Shown here: positions 1 through 64,000 of the stretch, piece by piece
Numbering within the stretch: the first letter of the stretch is position 1
Layout of the letters: each line of letters opens with the position of its first letter
NCBI RefSeq assembly: GCF_011682175.1
Contig: NZ_WHJG01000037.1
Span: 1-64,000 of the forward strand
DNA from: Massilia frigida
GTDB lineage: Bacteria > Pseudomonadota > Gammaproteobacteria > Burkholderiales > Burkholderiaceae_D
DNA length: 64,000 nucleotides
Direction of reading: 5' to 3'
Made by a program: the position numbers and the translations under genes
The notes under the pieces: generated by a model
What the model saw: only the letters and a program-made list of their open reading frames with translations
Told to the model about the DNA's origin: nothing
The model's database searches: none

Positions 1-444
1 CCTATCTGCGCATGTCCAAACTCGCTCATTTACCCGTCAATCCCTTGCAGGCCGCCGCGAAGCGGTCGGTTTCAATTAGGCGATACCGTGGCGGTCGTCA
101 AGTTTCACCGAAAACGTCATAGAGCCATTTTTGTTGACACGCCTACTGGAATGTTGAGTCTCGACTGCATGCTGAATATTCGTGACGGCGAAGATCAGAC
201 GTATCTTTCTATTTTAGAACTTGAACAACTTGTGCACCTGCGCGCACGAGCAAACTCCACGGTGAAGCCCCATCGCAGCGCCGCTATCGCGGAACAAGAG
301 GCACTCTTCGAACTCGAAGCTGGGATTCCCTTCAGACAGGTTCAGAGGCGCTCGGGGCGAGCCAAGAAAAAGAACGCCATGTCGCTTGACGAAAAATCTG
401 AAATTATCAATTATGTTCGGGGCCCGAAAAAGGTACAACGATGA
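1..444 (+). CDS. partial gene, possibly the C-terminal end of a TnsB-type transposase
   Basis: The frame is open from the first base to the stop at 442-444, so this is probably the 3' end of a gene that starts left of the window. A GTG at 88 could start a 118-residue protein, but no ribosome binding site precedes it. The visible part has a beta-rich stretch followed by a basic, charged tail (GRAKKKN, then RGPKKVQR at the very end). Its stop overlaps the start of the TnsC-type gene (ATGA), which is the place tnsB occupies in Tn7-like operons, and TnsB tails are known to contact TnsC. The catalytic DDE region is not visible, so the identity is inferred from position only. A small independent gene is the alternative. 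Confidence 0.4.
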   Translation, partial: PICACPNSLIYPSIPCRPPRSGRFQLGDTVAVVKFHRKRHRAIFVDTPTGMLSLDCMLNIRDGEDQTYLSILELEQLVHLRARANSTVKPHRSAAIAEQEALFELEAGIPFRQVQRRSGRAKKKNAMSLDEKSEIINYVRGPKKVQR

Positions 445-1252
445 GTAAGGAAAGCGCAGAAGGGCCACTGCAGGAAAGTCTCAAGCGACTGAGCAATTTG
501 GAAGAACTCCGGTCTAGGTCATCGTTTTTGCCACCTCCTGAACTGGGCCTACACCTCGATACCGCCGAGGTCGCTACCGATCGGCTACGTATCGCTTGGA
601 GCCGTATCTATTTACCGCACGAAAGTCATTTGATGCTCATGCGCGATATGGTTGATCGCGCGGTGAGATCTGTTGAGACACGTTATCCTAGCCGCGAGCA
701 GTACATGAAAGCAAGGTACTCCGGATCCCCGCTGTTGGCCGAAGAGCAGGCCTGGTGCGTCACAGGCCTCGCCGGAATTTCGAAATCGGCCACCATGACA
801 GCTATTTATAGGGTGTTTGCGAGCCTTGAGGCCTCCGGTGGAATTTTTCGCGAGACGGGCATCGAGCATAAGCCTCAACTCATCCAACACGTGCAAATCG
901 GCGCATCGACAAACCTGAACGAAATATTGTCCGCGTTAGCAAATCCGCTTTTCTTGGCCCAGCATAAAAAGGCTCAACTGCGGAGGCTCAAAGATCATCT
1001 GCGTGAGTGGTTGTATACCCAGTCCACATTGCTTATCGTGGTTGATGAACTTCAATTTCTGACGCGAAGTGCGACAGCGAGCACGCTCATCGCGAATACT
1101 ATCTCCGCCCTTTCAGAACTCGGTCCCCCTGTTTTCTATACCAGTAATTATTCTCTCGGCCACAAGTTGATGCGCCGGCCGCAGGAGGATAAGGATCGGT
1201 TGCTGGCACGTGTAACTCTGCTTGATCCACCTTCTTCAAACGATACACACTG

Positions 1253-1477
1253 GGCTAAGGTCATATCGTTATACACATCTTTTTCCGCGCAACGTCATTT
1301 CAGCCCGGGGCGGCAATTTCCATGAGGTTTTGCCTAAAAATTAAGCGAAATGCGGGTATTTTAAGATCAACCGCACTGATTCTCTGTCGTTTCATGTCGA
1401 CGGCGCCCTAGCGATGTCAGGCGCAAGTCGTTGATTTTATTATAAAAAAAGATGTGTATAACGACATGGGCTAAGGT
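1253..1477. repeat. 9-bp target site duplication around the MITE
   Basis: GGCTAAGGT occurs at 1253-1261 and again at 1469-1477, directly bordering the two inverted ends. The two preceding bases (TG) happen to match the right end of the element, so the visible direct repeat looks 11 bp long. Both copies encode the same Ala-Lys-Val segment of TnsC (WAKV on each side), which shows that the insertion is a clean addition without loss of host sequence. Confidence 0.85.
1262..1468. mobile_element. 207-bp MITE with IS50/Tn5-like inverted ends
   Basis: The element has 23-bp terminal inverted repeats (1262-1284 and 1446-1468) that differ at one base. Their inner part, TTATACACATCT, is identical to the inner 12 bases of the Tn5/IS50 mosaic end, and the outer part is also similar. 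It is flanked by a direct 9-bp repeat, GGCTAAGGT, the duplication length known for IS50/Tn5. The interior encodes no transposase, so it must have been mobilised in trans by an IS4-family (IS50 subgroup) enzyme. It sits inside the tnsC gene and introduces stop codons. No second copy was seen in the window. Confidence 0.85.
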
Positions 1478-2071
1478 GCTTACCAGCTACTTGTCCGTTG
1501 CACCAGGGCGGTTTGACACGGACATTTCCGAATGCTCTGATCAGCTTCATCGTCTGACTGCTGGCCTATACCGAGCACTGAAGGATCTTCTGTGCGAGGC
1601 CTGCCGAATTGCGTGGCGAGCCGACACTGAGAGTTTTGTCAACATGAACCACATCAGGCAAGCGTATCGGAGTCATACATACACTAGCCATAGAACTGAT
1701 ATCGAAGCCCTTGAATGGATAGGGACCTCGGCACAGGCTCGCCGGGAGCGATCAGATTTGGTGTCGCCGTTCTCAACTACGGTGGCGACACTATTGAACC
1801 GAAATTCGGAAAACGTTAGCGACCTCAAGGCGCAGGTGCCGCCTGCTGTAGCCCACATGTTCGAAAGTGCCGTAAAGGCTGATGCCCGTGTATTGCTAGA
1901 GGACTTGAGACACGCTTCCGATGAAGTTGAGGTTGGCTACAGAAAAAAGGCAACTGTTACGAAAATTTCGAAGCGCCTGGCGATGACGCCCGCATCCCTC
2001 CGTGCTGGACTTGAATCTTTAGGTAACAAAACCGTAGAGTCGCGAGGCACTTCCGGAACTGAGGAGGGCAA

Positions 2072-3820
2072 ATGAAGGACCTAATTCTCCCCGACAATGA
2101 TATCCCATGGCTCGAGGATGAAACGCTTTTTAGTTGGTGCGCGCGCTATCACAAACTTGCGGCAAACGGCGCGCCAAGAGCAACCTCATTGCAACTTTTT
2201 GGCCACGTTCGAGGAGGTTGGGTGCATGATGTTCCCTCGCGTTTAGACGCACTTGTTACCCGAACCAACGGATCACTGGGCCGTGCGAATAAAATCGTCC
2301 ATGATCACACGATCCTGCCGTTCTACTTCGCCTTCAAGCGTGAGAAGGTCGTCGAAGATGTACTACGCGCAGTACGAACCGAGGGCGTGAGTACGCAGAA
2401 ATTTAGGTTGGGCATGCTCACGAGCGGCGTCGGCGCTGCGCATCCATTTAAAGCATGCGCCGGATGCATTACTGAGGATTTTCGAAAAAACAACGTCGCA
2501 CATTGGCGGGTCGCCCACCAACTGCCCGGTGTATGGGTTTGTGCAAAACATCGCACTTTACTACTCGTCCACCTGCAACAACCGTCAAAGCGGTCGGGCT
2601 ACGCGTGGCTCTTACCTTGCCACGCCCAGCTAACGGTACCCTCATTAGTTAACGGAAACACTTCGCCAGATGAATCTTCTCTACTTTGGCGGTTGGCCGA
2701 TCTAAGCGGAATGGCGTTTTCCTCCGCAGCGTCTAAGTTTTCAGATCCGCATCGAATCGCGCGTGCGTTTCGATCACACATGGGGTCCAGAGCGTGGCTG
2801 AAATCGAAAGGCTCCGTTGACTGGAGACATGTCCTCCCAGAATTGGCGCACTTTATTTGTGAATGCCAAGGTGTACCGCCGCTCGCCCTTAGTACAGACT
2901 TACAACTGGCACAAACTCAACTGGCTCGTGTTCTATCAGCCCGGTCTTTGACACACCCTCTTCGCTACGTTGTCTGGATCGCGTTTATCTTTGGAGACTG
3001 GCAGTCGTTTTGTCTGGCCTACGAGCGTGCGGCAAGTTTTGAAGAACCGATCAATGAGACGATGCCTCATTTACCGGGCAGACTCGACGAAGCGCGGTCT
3101 GCTGCGACGCATGCGCTGTTACTCGGGACCCGGTCAGTAACCTCTATCGCCCGCGAACTTGGCGTCGACATATCGACCGTAGCAAGCTGGGCGGCAAAAG
3201 CCGGAATCTCAACTCCCCGCCGTCCGAAAAAACTTACTGAAGAAATATTTAGCAAAGCCGTGCAATTATTATTGGAAGGAAGACCAAAAAAGGACGTAGC
3301 GTCCGCCTGCGGTGTTTCCGAAGTTACCGTAACGCGGCTTCTCCGTACGACTCCGCAACTGCAGGTCAGTTGGCACCGAGTACGCCATGAATTCTCATTG
3401 GCCAAATCCCGTGGAGACTGGCTTTCGCTATCCGCACTAGAGCCGGGCTTGAGCATTAGTGCAAGGCGAGCGATCGATCAAGGAACATATGCTTGGCTGT
3501 ATCGGAATGACCTGCGGTGGTTACGCACCTTCGAAGGTGCCCAAGTACGAGTGCAGCTTAGCAACGGTGCAGCAACGCGGATGCAACGTGCTGATTTCCG
3601 GTACTCCAATGCCCTAATTGCTTTGCTGAATAGCACAAGGTCTTTCGACCGATTTAACAGCCCCAGTATCCGCCGAATACTATCGAGCGCACATGTGTTG
3701 CGAAAAATATTTGACGCTCCCCACCATTGGCCGATGACGGCAGCAGTGTTGAGGGAAATACTACCGGTTGCATCGGTCGGCTCAGTGATTGGTAAAAAAC
3801 ATCAGCTGCGTTTGCTTTAG
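2072..3820 (+). CDS. tnsD: TniQ/TnsD-family target-site selector
   Basis: TnsD proteins bind the 3' end of glmS and recruit TnsC, directing Tn7-like elements into attTn7. This 582-residue protein starts with a TniQ domain; the probable zinc ligands are C129, C132, H144/H149, C157 and H160 (CAGC ... VWVCAKH). The C-terminal half contains two helix-turn-helix-like units, around residues 355-378 (SVTSIARELGVDISTVASW) and 404-425 (PKKDVASACGVSEVTVTRLL), as expected for a DNA-reading arm. The length is somewhat above the 508 residues of Tn7 TnsD. The start overlaps the tnsC stop, so translation is probably coupled. The position of the element end beside glmS agrees with a glmS-reading TnsD. Family assignment is secure; the glmS target is inferred from context. 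Confidence 0.85.
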   Translation: MKDLILPDNDIPWLEDETLFSWCARYHKLAANGAPRATSLQLFGHVRGGWVHDVPSRLDALVTRTNGSLGRANKIVHDHTILPFYFAFKREKVVEDVLRAVRTEGVSTQKFRLGMLTSGVGAAHPFKACAGCITEDFRKNNVAHWRVAHQLPGVWVCAKHRTLLLVHLQQPSKRSGYAWLLPCHAQLTVPSLVNGNTSPDESSLLWRLADLSGMAFSSAASKFSDPHRIARAFRSHMGSRAWLKSKGSVDWRHVLPELAHFICECQGVPPLALSTDLQLAQTQLARVLSARSLTHPLRYVVWIAFIFGDWQSFCLAYERAASFEEPINETMPHLPGRLDEARSAATHALLLGTRSVTSIARELGVDISTVASWAAKAGISTPRRPKKLTEEIFSKAVQLLLEGRPKKDVASACGVSEVTVTRLLRTTPQLQVSWHRVRHEFSLAKSRGDWLSLSALEPGLSISARRAIDQGTYAWLYRNDLRWLRTFEGAQVRVQLSNGAATRMQRADFRYSNALIALLNSTRSFDRFNSPSIRRILSSAHVLRKIFDAPHHWPMTAAVLREILPVASVGSVIGKKHQLRLL

Positions 3821-3866
3821 TAAAAATTTTCCCGTACCTGACGCTAAGGCAAGATGGACGCGATGC

Positions 3867-4754
3867 TCAGTAACTTTCAAGCGCTCGATCTATATCCGAA
3901 ATAGATGCGAACAGCGCAGCCAGAATTAGCGCAAGGCTAGCGGTAGGGAAGCTGTCTGACGAGGATGTTCCAAGGGTGTCGAACTTTGGATGGGCAATGC
4001 CTGCCTTCTTATTCGCCAAGTGGGGCATATGTCGATGCACCCAAGTTGGGGGGAGCTTACTAAGCAGGATGTCACTTAAGAGAGGTGCCGAGCCCTCTTT
4101 GGAACACCTAATGTTCTGCCGATGGCACTCAGCCAGTATCACCTTACAAACCTTCAGAGATGAATATGGAACACTGCGGTCAAGCCAGCTTGTCAGCAAT
4201 TGTCCATATCGGCGCAGAACCGCGTTTTCGACCGAACTTGCCACTTCGGCATCGAGATGCTCAAACAAGCCCTGCTGAGAATGTCTAAAAAATGGGGCCG
4301 CTAACTCCGTTGACCATGCACGAAGTGGCGTGAAGTGGACGGGACACCAATCAACAGCTGGAAGATGATGCTTGCGGCGCCAGCTAGGAATCACGCAGGT
4401 CCCCCTCTCCGCGAGAAAGCACAGTTCGCAATAACGCGCTGTTGCCGCCGATTTCGGGCCAAAGAGTGCCTGGAATCCATTCTTTCTGGACGAGAGCGGC
4501 ACAAGTGCGGAATTCCTCGCGACCGCATAGTGCAACGGGTGCATCGTATGTCGAGTGAGAAGAATATCCCTGTCCATACTTAGACCTGCCGCTAGAACGA
4601 AAACCGGATTGTCTGTCGGCGGTAGCTGCAACAGCGTCCGTAGGCTCGAAATGACTAGTTCGGAATGGCAGCAGTTAGCTAAGGCAACTCGGGCGATGAT
4701 GCTGTGAGCCAACTCATCAGGAAATGGGATGACCTTGACAAATTTACGATACAT
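3867..4754 (-). CDS. tniQ: second, short TniQ-family protein
   Basis: The 295-residue product begins with the typical TniQ pattern (PFPDELAHSIIARVA at residues 10-24) and has a zinc-finger-like set C109, C112, H129/H130, C137, H140 (CELC ... VDWCPVH). It lacks the long helix-turn-helix C-terminus of the neighbouring TnsD-type protein. It is convergent with that gene (46 bp apart) and its 5' end faces the transposon terminus. Elements with two TniQ proteins usually use them for two target pathways, for example one for glmS and one for another site or, in some CRISPR-associated transposons, for the guide complex. No CRISPR array or cas gene is visible here, so the second pathway is unknown. Confidence 0.8.
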   Translation of the reverse strand: MYRKFVKVIPFPDELAHSIIARVALANCCHSELVISSLRTLLQLPPTDNPVFVLAAGLSMDRDILLTRHTMHPLHYAVARNSALVPLSSRKNGFQALFGPKSAATARYCELCFLAERGTCVIPSWRRKHHLPAVDWCPVHFTPLRAWSTELAAPFFRHSQQGLFEHLDAEVASSVENAVLRRYGQLLTSWLDRSVPYSSLKVCKVILAECHRQNIRCSKEGSAPLLSDILLSKLPPTWVHRHMPHLANKKAGIAHPKFDTLGTSSSDSFPTASLALILAALFASISDIDRALESY

Positions 4755-4901
4755 TTATTGGCAACTGCCAGTAGATCTTCAGTAACGACGATCCACTGGG
4801 CAGCTATTTATTGAAGGTATTGCACGAACAGCGGCAGGGGCAGGAGCAAGAACACGCGACCGACTTTATTGATTTAAGACTGACTATATTTGTTCCAGTC
4901 A
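4755..4901. mobile_element. Tn7-like transposon end with TnsB-type binding sites
   Basis: Read on the minus strand from 4901, the end begins TGACTGGAACAAATATAGTC. It is followed by TCTTAAATCAATAAAGTC, and further in by TTCAATAAATAGC. These resemble the TnsB sites of Tn7, whose consensus contains ACAATAAAGTCTTAAAC. The terminal TG is 22 bases past the glmS stop. This region also lies upstream of the second tniQ gene and so may hold its promoter. The exact terminal base is inferred from the resemblance and distance. Confidence 0.7.
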
Positions 4902-4960
4902 TGAGTCAGCACGCCAGCTGCTTTTACTCCACCGTCACCGACTTGGCCAGATTACGCGGC
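4902..4960 (-). other. attTn7 region: glmS 3' end and insertion point
   Basis: TnsD of Tn7 reads the last codons of glmS, and insertion occurs about 25 bases beyond the stop. The stop is at 4924-4926 and the proposed transposon boundary at 4901/4902. The five bases 4902-4906 would be one copy of the expected target duplication. The glmS reading frame is intact up to its conserved C-terminal KSVTVE, so the insertion does no harm to the host gene. Confidence 0.7.
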
Positions 4961-6753
4961 TTGTCCACATCCGTACCCTTGGCCAGCGCGGTGTGATACG
5001 CCAGCAATTGCAGCGCCACAACGTGCAGGATCGGGGACAGCAGGCCGTAGTGTTCCGGCAAACGAATCACATGCAAGCCATCGCCCGAGGTGATGCGCGA
5101 ATCGACGTCGGCGAACACATACAGTTGGCCGCCGCGGGCGCGTACTTCCTGCATGTTCGATTTCAGCTTTTCCAGCAGCGCATCGTTCGGTGCGATCGTG
5201 ACGACCGGCATTTCATCGGTCACCAGCGCCAGCGGACCATGCTTAAGTTCGCCCGCAGGATACGCTTCGGCGTGGATGTACGAAATTTCCTTGAGCTTCA
5301 AGGCACCTTCCAGAGCGATCGGATAGTGCATGCCGCGGCCGAGGAACAGCGCATTGTCCTTGCGCGCAAAGTCGTCGGCCCAGGCGATGATCTGCGGTTC
5401 CAGCGCCAGCACTGCGGAAATGGCCACCGGCAGGTGACGCATTTCTTTCAGGTAGGTCGCTTCTTCTTCGTCGCTCAAGCGGCCATTGACTTGCGCCAGG
5501 GTCAGGGTCAGCAGGAACAGCGCGGCCAGCTGGGTGGTGAAGGCCTTGGTCGATGCCACGCCCACTTCCACGCCGGCACGGGTGATGTACGACAGCGCGC
5601 ATTCACGCACCATGGCGCTGGTCGCGACGTTGCAAATGGTCAGGGTGTGCACCATGCCCAGGCTGCGCGCATGCTTGAGCGCGGCCAGGGTGTCGGCCGT
5701 TTCACCGCTTTGCGAAATCGTCACCACCAGGGTGTTCGGATGCGGCACGCTGTCGCGGTAGCGGTATTCGCTGGCGATCTCGACCTGGACCGGGACCTTG
5801 GCCACCGATTCCATCCAGTACTTGGCGGTCAGGCCCGAGTAGTAGCTGGTGCCGCACGCCAAAATCAACACGCGGTCGATCTGCTTGAAGACCTTGAACG
5901 CATTGTCGCCGAACAGTTCCGGCATGATGCCGGTCACGCCTTCGAGCGTGTCGCCGATGACGCGCGGCTGCTCGAAGATTTCCTTCTGCATGTAGTGGCG
6001 GTACGGGCCCAGCTCAGCCGCGCCGGTGTGCGCGTGCACGGTCTTGACTTCGCGCAGGACCGGCTTGCCGTCGACGTCGACGACCCAGACCTTGGCCAGT
6101 TGCAGGTCGACCACGTCGCCTTCTTCCAGGTAGATGATCTGGTCGGTGGTACCGGCCAGCGCCATGGCGTCGGAGGCGACGAAGTTTTCGCCCTGGCCGA
6201 CGCCGACGATCAGCGGCGAACCCTGGCGCGCAGCGACCACGCGGTGCGGTTCTTCGCGGCTGAATACGGCAATCGCGTAGGCGCCAGTCAGGCGCTTGAC
6301 GGCCAGCTGGACGGTCTCGAACAGGTCGCCGCTATACATGTGGTCAACCAGGTGGGCGATGACTTCGGTATCGGTCTGGCTCTGGAACACGTAGCCGAGC
6401 GCGGTCAGTTCGGCGCGCAGTTCGTCGTGGTTTTCGATGATGCCGTTGTGGACCAGGGCGATGCGGGCGTTCTCTTCGGTTGGCGAAAAGTGCGGGTGCG
6501 CATTGTGCGATGCCGGCGCGCCGTGCGTGGCCCAGCGCGTGTGGGCGATGCCGGTGAAGCCTTGCAGGCCGGCGCCGGCGATCTGCGTTTCCAGGTCGGC
6601 CACGCGCGAGGTGCTGCGCGAACGCTGCAGCTTGCCGTCGACGTGCAGCGCGACGCCGCACGAGTCGTAGCCGCGGTACTCAAGCCGCTTCAAGCCCTCG
6701 ACCAGGATGGGAGTGATGTTGCGTTGTGCTACTGCTCCGACGATACCGCACAT
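4924..6753 (-). CDS. glmS: glutamine--fructose-6-phosphate aminotransferase (isomerizing)
   Basis: GlmS makes glucosamine-6-phosphate from fructose-6-phosphate and glutamine, the first step toward UDP-GlcNAc for peptidoglycan and LPS. The chosen start gives MCGIVGAV, in which Met removal exposes the N-terminal nucleophile Cys; the upstream in-frame ATG at 6858 would bury it and is rejected. A GAGG lies six bases before this start. The length is 609 residues, equal to E. coli GlmS. An N-terminal class II amidotransferase domain is followed by two SIS sugar-isomerase domains and the C-terminal KSVTVE. It is divergent from an Lrp-family gene, and its downstream flank is occupied by a Tn7-like transposon. 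GlmU, which acts later in the same pathway, lies 3 kb away. Confidence 0.98.
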
Positions 6754-6915
6754 GATGACCTCGATCTGAAAATGAATGAATGCGCAGATCGTAGTTGAGC
6801 TACCATGAAATATGCTTTCTAATTTGCTACTATATTGAGTATTTATTTCATCACTCATGAGACATGAATTTATATTTCATTTATCGACCATTTTCTTTTC
6901 TAATCACTAAAATCC
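6754..6915. promoter_or_regulatory. AT-rich divergent promoter region between glmS and lrp-like gene
   Basis: This 162-bp gap separates two divergent genes and must hold both promoters. It is very AT-rich for this genome and contains ATGAAATA/TATTTCAT-type segments in both orientations (for example around 6805-6815 and 6860-6885) that could be Lrp-family binding sites. No clear sigma-70 boxes were assigned, and no glmS ribozyme-like element was recognised. Confidence 0.45.
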
Positions 6916-7383
6916 ATGACCGCCAATGATCTCGACGACGTCGACCGCCGCATTTTGAATATCCTCCAGCTTGACGCATCGCATACCAATGCGGAGCTGG
7001 CCGAGCTGGTCCACGTATCGCCGCCGACCTGCCTGCGCCGGGTGAAGTACATGACCGAGGGCGGCGTCATCGAGCGCCAGGTGGCCATCGTGGCGCCGGA
7101 AAAGGTGGGCGCGCGCCTGACCGCCATCGTCGAAATCACGCTCGATGTGCAGGCCGCCGAGCGCATGGACGAGTTCGAGCAGCATGTGGCGGCCGAAGCA
7201 GCCGTGCTGCAATGCTACCGGGTCGCCCCGGGGCCGGATTTCGTGCTCATCGTCCAGGTCGCCGACATGCCCGCCTACCACGCCCTGGCGCACCGCCTGT
7301 TCGCCACGCGCACCAATGTGCGCAACGTGAAAGCCTATTTTTCCACCTTCCGCAGCAAGTTCGAAACCCGCATCGCCGTCTGA
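6916..7383 (+). CDS. Lrp/AsnC-family transcriptional regulator
   Basis: The 155-residue protein has the standard layout: an N-terminal winged helix-turn-helix (NAELAELVHVSPPTCLRRVKYM, about residues 25-48) and a C-terminal RAM/effector domain (from about residue 70) that forms the oligomer and binds amino acids. Proteins of this family typically sense amino-acid supply and often regulate the gene facing them. It is divergent from glmS, with an AT-rich gap between them, and is followed 107 bp later by an ABC exporter pair on the same strand, so either could be a target. The effector cannot be told from sequence. Confidence 0.9.
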   Translation: MTANDLDDVDRRILNILQLDASHTNAELAELVHVSPPTCLRRVKYMTEGGVIERQVAIVAPEKVGARLTAIVEITLDVQAAERMDEFEQHVAAEAAVLQCYRVAPGPDFVLIVQVADMPAYHALAHRLFATRTNVRNVKAYFSTFRSKFETRIAV

Positions 7384-7490
7384 TTATTGCCTTTGAGCAA
7401 TCTCAACGGCAGCCCGGCGGAAACAGGTTCTACTCGAAGCTGCTGGGCGTCCTGGTGGACGCCGGGCGCGTCGAAGTGGGAGGTGGGGCG

Positions 7491-8261
7491 ATGAATGACA
7501 TCCTGGAACACGCTGGGCCGGCGCCCAAGCCGCATGGCGACCTGGTGCGCCTGACGGGCGTGCACAAGTATTACGGCGGCGGGCTGTCCGCCGTGCATGC
7601 CCTCGATGGCGTCAACCTGCAAGTGGGCATGGCGGACATGGTGGCCATTTGCGGTCCCGCCGGCAGCGGCAAGACCACCTTGCTGAACCTGATCGGCATG
7701 CTCGAATATGCCAACGAAGGCAGTGTCGTGATCGCCAACCTGCTGATCGCCCGCCTGCCCGAACAAGCCCGCGCCGACTTGCGCAACGAAATGATGGGCT
7801 TCGTGTTCCAGGCCTTTACCCTGATCCCGGTGCTGACCGCGCGCGAAAACGTGCTGCTGCCGCTGATGTTGCGCGGCCGCCTGGCGCACAAGGACTTGCA
7901 CGCCGCCCATGCGCGCGCCGACGAGCTGCTCGGCCTGCTTGGCCTGGCGACCCACGCCAACACCTTTCCGGCGCGGCTCGATCCCAGCCAGAGCCAGCGC
8001 GTGGCGATCGCACGGGCGCTGCTGGCCAAGCCACGCCTGGTGCTGGCCGACGAGCCCACCTCGCGCCTGGACAGCGCCTGCATCCGCCTGGTGATGGATT
8101 TGTTCGCCCAGCAGCAGCACGAGCACGGCACCGCCTTCATCGTCTCGACCCGCGACCAGCGCCAGCTCAACCGCGTCACGCGCACGCTGCAACTGCGCGA
8201 CGGCCGCCTGCACGCCGTGCTGGCCGATGCCGGCCGCGAACCTTTCCGGGTCCAGCTATGA
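7491..8261 (+). CDS. ABC transporter ATP-binding protein, MacB/LolD type, with degenerate motifs
   Basis: The 256-residue protein starts at ATG 7491 behind a GGGAGGTGGGG Shine-Dalgarno stretch; upstream in-frame codons overlap the Lrp gene and are rejected. Walker A (GPAGSGKTT, 55-63), the Q-loop (Q107) and Walker B (LVLADEP, 183-189) are intact. The signature motif, normally LSGGQ, reads LDPSQ (163-167), and the switch-loop His is replaced (STRDQ, Arg at 221). The family normally powers lipoprotein release or export of peptides and small molecules through FtsX-like permeases. The changed residues suggest weak or altered ATP hydrolysis. The stop overlaps the permease start (ATGA at 8258). Confidence 0.85.
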   Translation: MNDILEHAGPAPKPHGDLVRLTGVHKYYGGGLSAVHALDGVNLQVGMADMVAICGPAGSGKTTLLNLIGMLEYANEGSVVIANLLIARLPEQARADLRNEMMGFVFQAFTLIPVLTARENVLLPLMLRGRLAHKDLHAAHARADELLGLLGLATHANTFPARLDPSQSQRVAIARALLAKPRLVLADEPTSRLDSACIRLVMDLFAQQQHEHGTAFIVSTRDQRQLNRVTRTLQLRDGRLHAVLADAGREPFRVQL

Positions 8262-9454
8262 GCCCGTACCGGCTGGCCCTGCGCACCCTGCTGCTGGGAC
8301 GCGCGCGCAGCGTGCTGGCGATCGTCCTGATCGGGGCCAGCCTGTGCGTGCTCGACCTATTTGCGGGCAATATCGCCAGCACCCGCGCCGGCATCGAGCA
8401 TCAGGCCGTGATCCGCGAACGGATGGGCCACCTGAGCGTCGTTCCCGCCGCTTCCGGCGGCGATGCGCGCCTGTTCGGCCCGGACGAAGCGGAGCGCACG
8501 CGCTCCGTGCTGGCGCGTGTGAAGGGCATCGCGCTGGTGGTGCCGGAAATCGGCGTGGCCGGGATCGCCGCCACCAGCGGGCACTCGGTCACGTTCGCCG
8601 GGCAGGGCATGCGCGTGCCCGACGAACCGCTGGTGCCGGGCCTGCAAGGGGCGCCGGGCACGCTGCAATCGCTGGTCGGCAATGGCATTGCCATCAGCCA
8701 GGCCAAGGCCCGGGCGCTCGCCTTGCGGGTCGGCAGCGCGCTGACGCTCACCGCGGCGGTGCCCGACGCGGCGCCCAGGCAAGTCATTGCCCAGGTGGTC
8801 GATGTGTACGCGCTGCCCGGCCGCGACGATCACGTTCCTTCGCTACTGATGCCGCTGGAACTGGCGCAGGACTTGCTCAATACCGACAGAAGCGGGCGCT
8901 TCGTGGTGTTCCTGTCCGATCCGGCCCAGCTGGAACTGCAGCGCACGGCGGTGGCGGCGGCGCTGCGCAAGGCGGGCATCGGCGCCGAGGTGCGCACCTG
9001 GCAGGAATTGTCGCAGGCCTACATGCGGGCGCGCAGCGCGTCCGACCTGGCGTTCGACAGCATCGCCGGGATGGTGTTTGCGGTCATTGCGGCGACCATT
9101 GCCGCCACCATGTCGATCAACGCGCTGGAACGGCGGCGCGAAGTGGCCACCTTGCGCGCGCTGGGCATGCGCAGCCATTCGGTCTTCCTGATGCTGGTGA
9201 CCGAAGCGCTGGGCATGGCGGTGGCGGGCGTGGCTGTCAGCCTGATTGCGAGCGGGGTGATTGCCTGGATCATCAACCGGGTGACCGTGCAGGCGGAAAC
9301 GCAGCGCGCGTTTGCCACGCCGATGCCGGTGGAGCTGGATGTGAACCGGATGCTGATGGCGGTGGTGACTGTGCTGGCGGTCGCCTTGATGGCGGCGCTG
9401 GTGCCGGCGTTCAAGGCGGCACGCGCGAATGTGGCGACGGCGCTGGCGGCCTGA
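8258..9454 (+). CDS. FtsX/MacB-like ABC transporter permease
   Basis: The 398-residue protein has one N-terminal membrane segment (about residues 15-40), a large extracytoplasmic domain of roughly 220 residues, and three C-terminal membrane segments (about 270-295, 315-345 and 365-390). This is the FtsX-like/MacB layout. The cytoplasmic loop ERRREVATLRALG is the usual contact with the ATPase in this family. It is translationally coupled to the ATPase gene. No periplasmic adaptor or outer-membrane partner is adjacent, so the substrate is unknown; lipoprotein transfer or export of a small molecule are possible. Confidence 0.88.
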   Translation: MSPYRLALRTLLLGRARSVLAIVLIGASLCVLDLFAGNIASTRAGIEHQAVIRERMGHLSVVPAASGGDARLFGPDEAERTRSVLARVKGIALVVPEIGVAGIAATSGHSVTFAGQGMRVPDEPLVPGLQGAPGTLQSLVGNGIAISQAKARALALRVGSALTLTAAVPDAAPRQVIAQVVDVYALPGRDDHVPSLLMPLELAQDLLNTDRSGRFVVFLSDPAQLELQRTAVAAALRKAGIGAEVRTWQELSQAYMRARSASDLAFDSIAGMVFAVIAATIAATMSINALERRREVATLRALGMRSHSVFLMLVTEALGMAVAGVAVSLIASGVIAWIINRVTVQAETQRAFATPMPVELDVNRMLMAVVTVLAVALMAALVPAFKAARANVATALAA

Positions 9455-9759
9455 AGCTTGCCGCTGGCCTGGAAAGACTGAAGCTCGCCGCAAGCCTGGA
9501 AACCGTCGCTCCCGCGCAGCGTTCGCGCCTGTCCAGGAACTGGCCTCTGGATTCGATGGCTTTAGATTCAGCGTTTTTCTGACCACAAACTTCAAAACCG
9601 TCTTTCCTGCCATTGGCAGAAAAGACTTCCCGCGCAGGGCTAGGCGCGGGAATGACGGAGCTTAAGTTATCGGCATTTATCTCCGGACTTGCCTCATTCC
9701 GAGGAATTGGAGGAGTTCCTTAGAAACTGGAGGCTGCGCGGGAGAACCGTGGTTAAAAC
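9455..9759. repeat. intergenic region with REP-like palindromes
   Basis: This 305-bp gap lies between two convergent genes. Around 9599-9626 is a near-palindrome (GTCTTTCCTGCCA paired with TGGCAGAAAAGAC), and just after it TTCCCGCGC ... GCGCGGGAATGAC forms a second hairpin (about 9627-9656). Closely related sequences occur at 16288, 30979 and 40908-41122, so this belongs to a dispersed intergenic palindrome family. They may also end transcription of both converging genes. No gene was found in the gap. Confidence 0.6.
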
Positions 9760-11136
9760 TTACTTCTTGACCTTCACCGGACGCGTCCAGTTTTCGATGG
9801 TCGTCTGCCTGGTGCGCGAAATGGTCAGCTTGCCGGCTGGCGCATCTTTCGACAGCGTGGTACCGGCGCCCAGGGTCGCACCCTTGCCGACGGTAACCGG
9901 CGCGATCAGCTGGCTGTCGCTGCCAATGAACGCATCATCCTCAATCACGGTACGGAACTTGTTGGCGCCGTCGTAATTGCACGTGATCGTCCCCGCGCCG
10001 ATATTGACGCGCGAACCGACCGTCGCATCGCCCACATAGGCCAAATGGTTGGCCTTGCTGTGCGCGGCGATCTGGCTGTTCTTGATCTCGACAAAGTTAC
10101 CGATGTGCACATCCTCCGCCAGCTCGGTGCCCGGACGCAAGCGCGCATACGGCCCGATCACCGACTTGGCGCCCACCACCGCATCTTCAATATGACAGAA
10201 CGGCTTGATATTGGTTCCCGCCGCGATGCGCGCATTGACCAGCACATTGTGCGCCCCCACGTTCACGCCATCGCCCAGTTCCACGCGGCCTTCGAACACG
10301 CAACCGACATCGATGGTCACATCGCGCCCGCAAATCAGTTCGCCACGCACATCGATGCGGGCCGGGTCGAGCAGGGTCACGCCTTTTTCCAGCAGCGCGT
10401 TGGCGATATTGAGCTGGTGACGACGCTCCAGCTCGGCCAGCTGCACCTTGCTATTGACGCCGGCCACTTCCCACTCGGCCGACGGGTTCGCCGACACAAC
10501 CGCCACGCCATCGAGCACGGCCTGGGCCACGATATCGGTCAGGTAATACTCGCCCTGCGCGTTATTGTTCGACAGCGAACCGAGCCACTTTTTCAGGTGA
10601 CGGGTCGGCGCGACCATGATGCCGCTGTTGATTTCACAGATCGCGCGTTCGGCTTCGCTGGCATCCTTTTCCTCGACGATGCGGGTAATCGTGCCGCCTT
10701 CGCGCACGATGCGGCCCAGGCCGAATGGATTGGCCTGCACCACGGTCAGGATGCCGAGCTTGTCGGTGCCGGCCGCGTCGACCAGGCGCTTGAGCGAGGC
10801 CACGGTGGTCAACGGCACGTCGCCGTACAGGATCAGGGTCGGGGCATCTTCATCGAGCTGGGGCACGGCCTGGCTGACTGCATGGCCGGTGCCGAGCTGC
10901 GGCTCTTGCAGGGCGGTATCGATGGCGGCATGGCCCGTGCTGTCCTGGCGTTTCAGCATCTCGGGCACCGCTGCGCCGCCGTGGCCGTAAATAACGCATA
11001 ATTTGCTCGGTGCAAGTGCCCTTGCCGTATCGATCACATGCTGCAGGAGGGGTTTGCCCGCCAGCGGGTGCAGCACTTTCGGCAGCGCAGACTGCATGCG
11101 CTTTCCCATTCCAGCGGCAAGAATCACTACGTTCAT
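9760..11136 (-). CDS. glmU: bifunctional N-acetylglucosamine-1-phosphate uridyltransferase / glucosamine-1-phosphate acetyltransferase
   Basis: GlmU acetylates GlcN-1-P and then transfers UMP from UTP, giving UDP-GlcNAc. The 458-residue length matches the family (456 in E. coli). The N-terminal pyrophosphorylase domain opens with the nucleotide-binding motif LAAGMGKRM, followed by the conserved [11 protein letters not shown]. The C-terminal half is a left-handed beta-helix of hexapeptide repeats for acetyl transfer. The start at 11134-11136 puts this motif six residues from the N-terminus; the frame extends further upstream only as antisense of the next gene. It is divergent from the DUF6279-like lipoprotein gene with only 27 bp between the starts. 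Confidence 0.98.
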
Positions 11137-11163
11137 AAGCGTTCGTTCAAAAAGAGTTAATAA

Positions 11164-12060
11164 ATGAAAAAGTTTAACACGCAGGAACCACTTTCCCAGC
11201 GCTTTCGCGTTCTTTGCCTGGTGGCAATCATGGCCGTGCTGACCGCGTGCAGCGGCATCAAACTGGCCTACAACCAGGGCGACACCTTGCTGTACTGGTG
11301 GCTGGACGCCTATGTCGATCTCGATTCGGAGCAGGCGCCGGAGGTCAAGCAGGATATCAAGGAACTGTTCAAATGGCATCGACAGACCCAGTTGAAGGAT
11401 TACATCCACATCCTCACTAATGCCCAGCGCCAACTCGCAGGCAACCTGAGCAAGGCTGACCTGGACGCCGATTATCGCGACATCATGAACCGCACCGAAT
11501 TGCTGGCGCTGAAAGCCTTGCCGGAACTGACCGACCTGGCGCTCACCATCAAGCCGGAGCAGCTGGCGCACCTGGAAAAAAAATTCAACAAGAACAATGA
11601 GACCTTCCGCAAGAAGTTCATCCGCGGCACGGTGGACGAGTTGCAGGAGCAGCGTTTCAAGCGAACGATGGAGCAGTTCGATTTGTGGTTCGGCGACTTC
11701 AGCCGCGATCAGGAAGCGCAGTTGCGCAAGGCCTCCGATGCGCGTCCGCTGAACAACCAGATCTGGCTCGACGAGCGCTTGCGGCGCCAGCAAAAGATCC
11801 TGACGGTGCTGCGCAAGATCGACAAGGAAAACCTGAGCAAGGAGGCGGCCGCGCCGCTGGTGCAGGGCGTGATCAAGGATATGCTGGCGCGCATGCAAAG
11901 CCCCGAGCACAAGCAGTTCCTGGATGCCTATACGGATAGCACGATGCAGATGGTCCTGGTGGCGGTGAAGATCGCCACGCCCGAGCAGAAAGCCCATGCG
12001 CAAAAACGCATGCAGGGATGGATCACCGACTTCAACGCCCTGGCAGCCGAAACCAAATAA
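11164..12060 (+). CDS. DUF6279-like lipoprotein of unknown function
   Basis: The N-terminus has a positively charged region, a hydrophobic stretch and a lipobox (LTAC, Cys at about residue 29), so it is predicted to be exported and lipid-anchored. The mature part of about 270 residues is helical and highly charged. It begins [23 protein letters not shown], typical of the DUF6279 group found in proteobacteria. The function of that group is not known to me. It is divergent from glmU with a very short intergenic gap, which suggests overlapping promoters. Confidence 0.75.
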
Positions 12061-12223
12061 GCCGCTTCTCGCGCCGTTGCCCCTGGCAGCGGCGCGCCTT
12101 ACACCGTCCCACCGTCGCACCGTCGCACCCGCGCAGGCGGGTGCCCAAGTTCCCCAGCGCCCGCCGCAACGCCTCCCACCCCCGTGATATAGTGCGCCGG
12201 ATCAGCAATCCCCCCTCGTCGCC
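12061..12223. other. intergenic gap with a hairpin
   Basis: The gap contains a CACCGTCGCAC tandem-like stretch and a short palindrome, GCACCCGCGCAGGCGGGTGC (about 12124-12143), which could act as a transcription terminator or belong to the dispersed palindrome family of this genome. Nothing coding was recognised. Confidence 0.35.
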
Positions 12224-12868
12224 ATGCAAAAGAAACCCGCCAAAGTCCCGGTGCACCGTCCGCCGCCTCCGAAACAAGTCCGCATCATCGGCGGCGCCTG
12301 GAAGCGCTCGACGCTGCCCGTGCTCGACGCGCTCGGCCTGCGTCCCACCCCGGACCGGGTGCGCGAAACGGTGTTTAACTGGATCAACCACCTGTGGGAC
12401 GCCAACTGGACCGGGGCCGCCGTCCTCGACCTGTTCGCCGGCAGCGGCGCCCTCGGTTTCGAGGCCGCCAGCCGGGGCGCGCGCTCGGTGACCATGATCG
12501 ACAGCCACACGCCGGTGGTGCGCCAGCTCGGCGATGTCAAGATCAAGCTCCAGGCCGACAACGTCGAGGTCGTCCGCGGCGACGCCCTGGCCAGCGCGCA
12601 GAACATGGCGCTGCGCGGCCAGCGCTACCAGCTGGTGTTCCTCGATCCGCCTTACCAGCAAAACCTGCTCGAGCGCAGCCTGCCGCTGACCGCCGGCCTG
12701 CTCGCCGAAGACGGCCTGGTGTATGCCGAATCCGGCGCACCGCTGCCGTTCGAACCGGAAGACGGCAGCGCCGTGCCCGACTGGCTCGCGCCGTGGGAAG
12801 CGGTGCGTAATGACAAGGCCGGCATCGTCTTCTATTACCTGCTCAAGCTGCGCAAAACGGCAGCGTAA
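12224..12868 (+). CDS. rsmD: 16S rRNA (guanine(966)-N(2))-methyltransferase
   Basis: RsmD methylates G966 of 16S rRNA in assembled 30S particles. The 214-residue protein shows the family's N-terminal VRIIGGAWKRSTLPV and RPTPDRVRETVFNWI, the SAM-binding motif LDLFAGSGALGFEAASRGA and the catalytic LDPPY. It is followed by coaD on the same strand, a gene pairing common in proteobacteria. About 20 extra Lys/Pro-rich residues precede the usual start; an alternative internal start is possible but no better one is visible. Confidence 0.95.
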   Translation: MQKKPAKVPVHRPPPPKQVRIIGGAWKRSTLPVLDALGLRPTPDRVRETVFNWINHLWDANWTGAAVLDLFAGSGALGFEAASRGARSVTMIDSHTPVVRQLGDVKIKLQADNVEVVRGDALASAQNMALRGQRYQLVFLDPPYQQNLLERSLPLTAGLLAEDGLVYAESGAPLPFEPEDGSAVPDWLAPWEAVRNDKAGIVFYYLLKLRKTAA

Positions 12869-12979
12869 ACGCGATCGGCCAGCGCTTTGTTCGGCCGCGA
12901 TCCTCCCCGTGGTATGCCGCTATGGGGACCGCGCATGAATTTCAGGCATAATGCGCGTTCTATATTGGTGCATCTCTAG

Positions 12980-13776
<797 letters not shown>

Positions 13777-14214
13777 CAACACCCGCCGCCCCACGGCGAT
13801 GGGGCGGCAAGGCCGGCGGCCAGCCTCCAGCCCATCGCCAGCCTGAATTATCAAATTGTAAATTCATGTGCCTTTCGGGCCACAATTTTGTCTTGATATC
13901 ATCATAAGGCCCGTCTAAAATGCCTTCGGGGCAATTTTTTGGGGAAATATGATGGTATATTTACCTAGTCAATTAGTTCGCCTGCATTAAATTTTCCTCG
14001 CACCGCACACTCCGGCACCATCTCGACCGTACGTAAAGACTATAATACCCGCCGCGTAAATACGATGGCGCTATGGCCTTGTCTACCGTCATGCCCGCTG
14101 CCGCGTTGAAGGAAGATGCAAGCGTGCCGGTCGACGCACCTGGTGCCGGCAAGCCGCAGGCCGGCATGAGCGTTTTTCATGCGGAACAAAAACAGATTAA
14201 TCACTGGAGACACC
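13777..14214. other. intergenic region with terminator-like hairpins
   Basis: At 13789-13811 CCGCCCCA pairs with TGGGGCGG to form a strong stem behind the ferredoxin gene, without a U-run. A second structure at 13917-13940 (AATGCCTTCGGGGCAATTTTTT) resembles an intrinsic terminator. A TATAAT at 14041-14046 could be the -10 box for the next gene, but no good -35 box stands in front of it. No coding sequence was recognised in these 438 bp. Confidence 0.45.
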
Positions 14215-14811
14215 ATGATCGCAATGAACCGTTTCACTTTCAAAGGCTTGCTGGCAGGTCTATTCCTCGCCTGCGCCTTCGGCCAGGGTGCCTCCGCGGC
14301 GGAGATCAGCGGCATCAAGCTGGACGATACCGTCAAGGTGGCCGGCAAGGAACTCAAGCTCAACGGCTTCGGGATGCGCCAGAAGTTCGTGGCGAAGGTG
14401 TATGTCACCTCGCTGTACCTGCCGGAAAAGAGCAAATCCTTCCCTGAGATCATGAAGATGGATGGCCCGCGCCGGGTCGCCATCGTGCTGATGCGCGACC
14501 TGTCCTCGGATGATTTCGGCGACGCCTTCATGAACGGCCTGAACAACAACCTCAACAACGAGGAAAAATCCAAGATCGTGTCGCAGATCAGCAAGTTCGG
14601 CGAAATGTTCGGCCTGTTGCAAGGATTGAAGAAGGGTGACGTGCTGCACCTGGACTGGATTCCCGGCACCGGCACCCAGTGCGAGTTCAATGGCAAGAAA
14701 ATCGGTGAAGTTGTCCCCGACATCTTGTTCTACAACGCCATCTTGCGCATCTGGATGGGCGAACGCCCGGTCGATTCGAGCTTGAAGACAGCCCTGCTCT
14801 CAGGGAAATAA
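14215..14811 (+). CDS. secreted chalcone isomerase-like domain protein
   Basis: The chosen start (ATG 14215, with GGAGAC seven bases upstream) gives a signal peptide ending around GASAAE. The mature protein of about 170 residues matches the bacterial chalcone-isomerase-like family (Chalcone_3 type): EISGIKLDDTVKVAGKELKLNG, FVAKVYVTSLYLP, then MRDLSSDDFGDAFMNGLNNN and LLSG at the end. Bacterial members are periplasmic and most have no proven enzyme activity, so a true chalcone isomerase reaction should not be assumed. It is a single gene ended by a strong terminator. Confidence 0.85.
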   Translation: MIAMNRFTFKGLLAGLFLACAFGQGASAAEISGIKLDDTVKVAGKELKLNGFGMRQKFVAKVYVTSLYLPEKSKSFPEIMKMDGPRRVAIVLMRDLSSDDFGDAFMNGLNNNLNNEEKSKIVSQISKFGEMFGLLQGLKKGDVLHLDWIPGTGTQCEFNGKKIGEVVPDILFYNAILRIWMGERPVDSSLKTALLSGK

Positions 14812-14824
14812 GATCCCTGGTCAA

Positions 14825-14866
14825 TAAAAAAGCGGCGCCCGGTAATTTGCCGGCGCCGCTTTTTTT
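14825..14866. terminator. bidirectional intrinsic terminator
   Basis: AGCGGCGCC at 14831-14839 pairs with GGCGCCGCT at 14852-14860, preceded by an A-run and followed by seven T. It stands between the chalcone-isomerase-like gene and a convergent small membrane protein gene, so it can serve both. Confidence 0.9.
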
Positions 14867-14895
14867 GTGCAGCCGCTTGCGCGGCGGGCGAACGC

Positions 14896-15183
14896 TCAGG
14901 AACGGGCGGCCATGGCGCGCAGTTCGGCCGTGAGGCTGGCGTTGCCGGAAGACGAATTGGTCATCCGTTGCAGCACTTTGGCATTGCGCATATTGCGGCG
15001 GGCAGCCAGCTGGTCCTTGCTCAGGCGCGGATTGACCACCAGCACCAGCGCGCGGAAGATGCCGACCAGCAAAGGCTTGAAGAACAGGGCAAGCGCGCCG
15101 ATCGCCAGCACCAGGCCCACGCTGCGCACCAGCGGCATCAGCGAAAAGGCGGTGTCGCCCGTGGTTTGCAGCAAAATAGACAT
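14896..15183 (-). CDS. small membrane protein of unknown function
   Basis: The predicted product has 95 residues from the ATG at 15181-15183 (an upstream start at 15219 would add 12 residues). It has two hydrophobic segments (around residues 14-31 and 36-52) and then a basic, Asn/Arg-rich cytoplasmic-type tail. No family was recognised. It is convergent with the chalcone-isomerase-like gene and divergent from a LysR gene. Good codon usage and the clean terminator behind it support a real gene. Confidence 0.6.
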   Translation of the reverse strand: MSILLQTTGDTAFSLMPLVRSVGLVLAIGALALFFKPLLVGIFRALVLVVNPRLSKDQLAARRNMRNAKVLQRMTNSSSGNASLTAELRAMAARS

Positions 15184-15327
15184 GATGTTGAAATCGCAGT
15201 AGCAGTTGTTATGTGTCAACTATAGTGCAACGCAACATATAAATCCAATTCCAAAATCCAATACCGATTATATTAATGGTGAATGGAATGCGGTATGATA
15301 CCTAATCGCCAACTTTTCTGAATCATC

Positions 15328-16278
15328 ATGAGCTTTCTGACCCTGGACCTGAACCTGCTGCGCGTGTTCGACGCGGTGATGACCGAGCAAAACCTGACGC
15401 GCGCGGCGGGCCACCTGGCCATGACGCAACCGGCGGTATCGAACGCGATCAAGCGCTTGCGCGAGAGTCTGGGCGACGAATTGCTCATCCGCACAGCCTA
15501 TGGCGTCAAGCCGACGCCGCGCGCCGAGTCGCTATGGCCGGCCGTGCGCCAAGCCCTGGCCGGGCTGGAAGCGGCTGTCACCCCGGAAACCTTCGACGTA
15601 TCCAAGGCGCATGCGACCTTCCGCATGGCCATGGCGGACGCGACGGCGGCATTCTGGCTGCCCTCGCTGATGCGTTCGATCGAGAGCGAGGCGCCGGGCG
15701 TGAACGTGCGCATGGTGCCGCTGACGACGCGCGAGCCGCGTCCGATGCTGCTGCGCGGCGATATCGACCTGGCGGTGGGTTTCTTCCCTGGCGTGGCCGC
15801 GCAGCTGTCGAGCGACACCAGTTCGCCGATCCGCCATGAGCGGCTGTATTCCGGGCATTACGTGTGCGTGATGCGCAAGAATCATCCGCTGGCCAAGGTG
15901 GAGCTGGGGATGGAAAATTACTGCGCAGCGAATCACCTGCTGGTCAGTTTTTCGGGGCGCGCGCATGGCCTGGTGGATGAGGCGCTGGCGCAGTTGGGGC
16001 GCGAGCGGCGCATTTTGCTGACCGTGAACCAATTCTTCACGGCGGGGAGGGTGGTGGCCAATTCGGATTTGATTACCGTGCTGCCGAAGCACCTGATCGC
16101 ATCGACGGGGATGACCGATGCGCTGGTGTGGCGCGAGCTGCCGTTCAGTTTGCCGGCGGTCCACCTCGACATGCTCTGGCACGAACGCGACGCCCGCAGC
16201 CCCGCGCATAAATGGCTGCGCAAGCATCTGGAGGGGATGAACACGACGACCTTGAGGGCGGTGGCGAATAGCGATTGA
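15328..16278 (+). CDS. LysR-family transcriptional regulator
   Basis: The 316-residue protein has the LysR N-terminal helix-turn-helix (LTRAAGHLAMTQPAVSNAIKRLRE, about residues 24-47) and a two-lobed periplasmic-binding-protein-like effector domain. The form LDLNLLRVFDAVMTEQNLTRAA is typical of the NodD/LinR-like branch that controls aromatic or related catabolic genes. Its immediate divergent neighbour is the small membrane protein gene, 144 bp away; no catabolic operon is adjacent, so the target is unclear. Confidence 0.93.
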   Translation: MSFLTLDLNLLRVFDAVMTEQNLTRAAGHLAMTQPAVSNAIKRLRESLGDELLIRTAYGVKPTPRAESLWPAVRQALAGLEAAVTPETFDVSKAHATFRMAMADATAAFWLPSLMRSIESEAPGVNVRMVPLTTREPRPMLLRGDIDLAVGFFPGVAAQLSSDTSSPIRHERLYSGHYVCVMRKNHPLAKVELGMENYCAANHLLVSFSGRAHGLVDEALAQLGRERRILLTVNQFFTAGRVVANSDLITVLPKHLIASTGMTDALVWRELPFSLPAVHLDMLWHERDARSPAHKWLRKHLEGMNTTTLRAVANSD

Positions 16279-16287
16279 CCATGACAG

Positions 16288-16328
16288 CGTCGTTCCCGCC
16301 AAGGGGGCCGCCAAGGCCGGGAACGACG
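16288..16328. repeat. REP-like palindrome (GTCGTTCCC family)
   Basis: CGTCGTTCCC at 16288-16297 pairs with GGGAACGACG at 16319-16328 across a 21-base loop. It is a member of the same intergenic family as the structures at 9599, 30979 and 40908. It sits at the 3' end of the LysR gene, between two convergent genes. Confidence 0.7.
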
Positions 16329-16409
16329 GTTTTGAGGTTAGCGACAGTTTTGGGGTTAGCAACGGTTTTAAGGTTAGCGACGCTTTTTAGCGACGTTTTG
16401 AGGGTCAGC
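16325..16409. repeat. 18-bp tandem repeat, about five units
   Basis: Units of the form GACGGTTTTGAGGTTAGC begin at 16325, 16343, 16361, 16379 and 16392. The fourth is shortened to 13 bases, and the others differ from the first by two to four bases. They follow directly on a REP-like palindrome and lie between two convergent genes. There are no unique spacers, so this is not a CRISPR. No function is evident. Confidence 0.8.
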
Positions 16410-16428
16410 AGGCCTCGAAAATCGATGC

Positions 16429-17964
16429 CTACTTGGCCGCCGACCGGTAACCAACCCGGAACCCGCCCCAATGCTTCCCATCCACATAAATCGGCACCGA
16501 CAAGTCGTGCATGACTTCCCCGGTATCGCGCTTGTACGTCTGCAGCAAGAACGGCTTGGTATTCGATCCGCAGCGCGACCCGGTGCGGTCGCTGAAAATC
16601 CGCTTGGTCCGGTTGTTCACCATATCCACATCGTAATCGCCGGTGAGCGGCTGTGAAAACTTCTTGTTGTGCGTCGGGAAGTAGCCATGATTATCGACCG
16701 CCCCTGCATACGCCAACTGCGGCATGCTCGCCAATAAACCTTCCTGCAAGGCCGGCAGCACGCGGTCGGTAAATGCATCGAAGCGCGTATTGTGCTTGGG
16801 CGGATCGGTATTCGGAATCGGTGTGTATCGGCGGTCGAACAGCGCCTCGTGGCTGATCTGGCCCGCCTTGAGCGCCGCGCTGAACAATTGCCCGACATCC
16901 GCCGCCGCCTGCTGCGCCGCCAACGACGATTCGCCCATGGCCCCGGCAATCGACTCCGCCTTCTCGGCCAGCGCCATCGCCGAACCGGTCGCGCGCGGCA
17001 ACTCCGCATTGGTCGACAACATGCTGTCACGGATCTGCGTCAGCGCGCTGGAAATGCCGCGCGTGGTTTCCACATGGGTGCGCGCCGCCTCTGCAATCTG
17101 CCCGATTTCCGATTCCGACACGCCAGAGGAGCGTTCGATATTGCCCAGGAAACCGTGAACCCGCTCCACATTGCCTGCCGCATCGTCCACCAGCGTGGCC
17201 AGCGAAGCCATGCCCACGCTGGCCGTGGCCGCCTGTTCGTTAATCGCGCGCACCATCATGCTGATCTCCCCGGCAGCCTCGCGGGTGCGATGCGCCAGTT
17301 GCCGCACTTCACTAGCGACGACCGCAAAGCCGCGCCCATGCTCGCCGGCCCGCGCCGCTTCGATCGCGGCATTGAGCGCCAGCAGGTTGGTACGCGCGGA
17401 AATTTCGGTGATGACGTCGGTAAAACCGGTGATGGCCTTGGACTTTTCCTGCAGCGCGCTCATGGTGCTGGCCGCCTGCTGGGCGTCGACCCGGGCGCCG
17501 CTGATGCGCTTGAGCCCCTCGGCCACCTCGGCACGCCCGGCCACGCTTTCGCTGCGCACTTCGGCGGCCACCTTGGCGGCGCGCTCGGCATTGACGGCGA
17601 TCTGCTCGGTCGTGTGCGCCACTTCCTCGGCGCTGGCGACGATGCCGACCGCCGTCTGCACGTCTTTTTCGATCTTTTTCTTGACCGAATCGACAAAATA
17701 CGAGGTTTCGGCGGCGCCGATCATGATGTCGTCGATGGAGTGACCGACCACGGCGATAAACTCCTGGCGATGGCCGCCATCATCCTTCTGTTGCAGAAGC
17801 AGGAAGATCGCCAGGCTGACCACGCCGGATACAGCAGCGGCGGACACAGGCCCCAGCGCGGGTCCGGCCGCCAGTCCGAGCAGGAACACGGCAAGGACGC
17901 CGCCGCCGGCAGCGCCGCAGCAGCCGAGCGCGAGCCGCCCCGACGTCGAATGAAGTTGCTTCAT
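16429..17964 (-). CDS. methyl-accepting chemotaxis-type receptor with C-terminal Cache-like sensor
   Basis: The 511-residue protein has two N-terminal hydrophobic segments (about residues 10-35 and 38-58), then an MCP signalling hairpin whose tip reads [40 protein letters not shown]. After that comes a domain of about 120 residues (from residue 390) with Cache/PDC-like features: [37 protein letters not shown] and [17 protein letters not shown]. No further membrane segment separates them, so this sensor is predicted to be cytoplasmic, unlike classic receptors with a periplasmic ligand domain. No che genes are nearby. The ligand is unknown. Confidence 0.88.
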
Positions 17965-18094
17965 GTGTTCCCTTGGCCACCGCTGGCGCGCTGAGTATCC
18001 CGCTATCCGAGATTCATAACGTACAGCATAAGCAGGGCAAGCTCAACGCATTTGCAACACAATGTGTCCAAAGAAAAACATTTCCACCAAGTGC

Positions 18095-18550
18095 TTATTT
18101 GATCGGCAGTTTGGTGGTATTTTTCACTTCTTCCATGACGGCGTAGGTGTGGGTTTCACGCACGCCCTTCTGGAGCAAGGTTTTGCCGAGGAATTCGCGA
18201 TACGCCGCCATGTCCTTGACGCGCGCCTTGACCAGATAGTCGAAGCCGCCGGCCACCATGTGGCATTCGAGCACTTCGGGAATGACTTGTACGCTATTCT
18301 TGAAGGCATCGAAGACTTCGGGGGTGGTGCGGTCGAGCACCACTTCTATGAAAACGAGCAAGGAAACGTCGAGCAACTGGGGGTTGAGCTGGGCCGTGTA
18401 GCCCATGATGTAGCCGGACTCGTGCAGTTTGCGTACACGTTCCAGGCAAGCCGCCGGCGACAGGTTCACCCGCGCCGCCAGTTCCACGTTGCTGATCCGG
18501 CCGTCGCTTTGCAGTTCCGACAGAATTTTCTTGCTAATCTTGTCCAGCAT
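18095..18550 (-). CDS. Lrp/AsnC-family regulator, probable proline-responsive activator of putA
   Basis: From the ATG at 18548-18550 the product has 151 residues. It contains the helix-turn-helix SNVELAARVNLSPAACLERVRKLHESG and the RAM domain with GGFDYLVKARVKDMAAYREFL. It faces putA across a 218-bp gap, the arrangement known for Lrp-type PutR regulators, which activate putA in response to proline in several alpha- and betaproteobacteria. The PutA here lacks its own DNA-binding domain, which fits control by a separate regulator. The proline link is inferred from context. An in-frame start 15 bases upstream is possible. Confidence 0.9.
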   Translation of the reverse strand: MLDKISKKILSELQSDGRISNVELAARVNLSPAACLERVRKLHESGYIMGYTAQLNPQLLDVSLLVFIEVVLDRTTPEVFDAFKNSVQVIPEVLECHMVAGGFDYLVKARVKDMAAYREFLGKTLLQKGVRETHTYAVMEEVKNTTKLPIK

Positions 18551-18574
18551 TCGAGATCTCCGCAATAAATTTTA

Positions 18575-18597
18575 TTTGGTGAAATTGTCGCACCAAA
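18575..18597. promoter_or_regulatory. candidate Lrp-type operator between lrp and putA
   Basis: TTTGGTG at 18575-18581 and CACCAAA at 18591-18597 form a perfect 7-bp inverted repeat with a nine-base spacer, 25 bp before the regulator's start codon. A second, weaker dyad (CTTCTG ... CAGAAG) follows around 18615-18643. Both lie in the divergent promoter region and could bind the Lrp-type regulator. Confidence 0.5.
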
Positions 18598-18768
18598 AAC
18601 TATCTATTGCTAGTCTTCTGTAATACCAGAATTAATCCAGAAGATTTCACTCTACAATCGAATCATCTTTTCGCGCACTTCCAGCGTGGCTTGCCTTCAC
18701 GGAAAAGCCGCGCCGGAGCTGCGCGGTGTTGTCTTTCCGATTCGTCTAATCCTAGTAAAGAGTTCTCA

Positions 18769-21700
18769 ATGCAAACTGCCGCTGCTTCGGCCACATCCTT
18801 CGTTCCCTTCTCTGCGCTGCTGGCCGAAATCAAACCAGACCAGACGCCGTTGCGCGCCGCCATCACCGCCGCTTACCGCCGCGATGAAGCCGAGGCCGTC
18901 GCCTGGCTGCTGGGACAGGGCAACAACGCCCATCCGGACGCGCACGCGCTGGCGCACCGCCTGGTCTCGGCCGTGCGTGAAAAACGCACGCGTTCATCCG
19001 GCGTCGACGCGCTGATGCATGAATTCTCGCTGTCTTCGGAAGAAGGTGTCGCACTGATGTGCTTGGCCGAAGCGCTGCTGCGTATTCCCGACAAGCAAAC
19101 CGCCGACCGCCTGATTGCCGACAAGATCAGCAAGGGCGACTGGGGCAAGCACCTGGGCGAATCACCTTCGCTGTTCGTCAACGCCGCCACCTGGGGTTTG
19201 CTGATTACCGGCAAGCTGGTCAGCACCAGCAGCGAAACCGGGCTCGGCTCGGCGCTGACCAAACTGATCGGCAAAGGCGGCGAGCCGCTGATCCGCAAGG
19301 GCGTCGACCTGGCCATGCGCATGCTGGGCAACCAGTTCGTGACCGGCCAGACCATCGGCGAGGCGATCAAGAACAGCCGCGACAACGAGCAGCGCGGCTA
19401 CCGCTATTCCTACGACATGCTGGGCGAAGCGGCCCTGACCGAAGCGGATGCGAAGAATTATTACGCCTCGTACGAAACGGCGATCCATGCGATCGGCAAG
19501 GCATCGAACGGACGCGGCATCAAGGATGGACCGGGCATTTCGGTCAAGCTGTCGGCCCTGCATCCGCGTTATAGCCGCGCGCAGCATGCGCGCATGATGA
19601 GCGAACTGCTGCCGCGCGTGCGCAGCCTGGCCTTGCTGGCCAAGCAGTACAACATCGGCATCAATATCGATGCGGAAGAAGCCGACCGCCTGGAAATTTC
19701 ACTCGACATGATGGAAGCGATGGCGTTCGATCCGGAACTGGCCGGTTTCGAGGGCATCGGCTTCGTGGTGCAGGCCTACCAGAAGCGCTGCCCGTTCGTG
19801 ATCGATTACCTGATCGACCTGGCGCGCCGCAGCGGCCGCAAATTCATGGTGCGGCTGGTAAAAGGCGCGTATTGGGATGCTGAAATCAAGCGCGCGCAAG
19901 TCGATGGCATGCCCGGTTATCCGGTCTATACGCGCAAGGTATACACCGACGTGTCTTACCTGACCTGCGCCAAAAAACTGTTGAAAGCAAGCGAACTGCT
20001 GTACCCGCAATTTGCCACCCACAATGCGCACAGCCTGGCGGTGATTTACACCTGGGCGCAGCAGGACGGCATCAAGGATTATGAATTCCAGTGCCTGCAC
20101 GGCATGGGCGAAACGCTGTACGACCAGGTCGTCGGCAAAGCCAATCTGGACAAGCCGTGCCGCATTTATGCGCCGGTCGGTTCGCACGAAACGCTGCTCG
20201 CCTACCTGGTACGCCGGCTGCTGGAAAACGGCGCCAATTCCTCGTTCGTGAACCAGATCGTCGATGAAAAAGTGAAGATCGAGTCGCTCATCGCCGATCC
20301 GTTCGAGGCATCGCGCGCGCAAGGCGGCGTGCCGCATCCGGGCATCGTCTTGCCGCTTGCCCTGTTCAATGCGGAGCGCAAGAATTCGGCCGGTCTCGAC
20401 CTGACCAACGAAGATGTGCTGCGCAATATCGGCACCGCATTGGCACAACCGCGCAATTACCACGCCGCGCCATTGATCGCCGGCCCCGTGGTGGCCGGCA
20501 CGCCCGCGTCGATTCGCAATCCGGCGCTGCATGCCGACGTGGTTGGCAAGGTGAGCGACGCCAGTAGCGCCGATGTGGAGACGGCGCTGCACAGCGCCAG
20601 CAATTACGCCATGGACTGGCAAACCACGGGGCCGACGGCGCGTGCCGCGATGCTCGCACGGGTGGCCGATCTGTTTGAAGAAAACTACCCGGAACTGATG
20701 GCGCTGGCCATTCGCGAAGCCGGCAAATCGCTGCCGAATGCGATTGCCGAAATCCGCGAGGCGGTCGATTTCCTGCGCTATTACGCGGCCCAGGTGCACG
20801 GTACGCAGCAGGTGCTGGCACTCGGTCCGGTCACCTGTATCAGCCCGTGGAATTTCCCGCTCGCGATCTTTACCGGCCAGGTGGCGGCAGCGCTTGCGGC
20901 CGGCAACGTGGTGCTGGCAAAACCGGCGGAACAAACGCCGCTGATCGCTTATCGCGCGGTGCAGCTGTTCCATGAAGCGGGGATTCCGGCAGCCGCCCTG
21001 CAATTTTTGCCGGGCCGCGGCGAAGTCGTTGGCGCCGGCCTGACGCTTGACGCGCGTGTCAAGGGCGTGATTTTCACTGGTTCGACCGAAGTGGCGCAGC
21101 TGATCAACCGCACCCTGGCGGCGCGCTCGGTCAAGGAATCCTGCGATATTGCCTTGATCGCCGAAACGGGCGGCCAGAATGCGCTGATCGTCGATTCCTC
21201 GGCCTTGCCGGAACAGGTGGTGCAGGATGTGATGACGTCGGCGTTCGATAGCGCCGGCCAGCGTTGCTCAGCCTTGCGGGTCTTGTTCCTGCAACAGGAA
21301 ATCGCCGATAAAACCATCAAGATGCTCAAGGGCGCGATGCAGGAATTGCGCGTTGGCGTGCCCGATCGCCTGGCCACCGATATCGGCCCGGTGATCGATG
21401 CGGAAGCACAGCAAAACCTGCTGCGCCATATCGAACGCATGAAGCCAACCGCAAAAAACTATTTTGCGCTGGACGTGCCCGCGGCAGTGGCGGCGCAAGG
21501 CACTTTCGTGGCGCCGACCGTTCTCGAAATCGGTTCCTTGTCGGAACTCAAGCACGAGGTATTCGGCCCGGTCTTGCACATCATCCGTTATCGCCGCGCC
21601 GATTTGCCGAAGCTGATCGATTCGATCAACGCCACCGGTTTTGGCCTGACGCTCGGCGTCCATTCGCGCATCGATGAAACGATCGATTTCATCAGCTCGC

Positions 21701-22416
21701 GCGCGCATGTGGGTAATATCTACGTGAACCGCAATATCGTCGGCGCCGTGGTCGGCGTGCAGCCGTTCGGCGGCGAAGGCCAGTCCGGAACCGGCCCGAA
21801 AGCGGGCGGTCCGCTTTACCTCAAGCGCCTGCAACGTGCGGCGCCGGCACTGCTGCAGCATGAACGCCAGGCCACGCCGGGCCTCGATGCCTTGCTGGTG
21901 TGGGCCAAAGCCCACGGCCACGCGCACGTGGCGACCCTGGCCGAGGAATACATGCGTACTACGCTGGCCGGCACCAGCCTGACTTTGCCAGGTCCGACCG
22001 GCGAACGCAACGACTTGTCGTTTGCCCCGCGCGGCGCCATTTTGTGTGCGGCAGCAACGCCTGGCGTGTTGCTCAATCAATTGGCGGCTTGCCTGGCAAC
22101 GGGTAACCAGGCGCTTGTGCTGGCGCGCGCGAAGGAAGTCATTCCCGAAGGCTTGCCGCCGGAAGTGGCGGACCGTATCACCTTTGTGAACGGGGCCGAT
22201 ACGGCGGAATGCCAGTTCCAGATTGCCTTGGTGGAAGCGTCGCTGGGAGCCGAATTGTGGCCCGTGTTAGCAAGCCGCCAGGGAGCGATTGTCGGCGTGA
22301 TCGATACCTCGGAAGAAGGTGCGATTGCGCTGTGGCGCATGGTGGCCGAGCGCGCACTGTGCGTTAATACCACTGCGGCTGGCGGAAACGCGAGCCTGAT
22401 GACCTTAGGTCTGTAA
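18769..22416 (+). CDS. putA: bifunctional proline dehydrogenase / L-glutamate gamma-semialdehyde dehydrogenase
   Basis: PutA oxidises proline to glutamate in two steps, passing electrons first to the quinone pool via FAD and then to NAD. From ATG 18769 the protein has 1215 residues. The proline dehydrogenase barrel includes FVTGQTIGEAI, DMLGEAALT and VRLVKGAYWDAEIK. The aldehyde dehydrogenase part has PVTCISPWNFPLAIFTGQ, ETGGQNALIVDSS and the catalytic Cys near 832 (SAGQRCSALRVL). A C-terminal domain of about 200 residues follows. The ribbon-helix-helix of trifunctional PutA is absent at the N-terminus. Downstream, after 35 bp, is alanine dehydrogenase, so the two may be co-transcribed for amino-acid catabolism. 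Confidence 0.97.
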   Translation: MQTAAASATSFVPFSALLAEIKPDQTPLRAAITAAYRRDEAEAVAWLLGQGNNAHPDAHALAHRLVSAVREKRTRSSGVDALMHEFSLSSEEGVALMCLAEALLRIPDKQTADRLIADKISKGDWGKHLGESPSLFVNAATWGLLITGKLVSTSSETGLGSALTKLIGKGGEPLIRKGVDLAMRMLGNQFVTGQTIGEAIKNSRDNEQRGYRYSYDMLGEAALTEADAKNYYASYETAIHAIGKASNGRGIKDGPGISVKLSALHPRYSRAQHARMMSELLPRVRSLALLAKQYNIGINIDAEEADRLEISLDMMEAMAFDPELAGFEGIGFVVQAYQKRCPFVIDYLIDLARRSGRKFMVRLVKGAYWDAEIKRAQVDGMPGYPVYTRKVYTDVSYLTCAKKLLKASELLYPQFATHNAHSLAVIYTWAQQDGIKDYEFQCLHGMGETLYDQVVGKANLDKPCRIYAPVGSHETLLAYLVRRLLENGANSSFVNQIVDEKVKIESLIADPFEASRAQGGVPHPGIVLPLALFNAERKNSAGLDLTNEDVLRNIGTALAQPRNYHAAPLIAGPVVAGTPASIRNPALHADVVGKVSDASSADVETALHSASNYAMDWQTTGPTARAAMLARVADLFEENYPELMALAIREAGKSLPNAIAEIREAVDFLRYYAAQVHGTQQVLALGPVTCISPWNFPLAIFTGQVAAALAAGNVVLAKPAEQTPLIAYRAVQLFHEAGIPAAALQFLPGRGEVVGAGLTLDARVKGVIFTGSTEVAQLINRTLAARSVKESCDIALIAETGGQNALIVDSSALPEQVVQDVMTSAFDSAGQRCSALRVLFLQQEIADKTIKMLKGAMQELRVGVPDRLATDIGPVIDAEAQQNLLRHIERMKPTAKNYFALDVPAAVAAQGTFVAPTVLEIGSLSELKHEVFGPVLHIIRYRRADLPKLIDSINATGFGLTLGVHSRIDETIDFISSRAHVGNIYVNRNIVGAVVGVQPFGGEGQSGTGPKAGGPLYLKRLQRAAPALLQHERQATPGLDALLVWAKAHGHAHVATLAEEYMRTTLAGTSLTLPGPTGERNDLSFAPRGAILCAAATPGVLLNQLAACLATGNQALVLARAKEVIPEGLPPEVADRITFVNGADTAECQFQIALVEASLGAELWPVLASRQGAIVGVIDTSEEGAIALWRMVAERALCVNTTAAGGNASLMTLGL

Positions 22417-22451
22417 TGATCTAAATATAAAACTACCCCTTGGAGGATGAC

Positions 22452-23567
22452 ATGATTGTAGGCGTTCCAAAAGAGATCAAGAATCACGAATACCGGGTAG
22501 GCTTGACACCGCCGAGCGTGCGCGAATTAAGCTCGCGCGGGCATCAGGTACTGGTTCAGAAAAATGCGGGCGCTGAGATCGGCTTATCCGATGAGCAGTA
22601 TGTCGCCGCTGGTGCGAGCATTGTCGACGACGCGAAAGAGATTTTCGCGCGCGCCGACATGATCGTCAAAGTCAAGGAACCGCAGCCGGTCGAATGCGCG
22701 ATGCTGCGCGACGGCCAGATCCTGTACACCTATCTGCACCTGGCGCCGGATCCGGAGCAGACGGCGGCGCTGGTGAAATCGGGCGCCATTTGCATCGCGT
22801 ACGAAACCATCACCGGCGCCGGCGGCGGTTTGCCGCTGCTCGCTCCCATGAGCGAAGTGGCGGGGCGCATGGCGATCCAGGCCGGCGCCGCGCATCTGGA
22901 AAAATCCAAGGGCGGCATGGGATTGCTGCTCGGCGGCGTACCTGGCGTGGCGGCCGGCCATGTGGTGATTATCGGGGCGGGCGTGGTTGGTACCAATGCG
23001 CTGCAAATGGCGGTCGGTACCGGCGCGCGGGTGACGGTGCTCGACAAGAGCATCGACCGCCTGCGCCAGCTCGACCTGGTATTCGGCAACCGCATTTCGA
23101 CCCAGTATTCGAATGCCCAGTCGATCGAGGAAGCGGTGCTGTCGGCCGACCTGGTCATCGGCGGCGTGCTGGTGCCGGGCGCGGCGGCGCCCAAGCTGGT
23201 CACGCGCGCGATGATTTCGAAGATGAAGGCGGGCGCGGTGGTGGTCGATGTGGCGATCGACCAGGGCGGCTGTTTTGAAACCTCGCATGCGACCACGCAC
23301 GCCGATCCAACCTATATCGTCGACGGCGTGGTGCATTACTGCGTGGCGAACATGCCGGGCGCGGTGGCGCGCACGTCAACCTTTGCCTTGAATAACGCGA
23401 CCATCGGCCATGCGGTGGCCCTGGCGGAAAAGGGCTGGAAAAAAGCCCTGGCCGACGACGTGCATCTGAAAAACGGCCTGAATGTCTGCAAAGGCAAGGT
23501 CACTTACGCGGCGATTGCCCAGGCGCTCGGCTACGACTACACCCCGGCCGACTCCCTGCTGGCTTGA
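22452..23567 (+). CDS. ald: alanine dehydrogenase
   Basis: Ald interconverts L-alanine and pyruvate plus ammonia with NAD. The 371-residue length is exact for the family. The N-terminal MIVGVPKEIKNHEYRVGLTP carries the substrate-binding Arg and Lys environment, YLHLAP contains the conserved His, and the NAD-binding glycine motif is IIGAGVVGTNA. The start is ATG 22452 directly behind GGAGG. It follows putA by 35 bp and probably shares its transcript. Its last 31 bp overlap the 3' end of the convergent nucleosidase gene. Confidence 0.97.
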   Translation: MIVGVPKEIKNHEYRVGLTPPSVRELSSRGHQVLVQKNAGAEIGLSDEQYVAAGASIVDDAKEIFARADMIVKVKEPQPVECAMLRDGQILYTYLHLAPDPEQTAALVKSGAICIAYETITGAGGGLPLLAPMSEVAGRMAIQAGAAHLEKSKGGMGLLLGGVPGVAAGHVVIIGAGVVGTNALQMAVGTGARVTVLDKSIDRLRQLDLVFGNRISTQYSNAQSIEEAVLSADLVIGGVLVPGAAAPKLVTRAMISKMKAGAVVVDVAIDQGGCFETSHATTHADPTYIVDGVVHYCVANMPGAVARTSTFALNNATIGHAVALAEKGWKKALADDVHLKNGLNVCKGKVTYAAIAQALGYDYTPADSLLA

Positions 23568-24349
23568 GGCGGGCGGCTTTTCAGGTCGGCGCAGAAACGC
23601 GTGACGATATGAAAAGCATAACGGGAGGCGACTGATTTCACGAAACGCATGAAATCGGTCGCCGCCTCTTCATTCGCGTTATCCGAAATCGTCCGGATCA
23701 CCGCAAACGGAATGCCCAGCTCGAAACATACCTGGGCCACTGCCGCTCCTTCCATTTCCACCGCCAGCAAGCCTGGCAGCGCCCCGTTCAACTGCGCCAG
23801 GTGCGCGCGTTTGCTGATGAACTGATCGCCGCTGGCAATCAGGCCGCGGTGCACCCGTGGCCGCTCCAGGCCGAATTCGGCGCGTTCCACCTCGTCGATC
23901 ACCGTCTCGAAGTCCTTGTCGAGGAAATCCAGTGCCGCGCTGGCAACGCGCTGGCTCATGTGCAAATCCGACTGGAAATGCGACAAACCGGTCAGCGGCA
24001 CCTCGAAACGCGGAAACAGCGGGCTGGCATCCATGTCGTACTGGACCAGCGATTCGGCCACCACGATGTCGCCCACCTTCACGCCGGCATCCCCGGCGCC
24101 GGCAACGCCAGTGAAGAGGATGTGGGTAACTCCGTACTTTTCCACAAGCGTGGTCGCGGTCATGGCGGCGGCAACCTTCCCAATCCGCGACAGGACGCAT
24201 ACAGCGTCGATGCCAGCGAATTGTCCTGATGCGTAGTTGCGCATGCCATGGATGAGCGTGGCGGGGCCTTGCATGGCTTCCACGAGCCCTTCCTGTTCTT
24301 CGTGCAAGGCGCTAATGATGCCTAAACGTATGTATTTGCCTGAATTCAT
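23537..24349 (-). CDS. mtnN: 5'-methylthioadenosine/S-adenosylhomocysteine nucleosidase-like protein
   Basis: Enzymes of this family cleave adenine from MTA, SAH or 5'-deoxyadenosine. The 270-residue protein has the signatures LGIISALHEEQEGL, GVAGAGDAGVKVGDIVVAES, VEMEGAAVAQVCFELGIPFAVIRTISDNAN and a C-terminal ATDFMRFV. It is nearly 40 residues longer than E. coli MtnN, mainly around residues 140-190, so a different nucleoside substrate is possible. The start chosen (24347-24349) precedes the conserved beginning by nine residues. The 3' end overlaps ald convergently. The upstream side faces the DnaA-box region. Confidence 0.85.
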   Translation of the reverse strand: MNSGKYIRLGIISALHEEQEGLVEAMQGPATLIHGMRNYASGQFAGIDAVCVLSRIGKVAAAMTATTLVEKYGVTHILFTGVAGAGDAGVKVGDIVVAESLVQYDMDASPLFPRFEVPLTGLSHFQSDLHMSQRVASAALDFLDKDFETVIDEVERAEFGLERPRVHRGLIASGDQFISKRAHLAQLNGALPGLLAVEMEGAAVAQVCFELGIPFAVIRTISDNANEEAATDFMRFVKSVASRYAFHIVTRFCADLKSRPPQASRESAGV

Positions 24350-24698
24350 GCTTTGCAGAACCTTTTTGGTGAACGTGCATGTGGGTAAGTCGCGAGTTTT
24401 CCACAAGGATAAACCGTTCTACGTGCACTGCAAGCTTCGGAAGGCGCGCAGAAGGCCGCCAGCGTCGATTTCTGCAGACAGTCCCGGCTTGCGGTCCAAG
24501 GGCGCTGCAATGGCCTTGGCGGTGCCTTCAGGAGCTTCTGGATGAATCGGCGGTTCTGCGTTTTTGCCAGGCTCAGGCTGTCAACGCTTGTTTTTGAGGT
24601 TTTTGAGGCTGTTGAAGGAGTCTGCTGTGGATGACTTCGAGGTTATGCACCGCTTTGCCAGGGTTTAGGGTTTTATATAAGTAGTATGTATACAAATT

Positions 24699-24893
24699 TA
24701 GTAGTGATAGTAAACGGCGGTTTTTGTGTGGATAAGTTCGATTTTATCAACAGGATCAGTCGCTTACGTCTCGAAAAAGTCGCTGGAAAAGACCTGTATC
24801 TTCGAAGGATGACTGTTGGACAAAAATTTGCCTGTGAACAAAGTCGATGGTTTTGCACATCTCATCCTGTGGATATCCATCGACTTGTCCACA
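24699..24893. repeat. DnaA-box module, copy 1
   Basis: This copy consists of TAG repeats, a GC-rich spacer (ACGGCGG), a perfect DnaA box at 24727, weaker boxes, and an end module CTGTGGATATCCAT with TTGTCCACA 8 to 9 bases later. Copy 2 shows the same order with nearly the same spacing (141 versus 140 bp from the first box to the TGTGGATAT box). Landmarks such as CTGTATC, GGACAAA and AAAGTCG occur at matching places. The similarity is that of a diverged duplication. Confidence 0.65.
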
Positions 24894-25097
24894 AGTGCTG
24901 CCAGGAAGCTCAACCGTTCGCGGCTTTTTTTTCGTCTTCAGAAAAGTGGTTCGCACGCTTTTGTGGCCGATTCTTTTTTTTTGGAAACTTTCAATTTTTG
25001 TCCAGCAAAGAAATTTTTTTGATTTGGGGGGTCTTTTTTTTTGACTTTCGTTTTTCAAAGGTCTTGATGGTTTACCTAAAAAGGTTAAATATAGATT

Positions 25098-25293
25098 TAG
25101 TAGTAGTTGTTAACAGGTGCACATTTCTGTGGATAATGGCAAAATTCTGCGCGAAATCAGGAGCTTGCACGAGGTATAAGTCGGTGATCAGCTCTGTATC
25201 CGGCTGGTACCAATTTGGGACAAATTTTGGTTTGTGCATAAAGTCGCGTTTATCCACAAACGGTGCCTGTGGATATCCATAGAGTTATCCACA
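25098..25293. repeat. DnaA-box module, copy 2
   Basis: This is the second, diverged copy of the module. It has three TAG units, a perfect DnaA box at 25128, TTATGCACA at 25233 (minus strand), a perfect box at 25250, and the end module CTGTGGATATCCAT with TTATCCACA at 25285. It carries more perfect boxes than copy 1. Between the copies lies a stretch with several long T-runs (24930-25060). Copy 2 ends only 30 bp before the next gene's start codon. Confidence 0.65.
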
Positions 25294-25322
25294 GGTCATT
25301 TGGAACGTTTTCAGGAGGTGGT

Positions 25323-26360
25323 ATGGAGTTGCACGCGTTGTTCAAGTTTCCAATTCTGCAAGGTCCGATGGCTGGGGGCGCAAGCCGGGCCGAATTGGTG
25401 GCCGCGGTATCGAATTCGGGCGGCTTGGGTTGCCTGGCGGGATCGTTGTTATCGCCTGCGGCGCTGCGCGACGAGGTGGGCCGGCTGCGCGCAATGACCG
25501 ATCAGCCATTTTTGCTCAATTTGTTTGTTCTTCAGACTCCCACACCCAGCGCGGACGAGATCAACGCCGCCGCTGAGCTGCTGCGCCCGGTCTGGGAAAG
25601 CCTTGGTTGGGACAAATTACCCGTGCCGGCCCAGTGGTGCCACGATTTCAACGCCCAGTTCGACGCCTTGATCGACCTGCGTCCGGCTGCGGCCAGTTTT
25701 ACGTTCGGCATATTGACGCCGTCCCAGGTCGAGCGTTTGCACGATGCCGGCATGTACGTCATGGGCACGGTCACCACCGTGGAGGAAGCATTGGCCTGGG
25801 AAAACGTGGGCGCCGATGCCGTCATCGCTTCCGGGATCGAGTCGGGCGGCCATCGCGGCACCTTTCTTGGCCCGCAGGAAGACGCCACCCTGGGTGGAAA
25901 AGCACTCTGGCCGCAGGTTGCCGAGGCCGTCAAGATTCCAATGATCGCCGCTGGCGGCATCATGACCGGGGTCGATATCGCCGAAGCACTGGCGCTGGGT
26001 GCGCAGGCGGTTCAGATGGGCAGCGCGTTCCTTGTGACCGACGAATCCGGCATCCACCCCGCCTACAAACAGCGGCTGGTCGAGGCGCGCGACACGCCCA
26101 CCCGCCTGACCCGCGCTTTCAGCGGCCGCTACGCGCGTGGCCTGGAAAACACCTTCATGCGCAAGATGGAAAGTGTTGAAAAGCAAGTTCCAGCGTATCC
26201 TGTCCAAAATGCACTGACCACAGGCATACGCGCAGCCGCAGCCGAACGCGGCGATACCGAACTGATGTCGCTCTGGGCGGGTGCTGAAATCCGCCGGGCG
26301 CGGCCGATGCCGGTAGCGAAATTGATGCAAATGCTGGTGGCCGAGATGCGTACAAACTAA
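25323..26360 (+). CDS. nitronate monooxygenase
   Basis: This flavoprotein family oxidises alkyl nitronates such as propionate-3-nitronate. From ATG 25323, with AGGAGGT seven bases upstream, the protein has 345 residues. It shows the FMN-binding TIM-barrel motifs ILQGPMAGGASRAELVAAVSNSGGLG, the catalytic-His segment SGIESGGHRGTF (His177) and AAGGIMTGVDIAEALALGAQAVQMGS. It is followed 22 bp later by a GMC oxidoreductase and may be co-transcribed. The true physiological substrate is unknown, as for most family members. Confidence 0.93.
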   Translation: MELHALFKFPILQGPMAGGASRAELVAAVSNSGGLGCLAGSLLSPAALRDEVGRLRAMTDQPFLLNLFVLQTPTPSADEINAAAELLRPVWESLGWDKLPVPAQWCHDFNAQFDALIDLRPAAASFTFGILTPSQVERLHDAGMYVMGTVTTVEEALAWENVGADAVIASGIESGGHRGTFLGPQEDATLGGKALWPQVAEAVKIPMIAAGGIMTGVDIAEALALGAQAVQMGSAFLVTDESGIHPAYKQRLVEARDTPTRLTRAFSGRYARGLENTFMRKMESVEKQVPAYPVQNALTTGIRAAAAERGDTELMSLWAGAEIRRARPMPVAKLMQMLVAEMRTN

Positions 26361-26382
26361 AAAACGAGACGAGGAGCAGCAT

Positions 26383-28008
26383 TTGGAATCGGCAGGAGAA
26401 TACGACTACATCATCGTCGGCGGCGGCACCGCCGGCTGCGTACTGGCCAACCGCCTGACCCGGCGCCGCGACACCACCGTGCTGCTGATCGAAGCGGGCG
26501 GGCGCGACGACTATGTCTGGATCCACATTCCGGTCGGTTATCTGCACTGCATCGGCAACCCGCGCACCGACTGGATGTACAAGACCGAACCGGATGCCGG
26601 CCTGAATGGCCGCTCGCTGATTTATCCGCGCGGCAAAGTCCTTGGCGGCAGCTCCTCGATCAACGGCATGATCTACATGCGCGGCCAGTCCCAGGATTAC
26701 GAGCGCTGGGCCGAACTGACCGGCGACGCCGGCTGGGGCTGGGATAAGGTATTGCCGCTTTTTAAAAAGAGCGAGGATTATCACGGCGGGGCCAGCGAAC
26801 TGCATGGCAGCGGCGGCGAATGGCGGGTCGAAAAGCAGCGTTTGTCGTGGCAATTGCTGGACGCCTTTCGCGATGCCGCCGAACAAACCGGGATCCGCAA
26901 GACCGAGGATTTCAATGGCGGCGACAATGACGGTTGCAACTATTTCGACGTCAACCAGAAGCGCGGCATCCGCTGGAATACGGCCAAGGCCTTCCTCAAG
27001 CCCGCCGCCAAGCGCGACAACCTGACCATCATGACTGGCTGCCACGTGGAACGTTTGATCATCGACGACACGGAGCAGGGCAAGGTGTGCCGTGGGGTCG
27101 AATTTACCGGTGGTGGCACGGCCTTCACGGCGACCGCCATGCGCGAGACCGTGCTGACCGCCGGCGCGGTCGCTTCGCCGCAGATTTTGCAACTGTCCGG
27201 CGTCGGGCCGGCGGCGCTGCTGCGCGATGCCGGCATTGCGGTCCAGGTCGATGCGCCCGGGGTTGGGGATAACTTGCAGGATCATTTGCAGCTGCGCATG
27301 ATCTATAAAGTCAGCAATGCACGCACCCTCAACACCACGGCCGCGAGCTGGTTCGGCAAGATGAAGATCGGCATGGAATACGCGATGTTCCAGAGCGGGC
27401 CGATGTCGATGGCGCCGTCGCAACTGGGTGCGTTTGCCCGCTCCGATCCGGGCCAGCTTACGCCGAACCTGCAATATCACGTCCAGCCATTGTCGCTGGA
27501 AAAATTCGGCGATCCCCTGCACCCGTTTCCCGCGTTCACGGCGAGCGTGTGCAACTTGCGGCCGACATCGCGCGGGCATGTGCGGATTGCCTCAAGCGAT
27601 TCCTACGCCGCGCCGAAAATTACGCCGAATTACCTGAGTACGGAGCAAGACCGCAAAACCGCGGCGGCTGCGCTGACGCTGACCCGCAAGATCGTGGCCG
27701 CGCCGGCCATGGCGCGCTATGCGCCGGAGGAATTCAAGCCGGGCATGGCGTTTCGCACGGAAGAAGAATTGGCCGAGGCGGCCGGGCAGATCGGCACCAC
27801 GATTTTCCACCCGGTCGGCACCTGCAAGATGGGCAGGGCAGGCGATCCCATGGCCGTGGTCGACAGTCAATTGCGCGTGAACGGCGTGCAAAAACTGCGC
27901 GTGGTTGACGCCTCCGTCATGCCGCTGATCACGTCCGGCAATACCAACAGCCCCACCATCATGATCGCCGAACGCGCGGCCGAACTGATTGCCCAAGCGG
28001 GCAAATAA
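26383..28008 (+). CDS. GMC-family FAD-dependent oxidoreductase (choline/alcohol dehydrogenase type)
   Basis: The 541-residue protein begins with the FAD-binding IIVGGGTAGCVLANRLTRR. It has the GMC signature GKVLGGSSSINGMIYMRGQ and ends with GTCKMG and VVDASVMPLITSGNTNSPTIMIAERAAELI. Family members oxidise alcohols such as choline or long-chain and aromatic alcohols. Translation appears to start at TTG 26383, eight bases after GAGGAG; no ATG is better placed. It follows the nitronate monooxygenase closely. No betaine aldehyde dehydrogenase gene is near, so choline is not favoured over other alcohols. Confidence 0.92.
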   Translation: MESAGEYDYIIVGGGTAGCVLANRLTRRRDTTVLLIEAGGRDDYVWIHIPVGYLHCIGNPRTDWMYKTEPDAGLNGRSLIYPRGKVLGGSSSINGMIYMRGQSQDYERWAELTGDAGWGWDKVLPLFKKSEDYHGGASELHGSGGEWRVEKQRLSWQLLDAFRDAAEQTGIRKTEDFNGGDNDGCNYFDVNQKRGIRWNTAKAFLKPAAKRDNLTIMTGCHVERLIIDDTEQGKVCRGVEFTGGGTAFTATAMRETVLTAGAVASPQILQLSGVGPAALLRDAGIAVQVDAPGVGDNLQDHLQLRMIYKVSNARTLNTTAASWFGKMKIGMEYAMFQSGPMSMAPSQLGAFARSDPGQLTPNLQYHVQPLSLEKFGDPLHPFPAFTASVCNLRPTSRGHVRIASSDSYAAPKITPNYLSTEQDRKTAAAALTLTRKIVAAPAMARYAPEEFKPGMAFRTEEELAEAAGQIGTTIFHPVGTCKMGRAGDPMAVVDSQLRVNGVQKLRVVDASVMPLITSGNTNSPTIMIAERAAELIAQAGK

Positions 28009-28179
28009 GCGATTCGGATAGACCCCGGATTTGCCGCAAAGTTGCACTTCCATGTCGCTTGCCTGATAGGCATCAGCGCTTGCAGCATGGTAGTTATACT
28101 GTATTGTGACCAAAAACCATTGTGTGTATTATCGAATAAAAAAGGTTTCAAAGCAGTATCAAAATAAACCGGAGACACA

Positions 28180-28950
28180 ATGACAGACGTCATATTGGAA
28201 ACAAAGAACCTGACCAAAGAGTTCAAGGGTTTTACTGCGGTCAATGATGTTAACCTCACCGTCCAGCGTGGCCACATCCACGCGCTGATCGGTCCCAACG
28301 GCGCCGGCAAGACCACCTGCTTCAATCTGCTGACCAAATTCCTGGTGCCCACCTCGGGCCAGATCCTGTTCAACGGTAAAGATATCACCGCCGCCCATCC
28401 GGCCCAGATCGCGCGCATGGGCATTATCCGTTCGTTCCAGATTTCCGCTGTGTTTCCGCACCTGACCGTGCTGCAGAACGTGCGCATCGGTTTGCAGCGC
28501 GAACTGGGCACGTCCTTCCATTTCTGGCGCAGCGAACGCTCGCTCTCGCTCCTCGACGACCGCGCCATGGCGTTGCTGGCCGAAGTCGACCTGACCGAAT
28601 TCGCCGATACCGTGACGGTCGACATGCCCTACGGACGCAAGCGTGCGCTCGAAATCGCCACCACCCTGGCGATGAAGCCCGAGCTGATGCTGCTCGACGA
28701 GCCGACCCAGGGCATGGGCCACGAAGATGTGCACCGCGTTACCGAGCTGATCAAAAAGGTGTCGGCCGGCCGCACGATCCTGATGGTGGAACACAATATG
28801 AACGTGGTGTCCGGCATCTGCGACAAGATCACCGTGCTGCAAAGGGGAGCGCTGCTGGCCGAAGGCAGTTATGCCGAGGTGTCGACCAATCCGCAGGTGA
28901 TGGAAGCCTATATGGGCACGACCAGCGCCGAACTCGAAGGAGCGCACTGA
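28180..28950 (+). CDS. livG: branched-chain amino acid ABC transporter ATP-binding protein LivG
   Basis: This is one of two ATPases of the high-affinity Leu/Ile/Val importer. The 256-residue protein has Walker A GPNGAGKTT, Q-loop RSFQ, the LivG-type signature MPYGRKRALEIATTLA, Walker B LMLLDEPTQGMG and switch His in VEHNM. It is the first gene of livG-livF-livK-livH-livM and its stop overlaps the start of livF (TGATG). A ribosome binding site GGAG lies before the start. Confidence 0.95.
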   Translation: MTDVILETKNLTKEFKGFTAVNDVNLTVQRGHIHALIGPNGAGKTTCFNLLTKFLVPTSGQILFNGKDITAAHPAQIARMGIIRSFQISAVFPHLTVLQNVRIGLQRELGTSFHFWRSERSLSLLDDRAMALLAEVDLTEFADTVTVDMPYGRKRALEIATTLAMKPELMLLDEPTQGMGHEDVHRVTELIKKVSAGRTILMVEHNMNVVSGICDKITVLQRGALLAEGSYAEVSTNPQVMEAYMGTTSAELEGAH

Positions 28951-29657
28951 TGACCGCGGCGCTCGAAATATCGAACCTGCAAGCCTGGTACGGCGAATCG
29001 CACATCCTCCACAACGTCAATTTGCGGGTCGAGAAGGGCGAAGTCGTCACCCTGCTGGGCCGCAACGGCGCCGGGCGCACCACTACCCTGCGCGCGATCA
29101 TGGGCTTGACCGGGGCGCGCACCGGGTCGATCAAGGTCAACGGCATCGAAGCGATCGGCCTGCCGACGCACAAGATCGCCCACCTGGGCATCGGCTATTG
29201 CCCGGAAGAGCGGGGGATTTTTTCCTCGCTGTCGACCGAGGAAAACCTGATGCTGCCGCCGCAGCTGGCTGGCAGCGAGCCCGGCATGTCGGTGGCCGAG
29301 ATCTACGAGATGTTCCCGAATTTGCTGGAACGCAAAAACAGCCAGGGCACGCGTTTGTCCGGCGGCGAGCAGCAGATGCTGGCGGTGGCGCGCATCCTGC
29401 GCACCGGCGCGCGCCTGTTGCTGCTCGATGAAATATCCGAAGGCCTGGCGCCGGTGATCGTGCAAGGCCTCGCGCGCATGATTACCACGCTCAAGGCCAA
29501 GGGCTACACCATCGTCATGGTGGAACAGAATTTCCGCTTCGCCGCACCGCTGGCGGACCGGTTTTACGTGGTGGAGCATGGTCAGATCGTGGAGACCTTT
29601 GCTTCGTCGGAACTGAGCGCCAAGATGCCGGTCCTGACCGAGCTGCTGGGCGTATAG
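28950..29657 (+). CDS. livF: branched-chain amino acid ABC transporter ATP-binding protein LivF
   Basis: This is the second ATPase of the liv importer, 235 residues. Its signature motif LSGGEQQMLAVARIL, Walker B LLLLDEISEGLAP and switch His (VEQNF in this family) are present. The Walker A reads GRNGAGRTTT: the invariant Lys is replaced by Arg43. I recall similar forms among betaproteobacterial LivF proteins but could not verify this, so the change may be a lineage trait rather than damage. It overlaps livG and precedes livK by 56 bp. Confidence 0.94.
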   Translation: MTAALEISNLQAWYGESHILHNVNLRVEKGEVVTLLGRNGAGRTTTLRAIMGLTGARTGSIKVNGIEAIGLPTHKIAHLGIGYCPEERGIFSSLSTEENLMLPPQLAGSEPGMSVAEIYEMFPNLLERKNSQGTRLSGGEQQMLAVARILRTGARLLLLDEISEGLAPVIVQGLARMITTLKAKGYTIVMVEQNFRFAAPLADRFYVVEHGQIVETFASSELSAKMPVLTELLGV

Positions 29658-29713
29658 CAGGATAGCGACAGCCCAACAGCCAGACCCATACCTATATCCT
29701 CAATGGAGACAAT

Positions 29714-30919
29714 ATGAAACGTAACATCATTGCTTTAGCAGCCAGCGCAGCCTGCCTCGGCTTGGTCCTTCCGGCACAGGCGCAAGTATCGAACGACACC
29801 ATCAAGATCGGCATGCTCACCGACGTGTCCGGCGTGTACGCCGACGTCGATGGCGCCGGTGGTGCGGAAGCGGTCAAGATGGCGATTGCCGACCTGGGCG
29901 GCAACATCAACGGCAAGAAGATCGAATTCGTCTTCGCCGACCACCAGAACAAGGCCGATATCGCCGCCAGCAAGGCGCGCGAATGGTTCGACCAGCAGGG
30001 TGTCGACATGCTGATCGGCGGCACCAATTCAGGCGCCAACCTGGCCATGGCCAAGATCGCGTCCGAAAAGAAAAAGGTCTTCATCTCGATCGGCGCCGGC
30101 TCCGCCCGCCTGACCAATGAAGAGTGCTCGCCCTTCACCGTGCACTACGCTTACGACACGGTGGCCTTGGCACGTGGAACAGGTGGCGCGATTGTGAAGC
30201 AGGGCGGCAAGTCCTGGTATTTCCTGACGGCCGATTATGCCTTCGGCCAGTCGCTGGAGAAAGATACGACGGACGTGATCAAGGCGGCCGGCGGCACGGT
30301 GGCGGGCACCTCCAAGCATCCGCTGTCGGCGTCGGATTTCTCGTCCTTCCTGCTCAAGGCGCAGGGGTCGAAAGCGCAGATTCTGGGTCTGGCCAATGCC
30401 GGCGGCGACATGATCAATGCGGTCAAGGCAGCCAACGAGTTTGGTGTTGGCAAGTCGATGAAGCTGGCCGGTTTGCTGGTGTTCATCAATGATATCCACA
30501 CCCTGGGATTGAACCTGACCCAGGGCATGTACCTGACCGATGGCTGGTACTGGGATCAGAGTCCGGAAAGCCGGGCCTGGTCGAAGCGCTACTTTGCCAA
30601 GATGAAGAAGTTCCCATCGATGCTGCAAGCCGCCGATTACTCGGCCGCGACCAACTACCTGAACGCGGTCAAGGCGATCGGGACCGACGACAGCGAGAAG
30701 GTCATGGCGCAGTTGAAGAAGACCAAGATCAACGACATGTTCACCAAGGGCGGCGAGATTCGTGCGGATGGCCGCATGGTGCACGATATGTACCTCATGG
30801 AAGTGAAGAAGCAGGCGGAGTCGAAGTATCCGTGGGATTACTACAAGGTCGTCGCGACCATTCCTGGCGCGCAGGCGTACACGACCAAGGCGGAAACGAA
30901 GTGCGCGTTGTGGAAGTAA
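29714..30919 (+). CDS. livK: branched-chain amino acid ABC transporter substrate-binding protein
   Basis: This periplasmic binding protein of the Leu/Ile/Val family has 401 residues. It carries a signal peptide (MKRNIIALAASAACLGLVLPAQAQ) and then a type I periplasmic fold starting VSNDTIKIGMLTDVSGVYADVDG. A GGAG precedes the start. Its position between the ATPase and permease genes suggests the same operon. A REP-like palindrome in the 144-bp gap to livH may make the upstream message more stable, so that the binding protein is made in excess. Confidence 0.93.
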   Translation: MKRNIIALAASAACLGLVLPAQAQVSNDTIKIGMLTDVSGVYADVDGAGGAEAVKMAIADLGGNINGKKIEFVFADHQNKADIAASKAREWFDQQGVDMLIGGTNSGANLAMAKIASEKKKVFISIGAGSARLTNEECSPFTVHYAYDTVALARGTGGAIVKQGGKSWYFLTADYAFGQSLEKDTTDVIKAAGGTVAGTSKHPLSASDFSSFLLKAQGSKAQILGLANAGGDMINAVKAANEFGVGKSMKLAGLLVFINDIHTLGLNLTQGMYLTDGWYWDQSPESRAWSKRYFAKMKKFPSMLQAADYSAATNYLNAVKAIGTDDSEKVMAQLKKTKINDMFTKGGEIRADGRMVHDMYLMEVKKQAESKYPWDYYKVVATIPGAQAYTTKAETKCALWK

Positions 30920-30978
30920 GTTAGGTCGCTTTTGACAATCCACCGGCGCTCTCCGTAGCCCGTCGTTTTGCGCCTCCT

Positions 30979-31020
30979 CCGTCGTTCCCGCCGAGTGCCG
31001 CCTTGGCGCGGGAACGACGG
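30979..31020. repeat. REP-like palindrome between livK and livH
   Basis: CCGTCGTTCCCGC at 30979-30991 pairs perfectly with GCGGGAACGACGG at 31008-31020. It is the cleanest copy of the GTCGTTCCCGC family in this window. There is no U-run, so a role in mRNA 3' end protection inside the liv operon is more likely than termination. Confidence 0.75.
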
Positions 31021-31063
31021 ATCTCACCGGCCCGCCCGGTCCCATTTTATGAACTGAGATGCC

Positions 31064-31948
31064 ATGGAAATATTCGGCGTTCCCCTGCAAGCCATGGTCA
31101 GCCAGCTCTTGCTCGGCCTGGTCAACGGCTCTTTCTACGCCATGCTCTCGCTTGGCCTGGCCGTCATCTTCGGCTTGCTTAATGTCATCAACTTCTCCCA
31201 CGGCGCCCTCTACATGATGGGCGCCTTCGCGGCCTACATCGGCGTCACCACCTTCGGCCTGAGCTACTGGGCGATGCTGGCGCTGGCGCCCCTGCTGGTC
31301 GGCGTGTTCGGCATCATCGTCGAAAAGACCATGCTGCGCTGGCTCTACAAGCTTGACCACCTGTACGGTCTGCTGCTCACCTTCGGCATCACCTTGCTGC
31401 TCGAAGGCGTGTTCCGCTCCTTCTTCGGCAACTCCGGCCAGTCGGTCGACGTCCCCGCGCTGCTGCAGGGCCGGACCGACCTGGGCTTCATGGAATTGCC
31501 GAACTACCGCCTGTGGGTGGTGTTCGCCTCGCTCACGGTCTGCCTGCTGACCTGGTTCGTCATCGAAAAAACCAAGCTCGGCGCCTATCTGCGGGCCGGG
31601 ACCGAGAACCCGAAACTGGTCGAAGCCTTCGGCATCAACGTGCCGCTGATGGTCACCCTGACCTATGGCTTCGGCGTCGCCCTGGCCGGTTTCGCCGGCG
31701 TGCTGGCCGCGCCCATCATCAACGTCACGCCACTGATGGGCTCGAACCTCATCATCGTCGTGTTCGCGGTGGTGGTGATCGGCGGCATGGGATCGATCAT
31801 GGGTTCCATCATCACCGGCCTCGGCCTGGGCGTGATCGAGGGCCTGACCCGCGTCTTCTATCCGGAAGGCTCGGAAGTGGTGGTGTTCGTGGTCATGGTC
31901 GTGGTCTTGCTGCTCCGCCCCGCCGGCCTGTTCGGCAAAGAAAAGTAA
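31064..31948 (+). CDS. livH: branched-chain amino acid ABC transporter permease LivH
   Basis: This inner-membrane permease has 294 residues and about eight hydrophobic segments. The conserved early motif GLVNGSFYAMLSLGLAVIFGLLNVINFSHG and the late GMGSIMGSIITGLGLGVIEGL are typical of LivH. It pairs with LivM, whose gene follows after 19 bp. Confidence 0.95.
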   Translation: MEIFGVPLQAMVSQLLLGLVNGSFYAMLSLGLAVIFGLLNVINFSHGALYMMGAFAAYIGVTTFGLSYWAMLALAPLLVGVFGIIVEKTMLRWLYKLDHLYGLLLTFGITLLLEGVFRSFFGNSGQSVDVPALLQGRTDLGFMELPNYRLWVVFASLTVCLLTWFVIEKTKLGAYLRAGTENPKLVEAFGINVPLMVTLTYGFGVALAGFAGVLAAPIINVTPLMGSNLIIVVFAVVVIGGMGSIMGSIITGLGLGVIEGLTRVFYPEGSEVVVFVVMVVVLLLRPAGLFGKEK

Positions 31949-31967
31949 CCGAGAACTGGAGCCATTG

Positions 31968-32951
31968 ATGAACAAGAACATCGCTTACGGCATCGCCTTG
32001 CTGGTCGCACTGGCGGCGCCCTTTATCGGTTATCCCGTGTTCCTGATGAAGTTGCTGTGCTTCGGGCTGTTCGCCTGCGCCTTCAACTTGCTGATCGGTT
32101 ACACGGGCCTGCTGTCCTTCGGCCATGCCGCTTTCTTCGGCTCGGCCGGCTATGTGACCGGCCATGCGCTGACCGTGCTCGGCTTGCCGACCGAAGTTGG
32201 CATCCTGCTCGGTGTGGCCGCCAGCGCGCTGGTCGGGCTGGTGATGGGAGCACTGGCGATCCGCCGCCAGGGGATTTACTTTTCCATGATCACCCTGGCG
32301 CTGGCGCAGATGGTGTATTTCGCCGCCCTGCGCGCCCCGTTCACGCACGGGGAAGATGGCTTGCAGGGAGTTCCACGTGGAAAGCTGTTCGGCGTGATCG
32401 ACCTGGGCAACGACCTGACCCTGTACTTCGTCGTGCTGGCCATCGCGGTGGCGGGCTTTGCCTTGATCGTGCGCACGGTGCATTCGCCGTTCGGCCAGGT
32501 GCTCAAGGCGATCAAGGAAAACGAGCCACGCGCCATTTCGCTCGGCTACGACGTCGACAGGTACAAGCTGGTCGCGTTTGTCCTGTCTGCATCGCTGGCA
32601 GGCCTGGCGGGCGCCACCAAGACGCTGGTGCTGGGCTTCGAGACGCTGACCGACGTGCACTGGGCCATGTCGGGCCTGGTGATCCTGATGACGCTGGTGG
32701 GCGGCATGGGAACGCTGTCGGGACCGATCCTCGGCGCCTTCATCATCATCACCCTGGAAAACAAGCTGGGCGATATGGGCAACTTCCTGGCAACGCATAC
32801 CGGCGTCGAGTGGTTCAACACCCTGGGCGAATCGGTGGGCATGGTCACCGGATTGATCTTCATTGCCTGTGTCTTGCTGTTCCGGCGCGGCATTGTGGGC
32901 GAAATCGGTGCGGCGCTGGCGTCAGTCGGAGCAAAGAAAAAATCCGTATGA
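31968..32951 (+). CDS. livM: branched-chain amino acid ABC transporter permease LivM
   Basis: This is the second permease of the liv importer, 327 residues from ATG 31968 with a GGAG upstream. It has many hydrophobic segments and the motifs LIGYTGLLSFGHAAFFG and GGMGTLSGPILGAF. It is the last gene of the cluster and is followed by a strong intrinsic terminator. A parS-like sequence lies inside the gene at 32369-32384. Confidence 0.95.
   Translation: MNKNIAYGIALLVALAAPFIGYPVFLMKLLCFGLFACAFNLLIGYTGLLSFGHAAFFGSAGYVTGHALTVLGLPTEVGILLGVAASALVGLVMGALAIRRQGIYFSMITLALAQMVYFAALRAPFTHGEDGLQGVPRGKLFGVIDLGNDLTLYFVVLAIAVAGFALIVRTVHSPFGQVLKAIKENEPRAISLGYDVDRYKLVAFVLSASLAGLAGATKTLVLGFETLTDVHWAMSGLVILMTLVGGMGTLSGPILGAFIIITLENKLGDMGNFLATHTGVEWFNTLGESVGMVTGLIFIACVLLFRRGIVGEIGAALASVGAKKKSV
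32369..32384. promoter_or_regulatory. parS-like site inside livM
   Basis: AGTTCCACGTGGAAAG keeps the central TTCCACGTGGAA palindrome of parS but differs at the outer positions. It could be a weak ParB-binding site at the origin-distal edge, relative to mnmG, of the parS cluster. Confidence 0.5.
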
Positions 32952-32973
32952 TTGCTTGAGATGCAGGGACACG

Positions 32974-33003
32974 AAGCCGGGTCGCATGACCCGGCTTTTT
33001 TTA
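32974..33003 (+). terminator. intrinsic terminator of the liv operon
   Basis: AAGCCGGGTC pairs with GACCCGGCTT across a GCAT loop (32974-32997), followed by a T-run to 33003. It lies 22 bp after livM. Confidence 0.93.
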
Positions 33004-33024
33004 TGGGCAAGGCACGCAGCATCG

Positions 33025-33240
33025 ATGGAACAGACAGTGACCGTCAATGGAATTGCCATGCATGTCGTCACCGAAGGGGAGGGGCGGCCCGTGCTCCTGC
33101 TGCGTGGCTTCCCGGATACGCATCGAGGATGGCGTCGGCAAATCGATGCGCTCGCTGGCGCTGCTTACCGCAGCATCGTGCCGGACCTGCGCGGCTTGGG
33201 GAAAACCGCAGCGCCCGCCAGGAAACACGCCTACGCAATC
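33025..33240 (+). pseudogene. remnant of an alpha/beta hydrolase (epoxide hydrolase-like)
   Basis: From ATG 33025 about 65 codons match the start of an alpha/beta hydrolase: VNGIAMHVVTEGEGRPVLLLRGFPDTHRGWRRQID and VPDLRGLGKTAAP. The family's HGFP motif reads RGFP here. After about residue 70 the similarity ends; the frame continues to 33393 with unrelated sequence. The nucleophile elbow, acid and His of the catalytic triad are all missing. It is a truncated, presumably non-functional gene. Confidence 0.7.
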
Positions 33241-33319
33241 GCGGCCACCAGCAAAACCCGCTCGATCTCCAGCCCATCGAAACCGGCGCCTGCTTCGCAC
33301 GCTGGCAAATTGCCCAAAT

Positions 33320-33335
33320 TGCTTCACGTGAAACA
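33320..33335. promoter_or_regulatory. parS site (one mismatch)
   Basis: TGCTTCACGTGAAACA differs at one position from the widely conserved parS sequence TGTTTCACGTGAAACA. It lies in the degenerate region behind the hydrolase remnant, about 6.7 kb from parB. Confidence 0.8.
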
Positions 33336-33385
33336 ATTTCCACAATGTGATTGCATAGCGAACTATCTTGGGCTACAGTGGAGTC

Positions 33386-33802
33386 ATGTTTGATCACTGC
33401 CTCTATTTCAACACCACTGCCCTGGCGCGCGTTCTCGAGCGCGAGTGGACCCGCGCGTTCAAGCCGTTCGGACTGACGCCTTCGCAGGCCTTCATGCTGC
33501 GCGCGGTGCTGGCCCGTCCCGGCTTGCTGCAAAGCGAGCTGGCCAGGGAATTGGTGATCAGCCGCCCGACCGCAACCCGTTCGCTCGATGGCTTGCAGAA
33601 GTTGCAGCTGATCGGCCGTCGCGCCACGGGCGGGGATGGGCGCGAATGCGCGGTCTTTCCGGAGCCTGCCGCGCGCGCCATGCACGACGAACTCAACGCC
33701 GCCAGCGGTGCCGTTACCGCCAGGTTGAAACAGCTGCTGGAACCCGAACAGTTTGCCGCCATTGTCGGCGCGCTCAAGCAGGCGCGCTCCGCCGTCGCCT
33801 GA
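33386..33802 (+). CDS. MarR-family transcriptional regulator
   Basis: From ATG 33386 (GGAG four bases upstream) the product has 138 residues. It has the MarR layout: a winged helix with LTPSQAFMLRAVLARPGLLQSELARELVISRPTATRSLDGLQKLQLIGRRATGGDGRE (about residues 30-87) flanked by dimerisation helices. It is followed 44 bp later by a tautomerase gene, probably its target. MarR proteins usually respond to small phenolic or oxidising compounds; the ligand here is unknown. Confidence 0.9.
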   Translation: MFDHCLYFNTTALARVLEREWTRAFKPFGLTPSQAFMLRAVLARPGLLQSELARELVISRPTATRSLDGLQKLQLIGRRATGGDGRECAVFPEPAARAMHDELNAASGAVTARLKQLLEPEQFAAIVGALKQARSAVA

Positions 33803-33846
33803 TTTTTTTACCTAAGTAGTTGCATAGCTAATTAAAAGGAAGTGAT

Positions 33847-34245
33847 ATGCCGATCCTGAACGTGAAAGTCAGCGCAGTGAAAACCCCCGAACTGATCCGG
33901 CAGATTGCCGATCTGCTGCTCGACAAGACCACCCGCATCCTGAGGAAGAAGCGCGAGCTTACCTCCATCGCCATCGATTTTGTCGATCCCGACAGCTGGA
34001 TCGTGGCCGGGCTGTCTTTGCGCGAGCAACGCAAACACAGCGTCTACGTCGACATCAAGGTCACCGACGAAACCAATACCAAGGATGAAAAGGCGCTCTA
34101 TATCGCCCAGGTGTTCGCCGGCTTCGCCGCCTTGCTCGGCCCCCTGCACGACGAGAGCTACATCTACGTCGACGATGTGCGCGCCACGGCCTACGGGTAT
34201 GGCGGCAAGACGCAGGAATGCCGCTACCAGCATCCGGACGCGTAA
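33847..34245 (+). CDS. tautomerase-superfamily protein
   Basis: The 132-residue protein starts MPILNVKVS, so Met removal would expose Pro1, the catalytic base of the tautomerase superfamily. It is about twice the size of 4-oxalocrotonate tautomerase and belongs to a longer group. The start follows AAAGGAAG by five bases. It is probably controlled by the MarR gene upstream. The natural substrate cannot be told from sequence. Confidence 0.8.
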   Translation: MPILNVKVSAVKTPELIRQIADLLLDKTTRILRKKRELTSIAIDFVDPDSWIVAGLSLREQRKHSVYVDIKVTDETNTKDEKALYIAQVFAGFAALLGPLHDESYIYVDDVRATAYGYGGKTQECRYQHPDA

Positions 34246-34260
34246 AGCGGGCCGGCTCGC

Positions 34261-35427
34261 TCAGTACGCGGCGCTGTAGATGGCGTGGATATCGTCGCGG
34301 GTGAGCTCGCGCGGGTTGTTGCCGAGCAGGCGGGTTTGCAGCATCGCGTCATCGGCCAGCCGGTCGATGTCGCCTGCCCCAACGCCGACCTGGCGCAGCA
34401 TGGTCTGGATGCCGGTCTTGGCCGCGATGCTTTCCATGGCGCCGATCAGCGCATGGGCGCGCGCCTCCTCGCTGCCGCTCAGGCTTGGAACGATGATGCC
34501 GGCCAGCTCGGCGTAATGCGCGCTGGCGTGCGAGAGGTTAAAGCGCAGCACATGCGGCAGCACGAGCGAGTTGGACAGGCCATGTGGCACGTGAAATATG
34601 CCGCCGATGGGATAGGCGAGGGCGTGCACCGCCGCCACCGGCGCGTTGGAAAATGCCTGGCCGGCGAAACAGGCGCCGAGCAGCATGGCCTGGCGCGCCT
34701 CAAGATCGCTGCCGTGTTGGCACGCGCGCAGCAGGTTGCGCGACAGTAGCGACAGCGCCTCGCGCGCCAGGTTATCCGACAGCGGGTTCTTCTTGTGCTT
34801 GCTGGTGTATGCCTCGATGGCATGCACCATCGCATCGATACCGGTCGCGGCCGTCACCATGGGCGGCAGGCCGAGCGTCAGTTGCGCATCCAGGATCGCC
34901 AGGTCCGCATACAGCTGGGGCGCCACCACGCCCATCTTGGTGGTCGCGCCGGTGGTGACAATGGCGATGTTGGTCACCTCCGATCCGGTGCCGGCCGTGG
35001 TCGGAACCTGCACCAGCGGCAGGCGCGTGCCGCGCACATTGCCGATGCCATAGATCTGGCTGAGCGGCTGGTCGCTGCCGGCCAGCACGGCGATCAGCTT
35101 GGCTACATCCATCGAGCTGCCACCACCGAGGCCGATGACGAGGTCGGCCCCATGCTGGCGCGCCACGTCCACCGCTTGCAGCACCACCGGTTCCGGCGGG
35201 TCGGCCACCACGTCCGACCAGACCTGCACGGCAAGGCCAGCCTGTTCCAGCGAGCGGCGCGGCGCGTCCACCAGCCCGGTGGCAAGGAAGCCGGGGTCGG
35301 TGACGATCAGGGCGCGGCGGGCGGCAGGGAAGTGGCTGGCGACCATCGACCCCAGCCGGCTGGCTGCGCCGGGGGCCGATACCAGGTGGGGAACGGTACT
35401 GAAACTGAACTCGGCGGACTGGGTCAT
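34261..35427 (-). CDS. iron-containing alcohol dehydrogenase
   Basis: The 388-residue protein belongs to the group III (Fe-dependent) alcohol dehydrogenases. It shows the NAD(P)-binding GLGGGSSMDVAKLIAVL and the segment PTTAGTGSEVTNIAIV. Metal ligands are visible in GIDAMVHAIEAYTS (Asp, His) and HALAYPIGGIFHVPHGLSNSLVLPHVL (two His). It is convergent with the tautomerase gene (15 bp gap) and divergent from the TSUP permease. The alcohol or aldehyde substrate is not predictable. Confidence 0.92.
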   Translation of the reverse strand: MTQSAEFSFSTVPHLVSAPGAASRLGSMVASHFPAARRALIVTDPGFLATGLVDAPRRSLEQAGLAVQVWSDVVADPPEPVVLQAVDVARQHGADLVIGLGGGSSMDVAKLIAVLAGSDQPLSQIYGIGNVRGTRLPLVQVPTTAGTGSEVTNIAIVTTGATTKMGVVAPQLYADLAILDAQLTLGLPPMVTAATGIDAMVHAIEAYTSKHKKNPLSDNLAREALSLLSRNLLRACQHGSDLEARQAMLLGACFAGQAFSNAPVAAVHALAYPIGGIFHVPHGLSNSLVLPHVLRFNLSHASAHYAELAGIIVPSLSGSEEARAHALIGAMESIAAKTGIQTMLRQVGVGAGDIDRLADDAMLQTRLLGNNPRELTRDDIHAIYSAAY

Positions 35428-35569
35428 TGTGCACCTGCAAAGTCGGTGGGGGATCCCAAAAGCTTACACCATCTTCTTCACCGTCAGGAAAATGGCCGTC
35501 GGAAACGCGGGAGGGATTTCTTACGTACAATATCTGACTCTGTTGTTGAGTCCACTTCCCAAGGAAAAC

Positions 35570-36334
35570 ATGATCGATTTTGCGTTACTCGGATGCGCGG
35601 CATTTCTTGCCGGCCTGGTCGATGCGGTGGTGGGCGGAGGTGGATTGATCCAGGTGCCGGTGCTGTTCTCGGTGTTTCCACGTGAAATCCCGGCGACCTT
35701 GCTGGGCACGAGCAAGTTCGCGGGCATCTTCGGCACTGGCGCAGCGGCGGTCAATTACGCACGCAAGGTGAGGGTGGCATGGAGCGCTGCGGCACCGGCG
35801 GCGGTGTCGGCCTTGCTGCTGTCGTTTGCCGGCGCGTACACCGTGACCAAAGTGCCGGCCGATTTCGTGCGCACCCTGCTGCCGTTCGTGCTGGTCGCGG
35901 TGGCGGTCTACACTTTCCGCAAGAAGGATTTCGGCAGCGTCCACGCGCCGTTGCACAGCGGATCGACCGAGCGCTGGGTGGCGCTGGGCATCGGTGCCGC
36001 GATTGGTTTCTACGACGGCTTCTTCGGCCCCGGTACCGGCAGCTTCCTGCTGTTTCTGTACGTGCGCTTTTTCGGCTTCGATTTCCTCAGCGCGTCTGCC
36101 GCCGCCAAAGTGGTCAACGTGGCGTGCAATCTGTCTGCGCTGATGTGGTTCGGCTACAGCGGACATATCCTTTGGCAGCTGGGCCTGCTGATGGCGGTGT
36201 GCCAGGTGGCAGGATCGCTGGTCGGCACCAGGCTGGCGATCAAGCACGGCAGCGCGTTCGTGCGCAAGCTGTTCCTGGTGGTGGTCAGCTTGCTGATCGT
36301 GAAGACGAGTTACGACGCGATCGTCAAGTGGTGA
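35570..36334 (+). CDS. TSUP/TauE-SafE family membrane permease
   Basis: The 254-residue protein has about seven or eight hydrophobic segments and the TSUP repeat motif twice: AFLAGLVDAVVGGGGLIQVPVL near the N-terminus and GFYDGFFGPGTGSFLLFLYV near residue 150. Family members export sulfite, sulfonates or other anions. The start ATG 35570 follows AAGGAAA. Its stop codon directly abuts a perfect parS palindrome. Confidence 0.9.
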   Translation: MIDFALLGCAAFLAGLVDAVVGGGGLIQVPVLFSVFPREIPATLLGTSKFAGIFGTGAAAVNYARKVRVAWSAAAPAAVSALLLSFAGAYTVTKVPADFVRTLLPFVLVAVAVYTFRKKDFGSVHAPLHSGSTERWVALGIGAAIGFYDGFFGPGTGSFLLFLYVRFFGFDFLSASAAAKVVNVACNLSALMWFGYSGHILWQLGLLMAVCQVAGSLVGTRLAIKHGSAFVRKLFLVVVSLLIVKTSYDAIVKW

Positions 36335-36350
36335 TGTTCCACGTGGAACA
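36335..36350. promoter_or_regulatory. parS site, perfect palindrome
   Basis: TGTTCCACGTGGAACA is a perfect 16-bp palindrome of the parS type and begins right after the stop codon of the TSUP gene. ParB nucleates here to form the origin-segregation complex with ParA. Confidence 0.92.
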
Positions 36351-36369
36351 GCGCGCCTGATCCGGGCGA

Positions 36370-36385
36370 GGTTCCACGTGAAACC
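36370..36385. promoter_or_regulatory. parS site
   Basis: GGTTCCACGTGAAACC is the second of three parS sequences within 90 bp upstream of mnmG; the outer bases differ from the consensus, but the core is intact. Confidence 0.85.
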
Positions 36386-36407
36386 TTCCGTACATCGTCA
36401 AACGCGA

Positions 36408-36423
36408 CGTTCCACGTGAAACA
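36408..36423. promoter_or_regulatory. parS site
   Basis: CGTTCCACGTGAAACA is the third parS sequence of the cluster. It lies 61 bp upstream of the mnmG -10 box (TATAAT at 36484-36489), so ParB spreading could affect mnmG transcription. Confidence 0.87.
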
Positions 36424-36483
36424 ATCCGTTGTGTAAAAAACGGTGATTCTGGGTGCAAAAGAGTCGGGGGTCCGAAAAGACTC

Positions 36484-36489
36484 TATAAT
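36484..36489 (+). promoter_or_regulatory. probable -10 box of the mnmG operon
   Basis: A perfect TATAAT lies 33 bp before the mnmG start codon. No convincing -35 hexamer is seen at the right distance. Confidence 0.55.
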
Positions 36490-36521
36490 CGGGCCTCATA
36501 TCCCTCGCTCTACACTCCATC

Positions 36522-38453
36522 ATGCTATTTCCAACTGAATTCGACGTCATCGTCGTCGGCGGCGGCCATGCCGGCACCGAGGCTGCGCTCGCTTCTGCCC
36601 GCATGGGCCAGAAGACACTGCTGCTCACCCACAACATCGAAACGCTCGGCCAGATGTCTTGCAACCCGTCTATCGGCGGGATCGGCAAGGGACACCTGGT
36701 CAAGGAAGTCGACGCCATGGGCGGCGCCATGGCGATCGCCACGGACGAATCCGGTATCCAGTTTCGTATCCTTAACTCGTCCAAAGGCCCGGCCGTACGC
36801 GCCACCCGCGCGCAAGCGGACCGCATCCTGTACAAGCAGGCGATCCGCTCGCGCCTGGAAAACCAGCCGAACCTGTGGCTGTTCCAGCAGGCGGTCGACG
36901 ACCTGATGCTCGAAGGCGACCGCGTGGTCGGCGCCGTCACCCAGATCGGCATCAAATTCCGCGCCCGAGCGGTGGTGCTGACGGCTGGCACTTTCCTCGA
37001 TGGGAAGATCCACGTCGGCCTGCAAAACTACTCCGCCGGCCGCGCTGGCGATCCGCCTGCAATCTCGCTGTCGGCGCGCCTGAAGGAAATGAAGCTGCCG
37101 CAAGGGCGCCTCAAGACTGGCACGCCGCCGCGTATCGATGGCCGCAGCATCGACTTTTCGCAAATGTCCGAGCAGCCGGGCGACCTCGATCCGGTGCCGG
37201 TGTTCTCGGTCATGGGTAACACCGCCATGCACCCGCGCCAGGTCCCGTGCTGGGTGACGCACACGAATGCGCAGACGCACGACATCATCCGTGCCGGCCT
37301 GGACCGCAGCCCGATGTATACCGGCGTGATCGAGGGCGTCGGCCCGCGCTACTGCCCGTCGATCGAAGACAAGATCCACCGCTTCTCCGGCAAGGAATCG
37401 CACCAGATTTTCCTGGAGCCGGAAGGCTTGACGACCAACGAATTCTATCCAAACGGTATCTCGACCAGCCTGCCGTTCGACGTGCAGATCGCCCTGGTAC
37501 GCTCGATGAAGGGCATGGAAAACGCCTTCATCCTGCGTCCGGGCTATGCCATCGAATACGATTATTTCGACCCGCGCGGCCTGAAAACCTCGCTCGAAAC
37601 CAAGGCCGTACAGGGCTTGTTCTTTGCCGGCCAGATCAACGGCACCACCGGTTACGAAGAAGCGGCGGCGCAGGGCATGCTGGCCGGAATCAACGCCGCG
37701 CTGCTGACCAAGGGCAGTGAAGCGTGGGTTCCGGGCCGTTCCGAAGCCTACCTTGGCGTGCTGGTCGACGACCTCACCACCCAGGGCGTGGCCGAGCCGT
37801 ATCGCATGTTCACCAGCCGCGCCGAGTTCCGCCTGAGCCTGCGTGAGGACAATGCCGACATGCGCCTGACTGACATCGGCCGCAAACTCGGCTGCGTGGG
37901 CGATGCCCAGTGGGAGGCATTCGAGCGCAAGCGCGAAGCTGTCGCTGTCGAACTGGAGCGCCTGCGCACGACCTGGGTAAACCCGCGCATCCTCGCCAGC
38001 GCCGAATCGGAGCGCGTGATCGGCCAGGCCATCGAGCGCGAATACTCGCTGGCCGACCTGCTGCGCCGTCCGGGCGTGGACTATGAAAAGCTGATGGGCC
38101 TGTCCGGCGTGGATGGCCAGGTGCTGGCCGGTCCGGGCGTCGACGATCCCGCAGTCAAGGAACAGGTCGAAATCCAGCTCAAATACGCCGGCTATATCGA
38201 CCGCCAGGCCAAGGAAGTGGAGCGTCACGACCACTACGAAAACCTCAAGTTGCCGGCCGGATTCGACTATCTCGACATCACCGCGCTGTCGATCGAGGTG
38301 CGTCAGAAGCTCGACAAGCAGCGTCCTGAAACGCTGGGGCAGGCATCCCGCATCTCGGGCGTGACGCCGGCGGCGATCTCGCTGCTGCTGGTGCATTTGA
38401 AAAAACGTGGCGCCAAAGGCTTTGCCACCCTCAACGAGGAGTTGGCAGGATGA
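36522..38453 (+). CDS. mnmG: tRNA uridine-5-carboxymethylaminomethyl modification enzyme MnmG (GidA)
   Basis: MnmG, together with MnmE, installs the cmnm5 group at U34 of certain tRNAs, using FAD and a folate carbon. The 643-residue length is usual. The FAD motif is [21 protein letters not shown], followed by [21 protein letters not shown] and, in the middle, [10 protein letters not shown] and [16 protein letters not shown]. It heads mnmG-rsmG-parA-parB, a cluster found near the replication origin in very many bacteria. Its last bases overlap rsmG (ATGA). Confidence 0.98.
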
Positions 38454-39106
38454 AGTTTTTCGACCGTAACGCCATTGCGCCCGTGCTGGCCAATGGCATC
38501 AAGGAACTCAAGCTCGACCTGAACGAACAGCAGCACGGGCAATTGCTCGACTACCTGGCCCTGCTGGCCAAGTGGAACTCGGTGTACAACCTGACCTCGG
38601 TGCGCGATCCCATGCAGATGGTGACCCACCATGCGCTCGATTCGCTGGCTGCGGTCTCGGCGTTCGAGGGTGCCGTCCGCGTGCTCGACGTGGGCGCGGG
38701 GGGCGGCTTGCCTGGCATCGTGCTCGCCATCGCGCGGCCAGACATGAAAGTGGCCCTGATCGATACCGTGCACAAGAAGACAGCCTTCCTCACGCAAGTC
38801 AAAGCCGAACTGGGCCTGGCCAATGTCACTGTGCACACGGCGCGCGTGGAGCAGTTGCAGGTGCCGCACAAATTCGACGTCATCACCTCGCGCGCTTTTG
38901 CCGACCTGTCCGACTTCGTCAATTGGTCGGGACACCTGCTGGCCGAGGGCGGCAAATTCATCGCCCTCAAAGGCACGGCGCCGGCGGACGAACAGGAACG
39001 GCTGCCGGGCGACTGGAAAGTGAGCCAATTGCGGGCTATCCAGGTTCCAGGACTGCAGGCGGAGCGGCATCTCGTTTTTATCGAGAAGAACCAACAAACA
39101 GTATAA
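38450..39106 (+). CDS. rsmG: 16S rRNA (guanine(527)-N(7))-methyltransferase RsmG (GidB)
   Basis: RsmG methylates G527 of 16S rRNA with SAM; loss gives low-level streptomycin resistance in other bacteria. The 218-residue protein has [12 protein letters not shown], the SAM motif [20 protein letters not shown] and [15 protein letters not shown]. Its start overlaps the mnmG stop. Confidence 0.97.
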
Positions 39107-39185
39107 ATCAAATAAACGATTTATATTAAGCAAACTATATAAATCGAATAAACGATTTATACGATTAAAACAGTATAAATCGTTT
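39102..39185. promoter_or_regulatory. repeated AT-rich palindromes upstream of parA
   Basis: Two 24-bp near-identical palindromic units lie at 39102-39125 and 39138-39161, exactly 36 bp apart. Each has TATAAATC on the left and GATTTATA on the right; the second has a perfect 9-bp inverted arm (TATAAATCG/CGATTTATA). A half-unit TATAAATCGTTT follows at 39174-39185. The block overlaps the rsmG stop codon and ends 25 bp before parA. It looks like an operator, possibly for ParA/ParB autoregulation, with a promoter embedded in it. Confidence 0.6.
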
Positions 39186-39210
39186 GCATCAAACTATCAT
39201 AAGAGCATAC

Positions 39211-39981
39211 ATGGCGAAAATATTTTGCGTTGCAAATCAAAAGGGCGGCGTAGGCAAGACCACCACCAGCGTCAACCTGTCAGCGGGCCTGGCCAAACTG
39301 GACCAGCGCGTGCTGCTCGTCGACCTGGACCCGCAGGGCAACGCGACCATGGGCGCCGGCATCAACAAGGCGGGCCTGAAGGCATCGACCTATGAAGTGC
39401 TGCTGGGCGAGGCCGATGTGAGCACGGCGCGCACGCGCTCGGAAGCGGGGCGCTTCGACGTGCTGCCCTCGAACCGCGAGCTGGCCGGCGCCGAAGTCGA
39501 GATGGTCGAACTGGAACACCGCGAGCGCCGCCTGAAGGATGCGCTGGCGTCGGTCGACAAGGAATACGACTTCATCCTGATCGACTGCCCGCCAGCCCTG
39601 TCGATGCTGACCCTGAACGGCTTGTGCGCCGCACACGGCGTCATCATCCCGATGCAGTGCGAGTACTACGCGCTGGAAGGCTTGTCGGATCTGGTCAACA
39701 CCATCAAGAAGGTGCATGCCAACCTGAACACCGACCTGAAGATCATTGGTCTCTTGCGCGTGATGTTCGATCCGCGCATGACCTTGTCGCAGCAGGTATC
39801 GGCCCAGCTGGAGCAGCACTTCGGCGACAAGGTCTTCAACACCATCATCCCGCGCAATGTGCGCCTGGCCGAAGCGCCGTCGTACGGCGTGCCGGGCGTG
39901 GTGTTCGATCCGTCCTCGAAAGGGGCGCAGGCCTACATCGCCTTTGGCGCCGAGATGGTCGAACGCATCAAAACAATGTAA
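39211..39981 (+). CDS. parA: chromosome-partitioning ATPase ParA (Soj)
   Basis: ParA binds DNA in its ATP form and is released by ParB, which moves the duplicated origin regions apart. The 256-residue protein starts MAKIFCVANQKGGVGKTTT, with the deviant Walker A KGGVGKTTT, and has DFILIDCPPALSMLTLNGL as Walker B region. An upstream in-frame TTG (39184) is disfavoured. parB follows after 19 bp. Confidence 0.97.
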   Translation: MAKIFCVANQKGGVGKTTTSVNLSAGLAKLDQRVLLVDLDPQGNATMGAGINKAGLKASTYEVLLGEADVSTARTRSEAGRFDVLPSNRELAGAEVEMVELEHRERRLKDALASVDKEYDFILIDCPPALSMLTLNGLCAAHGVIIPMQCEYYALEGLSDLVNTIKKVHANLNTDLKIIGLLRVMFDPRMTLSQQVSAQLEQHFGDKVFNTIIPRNVRLAEAPSYGVPGVVFDPSSKGAQAYIAFGAEMVERIKTM

Positions 39982-40000
39982 ACGAAGGCATTCAAGAATC

Positions 40001-40879
40001 ATGGCAACCAAAAAACTCAAAGGGCTCGGTCGCGGGCTCGACGCGCTGCTGGGCGGCGATGGCGAGGGCGCCAAGCCCGATACGCCGTCCACGCTGGCGG
40101 TGCACCAGATGCAGGCCGGTAAATACCAGCCGCGCACGCGCATGGATGAAGGTGCGCTGAACGAACTGGCGGCGTCGATCAAAACCCAGGGCATCATGCA
40201 GCCGGTGCTGGTGCGCCCGATCGGGCAGGACACCCTGACTGGCGCGGTGCGCTACGAGATCATCGCCGGCGAACGGCGCTTCCGCGCGGCCCAACTGGCC
40301 GGGCTGAACGACATCCCGGTGCTGGTGCGCGATGTGGACGACCAAGCCGCCGCCGCGATGGCGCTGATCGAGAACATCCAGCGCGAGGATCTCAATCCCC
40401 TGGAAGAAGCGCAGGGAATTCATCGCCTGATCTCGGACTTCAATTTCACGCACGAGCAGGCGGCGACGGCGGTGGGGCGCTCGCGCAGCGCGGTATCGAA
40501 CCTGCTGCGTCTGATGAACCTGGCGGCACCGGTGCAAACCCTGCTGATGGCGGGCGACGTGGACATGGGTCACGCGCGCGCGCTGCTGGCGGTCGACCCG
40601 GCCAGCCAGATCAGCCTGGCCAACCAGGTGGTGGCCAAGCGCCTGTCGGTACGCGAAACCGAAAAGCTGGTGGCCAGGGAGTTGGAAGAGCAGAACAATC
40701 CAGCCACTGTGCGCCAGAAGGAAAAATCGGGCGATATCACCCGGCTGGAAGAAGAGCTGTCCGACAAGCTGGCCACCCCGGTCTTGTTCAAGATGGGGGC
40801 GAAGGGCAGGGGACAGATGATCATCGATTTCGCCGATCTCGATATCCTGGACGGCGTACTGGCGCGTTTGCGGGCGTAA
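40001..40879 (+). CDS. parB: chromosome-partitioning protein ParB (Spo0J)
   Basis: ParB binds parS, clamps and slides on DNA as a CTP-dependent switch, and stimulates ParA. The 292-residue protein has the N-terminal ParA-contact region KLKGLGRGLDALLGG, the CTP-binding segment with AGERRFRAAQLAG and LIENIQREDLNPLEEAQG, the parS-reading helix-turn-helix HEQAATAVGRSRSAVSNLLRLM, and a C-terminal dimer domain. Its target sites lie 3.5 to 8 kb upstream. Confidence 0.97.
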   Translation: MATKKLKGLGRGLDALLGGDGEGAKPDTPSTLAVHQMQAGKYQPRTRMDEGALNELAASIKTQGIMQPVLVRPIGQDTLTGAVRYEIIAGERRFRAAQLAGLNDIPVLVRDVDDQAAAAMALIENIQREDLNPLEEAQGIHRLISDFNFTHEQAATAVGRSRSAVSNLLRLMNLAAPVQTLLMAGDVDMGHARALLAVDPASQISLANQVVAKRLSVRETEKLVARELEEQNNPATVRQKEKSGDITRLEEELSDKLATPVLFKMGAKGRGQMIIDFADLDILDGVLARLRA

Positions 40880-41358
40880 GTTACCCCAACATCGTTGTTC
40901 CCACCTCCACCCTCGTCGTTCCCGCGCCAAGGCGGCACTCGGCGGGAACCCAAGTCCGTCGCATCGTTGTTGGCGGCTCACATAAACTTGGGTTCCCGCC
41001 CCATTGGGGCCTTGGGGGGTCAACCTCCGCCGGCCGCTGTGTTTTGGGCGCCAAACAAATTGGGGGCAGGGCTTGGGGTCCCGCCTGCGCGGGAAGTCGT
41101 TTCTGGCAATGCCAGGAACGACGGGCCATAACCTCCCAGGTAATTGCCCCCTCCCCACCACGCGCCTACGATATAACTGTACCCCGCGCCAGCAGCCGGC
41201 AAGCCGCCCCACCACCCGCCCGCGCGACCATTATCACGCAAGACGTTGCTTCTAGTTAACTTTTAACAAGGAGGACCAGTTCGCCCCCGTTTCGTGCAGA
41301 TTGCAGAAAAATGCGTGGTTTTTGGACACAATCGCGTTCATTCACAGTGCAGCAACGT
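40880..41358. repeat. intergenic region with several REP-like palindromes
   Basis: This gap between parB and the atp promoter has no gene. A 15-bp arm GGCGGGAACCCAAGT (40941-40955) is repeated in inverted orientation at 40986-41000. A 27-bp near-perfect palindrome lies at 41096-41122 (GTCGTTTCTGGCA ... TGCCAGGAACGAC), matching the structure at 9599-9626. Further CGTCGTTCCCGCG and CCGCCTGCGCGGG segments belong to the same family. The block probably insulates parB from the atp operon. Confidence 0.6.
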
Positions 41359-41388
41359 TTGACGCACGCAAGCATAAGCACTTATAAT
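41359..41388 (+). promoter_or_regulatory. sigma-70 promoter of the atp operon
   Basis: TTGACG (41359-41364) and TATAAT (41383-41388) are separated by 18 bp, close to the ideal sigma-70 arrangement, about 65 bp before atpI. Confidence 0.8.
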
Positions 41389-41454
41389 CCCGCTGATTCA
41401 CATAATTCAGACACCGAAACACGGCACTTATATGGCTGGCGCAAGGAATACAAC

Positions 41455-41793
41455 ATGTTGCGCTTAGTCTCCCTGCAATTGATGGTAACAGTCGCTGCTG
41501 GCCTTATCGCCGCGCTTCTGGGGGGATGGGCTGCGATGTTGTCGGCGGTGTTCGGCGGATTGTGTTGTGTCTTGCCCAATGCCGTTTTCGCGTTGCGCCT
41601 GTTCGCCAATACGAAGAAACCAGGTGGGGCCGACCCGATATCGTTTTTTATCTGGGAATTCATAAAGATTGCTTTGACGGTGGCGCTGATTGCCGCGACC
41701 TTCTCGCTGTACCGCGACTTGAATGTGTTCGCCATGATTGGCGGCTTCATCGTGGCGCTGAAAAGTTACATATTCTTAATATTTAGGCACTGA
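41455..41793 (+). CDS. atpI: ATP synthase accessory protein AtpI
   Basis: AtpI is a small inner-membrane protein that helps assemble the c-ring and the F-type ATP synthase. From ATG 41455, with AAGGA upstream, it has 112 residues and four hydrophobic segments. It is the first gene of atpIBEFHAGDC and ends just before atpB. Confidence 0.9.
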
Positions 41794-41794
41794 C

Positions 41795-42634
41795 ATGACG
41801 AGTCCAACACTTGAAGCCGGCGCAGCACACGCGCAGACTGCATCAGAATACATCAAGCACCACCTGGGTCACTTTTCGACCAAGCATCAGGAAAATGTGG
41901 TCGATTTCTCCATTATCAATATGGACACCATGTTTTGGTCGATCGCCATGGGCATTCTTGGCTGCCTGATCATGTGGATGGCGGCCCGCAAGGCCACCTC
42001 CGGCGTGCCGACCCGCTTCCAGGCGGCCGTTGAAATGGTGTTCGAGATGGTCGACAACCAGGCCAAGGGCATCGTGCATGGCGACCGCAGCTTCATCGCG
42101 CCGCTGGCACTGACGGTGTTCGTCTGGGTTGCACTGATGAATTCGCTGGACTTCTTGCCGGTCGATCTGTTCTCCGGCCTGTTCAAGCTGCTGGGCATCG
42201 AACATATTTTCCCGTATCACCGTGTGGTGCCAACCGCCGACCTGAACGGCTCGCTGGGCATCGCCCTGGGCGTGTTCGCACTGATGATCTACTACAGCAT
42301 CAAGATCAAGGGTTTCGGCGGCTGGATTCACGAACTGTTTTCCGCGCCATTCGGCATTGCCATGGCGCCGTTCAACCTGCTGTTGAACATCATCGAGTAC
42401 GCAGCAAAAACCGTGTCGCTCGGCATGCGACTGTTCGGCAACATGTTTGCTGGCGAACTGCTGTTCCTGTTGATCGCTTTGTTGGGTGCGATGGCTACGA
42501 CGTTTGGCTTTGTCGGCCACGTCATCGCCGGTTCGGTCTGGGCTATTTTCCACATCCTGATCGTGTTCCTGCAGGCGTTCATTTTCATGATGCTGACCCT
42601 GGTGTACCTGGGCCAGGCGCATGAAGGTCACTGA
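41795..42634 (+). CDS. atpB: ATP synthase F0 subunit a
   Basis: Subunit a forms the proton half-channels facing the c-ring. The 279-residue protein has five to six membrane segments. The essential Arg is in [16 protein letters not shown] (about residue 211), and the C-terminal helix is [14 protein letters not shown]. The start follows the atpI stop by one base. Confidence 0.97.
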
Positions 42635-42671
42635 TCGGCACAGCTCGAACAGAATCGAAACATAGTAGTAG

Positions 42672-42974
<303 letters not shown>

Positions 42975-43053
42975 TTTTCGTTCGGCACTTCGCTGGTTAT
43001 GAATTGCCGAACCTTCCGGGTTCGGCATCCGTTTTTGTAAGAAGGAAAACACC

Positions 43054-43524
43054 GTGAACTTAAACGCAACCCTGTTTGCCCAGTTCGTGGTCTTCTTCAT
43101 CCTGGCTGGTTTCACGATGAAATTCGTGTGGCCCCCACTGATGAAAGCGCTCGACGAGCGCATCCAGAGGATCTCGAACGGCCTGGCCGCAGCTGACCGC
43201 GGCAAGGAAGAAATGCAGAAAGCCCACGAGCAAGTCCAGAAAGACCTGGCCGCTGCCCGTGACGAAGGTCAAAAGCGTATCAGCGACGCCGACAAGCGCG
43301 CCGCCATGATCCTCGACGATGCCAAGAAAGCAGCTGCTGAAGAAGCGGCCCGCATCATCGCATCCGCCAAGGCAGATGCCGAGCAACAGGTTAACCGTGC
43401 GCGCGAAGAACTGCGTGGCCAGGTCGCTGCCCTCGCCGTCAAAGGCGCCGAGCAGATCCTCAAGCGCGAAGTGAACGCAGCGGCCCACGCCGACCTGCTG
43501 ACGCAGTTGTCGGTCGAGCTGTAA
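43054..43524 (+). CDS. atpF: ATP synthase F0 subunit b
   Basis: Subunit b is the peripheral stalk: one N-terminal membrane helix ([27 protein letters not shown]) followed by a long charged coiled coil. It has 156 residues and starts at GTG 43054 behind AGAAGGAAA. atpH follows after two bases. Confidence 0.97.
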
Positions 43525-43526
43525 TC

Positions 43527-44060
43527 ATGGCCGAAATCGCAACCGTCGCCCGTCCTTACGCCGAAGCCCTGTACCGTGTTGCCCAGCAAGGCGACGTGGC
43601 GGCTTGGTCCGAAGTGTTGTCCGAGCTGGCCCAGCTCGGCGCTCACCACGATGTGCTGGCCTTCGCGGCCAACCCGAACGTGGTCGCCGCCGACGTTGCC
43701 GCGACCGTGGTGTCGCTGCTCAAGTCGCCGCTCACCGCGGAAGTGAACAACTTCGTTGCCATGCTGGTCGAAAACCACCGCGTGTCGCTGCTGCCGGAAA
43801 TCTACGCCCAGTTCCAGGTGCTCAAGAACACGAATGCCGGTGCCGCGGACGCCAACATCACCAGCGCCTTCGAGATTGCCCAGCCGCAGGTTGCGCAACT
43901 GGTCGCGACGCTGGAAAAGAAATTTGGCCGCAAGCTCAACCCAACGGTGACAGTGGATCCCTCGCTGATCGGTGGTGTGCGCGTGGTCGTCGGCGATGAA
44001 GTGCTCGATACCTCGGTACGCGCCAAGCTGCAACAGATGCATGTTGCGCTGACGACGTAA
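43527..44060 (+). CDS. atpH: ATP synthase F1 subunit delta
   Basis: Subunit delta joins the peripheral stalk to the alpha3beta3 head. The 177-residue protein starts [19 protein letters not shown] and ends with the conserved [28 protein letters not shown]. The gene lies between atpF and atpA. Confidence 0.97.
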
Positions 44061-44138
44061 CGCGCCTGTCGTCACGACCCGCACTGCGCCGGCGTCTACG
44101 CCCTTGCCTTACGCATCAAGAAACTATTAGGAGTTAGC

Positions 44139-45680
44139 ATGCAACTTAATTCATCTGAAATCAGCGAACTGATCAAAAGCCGGATCCAAGGCCTCGAAGG
44201 TTCGGCTGATATTCGCAATCAGGGCACGGTAATCTCCGTAGCCGACGGTATCTGCCGTATCCATGGCCTGTCGGACGTGATGCAGGGCGAGATGCTGGAA
44301 TTCCCGGGCAACACCTTCGGCCTGGCGATGAACCTCGAGCGCGACTCCGTCGGCGCCGTGATTCTGGGTGCTTACGAGCACATTTCCGAAGGCGATACCG
44401 TCAAGACCACCGGCCGCATCCTGGAAGTGCCAATCGGTCCTGAACTCAAGGGCCGTGTTGTCAACGCCCTGGGCCAGCCGATCGACGGCAAGGGTCCTGT
44501 CAACGCCAAGCTGACCGCCGCGATCGAAAAAATCGCACCGGGCGTGATCGCCCGCGAATCCGTGTCGCAGCCAATGCAGACCGGTTTGAAGTCGATCGAC
44601 TCGATGGTACCGATCGGCCGTGGCCAGCGCGAGCTGATCATTGGTGACCGCCAGACCGGTAAATCGGCTGTCGCGATCGATGCGATCATCAACCAGAAGG
44701 GCCAGAACATGACGTGTATCTACGTCGCGATCGGCCAGAAGGCATCGACCATCAAGAACATCGTGCGCTCGCTCGAGACGCACGGCGCGATGGAATACAC
44801 CATCGTCGTCGCAGCATCGGCTTCCGAGTCGGCTGCCATGCAATACATTTCCGCGTACTCCGGTTGCGCCATGGGCGAATACTTCCGTGACCGCGGCGAA
44901 GACGCACTGATCGTCTACGATGACCTGTCCAAGCAAGCTGTTGCTTACCGTCAGATCTCGCTGCTGCTGCGCCGTCCACCAGGCCGCGAAGCCTACCCTG
45001 GCGACGTGTTCTACCTGCACAGCCGTCTGCTCGAGCGCGCAGCACGCGTGAACGCAAAATACGTCGAAGACTTCACCGGTGGCGCCGTCAAGGGCAAGAC
45101 CGGTTCGCTGACCGCACTGCCGATCATCGAAACCCAGGCTGGCGACGTTTCCGCGTTCGTGCCGACCAACGTGATTTCGATTACCGACGGCCAGATCTTC
45201 CTGGACACCTCGCTGTTCAACTCGGGTATCCGTCCTGCGATTAACGCCGGTATTTCGGTATCGCGCGTCGGTGGCGCCGCCCAGACCAAGGTCATCAAAA
45301 ACCTGTCCGGCGGTATCCGTACCGACTTGGCGCAGTACCGTGAACTGGCTGCGTTCGCGCAGTTCGCTTCCGACCTGGACGAATCGACCCGCAAGCAGCT
45401 CGACCGTGGCGCCCGCGTCACCGAACTGCTCAAGCAGGCCCAGTATTCGCCAATGTCGATCTCGATCATGGCTGTAACCCTGTTCGCAGTGAACAAAGGT
45501 TACTTCGATGACGTGGAAGTGAAAAAAGTACTGGCATTCGAATCCGGTCTGCACGGCTACATGAAGACCAAGCAAGCTGCTCTCCTGGCCAAGATCGAAG
45601 AAACCAAGCAACTGGACAAGGATGGCGAAGCCGCCATGGCCGCAGCCATTGCTGACTTCAAGAAATCCGGCGCGTATTAA
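44139..45680 (+). CDS. atpA: ATP synthase F1 subunit alpha
   Basis: This is the non-catalytic nucleotide-binding subunit, 513 residues, as in E. coli. Walker A is GDRQTGKSA (about 169-177), and the family motif [17 protein letters not shown] is present near residue 365. It is followed by an unusual pair of hairpins before atpG. Confidence 0.98.
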
Positions 45681-45688
45681 TCCTTGTG

Positions 45689-45775
45689 GGACGGACCTGC
45701 GCGCAGCGCAGGTCCGTCCTCAAGACTTAATAAGTTGTGGGAAGGACTTGAGCGTAGCGAAAGTCGGTCCTCAAC
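45689..45775 (+). repeat. two related hairpins between atpA and atpG
   Basis: The first is a perfect 14-bp stem with a GCA loop (45689-45719; left arm GGACGGACCTGCGC). The second, about 50 bp downstream (45734-45775), is a weaker relative: GTTGTGGGAAGGACTT pairs imperfectly with AAGTCGGTCCTCAAC. Both share the frame TTGTGGGA[C/A]GGAC ... GTCC[G]TCCTCAA, so they look like two copies of one element. No U-run follows, so transcription should continue. Confidence 0.75.
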
Positions 45776-45811
45776 ATGCTAAACGGCTGGAATCAAAAGG
45801 AGTAAGGACTC

Positions 45812-48120
<2,309 letters not shown>

Positions 48121-48176
48121 GACAGGCCAAGGCGCCGCGCTGAACCAGCGTGGCGCCGGAACCCGATAGGACACAC

Positions 48177-48599
48177 ATGGCAAACACATTTCACGTTGAC
48201 GTGGTATCGGCCGAAGCCAGTATTTTTTCGGGCGAAGCCGAGTTCGTCGCGTTGCCGGGTGAAGCAGGCGAGCTGGGGATTTATCCCAAGCACACCCCGC
48301 TGATCACGCGCATCAAGCCGGGTGCGGTACGGATCAAGGTGGCTGGCCAGGCCGAAGAAGAGTTCGTCTTCGTCGCTGGCGGCATCCTGGAAGTGCAGCC
48401 GAACGGCGTGACCGTGCTGGCAGACACCGCTATCCGCGGTGGCGACCTGGACGAAGCGAAAGCACTGGCCGCCAAAAAAGCGGCCGAAGAAGCAATGGTC
48501 AACAAAGAATCGAAGATCGACTACGCCAAGGCGCAAGCCGAGATGGCGGCCGCGATTGCCCAATTGCAGGCAATCCAGCGCTTCCGCAACAAGCGTTAA
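48177..48599 (+). CDS. atpC: ATP synthase F1 subunit epsilon
   Basis: Subunit epsilon binds gamma and inhibits ATP hydrolysis. The 140-residue protein begins [28 protein letters not shown] and has the beta-sandwich followed by a helical hairpin. ATG 48177 with GATAGGA upstream is preferred to an in-frame start at 48150. It is the last gene of the operon. Confidence 0.96.
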
Positions 48600-48616
48600 G
48601 CTAGGCGGTAACAGAC

Positions 48617-48642
48617 AAAAAGGCAGCTTCGGCTGCCTTTTT
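48617..48642 (+). terminator. intrinsic terminator of the atp operon
   Basis: AAAAAGGCAGC and GCTGCCTTTTT form an 11-bp stem with a TTCG loop, 18 bp after atpC. Confidence 0.95.
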
Positions 48643-48834
48643 CCGTTAACCGCCCAGTCGCAGGCTGCGCGCGGAATGAAGGCGCGGACTTGTGAGTATT
48701 GGTTCACAATGCCTTTTTACCATTATCATCATGTTATATACTTTCGTTTTTGCCAAGTAAGGTAAAGCCGGATTGTCCATGTCCTGTGCCCGACCCACAC
48801 GAGGTTCACTGTTGCATCGTCCCACAGGAAATGT

Positions 48835-51591
48835 ATGAGCAAAGGTTTTCGAAGCGCCCAGGAGCTGGTCGCCAGCCGCCAGCACCACCGTCTGTTGCGC
48901 TTATCCTTTCCCGACCAGGATGCGCCTGCGGCCGCCCTGTTCGTCAACGCCATCGAAGCGCGCGAAAGCTTGTCGCGCCCCTTCGAATTCATCGTCGAAC
49001 TCTTGTCCGACGAACCGAACCTCGCGCTCAAGGATATGCAGGGCAAGATGATGTGCGTGCAACTGGTGCGGCGCAACGGCAGCCTGCGCTACTTCACCGG
49101 GCGCGTCTTCAGCTTCCGCCTCAAGACCGTCGACGGCGGCGTCTCGTACTACGAAGCCCGGCTCGGTCCGTGGTATCAGTACCTGAGCATGCGCAAGGAT
49201 AACTACCTGTTCCACTACACCAGCCTGTACGACCAGACCGCCAGCATCTTCGGCGACTACAGCGGCCTGGCCAGCTGGGACTGGCGGGTGCGCGGCGCGA
49301 CCGAGGTGATGACCGACGCCTGCCAGTTCGACGAAACCGACAGCAACTACCTGGAACGGCGCTGGGCCAAGGCCGGCATCTTCTACTGGTTCGAACACAG
49401 CGAGAGCGGCCACACCCTGGTGCTGTCGGACGACTCCACCGCGACCGCGGCCATCGACGATGGCCCGGACCTGCCTTTCCAGCGCCACGGCGGCAGCACC
49501 GAGGAGGATGGCCTGTCCGAATGGTCGCCGGTGCGCCATGTCATCGAGGGCACGGTTTCGCTCTCTTCCTACGACTTCAAGGTCGCGCGCCCGCTGCACG
49601 CCTCGCTGCCGACCCTGATGCGGCAAGGCGCGGTGCCGAACATCGAACGCTACGAATATGCCGGCGCCTATGGCTTCAAGGATGGCGCCGACGGCCGCGT
49701 GCAGGCCGAGCTGGGCATGGAAGCGCTGGAAGCGGACGGCAAGCAGTTCGAAGGCAAGGGCAATAACCGGCAACTGATGCCGGGCCGCTGGTTCCGCCTG
49801 AGCGGCCACTTCGACAGCGATGCGCGCGGCGGCGACGAGCAAGCCCGCGAATTCCTGATTACCGAACTGGTCCACATCGCCAGCAACAATTACCACACCA
49901 AGGACAGCCTGCCGTCCGTCTACGACAACCGCCTGAGCGCGCTGCGCAGGATCATCCCGTGGCGCGTCCCGCGCAACCTGAACAGTACCGAAACCAAGAT
50001 CCACGGCATCCAGACCGCGACCGTGGTCGGACCGGCCGGCGAAGAAATCCACACCGACCAGTACGGGCGCGTGCGGGTCCAGTTCCACTGGGACCGGGTG
50101 GGACACAAGGATGAAAAAAGTTCGGCCTGGATCCGGGTCGCGACCCCATGGACCGGTCCCAACTTCGGCATGACCCATATTCCGCGCATCGGCACCGAGG
50201 TGCTGGTACAGTTCCTGGACGGCAATCCCGATCGGCCCATCATCACCGGCATGGTGCCCAACAGCGACACCATGCCGCCCTGGACCCTGCCCCAGAACAA
50301 GACCCAGAGCGGGATCCTGACCCGTTCCAGCCCGGGCGGCCAGTATCACAACGCCAATGCCCTGCGCTTCGAGGACAAGAAGGGCCAGGAACAACTCTGG
50401 CTGCACGCCGAGAAAGACCAGCTGACCGAAGTCGAGCACGACGAAGATAAGTGGGTCGGCCATGACCGGCGCAAGAAGGTCGACCGTGACGAAACCAGCC
50501 GCATCGGGCGCGACCGCACCGAGCGGGTCGACCACAACGAGCGCATCAGTATCGGCGACAACCGCACCGAGGAAGTCGGCAAGAACGAGACCCTCACGGT
50601 GCACCAGAACCGCTCGCGCACCGTCCACATGAATGAAACGGTGGCGGTGCGCCAGAGCCGCACCAAGACGATCCGCAAGAATGAAATCGACAAGATCGGC
50701 AGAAACTGGTCGATCAAGGTCGACAAGGTGAAAACCGAGACCATCGGCGTGGGCCATCTCGAAAACATCGGCCTGGCGCGCGCCACCAATATCGGCGTGG
50801 CCTATTCGCTGGTGGTCGGCACCGTGCGCAACGCCACGGTGGGCATGATGGACCGCCTCTGGGTGGGGCGGTCGCGCAACGTCTGGATCGGCAAGACTTA
50901 CGATTTTTATGTCGGCCAGACCGAAAAGCGCGAAGTCGGCCAGACCCAGATCACGACAGTGGGCGAGCACCTGGAACTGTCCTGTGGCGCCGCCAAGCTG
51001 GTACTGCACAAGGATGGCGGCATCTTCCTGCAAGGCAAGAGGATCGAGATGATTGGCAGCGAAGCTGTCAATATCGACGGCGCCTTGATCCAGATCGACC
51101 GCGGCGCCGCCAAGCCGCCGCCGCTGCCGCCCGGATCGAAAAAAGACGAAGAACAGGAAAAGAAGAAAGGACCGCGCGCCGACCAGGACGACAAGTCGCC
51201 GGGTTCTTCCGGCAAGACCGGCAAGTCCTGGCCGGGCGCCCCGCGTGCTGGCGCGTCCGGCGCCGCACCCAGGTCGTCGATTGTCGCGCCGCGTTCGGGC
51301 GAGCCGCATCCCAATACCAGATTCGTGCCGCGCCCCACGCCGCGCGTGTTCGGCGGGATGGATACCGCCGAAATCCTGGCGGTGACCGTGGAACGGCTGC
51401 TGAACGAAGGCGGCAAGGCGCTCGCTTCGATCGAGAAGATGAAGGCCCTGGCGGCCACCATCAAGGCCATCGACGCCGGCGACAACGCCGCCGCAGCCAC
51501 CGCCATCGCGACCCTGACCGACATCATCCTGCCCGAGAAGACGCCGGCGCCCACCGACCTGAGTATCGAAGGCGGCTGCATCATGTACTGA
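48835..51591 (+). CDS. vgrG: type VI secretion system tip protein VgrG with C-terminal extension
   Basis: VgrG forms the trimeric spike of the type VI secretion system and carries effectors. The 918-residue protein has the gp27-like part (HHRLLRLSFPDQDA; DNYLFHYTSLYDQTASIFGDY; CQFDETDSNYLERRWAKAGIFYWFEHSE), the gp5-like OB fold (EEIHTDQYGRVRVQFHWDR; TPWTGPNFGMTHIPRIGTEVLVQFLDGNPDRPIITG) and then a long beta-helix needle of repeating V-x-x-[DN]-x-[TR] units (about residues 540-720). A Pro/Lys-rich linker (about 760-840) leads to a helical Ala-rich domain of some 75 residues ending in CIMY. No hcp, PAAR or other tss gene is in the window. The extension may dock or be an effector. The start follows CAGGAA. 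Confidence 0.93.
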   Translation: MSKGFRSAQELVASRQHHRLLRLSFPDQDAPAAALFVNAIEARESLSRPFEFIVELLSDEPNLALKDMQGKMMCVQLVRRNGSLRYFTGRVFSFRLKTVDGGVSYYEARLGPWYQYLSMRKDNYLFHYTSLYDQTASIFGDYSGLASWDWRVRGATEVMTDACQFDETDSNYLERRWAKAGIFYWFEHSESGHTLVLSDDSTATAAIDDGPDLPFQRHGGSTEEDGLSEWSPVRHVIEGTVSLSSYDFKVARPLHASLPTLMRQGAVPNIERYEYAGAYGFKDGADGRVQAELGMEALEADGKQFEGKGNNRQLMPGRWFRLSGHFDSDARGGDEQAREFLITELVHIASNNYHTKDSLPSVYDNRLSALRRIIPWRVPRNLNSTETKIHGIQTATVVGPAGEEIHTDQYGRVRVQFHWDRVGHKDEKSSAWIRVATPWTGPNFGMTHIPRIGTEVLVQFLDGNPDRPIITGMVPNSDTMPPWTLPQNKTQSGILTRSSPGGQYHNANALRFEDKKGQEQLWLHAEKDQLTEVEHDEDKWVGHDRRKKVDRDETSRIGRDRTERVDHNERISIGDNRTEEVGKNETLTVHQNRSRTVHMNETVAVRQSRTKTIRKNEIDKIGRNWSIKVDKVKTETIGVGHLENIGLARATNIGVAYSLVVGTVRNATVGMMDRLWVGRSRNVWIGKTYDFYVGQTEKREVGQTQITTVGEHLELSCGAAKLVLHKDGGIFLQGKRIEMIGSEAVNIDGALIQIDRGAAKPPPLPPGSKKDEEQEKKKGPRADQDDKSPGSSGKTGKSWPGAPRAGASGAAPRSSIVAPRSGEPHPNTRFVPRPTPRVFGGMDTAEILAVTVERLLNEGGKALASIEKMKALAATIKAIDAGDNAAAATAIATLTDIILPEKTPAPTDLSIEGGCIMY

Positions 51592-51661
51592 GCCGGGCAG
51601 CTGCGGGCGATGCCGGTCCAGGCCCGCATCGCCCACCTTTGATCGCTCACCTTTGTTAACG

Positions 51662-51690
51662 AAAAACGCCGTCCAGGGGACGGCGTTTTT
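51662..51690. terminator. bidirectional intrinsic terminator
   Basis: AAAAACGCCGTCC (51662-51674) pairs perfectly with GGACGGCGTTTTT (51678-51690). It lies between vgrG and the convergent collagenase-type gene and can serve both. Confidence 0.93.
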
Positions 51691-51729
51691 CTTGCACGGC
51701 CGCGCCAAGGGCGCGGCCCGATGTGCTGC

Positions 51730-53970
51730 TTAGTCGTACGTGGCGCTGATGGTCACGCCGGAGAAGCTCGGGTTCGCCTTGAGCATGATGTAATACCACT
51801 GGCCGGTGATCGGCGCGGCAATGCTGATGCTCTCGTTGTTACCAGCCGAGACCGATTTCGCGTCATACCAGTTGGTGGTCGGATAGTGGGCGCGGCCGAC
51901 ATACATGTCGACATTGCCGCTACCGCCGCTGGTGAACAGGCGCAGGTTCTTGGCGCCGGCCGGCAGCGAGATGTAGGCATAGCGTTCGCTCGACGAACCG
52001 AAGCCGCCGATCGAGCAATTCTTGCCCAGCTGGGTGCTGTTGGCGCAAGGCGGCAGGGTCACAGTCGGCAGCGGTGGCTCGCCGGCCGTGGTGGCCGTTT
52101 TGACCCAAGAAGCGAACTCGGCGTCGTAGCGGGTGCCGATGTATGCCATGTAGTTCTGGTAGCCATCGTAATCGCCGACCCGGAACTTGCCCAGCACCGC
52201 ATCGACATCGCTACGGTGCTTTTCCACCATGAAGCGGGTTGCCATGTAGCCCCAGCGATACGCGCGGTCGGTGTAGTCGCTCATCTCGTAGGTATTGCCG
52301 AAAATCTGGCTCAGCTTGTAGGTGCCGGTGCGTGCCTTATCGATCGATTGCTGATTATTGTTGCGCAGCGACAGATATTCGCCGATGCCTTCCACCCACC
52401 AGATGGTCGGCTTGGCCACGCCGGCGGTAAAGTCGCCCTTCATGTTGAAGCGGCCATCGAGGTAGTGCACGTATTCATGTTCCAGGTTCCACACCGCGAA
52501 CGCCGGCAGCCACGATGCTTCGTGCGCGATGAAGCGCGCCTGGTTGGTGGACGACTCCGGGTTGCCTTCCAGGTACATGCCGCCGTTGTTGGTCGGGATA
52601 TCGTAGATAACCGACGCGTATTTACCGTAATTGGCGTAGTCGTTGAAGATCACCAGTTCCAGCGAGGTATTCTTGTCGCCGGCCACCGGCGTGCGCTTGG
52701 TGAGCAGCATGTCGTGGAAGTAGCCTTCTTCTTTCTGCAAGATGGCGCACGATGACTGCAGTTGGGCGGTCGTCATTTCCTGGGCGCGGATGCGCAGGGT
52801 CGGGCTGCAGGTGTAGCTGACCTTGAGTACGCTGTCGGCCAGCTTTTGCTCGTAGCCGCAGGTGCCGTACTGGGTGCAGTTGGCGTTGTCATAGTATTTG
52901 ACGGCCGAGGCAGCCGCCAGCCACAGCGCGCTGTCGGCGCCGGTCATGCTGTTGCTCGACAGCATGCTTTGCACCATCGGCTTGACGGTGGCCTTTTGCG
53001 CCGGGTACTGCATGAAGCGGAACGCTTCGTTGGCGGCATCGGTCAGCATGTAGGCGGTCGAGGTGCCCATCAGCGCGGCCTTGTTCTGCACCACGAAGTT
53101 GTTCAGCGCGATCGGATAGCTGGTGTCGCTTTGCAGCAGCGGCAGCGCGTCCGGGCGCGAATGGGCGTAGAACAGCACCGTCAGGGCCGAGGTCATGCCG
53201 CCGGCGGCGTCATATTGCTTGAGCGCGTCGACCGCGTTCGGATTGCTCGCCGAATTGGTAAAGCGCACCACCAGCTTCTTCATCGAGGGCACGAAGTAGG
53301 CTTCATCATGCGTGTTGGTGATCAGCTTGATGATCTCGGCCGCCGTGCTGCCGGCGACCGGATTGGTCTTGTACAGCGCGCTGCCTTCGACCAGGGTCTT
53401 GATCGGGGCACGCAGCGCAGCGGTGAAGGCTGCCGATGGCGTCGGGATGGTGCCGCTGCCACCGAGGTAGTAGCCGGCGCGCAGGTACAGCGCCAGGTTG
53501 ACCAGTGCGCGGTCGCTGGCGTTGTAGTTGCTCGCTTCGCGCGCAAAACGGGTGGCGATGGCACTCATGTTGGCCGACGAATAGGCCTTGGCCGCTTGCG
53601 CCGGGGTCAGCGAAAACAGGGGATAGGTGCACTCGTAATCGGGCATGGCGACCAGGTAATCGGCCAGCGCGGCGCCGTTGTAGTTGGTCAGGGTATCCAT
53701 GTTCTTGCACTCGGGCGTGGCAGCGAACAGGCTCATGCGGCCGGTCTCGAGCGCCTTCGGCATCAGGTCGGTACGCGGCTTGACGGTTGGTGCCACGTTG
53801 AAACGTTGCTGCTCCATGGTTGGCGGCAGGGTCTGGCGCGCATGCGGCATTTGCGCCTGTTTCAGCGCTTGGTGCGTATGGCCTTCATCGGCTTGCTTTG
53901 CATAGGTGACACTGCTGAAACAGGCGCTGATCAGCCCGGCCAGTAATACGATTTTGCGTTCTACAAACAT
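51730..53970 (-). CDS. secreted M9-family (collagenase-type) metallopeptidase with PPC domain
   Basis: From ATG 53968-53970, with AAGGAG upstream, the protein has 746 residues. It has a signal peptide (about 1-26), an activator-like helical region and the zinc motif HEYVH at about 498-502, with the third ligand probably the Glu in WWVEGIGEYL some 29 residues later. The last 85 residues form a bacterial pre-peptidase C-terminal (PPC) domain (YISLPAGAKNLRLFTSGGSGNVDMYV). This layout is that of Vibrio-type M9A collagenases. Collagen or gelatin is the family substrate; the actual target here is unknown. A second secreted protease gene lies upstream in the same direction. Confidence 0.92.
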   Translation of the reverse strand: MFVERKIVLLAGLISACFSSVTYAKQADEGHTHQALKQAQMPHARQTLPPTMEQQRFNVAPTVKPRTDLMPKALETGRMSLFAATPECKNMDTLTNYNGAALADYLVAMPDYECTYPLFSLTPAQAAKAYSSANMSAIATRFAREASNYNASDRALVNLALYLRAGYYLGGSGTIPTPSAAFTAALRAPIKTLVEGSALYKTNPVAGSTAAEIIKLITNTHDEAYFVPSMKKLVVRFTNSASNPNAVDALKQYDAAGGMTSALTVLFYAHSRPDALPLLQSDTSYPIALNNFVVQNKAALMGTSTAYMLTDAANEAFRFMQYPAQKATVKPMVQSMLSSNSMTGADSALWLAAASAVKYYDNANCTQYGTCGYEQKLADSVLKVSYTCSPTLRIRAQEMTTAQLQSSCAILQKEEGYFHDMLLTKRTPVAGDKNTSLELVIFNDYANYGKYASVIYDIPTNNGGMYLEGNPESSTNQARFIAHEASWLPAFAVWNLEHEYVHYLDGRFNMKGDFTAGVAKPTIWWVEGIGEYLSLRNNNQQSIDKARTGTYKLSQIFGNTYEMSDYTDRAYRWGYMATRFMVEKHRSDVDAVLGKFRVGDYDGYQNYMAYIGTRYDAEFASWVKTATTAGEPPLPTVTLPPCANSTQLGKNCSIGGFGSSSERYAYISLPAGAKNLRLFTSGGSGNVDMYVGRAHYPTTNWYDAKSVSAGNNESISIAAPITGQWYYIMLKANPSFSGVTISATYD

Positions 53971-54266
53971 TGTCTCGCTCCTTGTAATTATCATCGGTGA
54001 TTGACGCTGCGCCGGCCAGGTTGTGTGCCGGCGCAGGCGTCATGAGGTGGGAAGGGGGTTGTTCCCACCGTGCTGCAAGCCATCAGGCGTGCTGATACTA
54101 TCCCGGATGCATATGGGGAAATACGGCTCAATGGCCGCAAAAATGGGGTTTGTTCAATTTCCCCGCCGACGCTGGCAATTCCGGCACAGCGCGCCGGCGG
54201 GAGATGACGAAAAAGCCACACTTTTGGCCGGCACCGCTTCCAACTCCGGCAAGTGTGAGCACTCGC
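53971..54266. other. intergenic gap between two protease genes
   Basis: These 296 bp separate two protease genes on the minus strand. TGCCGGCGCAG and related segments could form weak hairpins near 54010-54040, and a GGCGGGAATG-like stretch is absent. No terminator with a U-run and no small gene was recognised; the promoter of the collagenase-type gene should lie here. Confidence 0.4.
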
Positions 54267-56168
54267 TTACTTGGTAACGGTGAGCTTGTAGTTGCCGGCG
54301 CCGCTGTAGGACGCGACGATGATGCGGTAATAGCCGGCCGCAGCCACGTAACTGAGCTTTTCCTGCGAGGTGTTGCCGGCCGATTCGGCCACCTTGACCC
54401 ACGCCGTGTTATTCCATTTTTCGATGCGCAGGTCGAAGTCGGTGCCGGCCGGGCCGGCCAGCAGCGCGCCCAGGGTGCCGCCCTTGTACTCGAACCATGG
54501 GTTGGGATGGATCGCTTCGGCCTGGTTGGCCAGGGTGCCGTTGTAGACGTCCGCGGCCGGCACGGTGACGCCGACATCGAACCACACCGTCGGGCCCGGC
54601 GCGCTGATGTTGGACAGCGCAAAGCCCGATGCATAACCGTTCCACCAGCGCGAATTGGTGCCCTTGGACGCCAGCGCGTTCGGCACGCTGTTGTTGAACG
54701 CGCGCGTGGCCACGCCGTCGAACAGGTCGCCGCCATCGCCCCGGTTCAGATTGTTTTCCGGATCGCGCTTGCCGTCCGCATGCTCCAGCTGGATGTAGGG
54801 ATGCCATTCGTTGGTGTTGGTGCCGGCCGGGTCGATGTGGAACACCGCCAGTCCCTGGTCCGGCTGGTACAGGTTCTGCTCGCTCTTGTGGATCGCTTCC
54901 ACGTAAAACGCTTCGGCCGCGTTGGCCGGGTTGCTCCAGCGGTAAAGCGCATGGCCGCTGGCGTTCTGGCTCAGGCGTCCGGTCGGCGCATTGCGGTTGA
55001 TCGCCGGATTGAGTTCGGTCGCTGTGTCCCAGCCGGCCAGGTAGCGCAGGAAACCGGCCGGCCGGGTCGGACGGAACTGGCTTTCGTAGCCCACGCCGCC
55101 GAAGCCCATCACGCAAAAATTGGCCACCGAGCCGTGCGAGCTGCCATCGTAGTCGTACAGGTCGGGCCAGCCCATGATCAAGTGGCCCGATTCATGCACG
55201 AAGGTGCCGATCGCCAGCTGCTTGCCCATGTTGGTGATCTGGTAGCTGCCGGTGCAGGCGCCGTTGCTGCAGAAGCGCTCGCCCAGCCAGCCCATGTGCG
55301 GCCACAAGCCTTTCGACCATGGGCTGTCCGCTTCGCCCGAATAGAAGAAATTCAAGCCCAGGATGTGGCCCGTGCTGTCGCGGCTGAGCGTGGAAAAATC
55401 GAAGCTTTCGCTGCTCTTGACCCAGTTCAGCGCTTCCATGATCAATTCCTGCGAGCGCGTGCCGCTATCGAGGCTGGCGTCGGCGTAGTAGCTCTTGGGA
55501 CGCTTGGCGCGGTAGTAGCGCGTGACCGTATTGCTGTAGTCGAGCTTGTTGCCCGAGACGGCCAGGAAGTAGCCGCGCACCGATTGCGCATTGCCGAAGC
55601 CGGTGTAGGCCGGGTCGTTGAGGAACGATTCGACTTGCGGCTTGGTGATCGTGCCGGGGGCGTCGGAGAAATCGATGATCACGGTCAGGCCGCGCATCTG
55701 CCCGCTCACGGCGGCGCTGGCCGAGGCGGTCGGCGCCATCATCGCGGCAGTTGTGCGCTGCGCCAGTTCCAGCGTGCGCCCGTGCATGTGCTGGTAGCGC
55801 TGCTGCGCCAGGCGCGCCTTGGCTGCGGTGCTCAGGCCCGGCTCGCTCTTGTCCGCCGCGATGCCGACGGTGCGCCGCTTGACGTTGGTGGCCAGCACCC
55901 CGCTCGAGACCAGCTGCTCGCCGGTGGCGTTCACGTGTGCGTAGCAAAAACCGCGTTTCGCATTATCATAAACAACCAGCGAACCATCTTCGGTGCGCTG
56001 TTCGGCGTAGTAATCGTTGCCGTCGAGGCGGATTTTCAGCTTTTCGCCGCCCGGCTGGCGGAATTCGTAGGTATGGCCCTGGTAGGGAATGGCCGCCTGG
56101 GAAGTTACCGCCGCCAGCGACAGCGCCATGCCGGCCGCTACCCTGATACTTGCTTTAATGAAACTCAT
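54267..56168 (-). CDS. secreted M6-family (immune inhibitor A-like) metalloprotease
   Basis: The 633-residue protein has a signal peptide (cleavage around VTSQAA, residue 25) and a propeptide. The catalytic domain carries HESGH at 325-329 followed by LIMGWPDLYDYDG, and VMGFGG further on, typical of peptidase family M6. A C-terminal beta-rich region of about 90 residues (from WFEYKGGTLGALLAGPAGTDFDLRIEKW) resembles a PPC-type domain like that of its neighbour. Both proteases are probably exported to digest external proteins. Confidence 0.9.
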   Translation of the reverse strand: MSFIKASIRVAAGMALSLAAVTSQAAIPYQGHTYEFRQPGGEKLKIRLDGNDYYAEQRTEDGSLVVYDNAKRGFCYAHVNATGEQLVSSGVLATNVKRRTVGIAADKSEPGLSTAAKARLAQQRYQHMHGRTLELAQRTTAAMMAPTASASAAVSGQMRGLTVIIDFSDAPGTITKPQVESFLNDPAYTGFGNAQSVRGYFLAVSGNKLDYSNTVTRYYRAKRPKSYYADASLDSGTRSQELIMEALNWVKSSESFDFSTLSRDSTGHILGLNFFYSGEADSPWSKGLWPHMGWLGERFCSNGACTGSYQITNMGKQLAIGTFVHESGHLIMGWPDLYDYDGSSHGSVANFCVMGFGGVGYESQFRPTRPAGFLRYLAGWDTATELNPAINRNAPTGRLSQNASGHALYRWSNPANAAEAFYVEAIHKSEQNLYQPDQGLAVFHIDPAGTNTNEWHPYIQLEHADGKRDPENNLNRGDGGDLFDGVATRAFNNSVPNALASKGTNSRWWNGYASGFALSNISAPGPTVWFDVGVTVPAADVYNGTLANQAEAIHPNPWFEYKGGTLGALLAGPAGTDFDLRIEKWNNTAWVKVAESAGNTSQEKLSYVAAAGYYRIIVASYSGAGNYKLTVTK

Positions 56169-56417
56169 TCACGTCTCCGCCATTATAAAAATGGCAAGTA
56201 TGCAGGCTGCATAAAGGATCGTCTTGGCATATTTCGGCTGTCAACACGTTGAAACCGGCGTAAGTACGCCCTGGACATACCCGCCATGCATATTCCGGCA
56301 AGGACGATATTTCCGCGAGGACATGTTATATTTTCACTTTCCCCGGCTTTCTTCTTGTGCATTAGGATTATTAAATACACACTACTGACTTGAACCACGA
56401 TCAGGGCCGTTGTCGCC

Positions 56418-57224
56418 ATGTTGAACCGCCTGTTAAAGAAACCTCCCGAGGCTGTCCCTTCGTTTACGAAGCGGCGCTTTTTCGGCACTGAGCAAAAAGC
56501 GTTTTACGGCCGTCTGCGCCGCGCCTTGCCCAAGTGCTACATTTTTCCCGACATCCCGCTGAGCAAATTGATGATCCCGAGCAATCCGGATCCCAAGATC
56601 AAGAGCAGCCACCAGCACCACCTGAGTGGACGGCGGGTCGACTATGCCGTCTTCGACGCCCGCCTGCATTTGCTGTTCGTGATCGAACTGACCGTGCCGC
56701 CGGCGCCGGGCGCCAATCCGGATATCATCCCGATTGCGGCCCTGATGGCCAGCGCCGGCATCCGCCGCTTCAGCTGGCCCAGGGATAACCTGCCGTCGAC
56801 CGACCAGACCCTGCGCGCGCTGGCCGACTATTCGGCTGAAAACATGGCCAAGGAGGGTGGTCCTTCCTCGCAGCTGGGCGAGCACGAGCACACCGATGCG
56901 GTTCCGGTGGTCGACACCATCATCCAGCCGCGCGCGGCCAGCACCCTGACGCTCGAAGCGCTGGCCGCCATGGCACCGCAGGGCGCGCTGAAGTCCTTGT
57001 ATCCGCACGTGTGGGAACGCATCTGCCTGTTCTGCACCGAACCGCGCCACCTGCACCAGTACCTGCATTCGCTATCGATGCAGGACCGCGGCGTCAAGCG
57101 CGCCGGCTTTTCGGAAGAAGCGCTCAACGAAATCGCCCGCATCCAGGTCGCCAACGTCGGCTATCTGCAAACCCAGACGGCGCCGGAACGGGCCAGCTGG
57201 AACGACGTGTTCACCGACCGCTAA
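56418..57224 (+). CDS. DUF2726-like (restriction endonuclease-fold) protein
   Basis: The N-terminal half of this 268-residue protein reads LTEQKAFYGRL-like (GTEQKAFYGRLRRALPKCYIF, residues 23-43), then RRVDYAVFDARLHLLFVIEL (about 73-92). This fits the DUF2726 pattern with a PD-(D/E)xK-like core: an Asp, then the IEL glutamate, but the usual following Lys is not obvious. The C-terminal half is helical, includes CLFCTEPRH and is unrecognised. It is divergent from the M6 protease gene. A nuclease role is only a fold-based guess. Confidence 0.6.
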   Translation: MLNRLLKKPPEAVPSFTKRRFFGTEQKAFYGRLRRALPKCYIFPDIPLSKLMIPSNPDPKIKSSHQHHLSGRRVDYAVFDARLHLLFVIELTVPPAPGANPDIIPIAALMASAGIRRFSWPRDNLPSTDQTLRALADYSAENMAKEGGPSSQLGEHEHTDAVPVVDTIIQPRAASTLTLEALAAMAPQGALKSLYPHVWERICLFCTEPRHLHQYLHSLSMQDRGVKRAGFSEEALNEIARIQVANVGYLQTQTAPERASWNDVFTDR

Positions 57225-57383
57225 GGCCAGGCGCGGCGGTGACGCCGCGCGCCGGCCATCGGGCGAATTAACCGTTCGACATTGTTATTTTGCAGTTCGT
57301 CGCAGCGGCGCTCCCCGGCGGGCGCGCCGCGCCTATAGTCTGGTCTGCCGCTGCCGATCAACCCAGACTACAGGACCTTTCGC

Positions 57384-58778
57384 ATGTTCAAGCTTTCCGC
57401 CCTTTGCTTCGCCACCCTTGTTGCACTGCACGCGCCCGCCGCCTTCGCGCAGGACGCCGCGCGTCCCGCCAGCGAGCAAGCGCTGGCCAGCCGTATCGAC
57501 GCCGCCATCGCCCCTTATTACAAAGCCGATGCGCCCGGTGCAACCGTCATCGTCACGCAAGATGGCAAGACCGTGCTGCGCAAGGCCTACGGCATGGCCG
57601 ACGTCGCCAAGGGCAAGGCCATGACCCCCGACACGGCCCTGCGGCTCGGTTCCATCACCAAGCAGTTCACCGCCGTTGCCATCCTGATGCTGCTCGATGA
57701 AGGCAAGCTGGCGCTCGATGACGACATCACCAAATTCCTGCCGGAGTACCCGACGCGCGCCAAGCGCATCACCATCGAGCACTTGCTCACGCATACGTCG
57801 GGCATCGTCAGCTATACCAGCCGGGCTGGCTTCGAGCGCAATTCCACCAACGACATGAGCGTGGCGGGCATGATCGACACCTTCAAGAACGATCCGCTCG
57901 ATTTCGCGCCCGGCACGCGCTTTTCCTACAACAATTCCGGCTACTTCCTGCTCGGCGCGGTGATCGAAAAAATCTCCGGCCAGAGCTACGCCACATTTAT
58001 CGAACAGCGCATCTTCAAGCCGCTCGACATGCGGCACACCGCGTACGAAGGCCATGAACGCACTCCCGGCCCGCGCGCGGCCGGCCACACCAAGGGCTGG
58101 TTCGGCGTTACCTCGTCCAAGCCGCTGAGCATGTCGCAGCCCTACGCGGCCGGCGCGCTGGTGTCGACCGTGGACGACCTGGCGCGCTGGGATGCGGCCA
58201 TCACCGCCGGCAAGCTGCTCAAGCCGGCCACCTGGCAAAAGGCGCACACCAGCGCCGTGCTGGCCGACGGCAAGCCGACCAACTATGGCTATGGCTGGCA
58301 GATCGGCAAGCTGCGCGGCGTGCCGATGGTGGCGCATGACGGCGGCATCAATGGCTTTTCCACCTCCGCGTTGCGGCTGCCGCAGCAGAAAGTGTATGTC
58401 GCGGTGCTGAGCAATTCGGATGCACCCACGGTCCAGCCCGACATGGTGGCCAGCAAGGCGGCCGCCATCGCCATCGGCAATCCCTTCCCCGACTTCAAGG
58501 CAGTGAAAATCGACAACGCCTTGCTGGACGCCTATGCCGGCACCTACCGCATCGACGCCAACGCCACCCGCAGCTTCAAGCGCGACGACGGCAAGCTGGT
58601 CATGCAGCGCACCAACCGCGATCCGGTCATCCTGACGCCGTACGCGGATGACCGCTTCTTCATGCCCGCTTCGCTGACCACCTTCGTGTTCGCGCGCAAC
58701 GACAAGGGCGAAGTGAGCCATGTGGTGGTCGACAGCCAGGGTTCGGAGATGATCAACCAGCGCGTCGGCGCGCCCTAA
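57384..58778 (+). CDS. beta-lactamase-family serine hydrolase, secreted
   Basis: The 464-residue protein has a signal peptide ending AFAQ (residue 23) and the class C/penicillin-binding fold motifs: Ser90-x-x-Lys93 (SITK), YNN at 182-184, and HDGG in MVAHDGGINGF. A C-terminal domain of about 100 residues follows. Family members act as D-aminopeptidases, esterases or low-molecular-weight penicillin-binding proteins; the substrate is not predictable, and antibiotic resistance should not be assumed. Confidence 0.88.
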   Translation: MFKLSALCFATLVALHAPAAFAQDAARPASEQALASRIDAAIAPYYKADAPGATVIVTQDGKTVLRKAYGMADVAKGKAMTPDTALRLGSITKQFTAVAILMLLDEGKLALDDDITKFLPEYPTRAKRITIEHLLTHTSGIVSYTSRAGFERNSTNDMSVAGMIDTFKNDPLDFAPGTRFSYNNSGYFLLGAVIEKISGQSYATFIEQRIFKPLDMRHTAYEGHERTPGPRAAGHTKGWFGVTSSKPLSMSQPYAAGALVSTVDDLARWDAAITAGKLLKPATWQKAHTSAVLADGKPTNYGYGWQIGKLRGVPMVAHDGGINGFSTSALRLPQQKVYVAVLSNSDAPTVQPDMVASKAAAIAIGNPFPDFKAVKIDNALLDAYAGTYRIDANATRSFKRDDGKLVMQRTNRDPVILTPYADDRFFMPASLTTFVFARNDKGEVSHVVVDSQGSEMINQRVGAP

Positions 58779-58840
58779 TGTACGCGGCGGGGCTGGATAA
58801 ATCTGCTACGCTGGCCTGACACATCAACTTGGCGAGCACA

Positions 58841-59260
58841 ATGAGATCCATCCTCGCTATCCTGAAAGAGAGCAAGACGATCGCCGTGGTCGGCCTGTCG
58901 AACCGGCCCGAGCGCGCCAGCCATGCCGTGGCCGCTTACCTGCAACGGCAGGGCTACCGCATCCTGGGCGTCAATCCCAGCTATGCCGGCCAGCACATCC
59001 TGGGCGTGCCGGTCTACGCCAGCCTGGCGCAAGCCGCCGCCGCCCTGGATGGTCCGATCGACGTCGTCGATTGCTTCCGCAGCGCCGACGCCATGCTCGC
59101 GCTCGCGCGCGAAGCCATCGATGCCGGGGCGCGCTGCCTGTGGATGCAGCTCGGCGTGGTAAACCAGGAAGCGGCCGACCTGGCCGCCGCTGCCGGGCTC
59201 GACGTGGTGATGGACCGCTGCATGAAAATCGAGCACGCGCACGCCGGCGCCGCGGCATGA
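58841..59260 (+). CDS. CoA-binding domain protein (YccU type)
   Basis: The 139-residue protein has the Rossmann-like CoA-binding fold of the YccU family: KTIAVVGLSNRPERASHAVAAYLQRQGYRILGVNP near the start and CLWMQLGVVNQEAADLAAAAGLDVVMDRCMKIEH at the end. The cellular role is unknown. ATG 58841 is preferred to an in-frame TTG at 58829. Its stop overlaps the PPK2 start (ATGA), so the two are translationally coupled. Confidence 0.85.
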   Translation: MRSILAILKESKTIAVVGLSNRPERASHAVAAYLQRQGYRILGVNPSYAGQHILGVPVYASLAQAAAALDGPIDVVDCFRSADAMLALAREAIDAGARCLWMQLGVVNQEAADLAAAAGLDVVMDRCMKIEHAHAGAAA

Positions 59261-60093
59261 AGGCGCGCACCCGTTTCCGCGCGCCGGCCGGCCTGAAGCT
59301 GCGCGATGCCGATGCCGGCGCCACGCCGCTGCGCGACAACGGCGGCATGCATCCCAAATCGAAGGACCAGATCAAGGCGCACGAGCGCGAACTGACCGAT
59401 GCGCTGACCGCGAAAATTTCGCTGCACCAGCAAATGCTGTATTCGCAGCGCAAGCAAAAAGTGCTCTTGGTACTGCAAGGCATGGATACCTCGGGCAAGG
59501 ATGGCACGGTGCGCGCGCTGTTCAGCCGCATCAACCCCATGGGTTTGAATGCGACCCAGTTCAAGGCGCCCAGCCTGGACGAAGCGGCGCATGACTTCTT
59601 GTGGCGGATTCATCCGCACGTGCCGGGCGCCGGCGAAATCGCCATCTTCAACCGCAGCCATTACGAAGACGTGCTGGTCACCCGCGTGCAAAAGCTGATC
59701 GACGACAAGGAATGCAAGCGCCGCTACGCCCACATCGCCGACTTCGAGCGCCTGCTGGCCGAAACCGGCACCGTGATCGTCAAGGTGTTCCTGCATATCT
59801 CGAAGGAGGAGCAGCGCGCGCGCTTGCAGGCGCGCCTGGACGACCCGGAAAAGCAATGGAAGTTCGACGAAAACGACATCGTCCAGCGCAAGCGCTGGGA
59901 TGACTATCGCGACGCCTACGAAAGGGCGATCGGCGCCACCGATGCCGACCACGCGCCGTGGTACATCATCCCGGCCGATTCCAAGACCCACCGCAACCTG
60001 CTGATCGCCACGCTGCTGCTGGAAGTGATGGAGGACCTGAACCTCGCCTTTCCCGAACCCGACCCGCGCCTGTCGGCGCTGAAGATCGACTAG
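59257..60093 (+). CDS. ppk2: polyphosphate kinase 2 (PPK2) family protein
   Basis: PPK2 enzymes transfer phosphate between polyphosphate and nucleotides. The 278-residue protein has Walker A GMDTSGKDG (75-83), the lid-type segment FNRSHYEDVLVTRV, and KRWDDYRDAYERAI with PADSKTHRNLLIATLLLE near the end. The single-domain form usually acts on AMP or ADP (class I/III) in the direction of nucleotide phosphorylation. Which nucleotide is used cannot be read off the sequence. Confidence 0.93.
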   Translation: MKARTRFRAPAGLKLRDADAGATPLRDNGGMHPKSKDQIKAHERELTDALTAKISLHQQMLYSQRKQKVLLVLQGMDTSGKDGTVRALFSRINPMGLNATQFKAPSLDEAAHDFLWRIHPHVPGAGEIAIFNRSHYEDVLVTRVQKLIDDKECKRRYAHIADFERLLAETGTVIVKVFLHISKEEQRARLQARLDDPEKQWKFDENDIVQRKRWDDYRDAYERAIGATDADHAPWYIIPADSKTHRNLLIATLLLEVMEDLNLAFPEPDPRLSALKID

Positions 60094-60121
60094 CCGGGCG
60101 CCGGGTGCCGGGCGGCGCGGC

Positions 60122-61456
60122 TCAGGCCGCGCGCGCTTGCGGCTGCGCCTGCGGCACGGCCGCGTCGGACGGGCCGTCGTCGAGCAAGTCGATCAAGCCG
60201 GCCAGCATGTCGCGGTCGCTCGCCAGGTCGGCCGTATTCAAGGCCAGGTCGCGCGCGATGTCGCGCAGGCGCCAGGTGATTTCACGCGTGGCCACGGCTT
60301 TTTCGAACTGCAGGGTGCCGTCGTCGTTGTCGTGCAAGCCATGGTTGTTTTTCAGGTAGGCGTCGAGCCCGGTGCTGATGAAGGCGCGCTCGATATTCCT
60401 GATGCGCGCCAGCGCCCGTTCGATCAAGGCCCACACGCGCGGCGAGCGCGCGGTATCTTCGCTCAGCATGTCTTGACCGGCTTGCAGGGAATCGGCAATC
60501 CGGCTCCACAGCCGCGCAATGGCCGCGTCATCGTTCTCGTCGGGCCGGGACGGGGCGATCGGCCGGTTGGCCGGCTGGTTGCGCAAGGCGCCCGAAATGG
60601 CCGACAGAAAATGGTGCGGATGCTCGCCCGGAATGATTTTCAAGGCCAGTTCGGCGCGTTCGAGCGGATAATCCTTGTGCAGCACGCCGGCCAGCATTTC
60701 CGCCACCGACACCGCCAGCCCCGGCCCGCTGATCATCCCGCCGGCCGACTGGCGCGGATAGCCGGTGCCGTCGAGCCGTTCGTGATGTTCCGACACCGCC
60801 CGCGCCACCGAGGCGGGGTAGGATTCGAGTTCCGTGATCAGCACCTGGCCGATGCGCGGATGGATCACCAGGTGCGCCCACTCGTGCGGCAGCAGGCGCT
60901 TGCCCGGCTTCAAATAAGCCGGATCGATGTACAGCTCCCCGATATCGTGCAGCAGGCCGGCCAGGGCCGCCGCCATCTGCTCATCGTTCGACAGTTGCAG
61001 CTTTTTCGCCATGCCGATCGACAGCAGGCTGACGGCGACGCTGTGTTCGAGCGCGCGCGGATGATCGCGGTCGGTGAGGGTGAGCATCATGCGCATGGCG
61101 TGGCCGAACTGCATGTTCGCCAGCAGCGTCTGCGGCGAAATGCCGCGCCCGGCGTTGCGCCCCAGGATACGGTTGATCGGGACGCTGGTGTCGAGAATGC
61201 GCGTGGCCGTCTCGAGGATCAGGCGGTTGTCGGCGCCGCCTTCGGCGCTCAGCGACGATTCCAGGGTCTTCTTGAGCTTGTGCCTGCCCAGGGTGTGCTG
61301 CTGGGCGCGGGTCAGCCTGGCGCCCTTGGCCACCAGCTTCATGCCGCGCACATCGACGATGTCTTCGCTGGCGGCGACATCCATGACCTCGGTCAGGTTC
61401 ATCAATTTGTTCAGGTAATGCTGGTTGACGCTGGTGCTCAGGCTGGCGCGATGCAT
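60122..61456 (-). CDS. HD-GYP-like phosphohydrolase-domain protein
   Basis: From ATG 61454-61456 with GGAGAA upstream the protein has 444 residues. The middle holds an HD domain, LLHDIGE (His170, Asp171), and HHERLDGTGYP (224-234), the hallmark of HD-GYP phosphodiesterases that degrade cyclic di-GMP. HDIGK is changed to HDIGE, and the late metal-binding D of the VADxFDAL motif reads VAEMLAGV, so activity is uncertain. The rest is helical and has no recognised sensor domain. It is convergent with ppk2. Confidence 0.8.
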   Translation of the reverse strand: MHRASLSTSVNQHYLNKLMNLTEVMDVAASEDIVDVRGMKLVAKGARLTRAQQHTLGRHKLKKTLESSLSAEGGADNRLILETATRILDTSVPINRILGRNAGRGISPQTLLANMQFGHAMRMMLTLTDRDHPRALEHSVAVSLLSIGMAKKLQLSNDEQMAAALAGLLHDIGELYIDPAYLKPGKRLLPHEWAHLVIHPRIGQVLITELESYPASVARAVSEHHERLDGTGYPRQSAGGMISGPGLAVSVAEMLAGVLHKDYPLERAELALKIIPGEHPHHFLSAISGALRNQPANRPIAPSRPDENDDAAIARLWSRIADSLQAGQDMLSEDTARSPRVWALIERALARIRNIERAFISTGLDAYLKNNHGLHDNDDGTLQFEKAVATREITWRLRDIARDLALNTADLASDRDMLAGLIDLLDDGPSDAAVPQAQPQARAA

Positions 61457-61649
61457 GGGTTCTCCGTCTCGATGCACATATGATAGCAAGTATTGCCATG
61501 CGGCATCATAAATAGTATCAATTATTTGCTGCCTGTTTTGGCAAGGTAGCCGCTTTGGCCATGCCCGCGCCCTCTGTCCATGCCCGCGTCCGCGCGCGCG
61601 GACGGATTGGCATAGAATGGGTTCCCCTTCCCATTGCATGGAAACGACA

Positions 61650-62249
61650 ATGTTCAAGATTTCGGCACTTCTCCTGTCCAGCCTGTCCGCTGTTGTATTG
61701 ATGAGCGATCCGGCGCAGGCCCAGGCGCCCGCGGCGGCCCCTGCGGCGGCACCGGTGCCGGCCGCGAGTTGCCCGGCCTTGCTCAAGCATCGTTTCAAGC
61801 GCCTGCAAGACGAGGCCCCGCAGGACTTGTGCCAGTACGCCGGCAAGGTGGTACTGGTCGTCAACACCGCCAGTTACTGCGGCTACACCAGCCAGTACCA
61901 GGGGCTGGAAAAGCTGTACGCCAAATACGCTGGCAAGGGCCTGGTGGTGCTGGGCTTTCCATCGAACGACTTCGGCAAGCAGGAGCCGGGCAACGCCAAG
62001 GAAATCGCCGATTTCTGCTACAACACCTACGGGGTCAAGTTCCCCATGTTCGCCAAGACCTCCGTGACCGGCGCTGCCGCCAATCCCCTGCACGCGGGCT
62101 TGATCAAGGCTACCGGCAAGGAGCCGAAATGGAACTTCACCAAGTACCTGATCGACCGGAACGGCAAGGTCATCGAACACTATCCGAGCAAGGTCACGCC
62201 GGAAGACAAGCAGCTCGTCAGCAAGATCGAGCTAGCTCTGGGCAGCTGA
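61650..62249 (+). CDS. periplasmic glutathione peroxidase family protein
   Basis: The 199-residue protein has a signal peptide and an Ala/Pro-rich linker (to about residue 40). The peroxidase motif is VVNTASYCGYTSQY with the catalytic Cys77, then FPSNDFGKQEPG and WNFTKYLIDRNG. Bacterial members use Cys in place of selenocysteine and often take electrons from thioredoxin-like proteins. The exported location suggests defence against peroxides outside the cytoplasm. In-frame starts at 61617 and 61638 are possible. Confidence 0.93.
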   Translation: MFKISALLLSSLSAVVLMSDPAQAQAPAAAPAAAPVPAASCPALLKHRFKRLQDEAPQDLCQYAGKVVLVVNTASYCGYTSQYQGLEKLYAKYAGKGLVVLGFPSNDFGKQEPGNAKEIADFCYNTYGVKFPMFAKTSVTGAAANPLHAGLIKATGKEPKWNFTKYLIDRNGKVIEHYPSKVTPEDKQLVSKIELALGS

Positions 62250-62285
62250 TCAGCTGACTGCGGGTAGCGGCGACCAATCTGGCCA

Positions 62286-62675
62286 TCAAGCGCTCAAGGC
62301 GAAACCTTCGTCAAGCCAGCCCGCGATCCCGCCCGTCATGATCTTGACCGGGCGTTCCAGCCGCGCGAGGCGGATTGCCGCCCGCGCCGCGCCGTTGCAA
62401 TGCGGGCCGGCGCAATAGACGACAAAGACCGTCCCGTCGGGATACCTGGCGATGCTCGATCCGATGATCTTGCGATGCGCCAGATCGAGCGCGCCCGGTA
62501 CGTGGCCGCTGCCGTATTTGTCGCTGCCGCGCACATCGAGCAGCACAAAATCCGGGCTGCCGCCGGCCAGCGCCTCGTGTACATCCCAGCAATCGGTTTC
62601 GAACGCGAACTGCGCTTCAAAGTGCGCCAGCGCGGCGGCGGAAGGGGCGGGTGCGACATCGGTAACAGCGGACAT
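62286..62675 (-). CDS. rhodanese-domain protein
   Basis: The 129-residue single-domain rhodanese has LLDVRGSDKYGSGHVPGALDLAH and the active-site loop beginning at Cys93 (PHCNGAARAA). Such proteins transfer sulfane sulfur from thiosulfate or persulfides, or act as carriers. AAGGAATTC stands before ATG 62673-62675. It is divergent from the GlxA-type regulator gene (94 bp between the starts), which may control it. Confidence 0.9.
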   Translation of the reverse strand: MSAVTDVAPAPSAAALAHFEAQFAFETDCWDVHEALAGGSPDFVLLDVRGSDKYGSGHVPGALDLAHRKIIGSSIARYPDGTVFVVYCAGPHCNGAARAAIRLARLERPVKIMTGGIAGWLDEGFALSA

Positions 62676-62769
62676 GGACGAATTCCTTGTTGTGAAAGAG
62701 CTCCTATTGTCGGTGGACCGTCGCGCCCTGCTAAGTGGCGCAAAAGCCATTCTGCGTTAAGATTGCGCC

Positions 62770-63729
62770 ATGAAAAAGCATCTTGTCGTGGCCCTGGCCT
62801 ATGACGGCCTGTGCACCTTCGAATTCGGCTGCACGGTCGAAGTGTTCGCGCTCGAACGTCCGGAACTGGAGGTGGACTGGTACGAATTCGCGGTATGCGC
62901 GGCCGAACCGGGGCCGATCCGCGCCGCCGGCGGCATCGTCATCAGCGCGCCCTACGCGCCGCAACTGCTGGAACGGGCCGACACCATCGTCATCCCCGGC
63001 TGGCGCGACCCCGACCAAGCGCCGCCGCCCGCCTTGCTGGCGCTGCTGCGCGCCGCCCATGCGCGCGGCGCGCGTTTGTGCTCGATCTGTTCGGGCGTGT
63101 TCGTGCTGGCCGCGGCCGGCCTGCTCGACGGCTTGCGCGCCACCACGCACTGGCGCTATGCCGAGCGGCTGGCGCGCCGCTATCCCGCGATCGAGGTGCT
63201 GCCGGACGACCTGTATGCCGATGCCGGCCAGATCATCACCTCGGCCGGTTCGGCGGCCGGCATCGACATGCTGCAGTATCTCGTGCGGCGCGATCATGGC
63301 GCCCGGGTCGGCAATCTGGTGGCGCAGCGGCTGGTGGTCGCCCCGCACCGCGAAGGCGGGCAGGCGCAGTATCTGCCGCGGCCCATGGCGCACGACGAGA
63401 AAGGGCGCCTGACGCACCTGATGGACTGGGTACGCGTGCATCCGGCCGAGCCGCATACGGTGGCCAGCATGGCGCTGCGCGCAGCCATGAGCGAGCGGAC
63501 CTTGCAGCGCCACTTCCATGACGCCACCGGTCTGGGCGCGCACGAATGGCTGATCCGCGAACGCATCGCGATCGTCAAGGACCTGCTCGAAAACCCCGCA
63601 TTGCCGCTGGCGCAGGTGGCCGAGCGCGCCGGTTTTGCCACGGAAGCGTCGCTGCGCCATCACTTCCGCCGCCTTGCCGCCACCACGCCGGGCGCGTACC
63701 GGCGCCAGTTCGCGCGCGTCGCCGCCTGA
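62770..63729 (+). CDS. GlxA-type AraC-family regulator with DJ-1/PfpI domain
   Basis: The 319-residue protein has an N-terminal DJ-1/PfpI-like domain (VVALAYDGLCTFEFGCTVEVFALERPE; ARLCSICSGVFVLAAAGLLDG with Cys104 and Cys107) and a C-terminal AraC pair of helix-turn-helix units (SERTLQRHFHDATGLGAHEWLI; LAQVAERAGFATEASLRHHFRR). GlxA-type regulators often control amino-acid-derived or detoxification genes. The divergent rhodanese gene is the nearest candidate target. Confidence 0.93.
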   Translation: MKKHLVVALAYDGLCTFEFGCTVEVFALERPELEVDWYEFAVCAAEPGPIRAAGGIVISAPYAPQLLERADTIVIPGWRDPDQAPPPALLALLRAAHARGARLCSICSGVFVLAAAGLLDGLRATTHWRYAERLARRYPAIEVLPDDLYADAGQIITSAGSAAGIDMLQYLVRRDHGARVGNLVAQRLVVAPHREGGQAQYLPRPMAHDEKGRLTHLMDWVRVHPAEPHTVASMALRAAMSERTLQRHFHDATGLGAHEWLIRERIAIVKDLLENPALPLAQVAERAGFATEASLRHHFRRLAATTPGAYRRQFARVAA

Positions 63730-63782
63730 GCGGCGCCCCGTCGATGGCGGGCGCGCAAGCAGTCATGCCGTCAGCGCTAGCG

Positions 63783-64000
63783 CTACAACTGATACGTCTT
63801 TCGCACTTCATCGATCAGAGAATGCCGCGAGCTGCGCTCCCGTTCATGGGGCGCGAACTGGCTGCTGGCGGTGTCGAGCAGGTCGACCGCCAGCGTCAGG
63901 CAGATCCGGTCGCGCGTCGACAGCGCCTGCCCGGCGGGCTTGCCAATGATCTCGCGGATGATCATCGTCGCCAGTTCCTTCGAGGCGACATCTTCCGGCA
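63783..64000 (-). CDS. partial gene, product unknown
   Basis: On the minus strand the frame is open from the window end (64000) to the stop at 63783, and reads ...PEDVASKELATMIIREIIG, ending IDEVRKTYQL. At least 72 C-terminal residues are visible; the start lies outside, or at an internal ATG (63965). It is helical and charged, with no recognised motif. It is convergent with the GlxA-type gene. Confidence 0.5.
   Translation of the reverse strand, partial: PEDVASKELATMIIREIIGKPAGQALSTRDRICLTLAVDLLDTASSQFAPHERERSSRHSLIDEVRKTYQL

Follow-up and report, generated by a model that had tools for sequence, protein, structure and literature searches.

Where does the main chromosome of Massilia frigida begin to replicate, and why does a gap proposed as its origin hold much the same set of motifs twice? 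The first-pass annotation had proposed that this gap, set apart from dnaA, is a chromosomal origin with duplicated DnaA-box modules. We followed the proposal through the window (the whole stretch of DNA analysed, 64,000 nucleotides), through the genome to which it belongs, a draft of 7.79 Mb in 255 contigs, and through related genomes. The gap and its immediate surroundings are as follows.

24,350-25,322: DnaA-box gap, between an MTA/SAH-nucleosidase gene and a nitronate-monooxygenase-like gene
23,537-24,349, minus strand: mtnN, MTA/SAH nucleosidase, left flank (PF01048, 1.7e-41; NF004079 above cut-off)
25,323-26,360, plus strand: nitronate monooxygenase family gene, right flank (PF03060, 4.3e-88)
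24,727 (minus), 25,128 (minus), 25,250 (plus) and 25,285 (plus): perfect TTATCCACA boxes

Twelve DnaA boxes, four perfect (TTATCCACA) and eight with one mismatch, lie in the gap, all of them confined to 24,380-25,293, a span of 914 bp; the four perfect boxes and at least seven variants read there earlier were thus borne out by the count. The gap makes up 1.5% of the 64-kb window and holds 12 of its 22 boxes with at most one mismatch, against 5.9 +/- 2.5 expected for the window as a whole, and none of 100 shuffles reached 22. Genome-wide, 33 perfect boxes were found in the 7.79 Mb, and 18 matches to a reversed control pattern. A dense DnaA-box cluster in an intergenic region, as expected of a DnaA-dependent chromosomal oriC, is therefore present. 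An open frame of 198 aa which crosses the gap was considered as a gene and rejected; it is probably no gene, because it is interrupted in six close relatives, where a stop follows after 31 to 184 codons.

The boxes belong to two paralogous modules, A and B, of about 225 bp each and arranged in tandem. Each follows one plan, namely an AT-rich stretch, a TAG-repeat tract, the motif GTWAAC, a spacer of 11-13 bp, the box TGTGGATAA, whose position is taken as 0, then an IHF-like site (+27) and a box in reverse orientation (+157/158). The order of AT-rich stretch, TAG run, spacer and TGTGGATAA that the first-pass annotation had seen twice was found at 24,670-24,735 and 25,070-25,136, so that the window holds two units with an AT-rich stretch next to a box in R1 orientation. 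The R1 model used below is a sequence-only profile of 69 positions (AT-rich stretch, TAG tract and box). The parts of the modules, and one extra box pair, are listed here.

24,670-24,698, plus strand: module A, AT-rich presumed unwinding element (TTTTATATAA...GTATGTATACA), judged by its sequence and forming the start of the R1 model match 24,670-24,735
24,699-24,715, plus strand: module A, TAG-repeat tract TAGTAGTGATAGTAAAC, with an identity of 0.83 over the region in 17 A modules
24,727-24,735, minus strand: module A, R1-like perfect DnaA box, TGTGGATAA on the plus strand, position 0; identical in 17 genomes
24,754-24,766, plus strand: module A, IHF-like site at +27, GATCAGTCGCTTA, matching WATCARNNNNTTR with 1 mismatch
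24,868-24,893, unstranded: module A, inverted box pair +141/+158, R4-like end
25,070-25,097, plus strand: module B, AT-rich presumed unwinding element, at the start of the R1 model match 25,068-25,136
25,098-25,114, plus strand: module B, TAG-repeat tract TAGTAGTAGTTGTTAAC, with an identity of 0.85 over the region in 16 B modules
25,128-25,136, minus strand: module B, R1-like perfect DnaA box, position 0
25,155-25,167, plus strand: module B, IHF-like site at +27, AATCAGGAGCTTG, matching WATCARNNNNTTR perfectly and the stricter WATCAANNNNTTA with 2 mismatches
25,233-25,293, unstranded: module B, inverted box pairs +105/+122 and +140/+157; 25,250 and 25,285 perfect
24,380-24,405, unstranded: extra inverted box pair with starts 17 bp apart and no TAG tract; in the seven closest genomes including our own

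The extra pair is possibly the remnant of a third module. A further inverted box pair of 17-bp spacing was seen within the mtnN coding sequence (24,121-24,146), again in the seven closest genomes including our own. At the left end of the window (1-5,000), the GC content is 0.52-0.53 versus about 0.61 for the remainder, and this DNA may have been acquired.

Within the genus, BLAST with the gap found it in 17 of 17 genomes (our own included), as two separate matches in seven of these. Modules A and B are both present in 16 of the 17, and the locus of the remaining genome (G005) ends 183 bp past module A. The distance between the first boxes of A and B ranges from 337 to 633 bp, and the offsets inside the modules are fixed: the B modules carry boxes at +105, +122, +140 and +157 in 16 of 16 genomes, and the A modules carry them at +141/142 and +158/159, some also at +17, +88 or +106. 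Among the 17 A modules, identity is 0.56-0.61 in the AT-rich, spacer and linker segments as against 0.83 in the TAG tract, and GTATGTATACA is present in all 17. The nearest matches to window positions 20,001-30,000, among 80 of at least 118 named loci, came from Massilia psychrophila, M. agrisoli and M. soli, at 76-77% identity over 4.4-5.0 kb.

Beyond the genus, the R1 model matched 155 of 195 genomes of the same family, in 33 of its 44 genera, with two matches in 102 genomes, three in 29, one in 24 and none in 40. Two or three modules are hence found in 131 of the 155 matching genomes, and at least one such genome occurs in 24 of the 33 matching genera; among the matches listed, and where they were compared, the places within one genome lie no more than about 4 kb apart. 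We infer that this family is the Oxalobacteraceae. A scan of named records, which is no census, gave at least 118 stretches, 80 of which were used for names; these included two Paucimonas records (filed under Burkholderiaceae) and four labelled only Burkholderiaceae, Burkholderiales or Betaproteobacteria. The placement of Keguizhuia, Sapientia and Massilia in the Oxalobacteraceae was looked up, and most of the other genus names we take to belong there as well. As to specificity, the model gave 43 matches over 65 sources (1.14 Mb), all of them in the window locus or in loci fetched around earlier matches, and zero in 40 sampled stretches of the relative G012, in the dnaA locus of our own genome and in three other box arrays.

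For the geometry, we collected 180 distinct modules from 104 loci, selected by TAG tract, GTWAAC, spacer and first box; many of these loci come from related species, and the counts are accordingly not independent. A reverse box (at most one mismatch) lies at +156 to +159 in 177 of the 180, and a WATCARNNNNTTR site (at most one mismatch) exactly at +27 in 165, perfect in 71, while at any other offset at most 3 modules have such a site (median 0). With the stricter IHF consensus WATCAANNNNTTA (PMC10380432), 23, 102, 48 and 7 modules show 0, 1, 2 and 3 mismatches, respectively, at +27. Mean GC over positions -62 to -15 is 0.22, and the internal spacing is nearly invariant across 20 genera whose modules were compared side by side. 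Both ihfA and ihfB are present, above the NCBIfam cut-offs.

Is this locus, then, the origin, or is it a DnaA-titration or regulatory locus resembling datA, with the true origin at dnaA? The neighbourhood speaks first.

33,320-33,335, plus strand: parS-like site, 1 mismatch
36,335-36,350 and 36,408-36,423, plus strand: two parS-like sites, 2 mismatches each
36,522-40,879, plus strand: mnmG, rsmG, parA and parB (Pfam GIDA, GidB, AAA_31, ParB_N/HTH_ParB)

These confirm the parS sites, parAB and mnmG-rsmG that had been reported nearby; three parS-like sites stand in the window versus 0.02 expected, and in six genomes all parS sites (two mismatches allowed) but two weak strays lie about 2-20 kb from the module locus. 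The further statement that everything is transcribed away from the gap applies to the genes adjoining it and to those named on the right; it is limited to them because putA and ald (plus strand, 18.8-23.6 kb) point towards the gap.

The annotation was also right that dnaA is separate: the gene was located on another contig (G000:C194), with one perfect box upstream, the sole box with at most one mismatch in the surrounding 20 kb. One perfect box in the dnaA upstream region is constant in the genus, and the dnaA loci of 16 genomes of other genera have 0-3 perfect boxes (3 in G138), with four boxes of at most one mismatch in G178; this constancy, and the greater numbers in some other genera, are what an origin at dnaA could appeal to. 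Seven congeners carry dnaA and the modules on the same contig, about 236-418 kb apart; for the 16 genomes from other genera, the separation is about 7 to 720 kb.

GC skew gave a further comparison of the two places. With 6-7 neighbouring stretches per group, so that the p values are indicative only, the skew of G063 differs across the modules (p 0.017) and is alike across dnaA (p 0.37), that of G118 changes on the module side (p 0.004) and not on the dnaA side (0.29), and in G045 both sides differ (modules p 0.007, dnaA p 0.014). In G118, the skew of the five stretches within 220 kb to the right of the modules is close to zero (+0.001 to -0.013) and becomes clearly positive only beyond them; in G045, the first stretch to the right of the modules is still negative, and the sign changes within about 60 kb of the modules. 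In G012 (40 stretches of 20 kb, raw and fourfold-site skew), the skew is weak, free fits favour other breakpoints, and a breakpoint fixed at the module locus fits only slightly better than one fixed at dnaA. The cumulative skew of the window itself, a local measure in a draft genome, is lowest between 18 and 22 kb. The first-pass annotation had held that a skew minimum at dnaA would speak for a titration or regulatory locus; no such minimum was seen at dnaA, and two genera show the change at the modules only, but the skew is weak, G045 shows it on both sides and G012 hardly separates the two positions.

Box clusters outside origins do exist, and the weak skew of G012 leaves room for a titration locus. 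Our own genome offers an example of such a cluster at L005:9366-10078 (G000:C189:79,366-80,078), with CACAATCTTATCCACAGAAGGTGTGCAGAA-like cores and four perfect and four one-mismatch boxes, all on one strand, flanked by an exonuclease VII large-subunit-like gene and an exbB/tolQ-like gene (named from their translations); it is possibly a datA-like titration array. This array is unmatched by the AT-rich/TAG/box model, whereas the module locus is matched, and the locus is not the box cluster lacking an unwinding element that datA would lead one to expect, since AT-rich/TAG/box units are there. On account of these units, of the parS sites clustered about the locus in its mnmG-parAB neighbourhood, and of the skew change in relatives, we consider the titration reading very improbable.

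Two more arrays were observed in the same genome. One (L006:4919-5187, G000:C180:50,919-51,187) consists of three 130-bp tandem units with CTGTGGATAAGTNTGTTAACAAG in each; in the other (L007:4798-4832 and 8241-8275, G000:C222), a group of three boxes, two direct and one inverted (the latter with one mismatch), is repeated 3.4 kb further on. In G162 (genus g32), 17 matches to the DnaA ATPase family were counted, 14 of which come from two open frames, 273 and 290 aa long, that are repeated; these are probably, as a guess, multicopy transposon ATP-binding proteins.

Taken together, the conservation of the modules, the proximity of parS, the few boxes at the dnaA loci and the skew change in relatives support an oriC with duplicated modules, a reading that sequence and comparison make well supported. 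An origin displaced from dnaA has precedents within the order: in the sections consulted of the two reports, the skew of Cupriavidus metallidurans switches about 90 kb from dnaA beside three perfect boxes (PMC2864759), and in Burkholderia cenocepacia a second box cluster made it hard to place the origin of chromosome c1 exactly (PMC4948915). Unlike the present locus, neither is described in those sections as having repeated unwinding modules (PMC2864759, PMC4948915).

What kind of unit is the module? The closest layout is that of Escherichia coli K-12 oriC, which, measured likewise from R1, has boxes at +55, +106 and +141, R4 at +180 and, at +27, an IHF-like site with 2 mismatches. Shared by both are the AT-rich element, the box in R1 orientation, the IHF-like motif at +27 between R1 and the middle boxes (a predicted site here, in 165 of 180 modules) and distal boxes which end in an inverted R4; mnmG is a neighbour gene in both, here at a distance of about 11 kb. 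Unlike the single copy of E. coli, there are two or three copies here; no R4-like inverted box was found at +180, its place being taken by the box at +156 to +159 in 177 of 180 modules, so that the 180 bp from R1 to R4 become 156-159, about two helical turns fewer; and the TAG repeats are prominent, with inverted box pairs 17 bp apart at the distal end. By its motifs, each module resembles an E. coli oriC from which about two helical turns have been taken out.

The TAG tract had been taken in the first-pass annotation for the arrangement of the basal unwinding system (BUS), that is, DnaA-trios next to a box, and this claim did not hold. According to the part of the source available to us, the BUS search asks for at least three NAN trios in direct succession, no more than 16 bp from a DnaA box, and its program keeps one candidate per origin (PMC8287927). 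In module A, a pair of contiguous NAN trios stops 13 bp short of the box; in module B, a pair stops 11 bp short of it and a set of three TAGs 21 bp short. The published contiguous-trio pattern is thus absent from both window modules, and it is found in 43 of the 180 modules, below the mean of 72 obtained with the upstream 62 bp shuffled; with 22 bp allowed, the count is 166 versus 89 when shuffled. A standard BUS was hence rejected for the TAG tract, the trios being too few or too distant, with GTWAAC between the TAG run and the spacer.

Since the TAG run is conserved although the BUS pattern is lacking, it may act, by analogy, as a more distal trio-like motif. Like the BUS of Bacillus subtilis and others, the modules have TAG trinucleotides 5' of a DnaA box, and 3'-GAT-5' is the commonest trio in the portion of the published account consulted (PMC8287927); unlike the BUS, they keep the conserved GTWAAC between TAG run and spacer, and most of them lack three contiguous trios near the box. 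The nearer analogy is the oriC of Thermotoga maritima, whose 'eTrio', three TAG repeats between a TTATT motif and the box-proximal trio, is essential for unwinding, according to the excerpt consulted (PMC10316083). The three TAGs of module B, 21 bp from the box, are likewise distal; differently from here, that excerpt shows one copy of the unit in T. maritima and notes neither an IHF site nor a 157-bp ruler (PMC10316083).

Could only one of the two modules unwind, the other being an accessory DnaA-binding region that tunes initiation, as in bipartite oriC1? Known bipartite origins, those of B. subtilis and Helicobacter pylori, have two box subregions with the DNA unwinding element (DUE) in one and a spacer gene that is usually dnaA, as far as the consulted parts of the sources go (PMC4285127, PMC5043019). 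The present locus resembles them in its two DnaA-box subregions, sometimes with a gene between (here mtnN, in loci L154, L138 and L196). In keeping with such an asymmetry, the distal boxes of A in the window are weaker than those of B, and also than the A distal boxes of relatives, and in the genus alignment the distal array is better kept in B (0.86) than in A (0.67). Against it, the TAG tract (0.83 in A, 0.85 in B) and the first box (1.00 and 0.97) are about equally conserved in the two; most modules from the 104 loci have an AT-rich flank, a TAG tract, an IHF-like site and a distal box; and two inverted copies are nearly identical within two genomes of genus g22. Unlike in bipartite origins, moreover, an AT-rich stretch and a TAG tract stand in both modules, by their sequence, and dnaA, far off on another contig, is no spacer gene. 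We therefore keep a single unwinding module as a tentative and rather doubtful alternative to an origin in which both units open.

How the modules are placed relative to each other bears on a third reading, a division of labour in which each module loads one of the two DnaB helicases of a bidirectional origin. Two complete-looking modules would suit it, and in the genomes examined of g22, g17 and g15 the modules are inverted with their AT-rich sides facing inward, an arrangement that would fit helicase loading on the two opposite strands (in g15, the second unit is weak and lacks the first box). Tandem modules of the same orientation are nevertheless the rule in most loci examined, g23 shows the opposite inversion with its modules 3 kb apart, and several genera carry three copies. 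Since the orientation of the modules varies, we rate such a division of labour as improbable.

Distance varies as well, from 3.1 to 3.6 kb in seven Duganella/Rugamonas loci to 0.5 kb in another Duganella. Across 38 loci compared, the order mtnN, modules, (nmo), GMC oxidoreductase and liv genes is common to many, and mtnN lies between the modules in L154 (g22), L138 (g15) and L196 (Undibacterium). In a quick tree of 86 modules, of modest support and with exceptions, upstream and downstream modules of Massilia, Duganella, Rugamonas, Pseudoduganella and Janthinobacterium fall mostly into two groups (SH-aLRT 86 and 89), the exceptions being the second modules of g18, Telluria, M. aurea and CFBP 13730, which were placed in the upstream group. 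Copies from the same genome cluster in g12, g17, g22, g23, g33, g44 and one Herbaspirillum, which points to separate duplications or to homogenisation.

Outside the family, an order-wide search matched 32 of 399 genomes, 20 of them from other families, figures that are no census given a model trained on one family and strict filters. Among the modules of family f31 outside genus g74, the reverse box lies at +180 to +182 in four of five, G446 being the exception; in G228, which belongs to g74, the unit lies about 0.7 kb behind a DnaA-domain match. Two single units with the reverse box at +157/158 were seen in L173 (G360, f42) and L176 (G290, f51), the latter with a dense run of additional boxes. 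Three loci of family f49 (L169, L172 and L177, from G397, G564 and G289) each hold a pair of TAG/box units, separated by 429-611 bp, with a box of the same orientation at +119; judged by these motifs, they are double units of another design within the same order.

We infer, then, that the locus is very probably the oriC of the main chromosome, built of several modules: two complete-looking units in tandem, predicted to depend on DnaA and to serve as parallel, partly redundant firing sites. That the two modules look complete is plain from their anatomy and conservation; that DnaA and IHF bind them, and that both unwind and fire, is what their sequences predict. In such a scenario, DnaA would bind the R1-like box and the distal inverted pair or pairs ending at +157/158, IHF would bend the DNA at +27 and join the two box groups, the DnaA complex would capture the TAG-repeat strand as the AT-rich stretch opens, and DnaB would then be loaded. 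We take A and B to be, most likely, sites that fire in parallel and with partial redundancy within a single origin, since genera differ in the orientation, distance and copy number of their modules but keep the interior of the module rigid. A wider proposition, that the family uses two or three oriC copies at a single locus, each complete and sufficient by itself, which long-term selection has preserved and gene conversion has homogenised in some genera, seems to us evenly poised between right and wrong.

More than one oriC-like unit per chromosome has been reported before, in the putative double origins of DoriC, whose units are split by or lie beside a duplicated dnaA, include an island copy 150 kb off, or stand 291 and 882 kb apart; unlike here, there is no family-wide set of short modules at one locus (PMC4403523). 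In the titles and abstract starts of the open-licence PMC literature on Oxalobacteraceae, Betaproteobacteria and Burkholderia origins or on multiple DUEs, no description of repeated origin modules was found.

Bacterial origins have been described with one unwinding element, and here a complete-looking unit is repeated across a family. This raises the questions of whether both units fire, how double firing is avoided and how initiation is timed. On the practical side, our results suggest that records numbered from dnaA (e.g., G063, G128 and G178) do not start at the origin, which would affect peak-to-trough growth estimates and replichore analyses. Inside the unit the geometry is rigid: TAG tract, GTWAAC and 11-13 bp lead up to R1, the IHF-like site follows at +27, and about 15 helical turns separate R1 from the reverse box. 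With orientation and distance free between units, the family amounts to a natural experiment on what an orisome needs; and if two or three sufficient copies of oriC are indeed in use, 'one origin, one unwinding element' would be no general rule.
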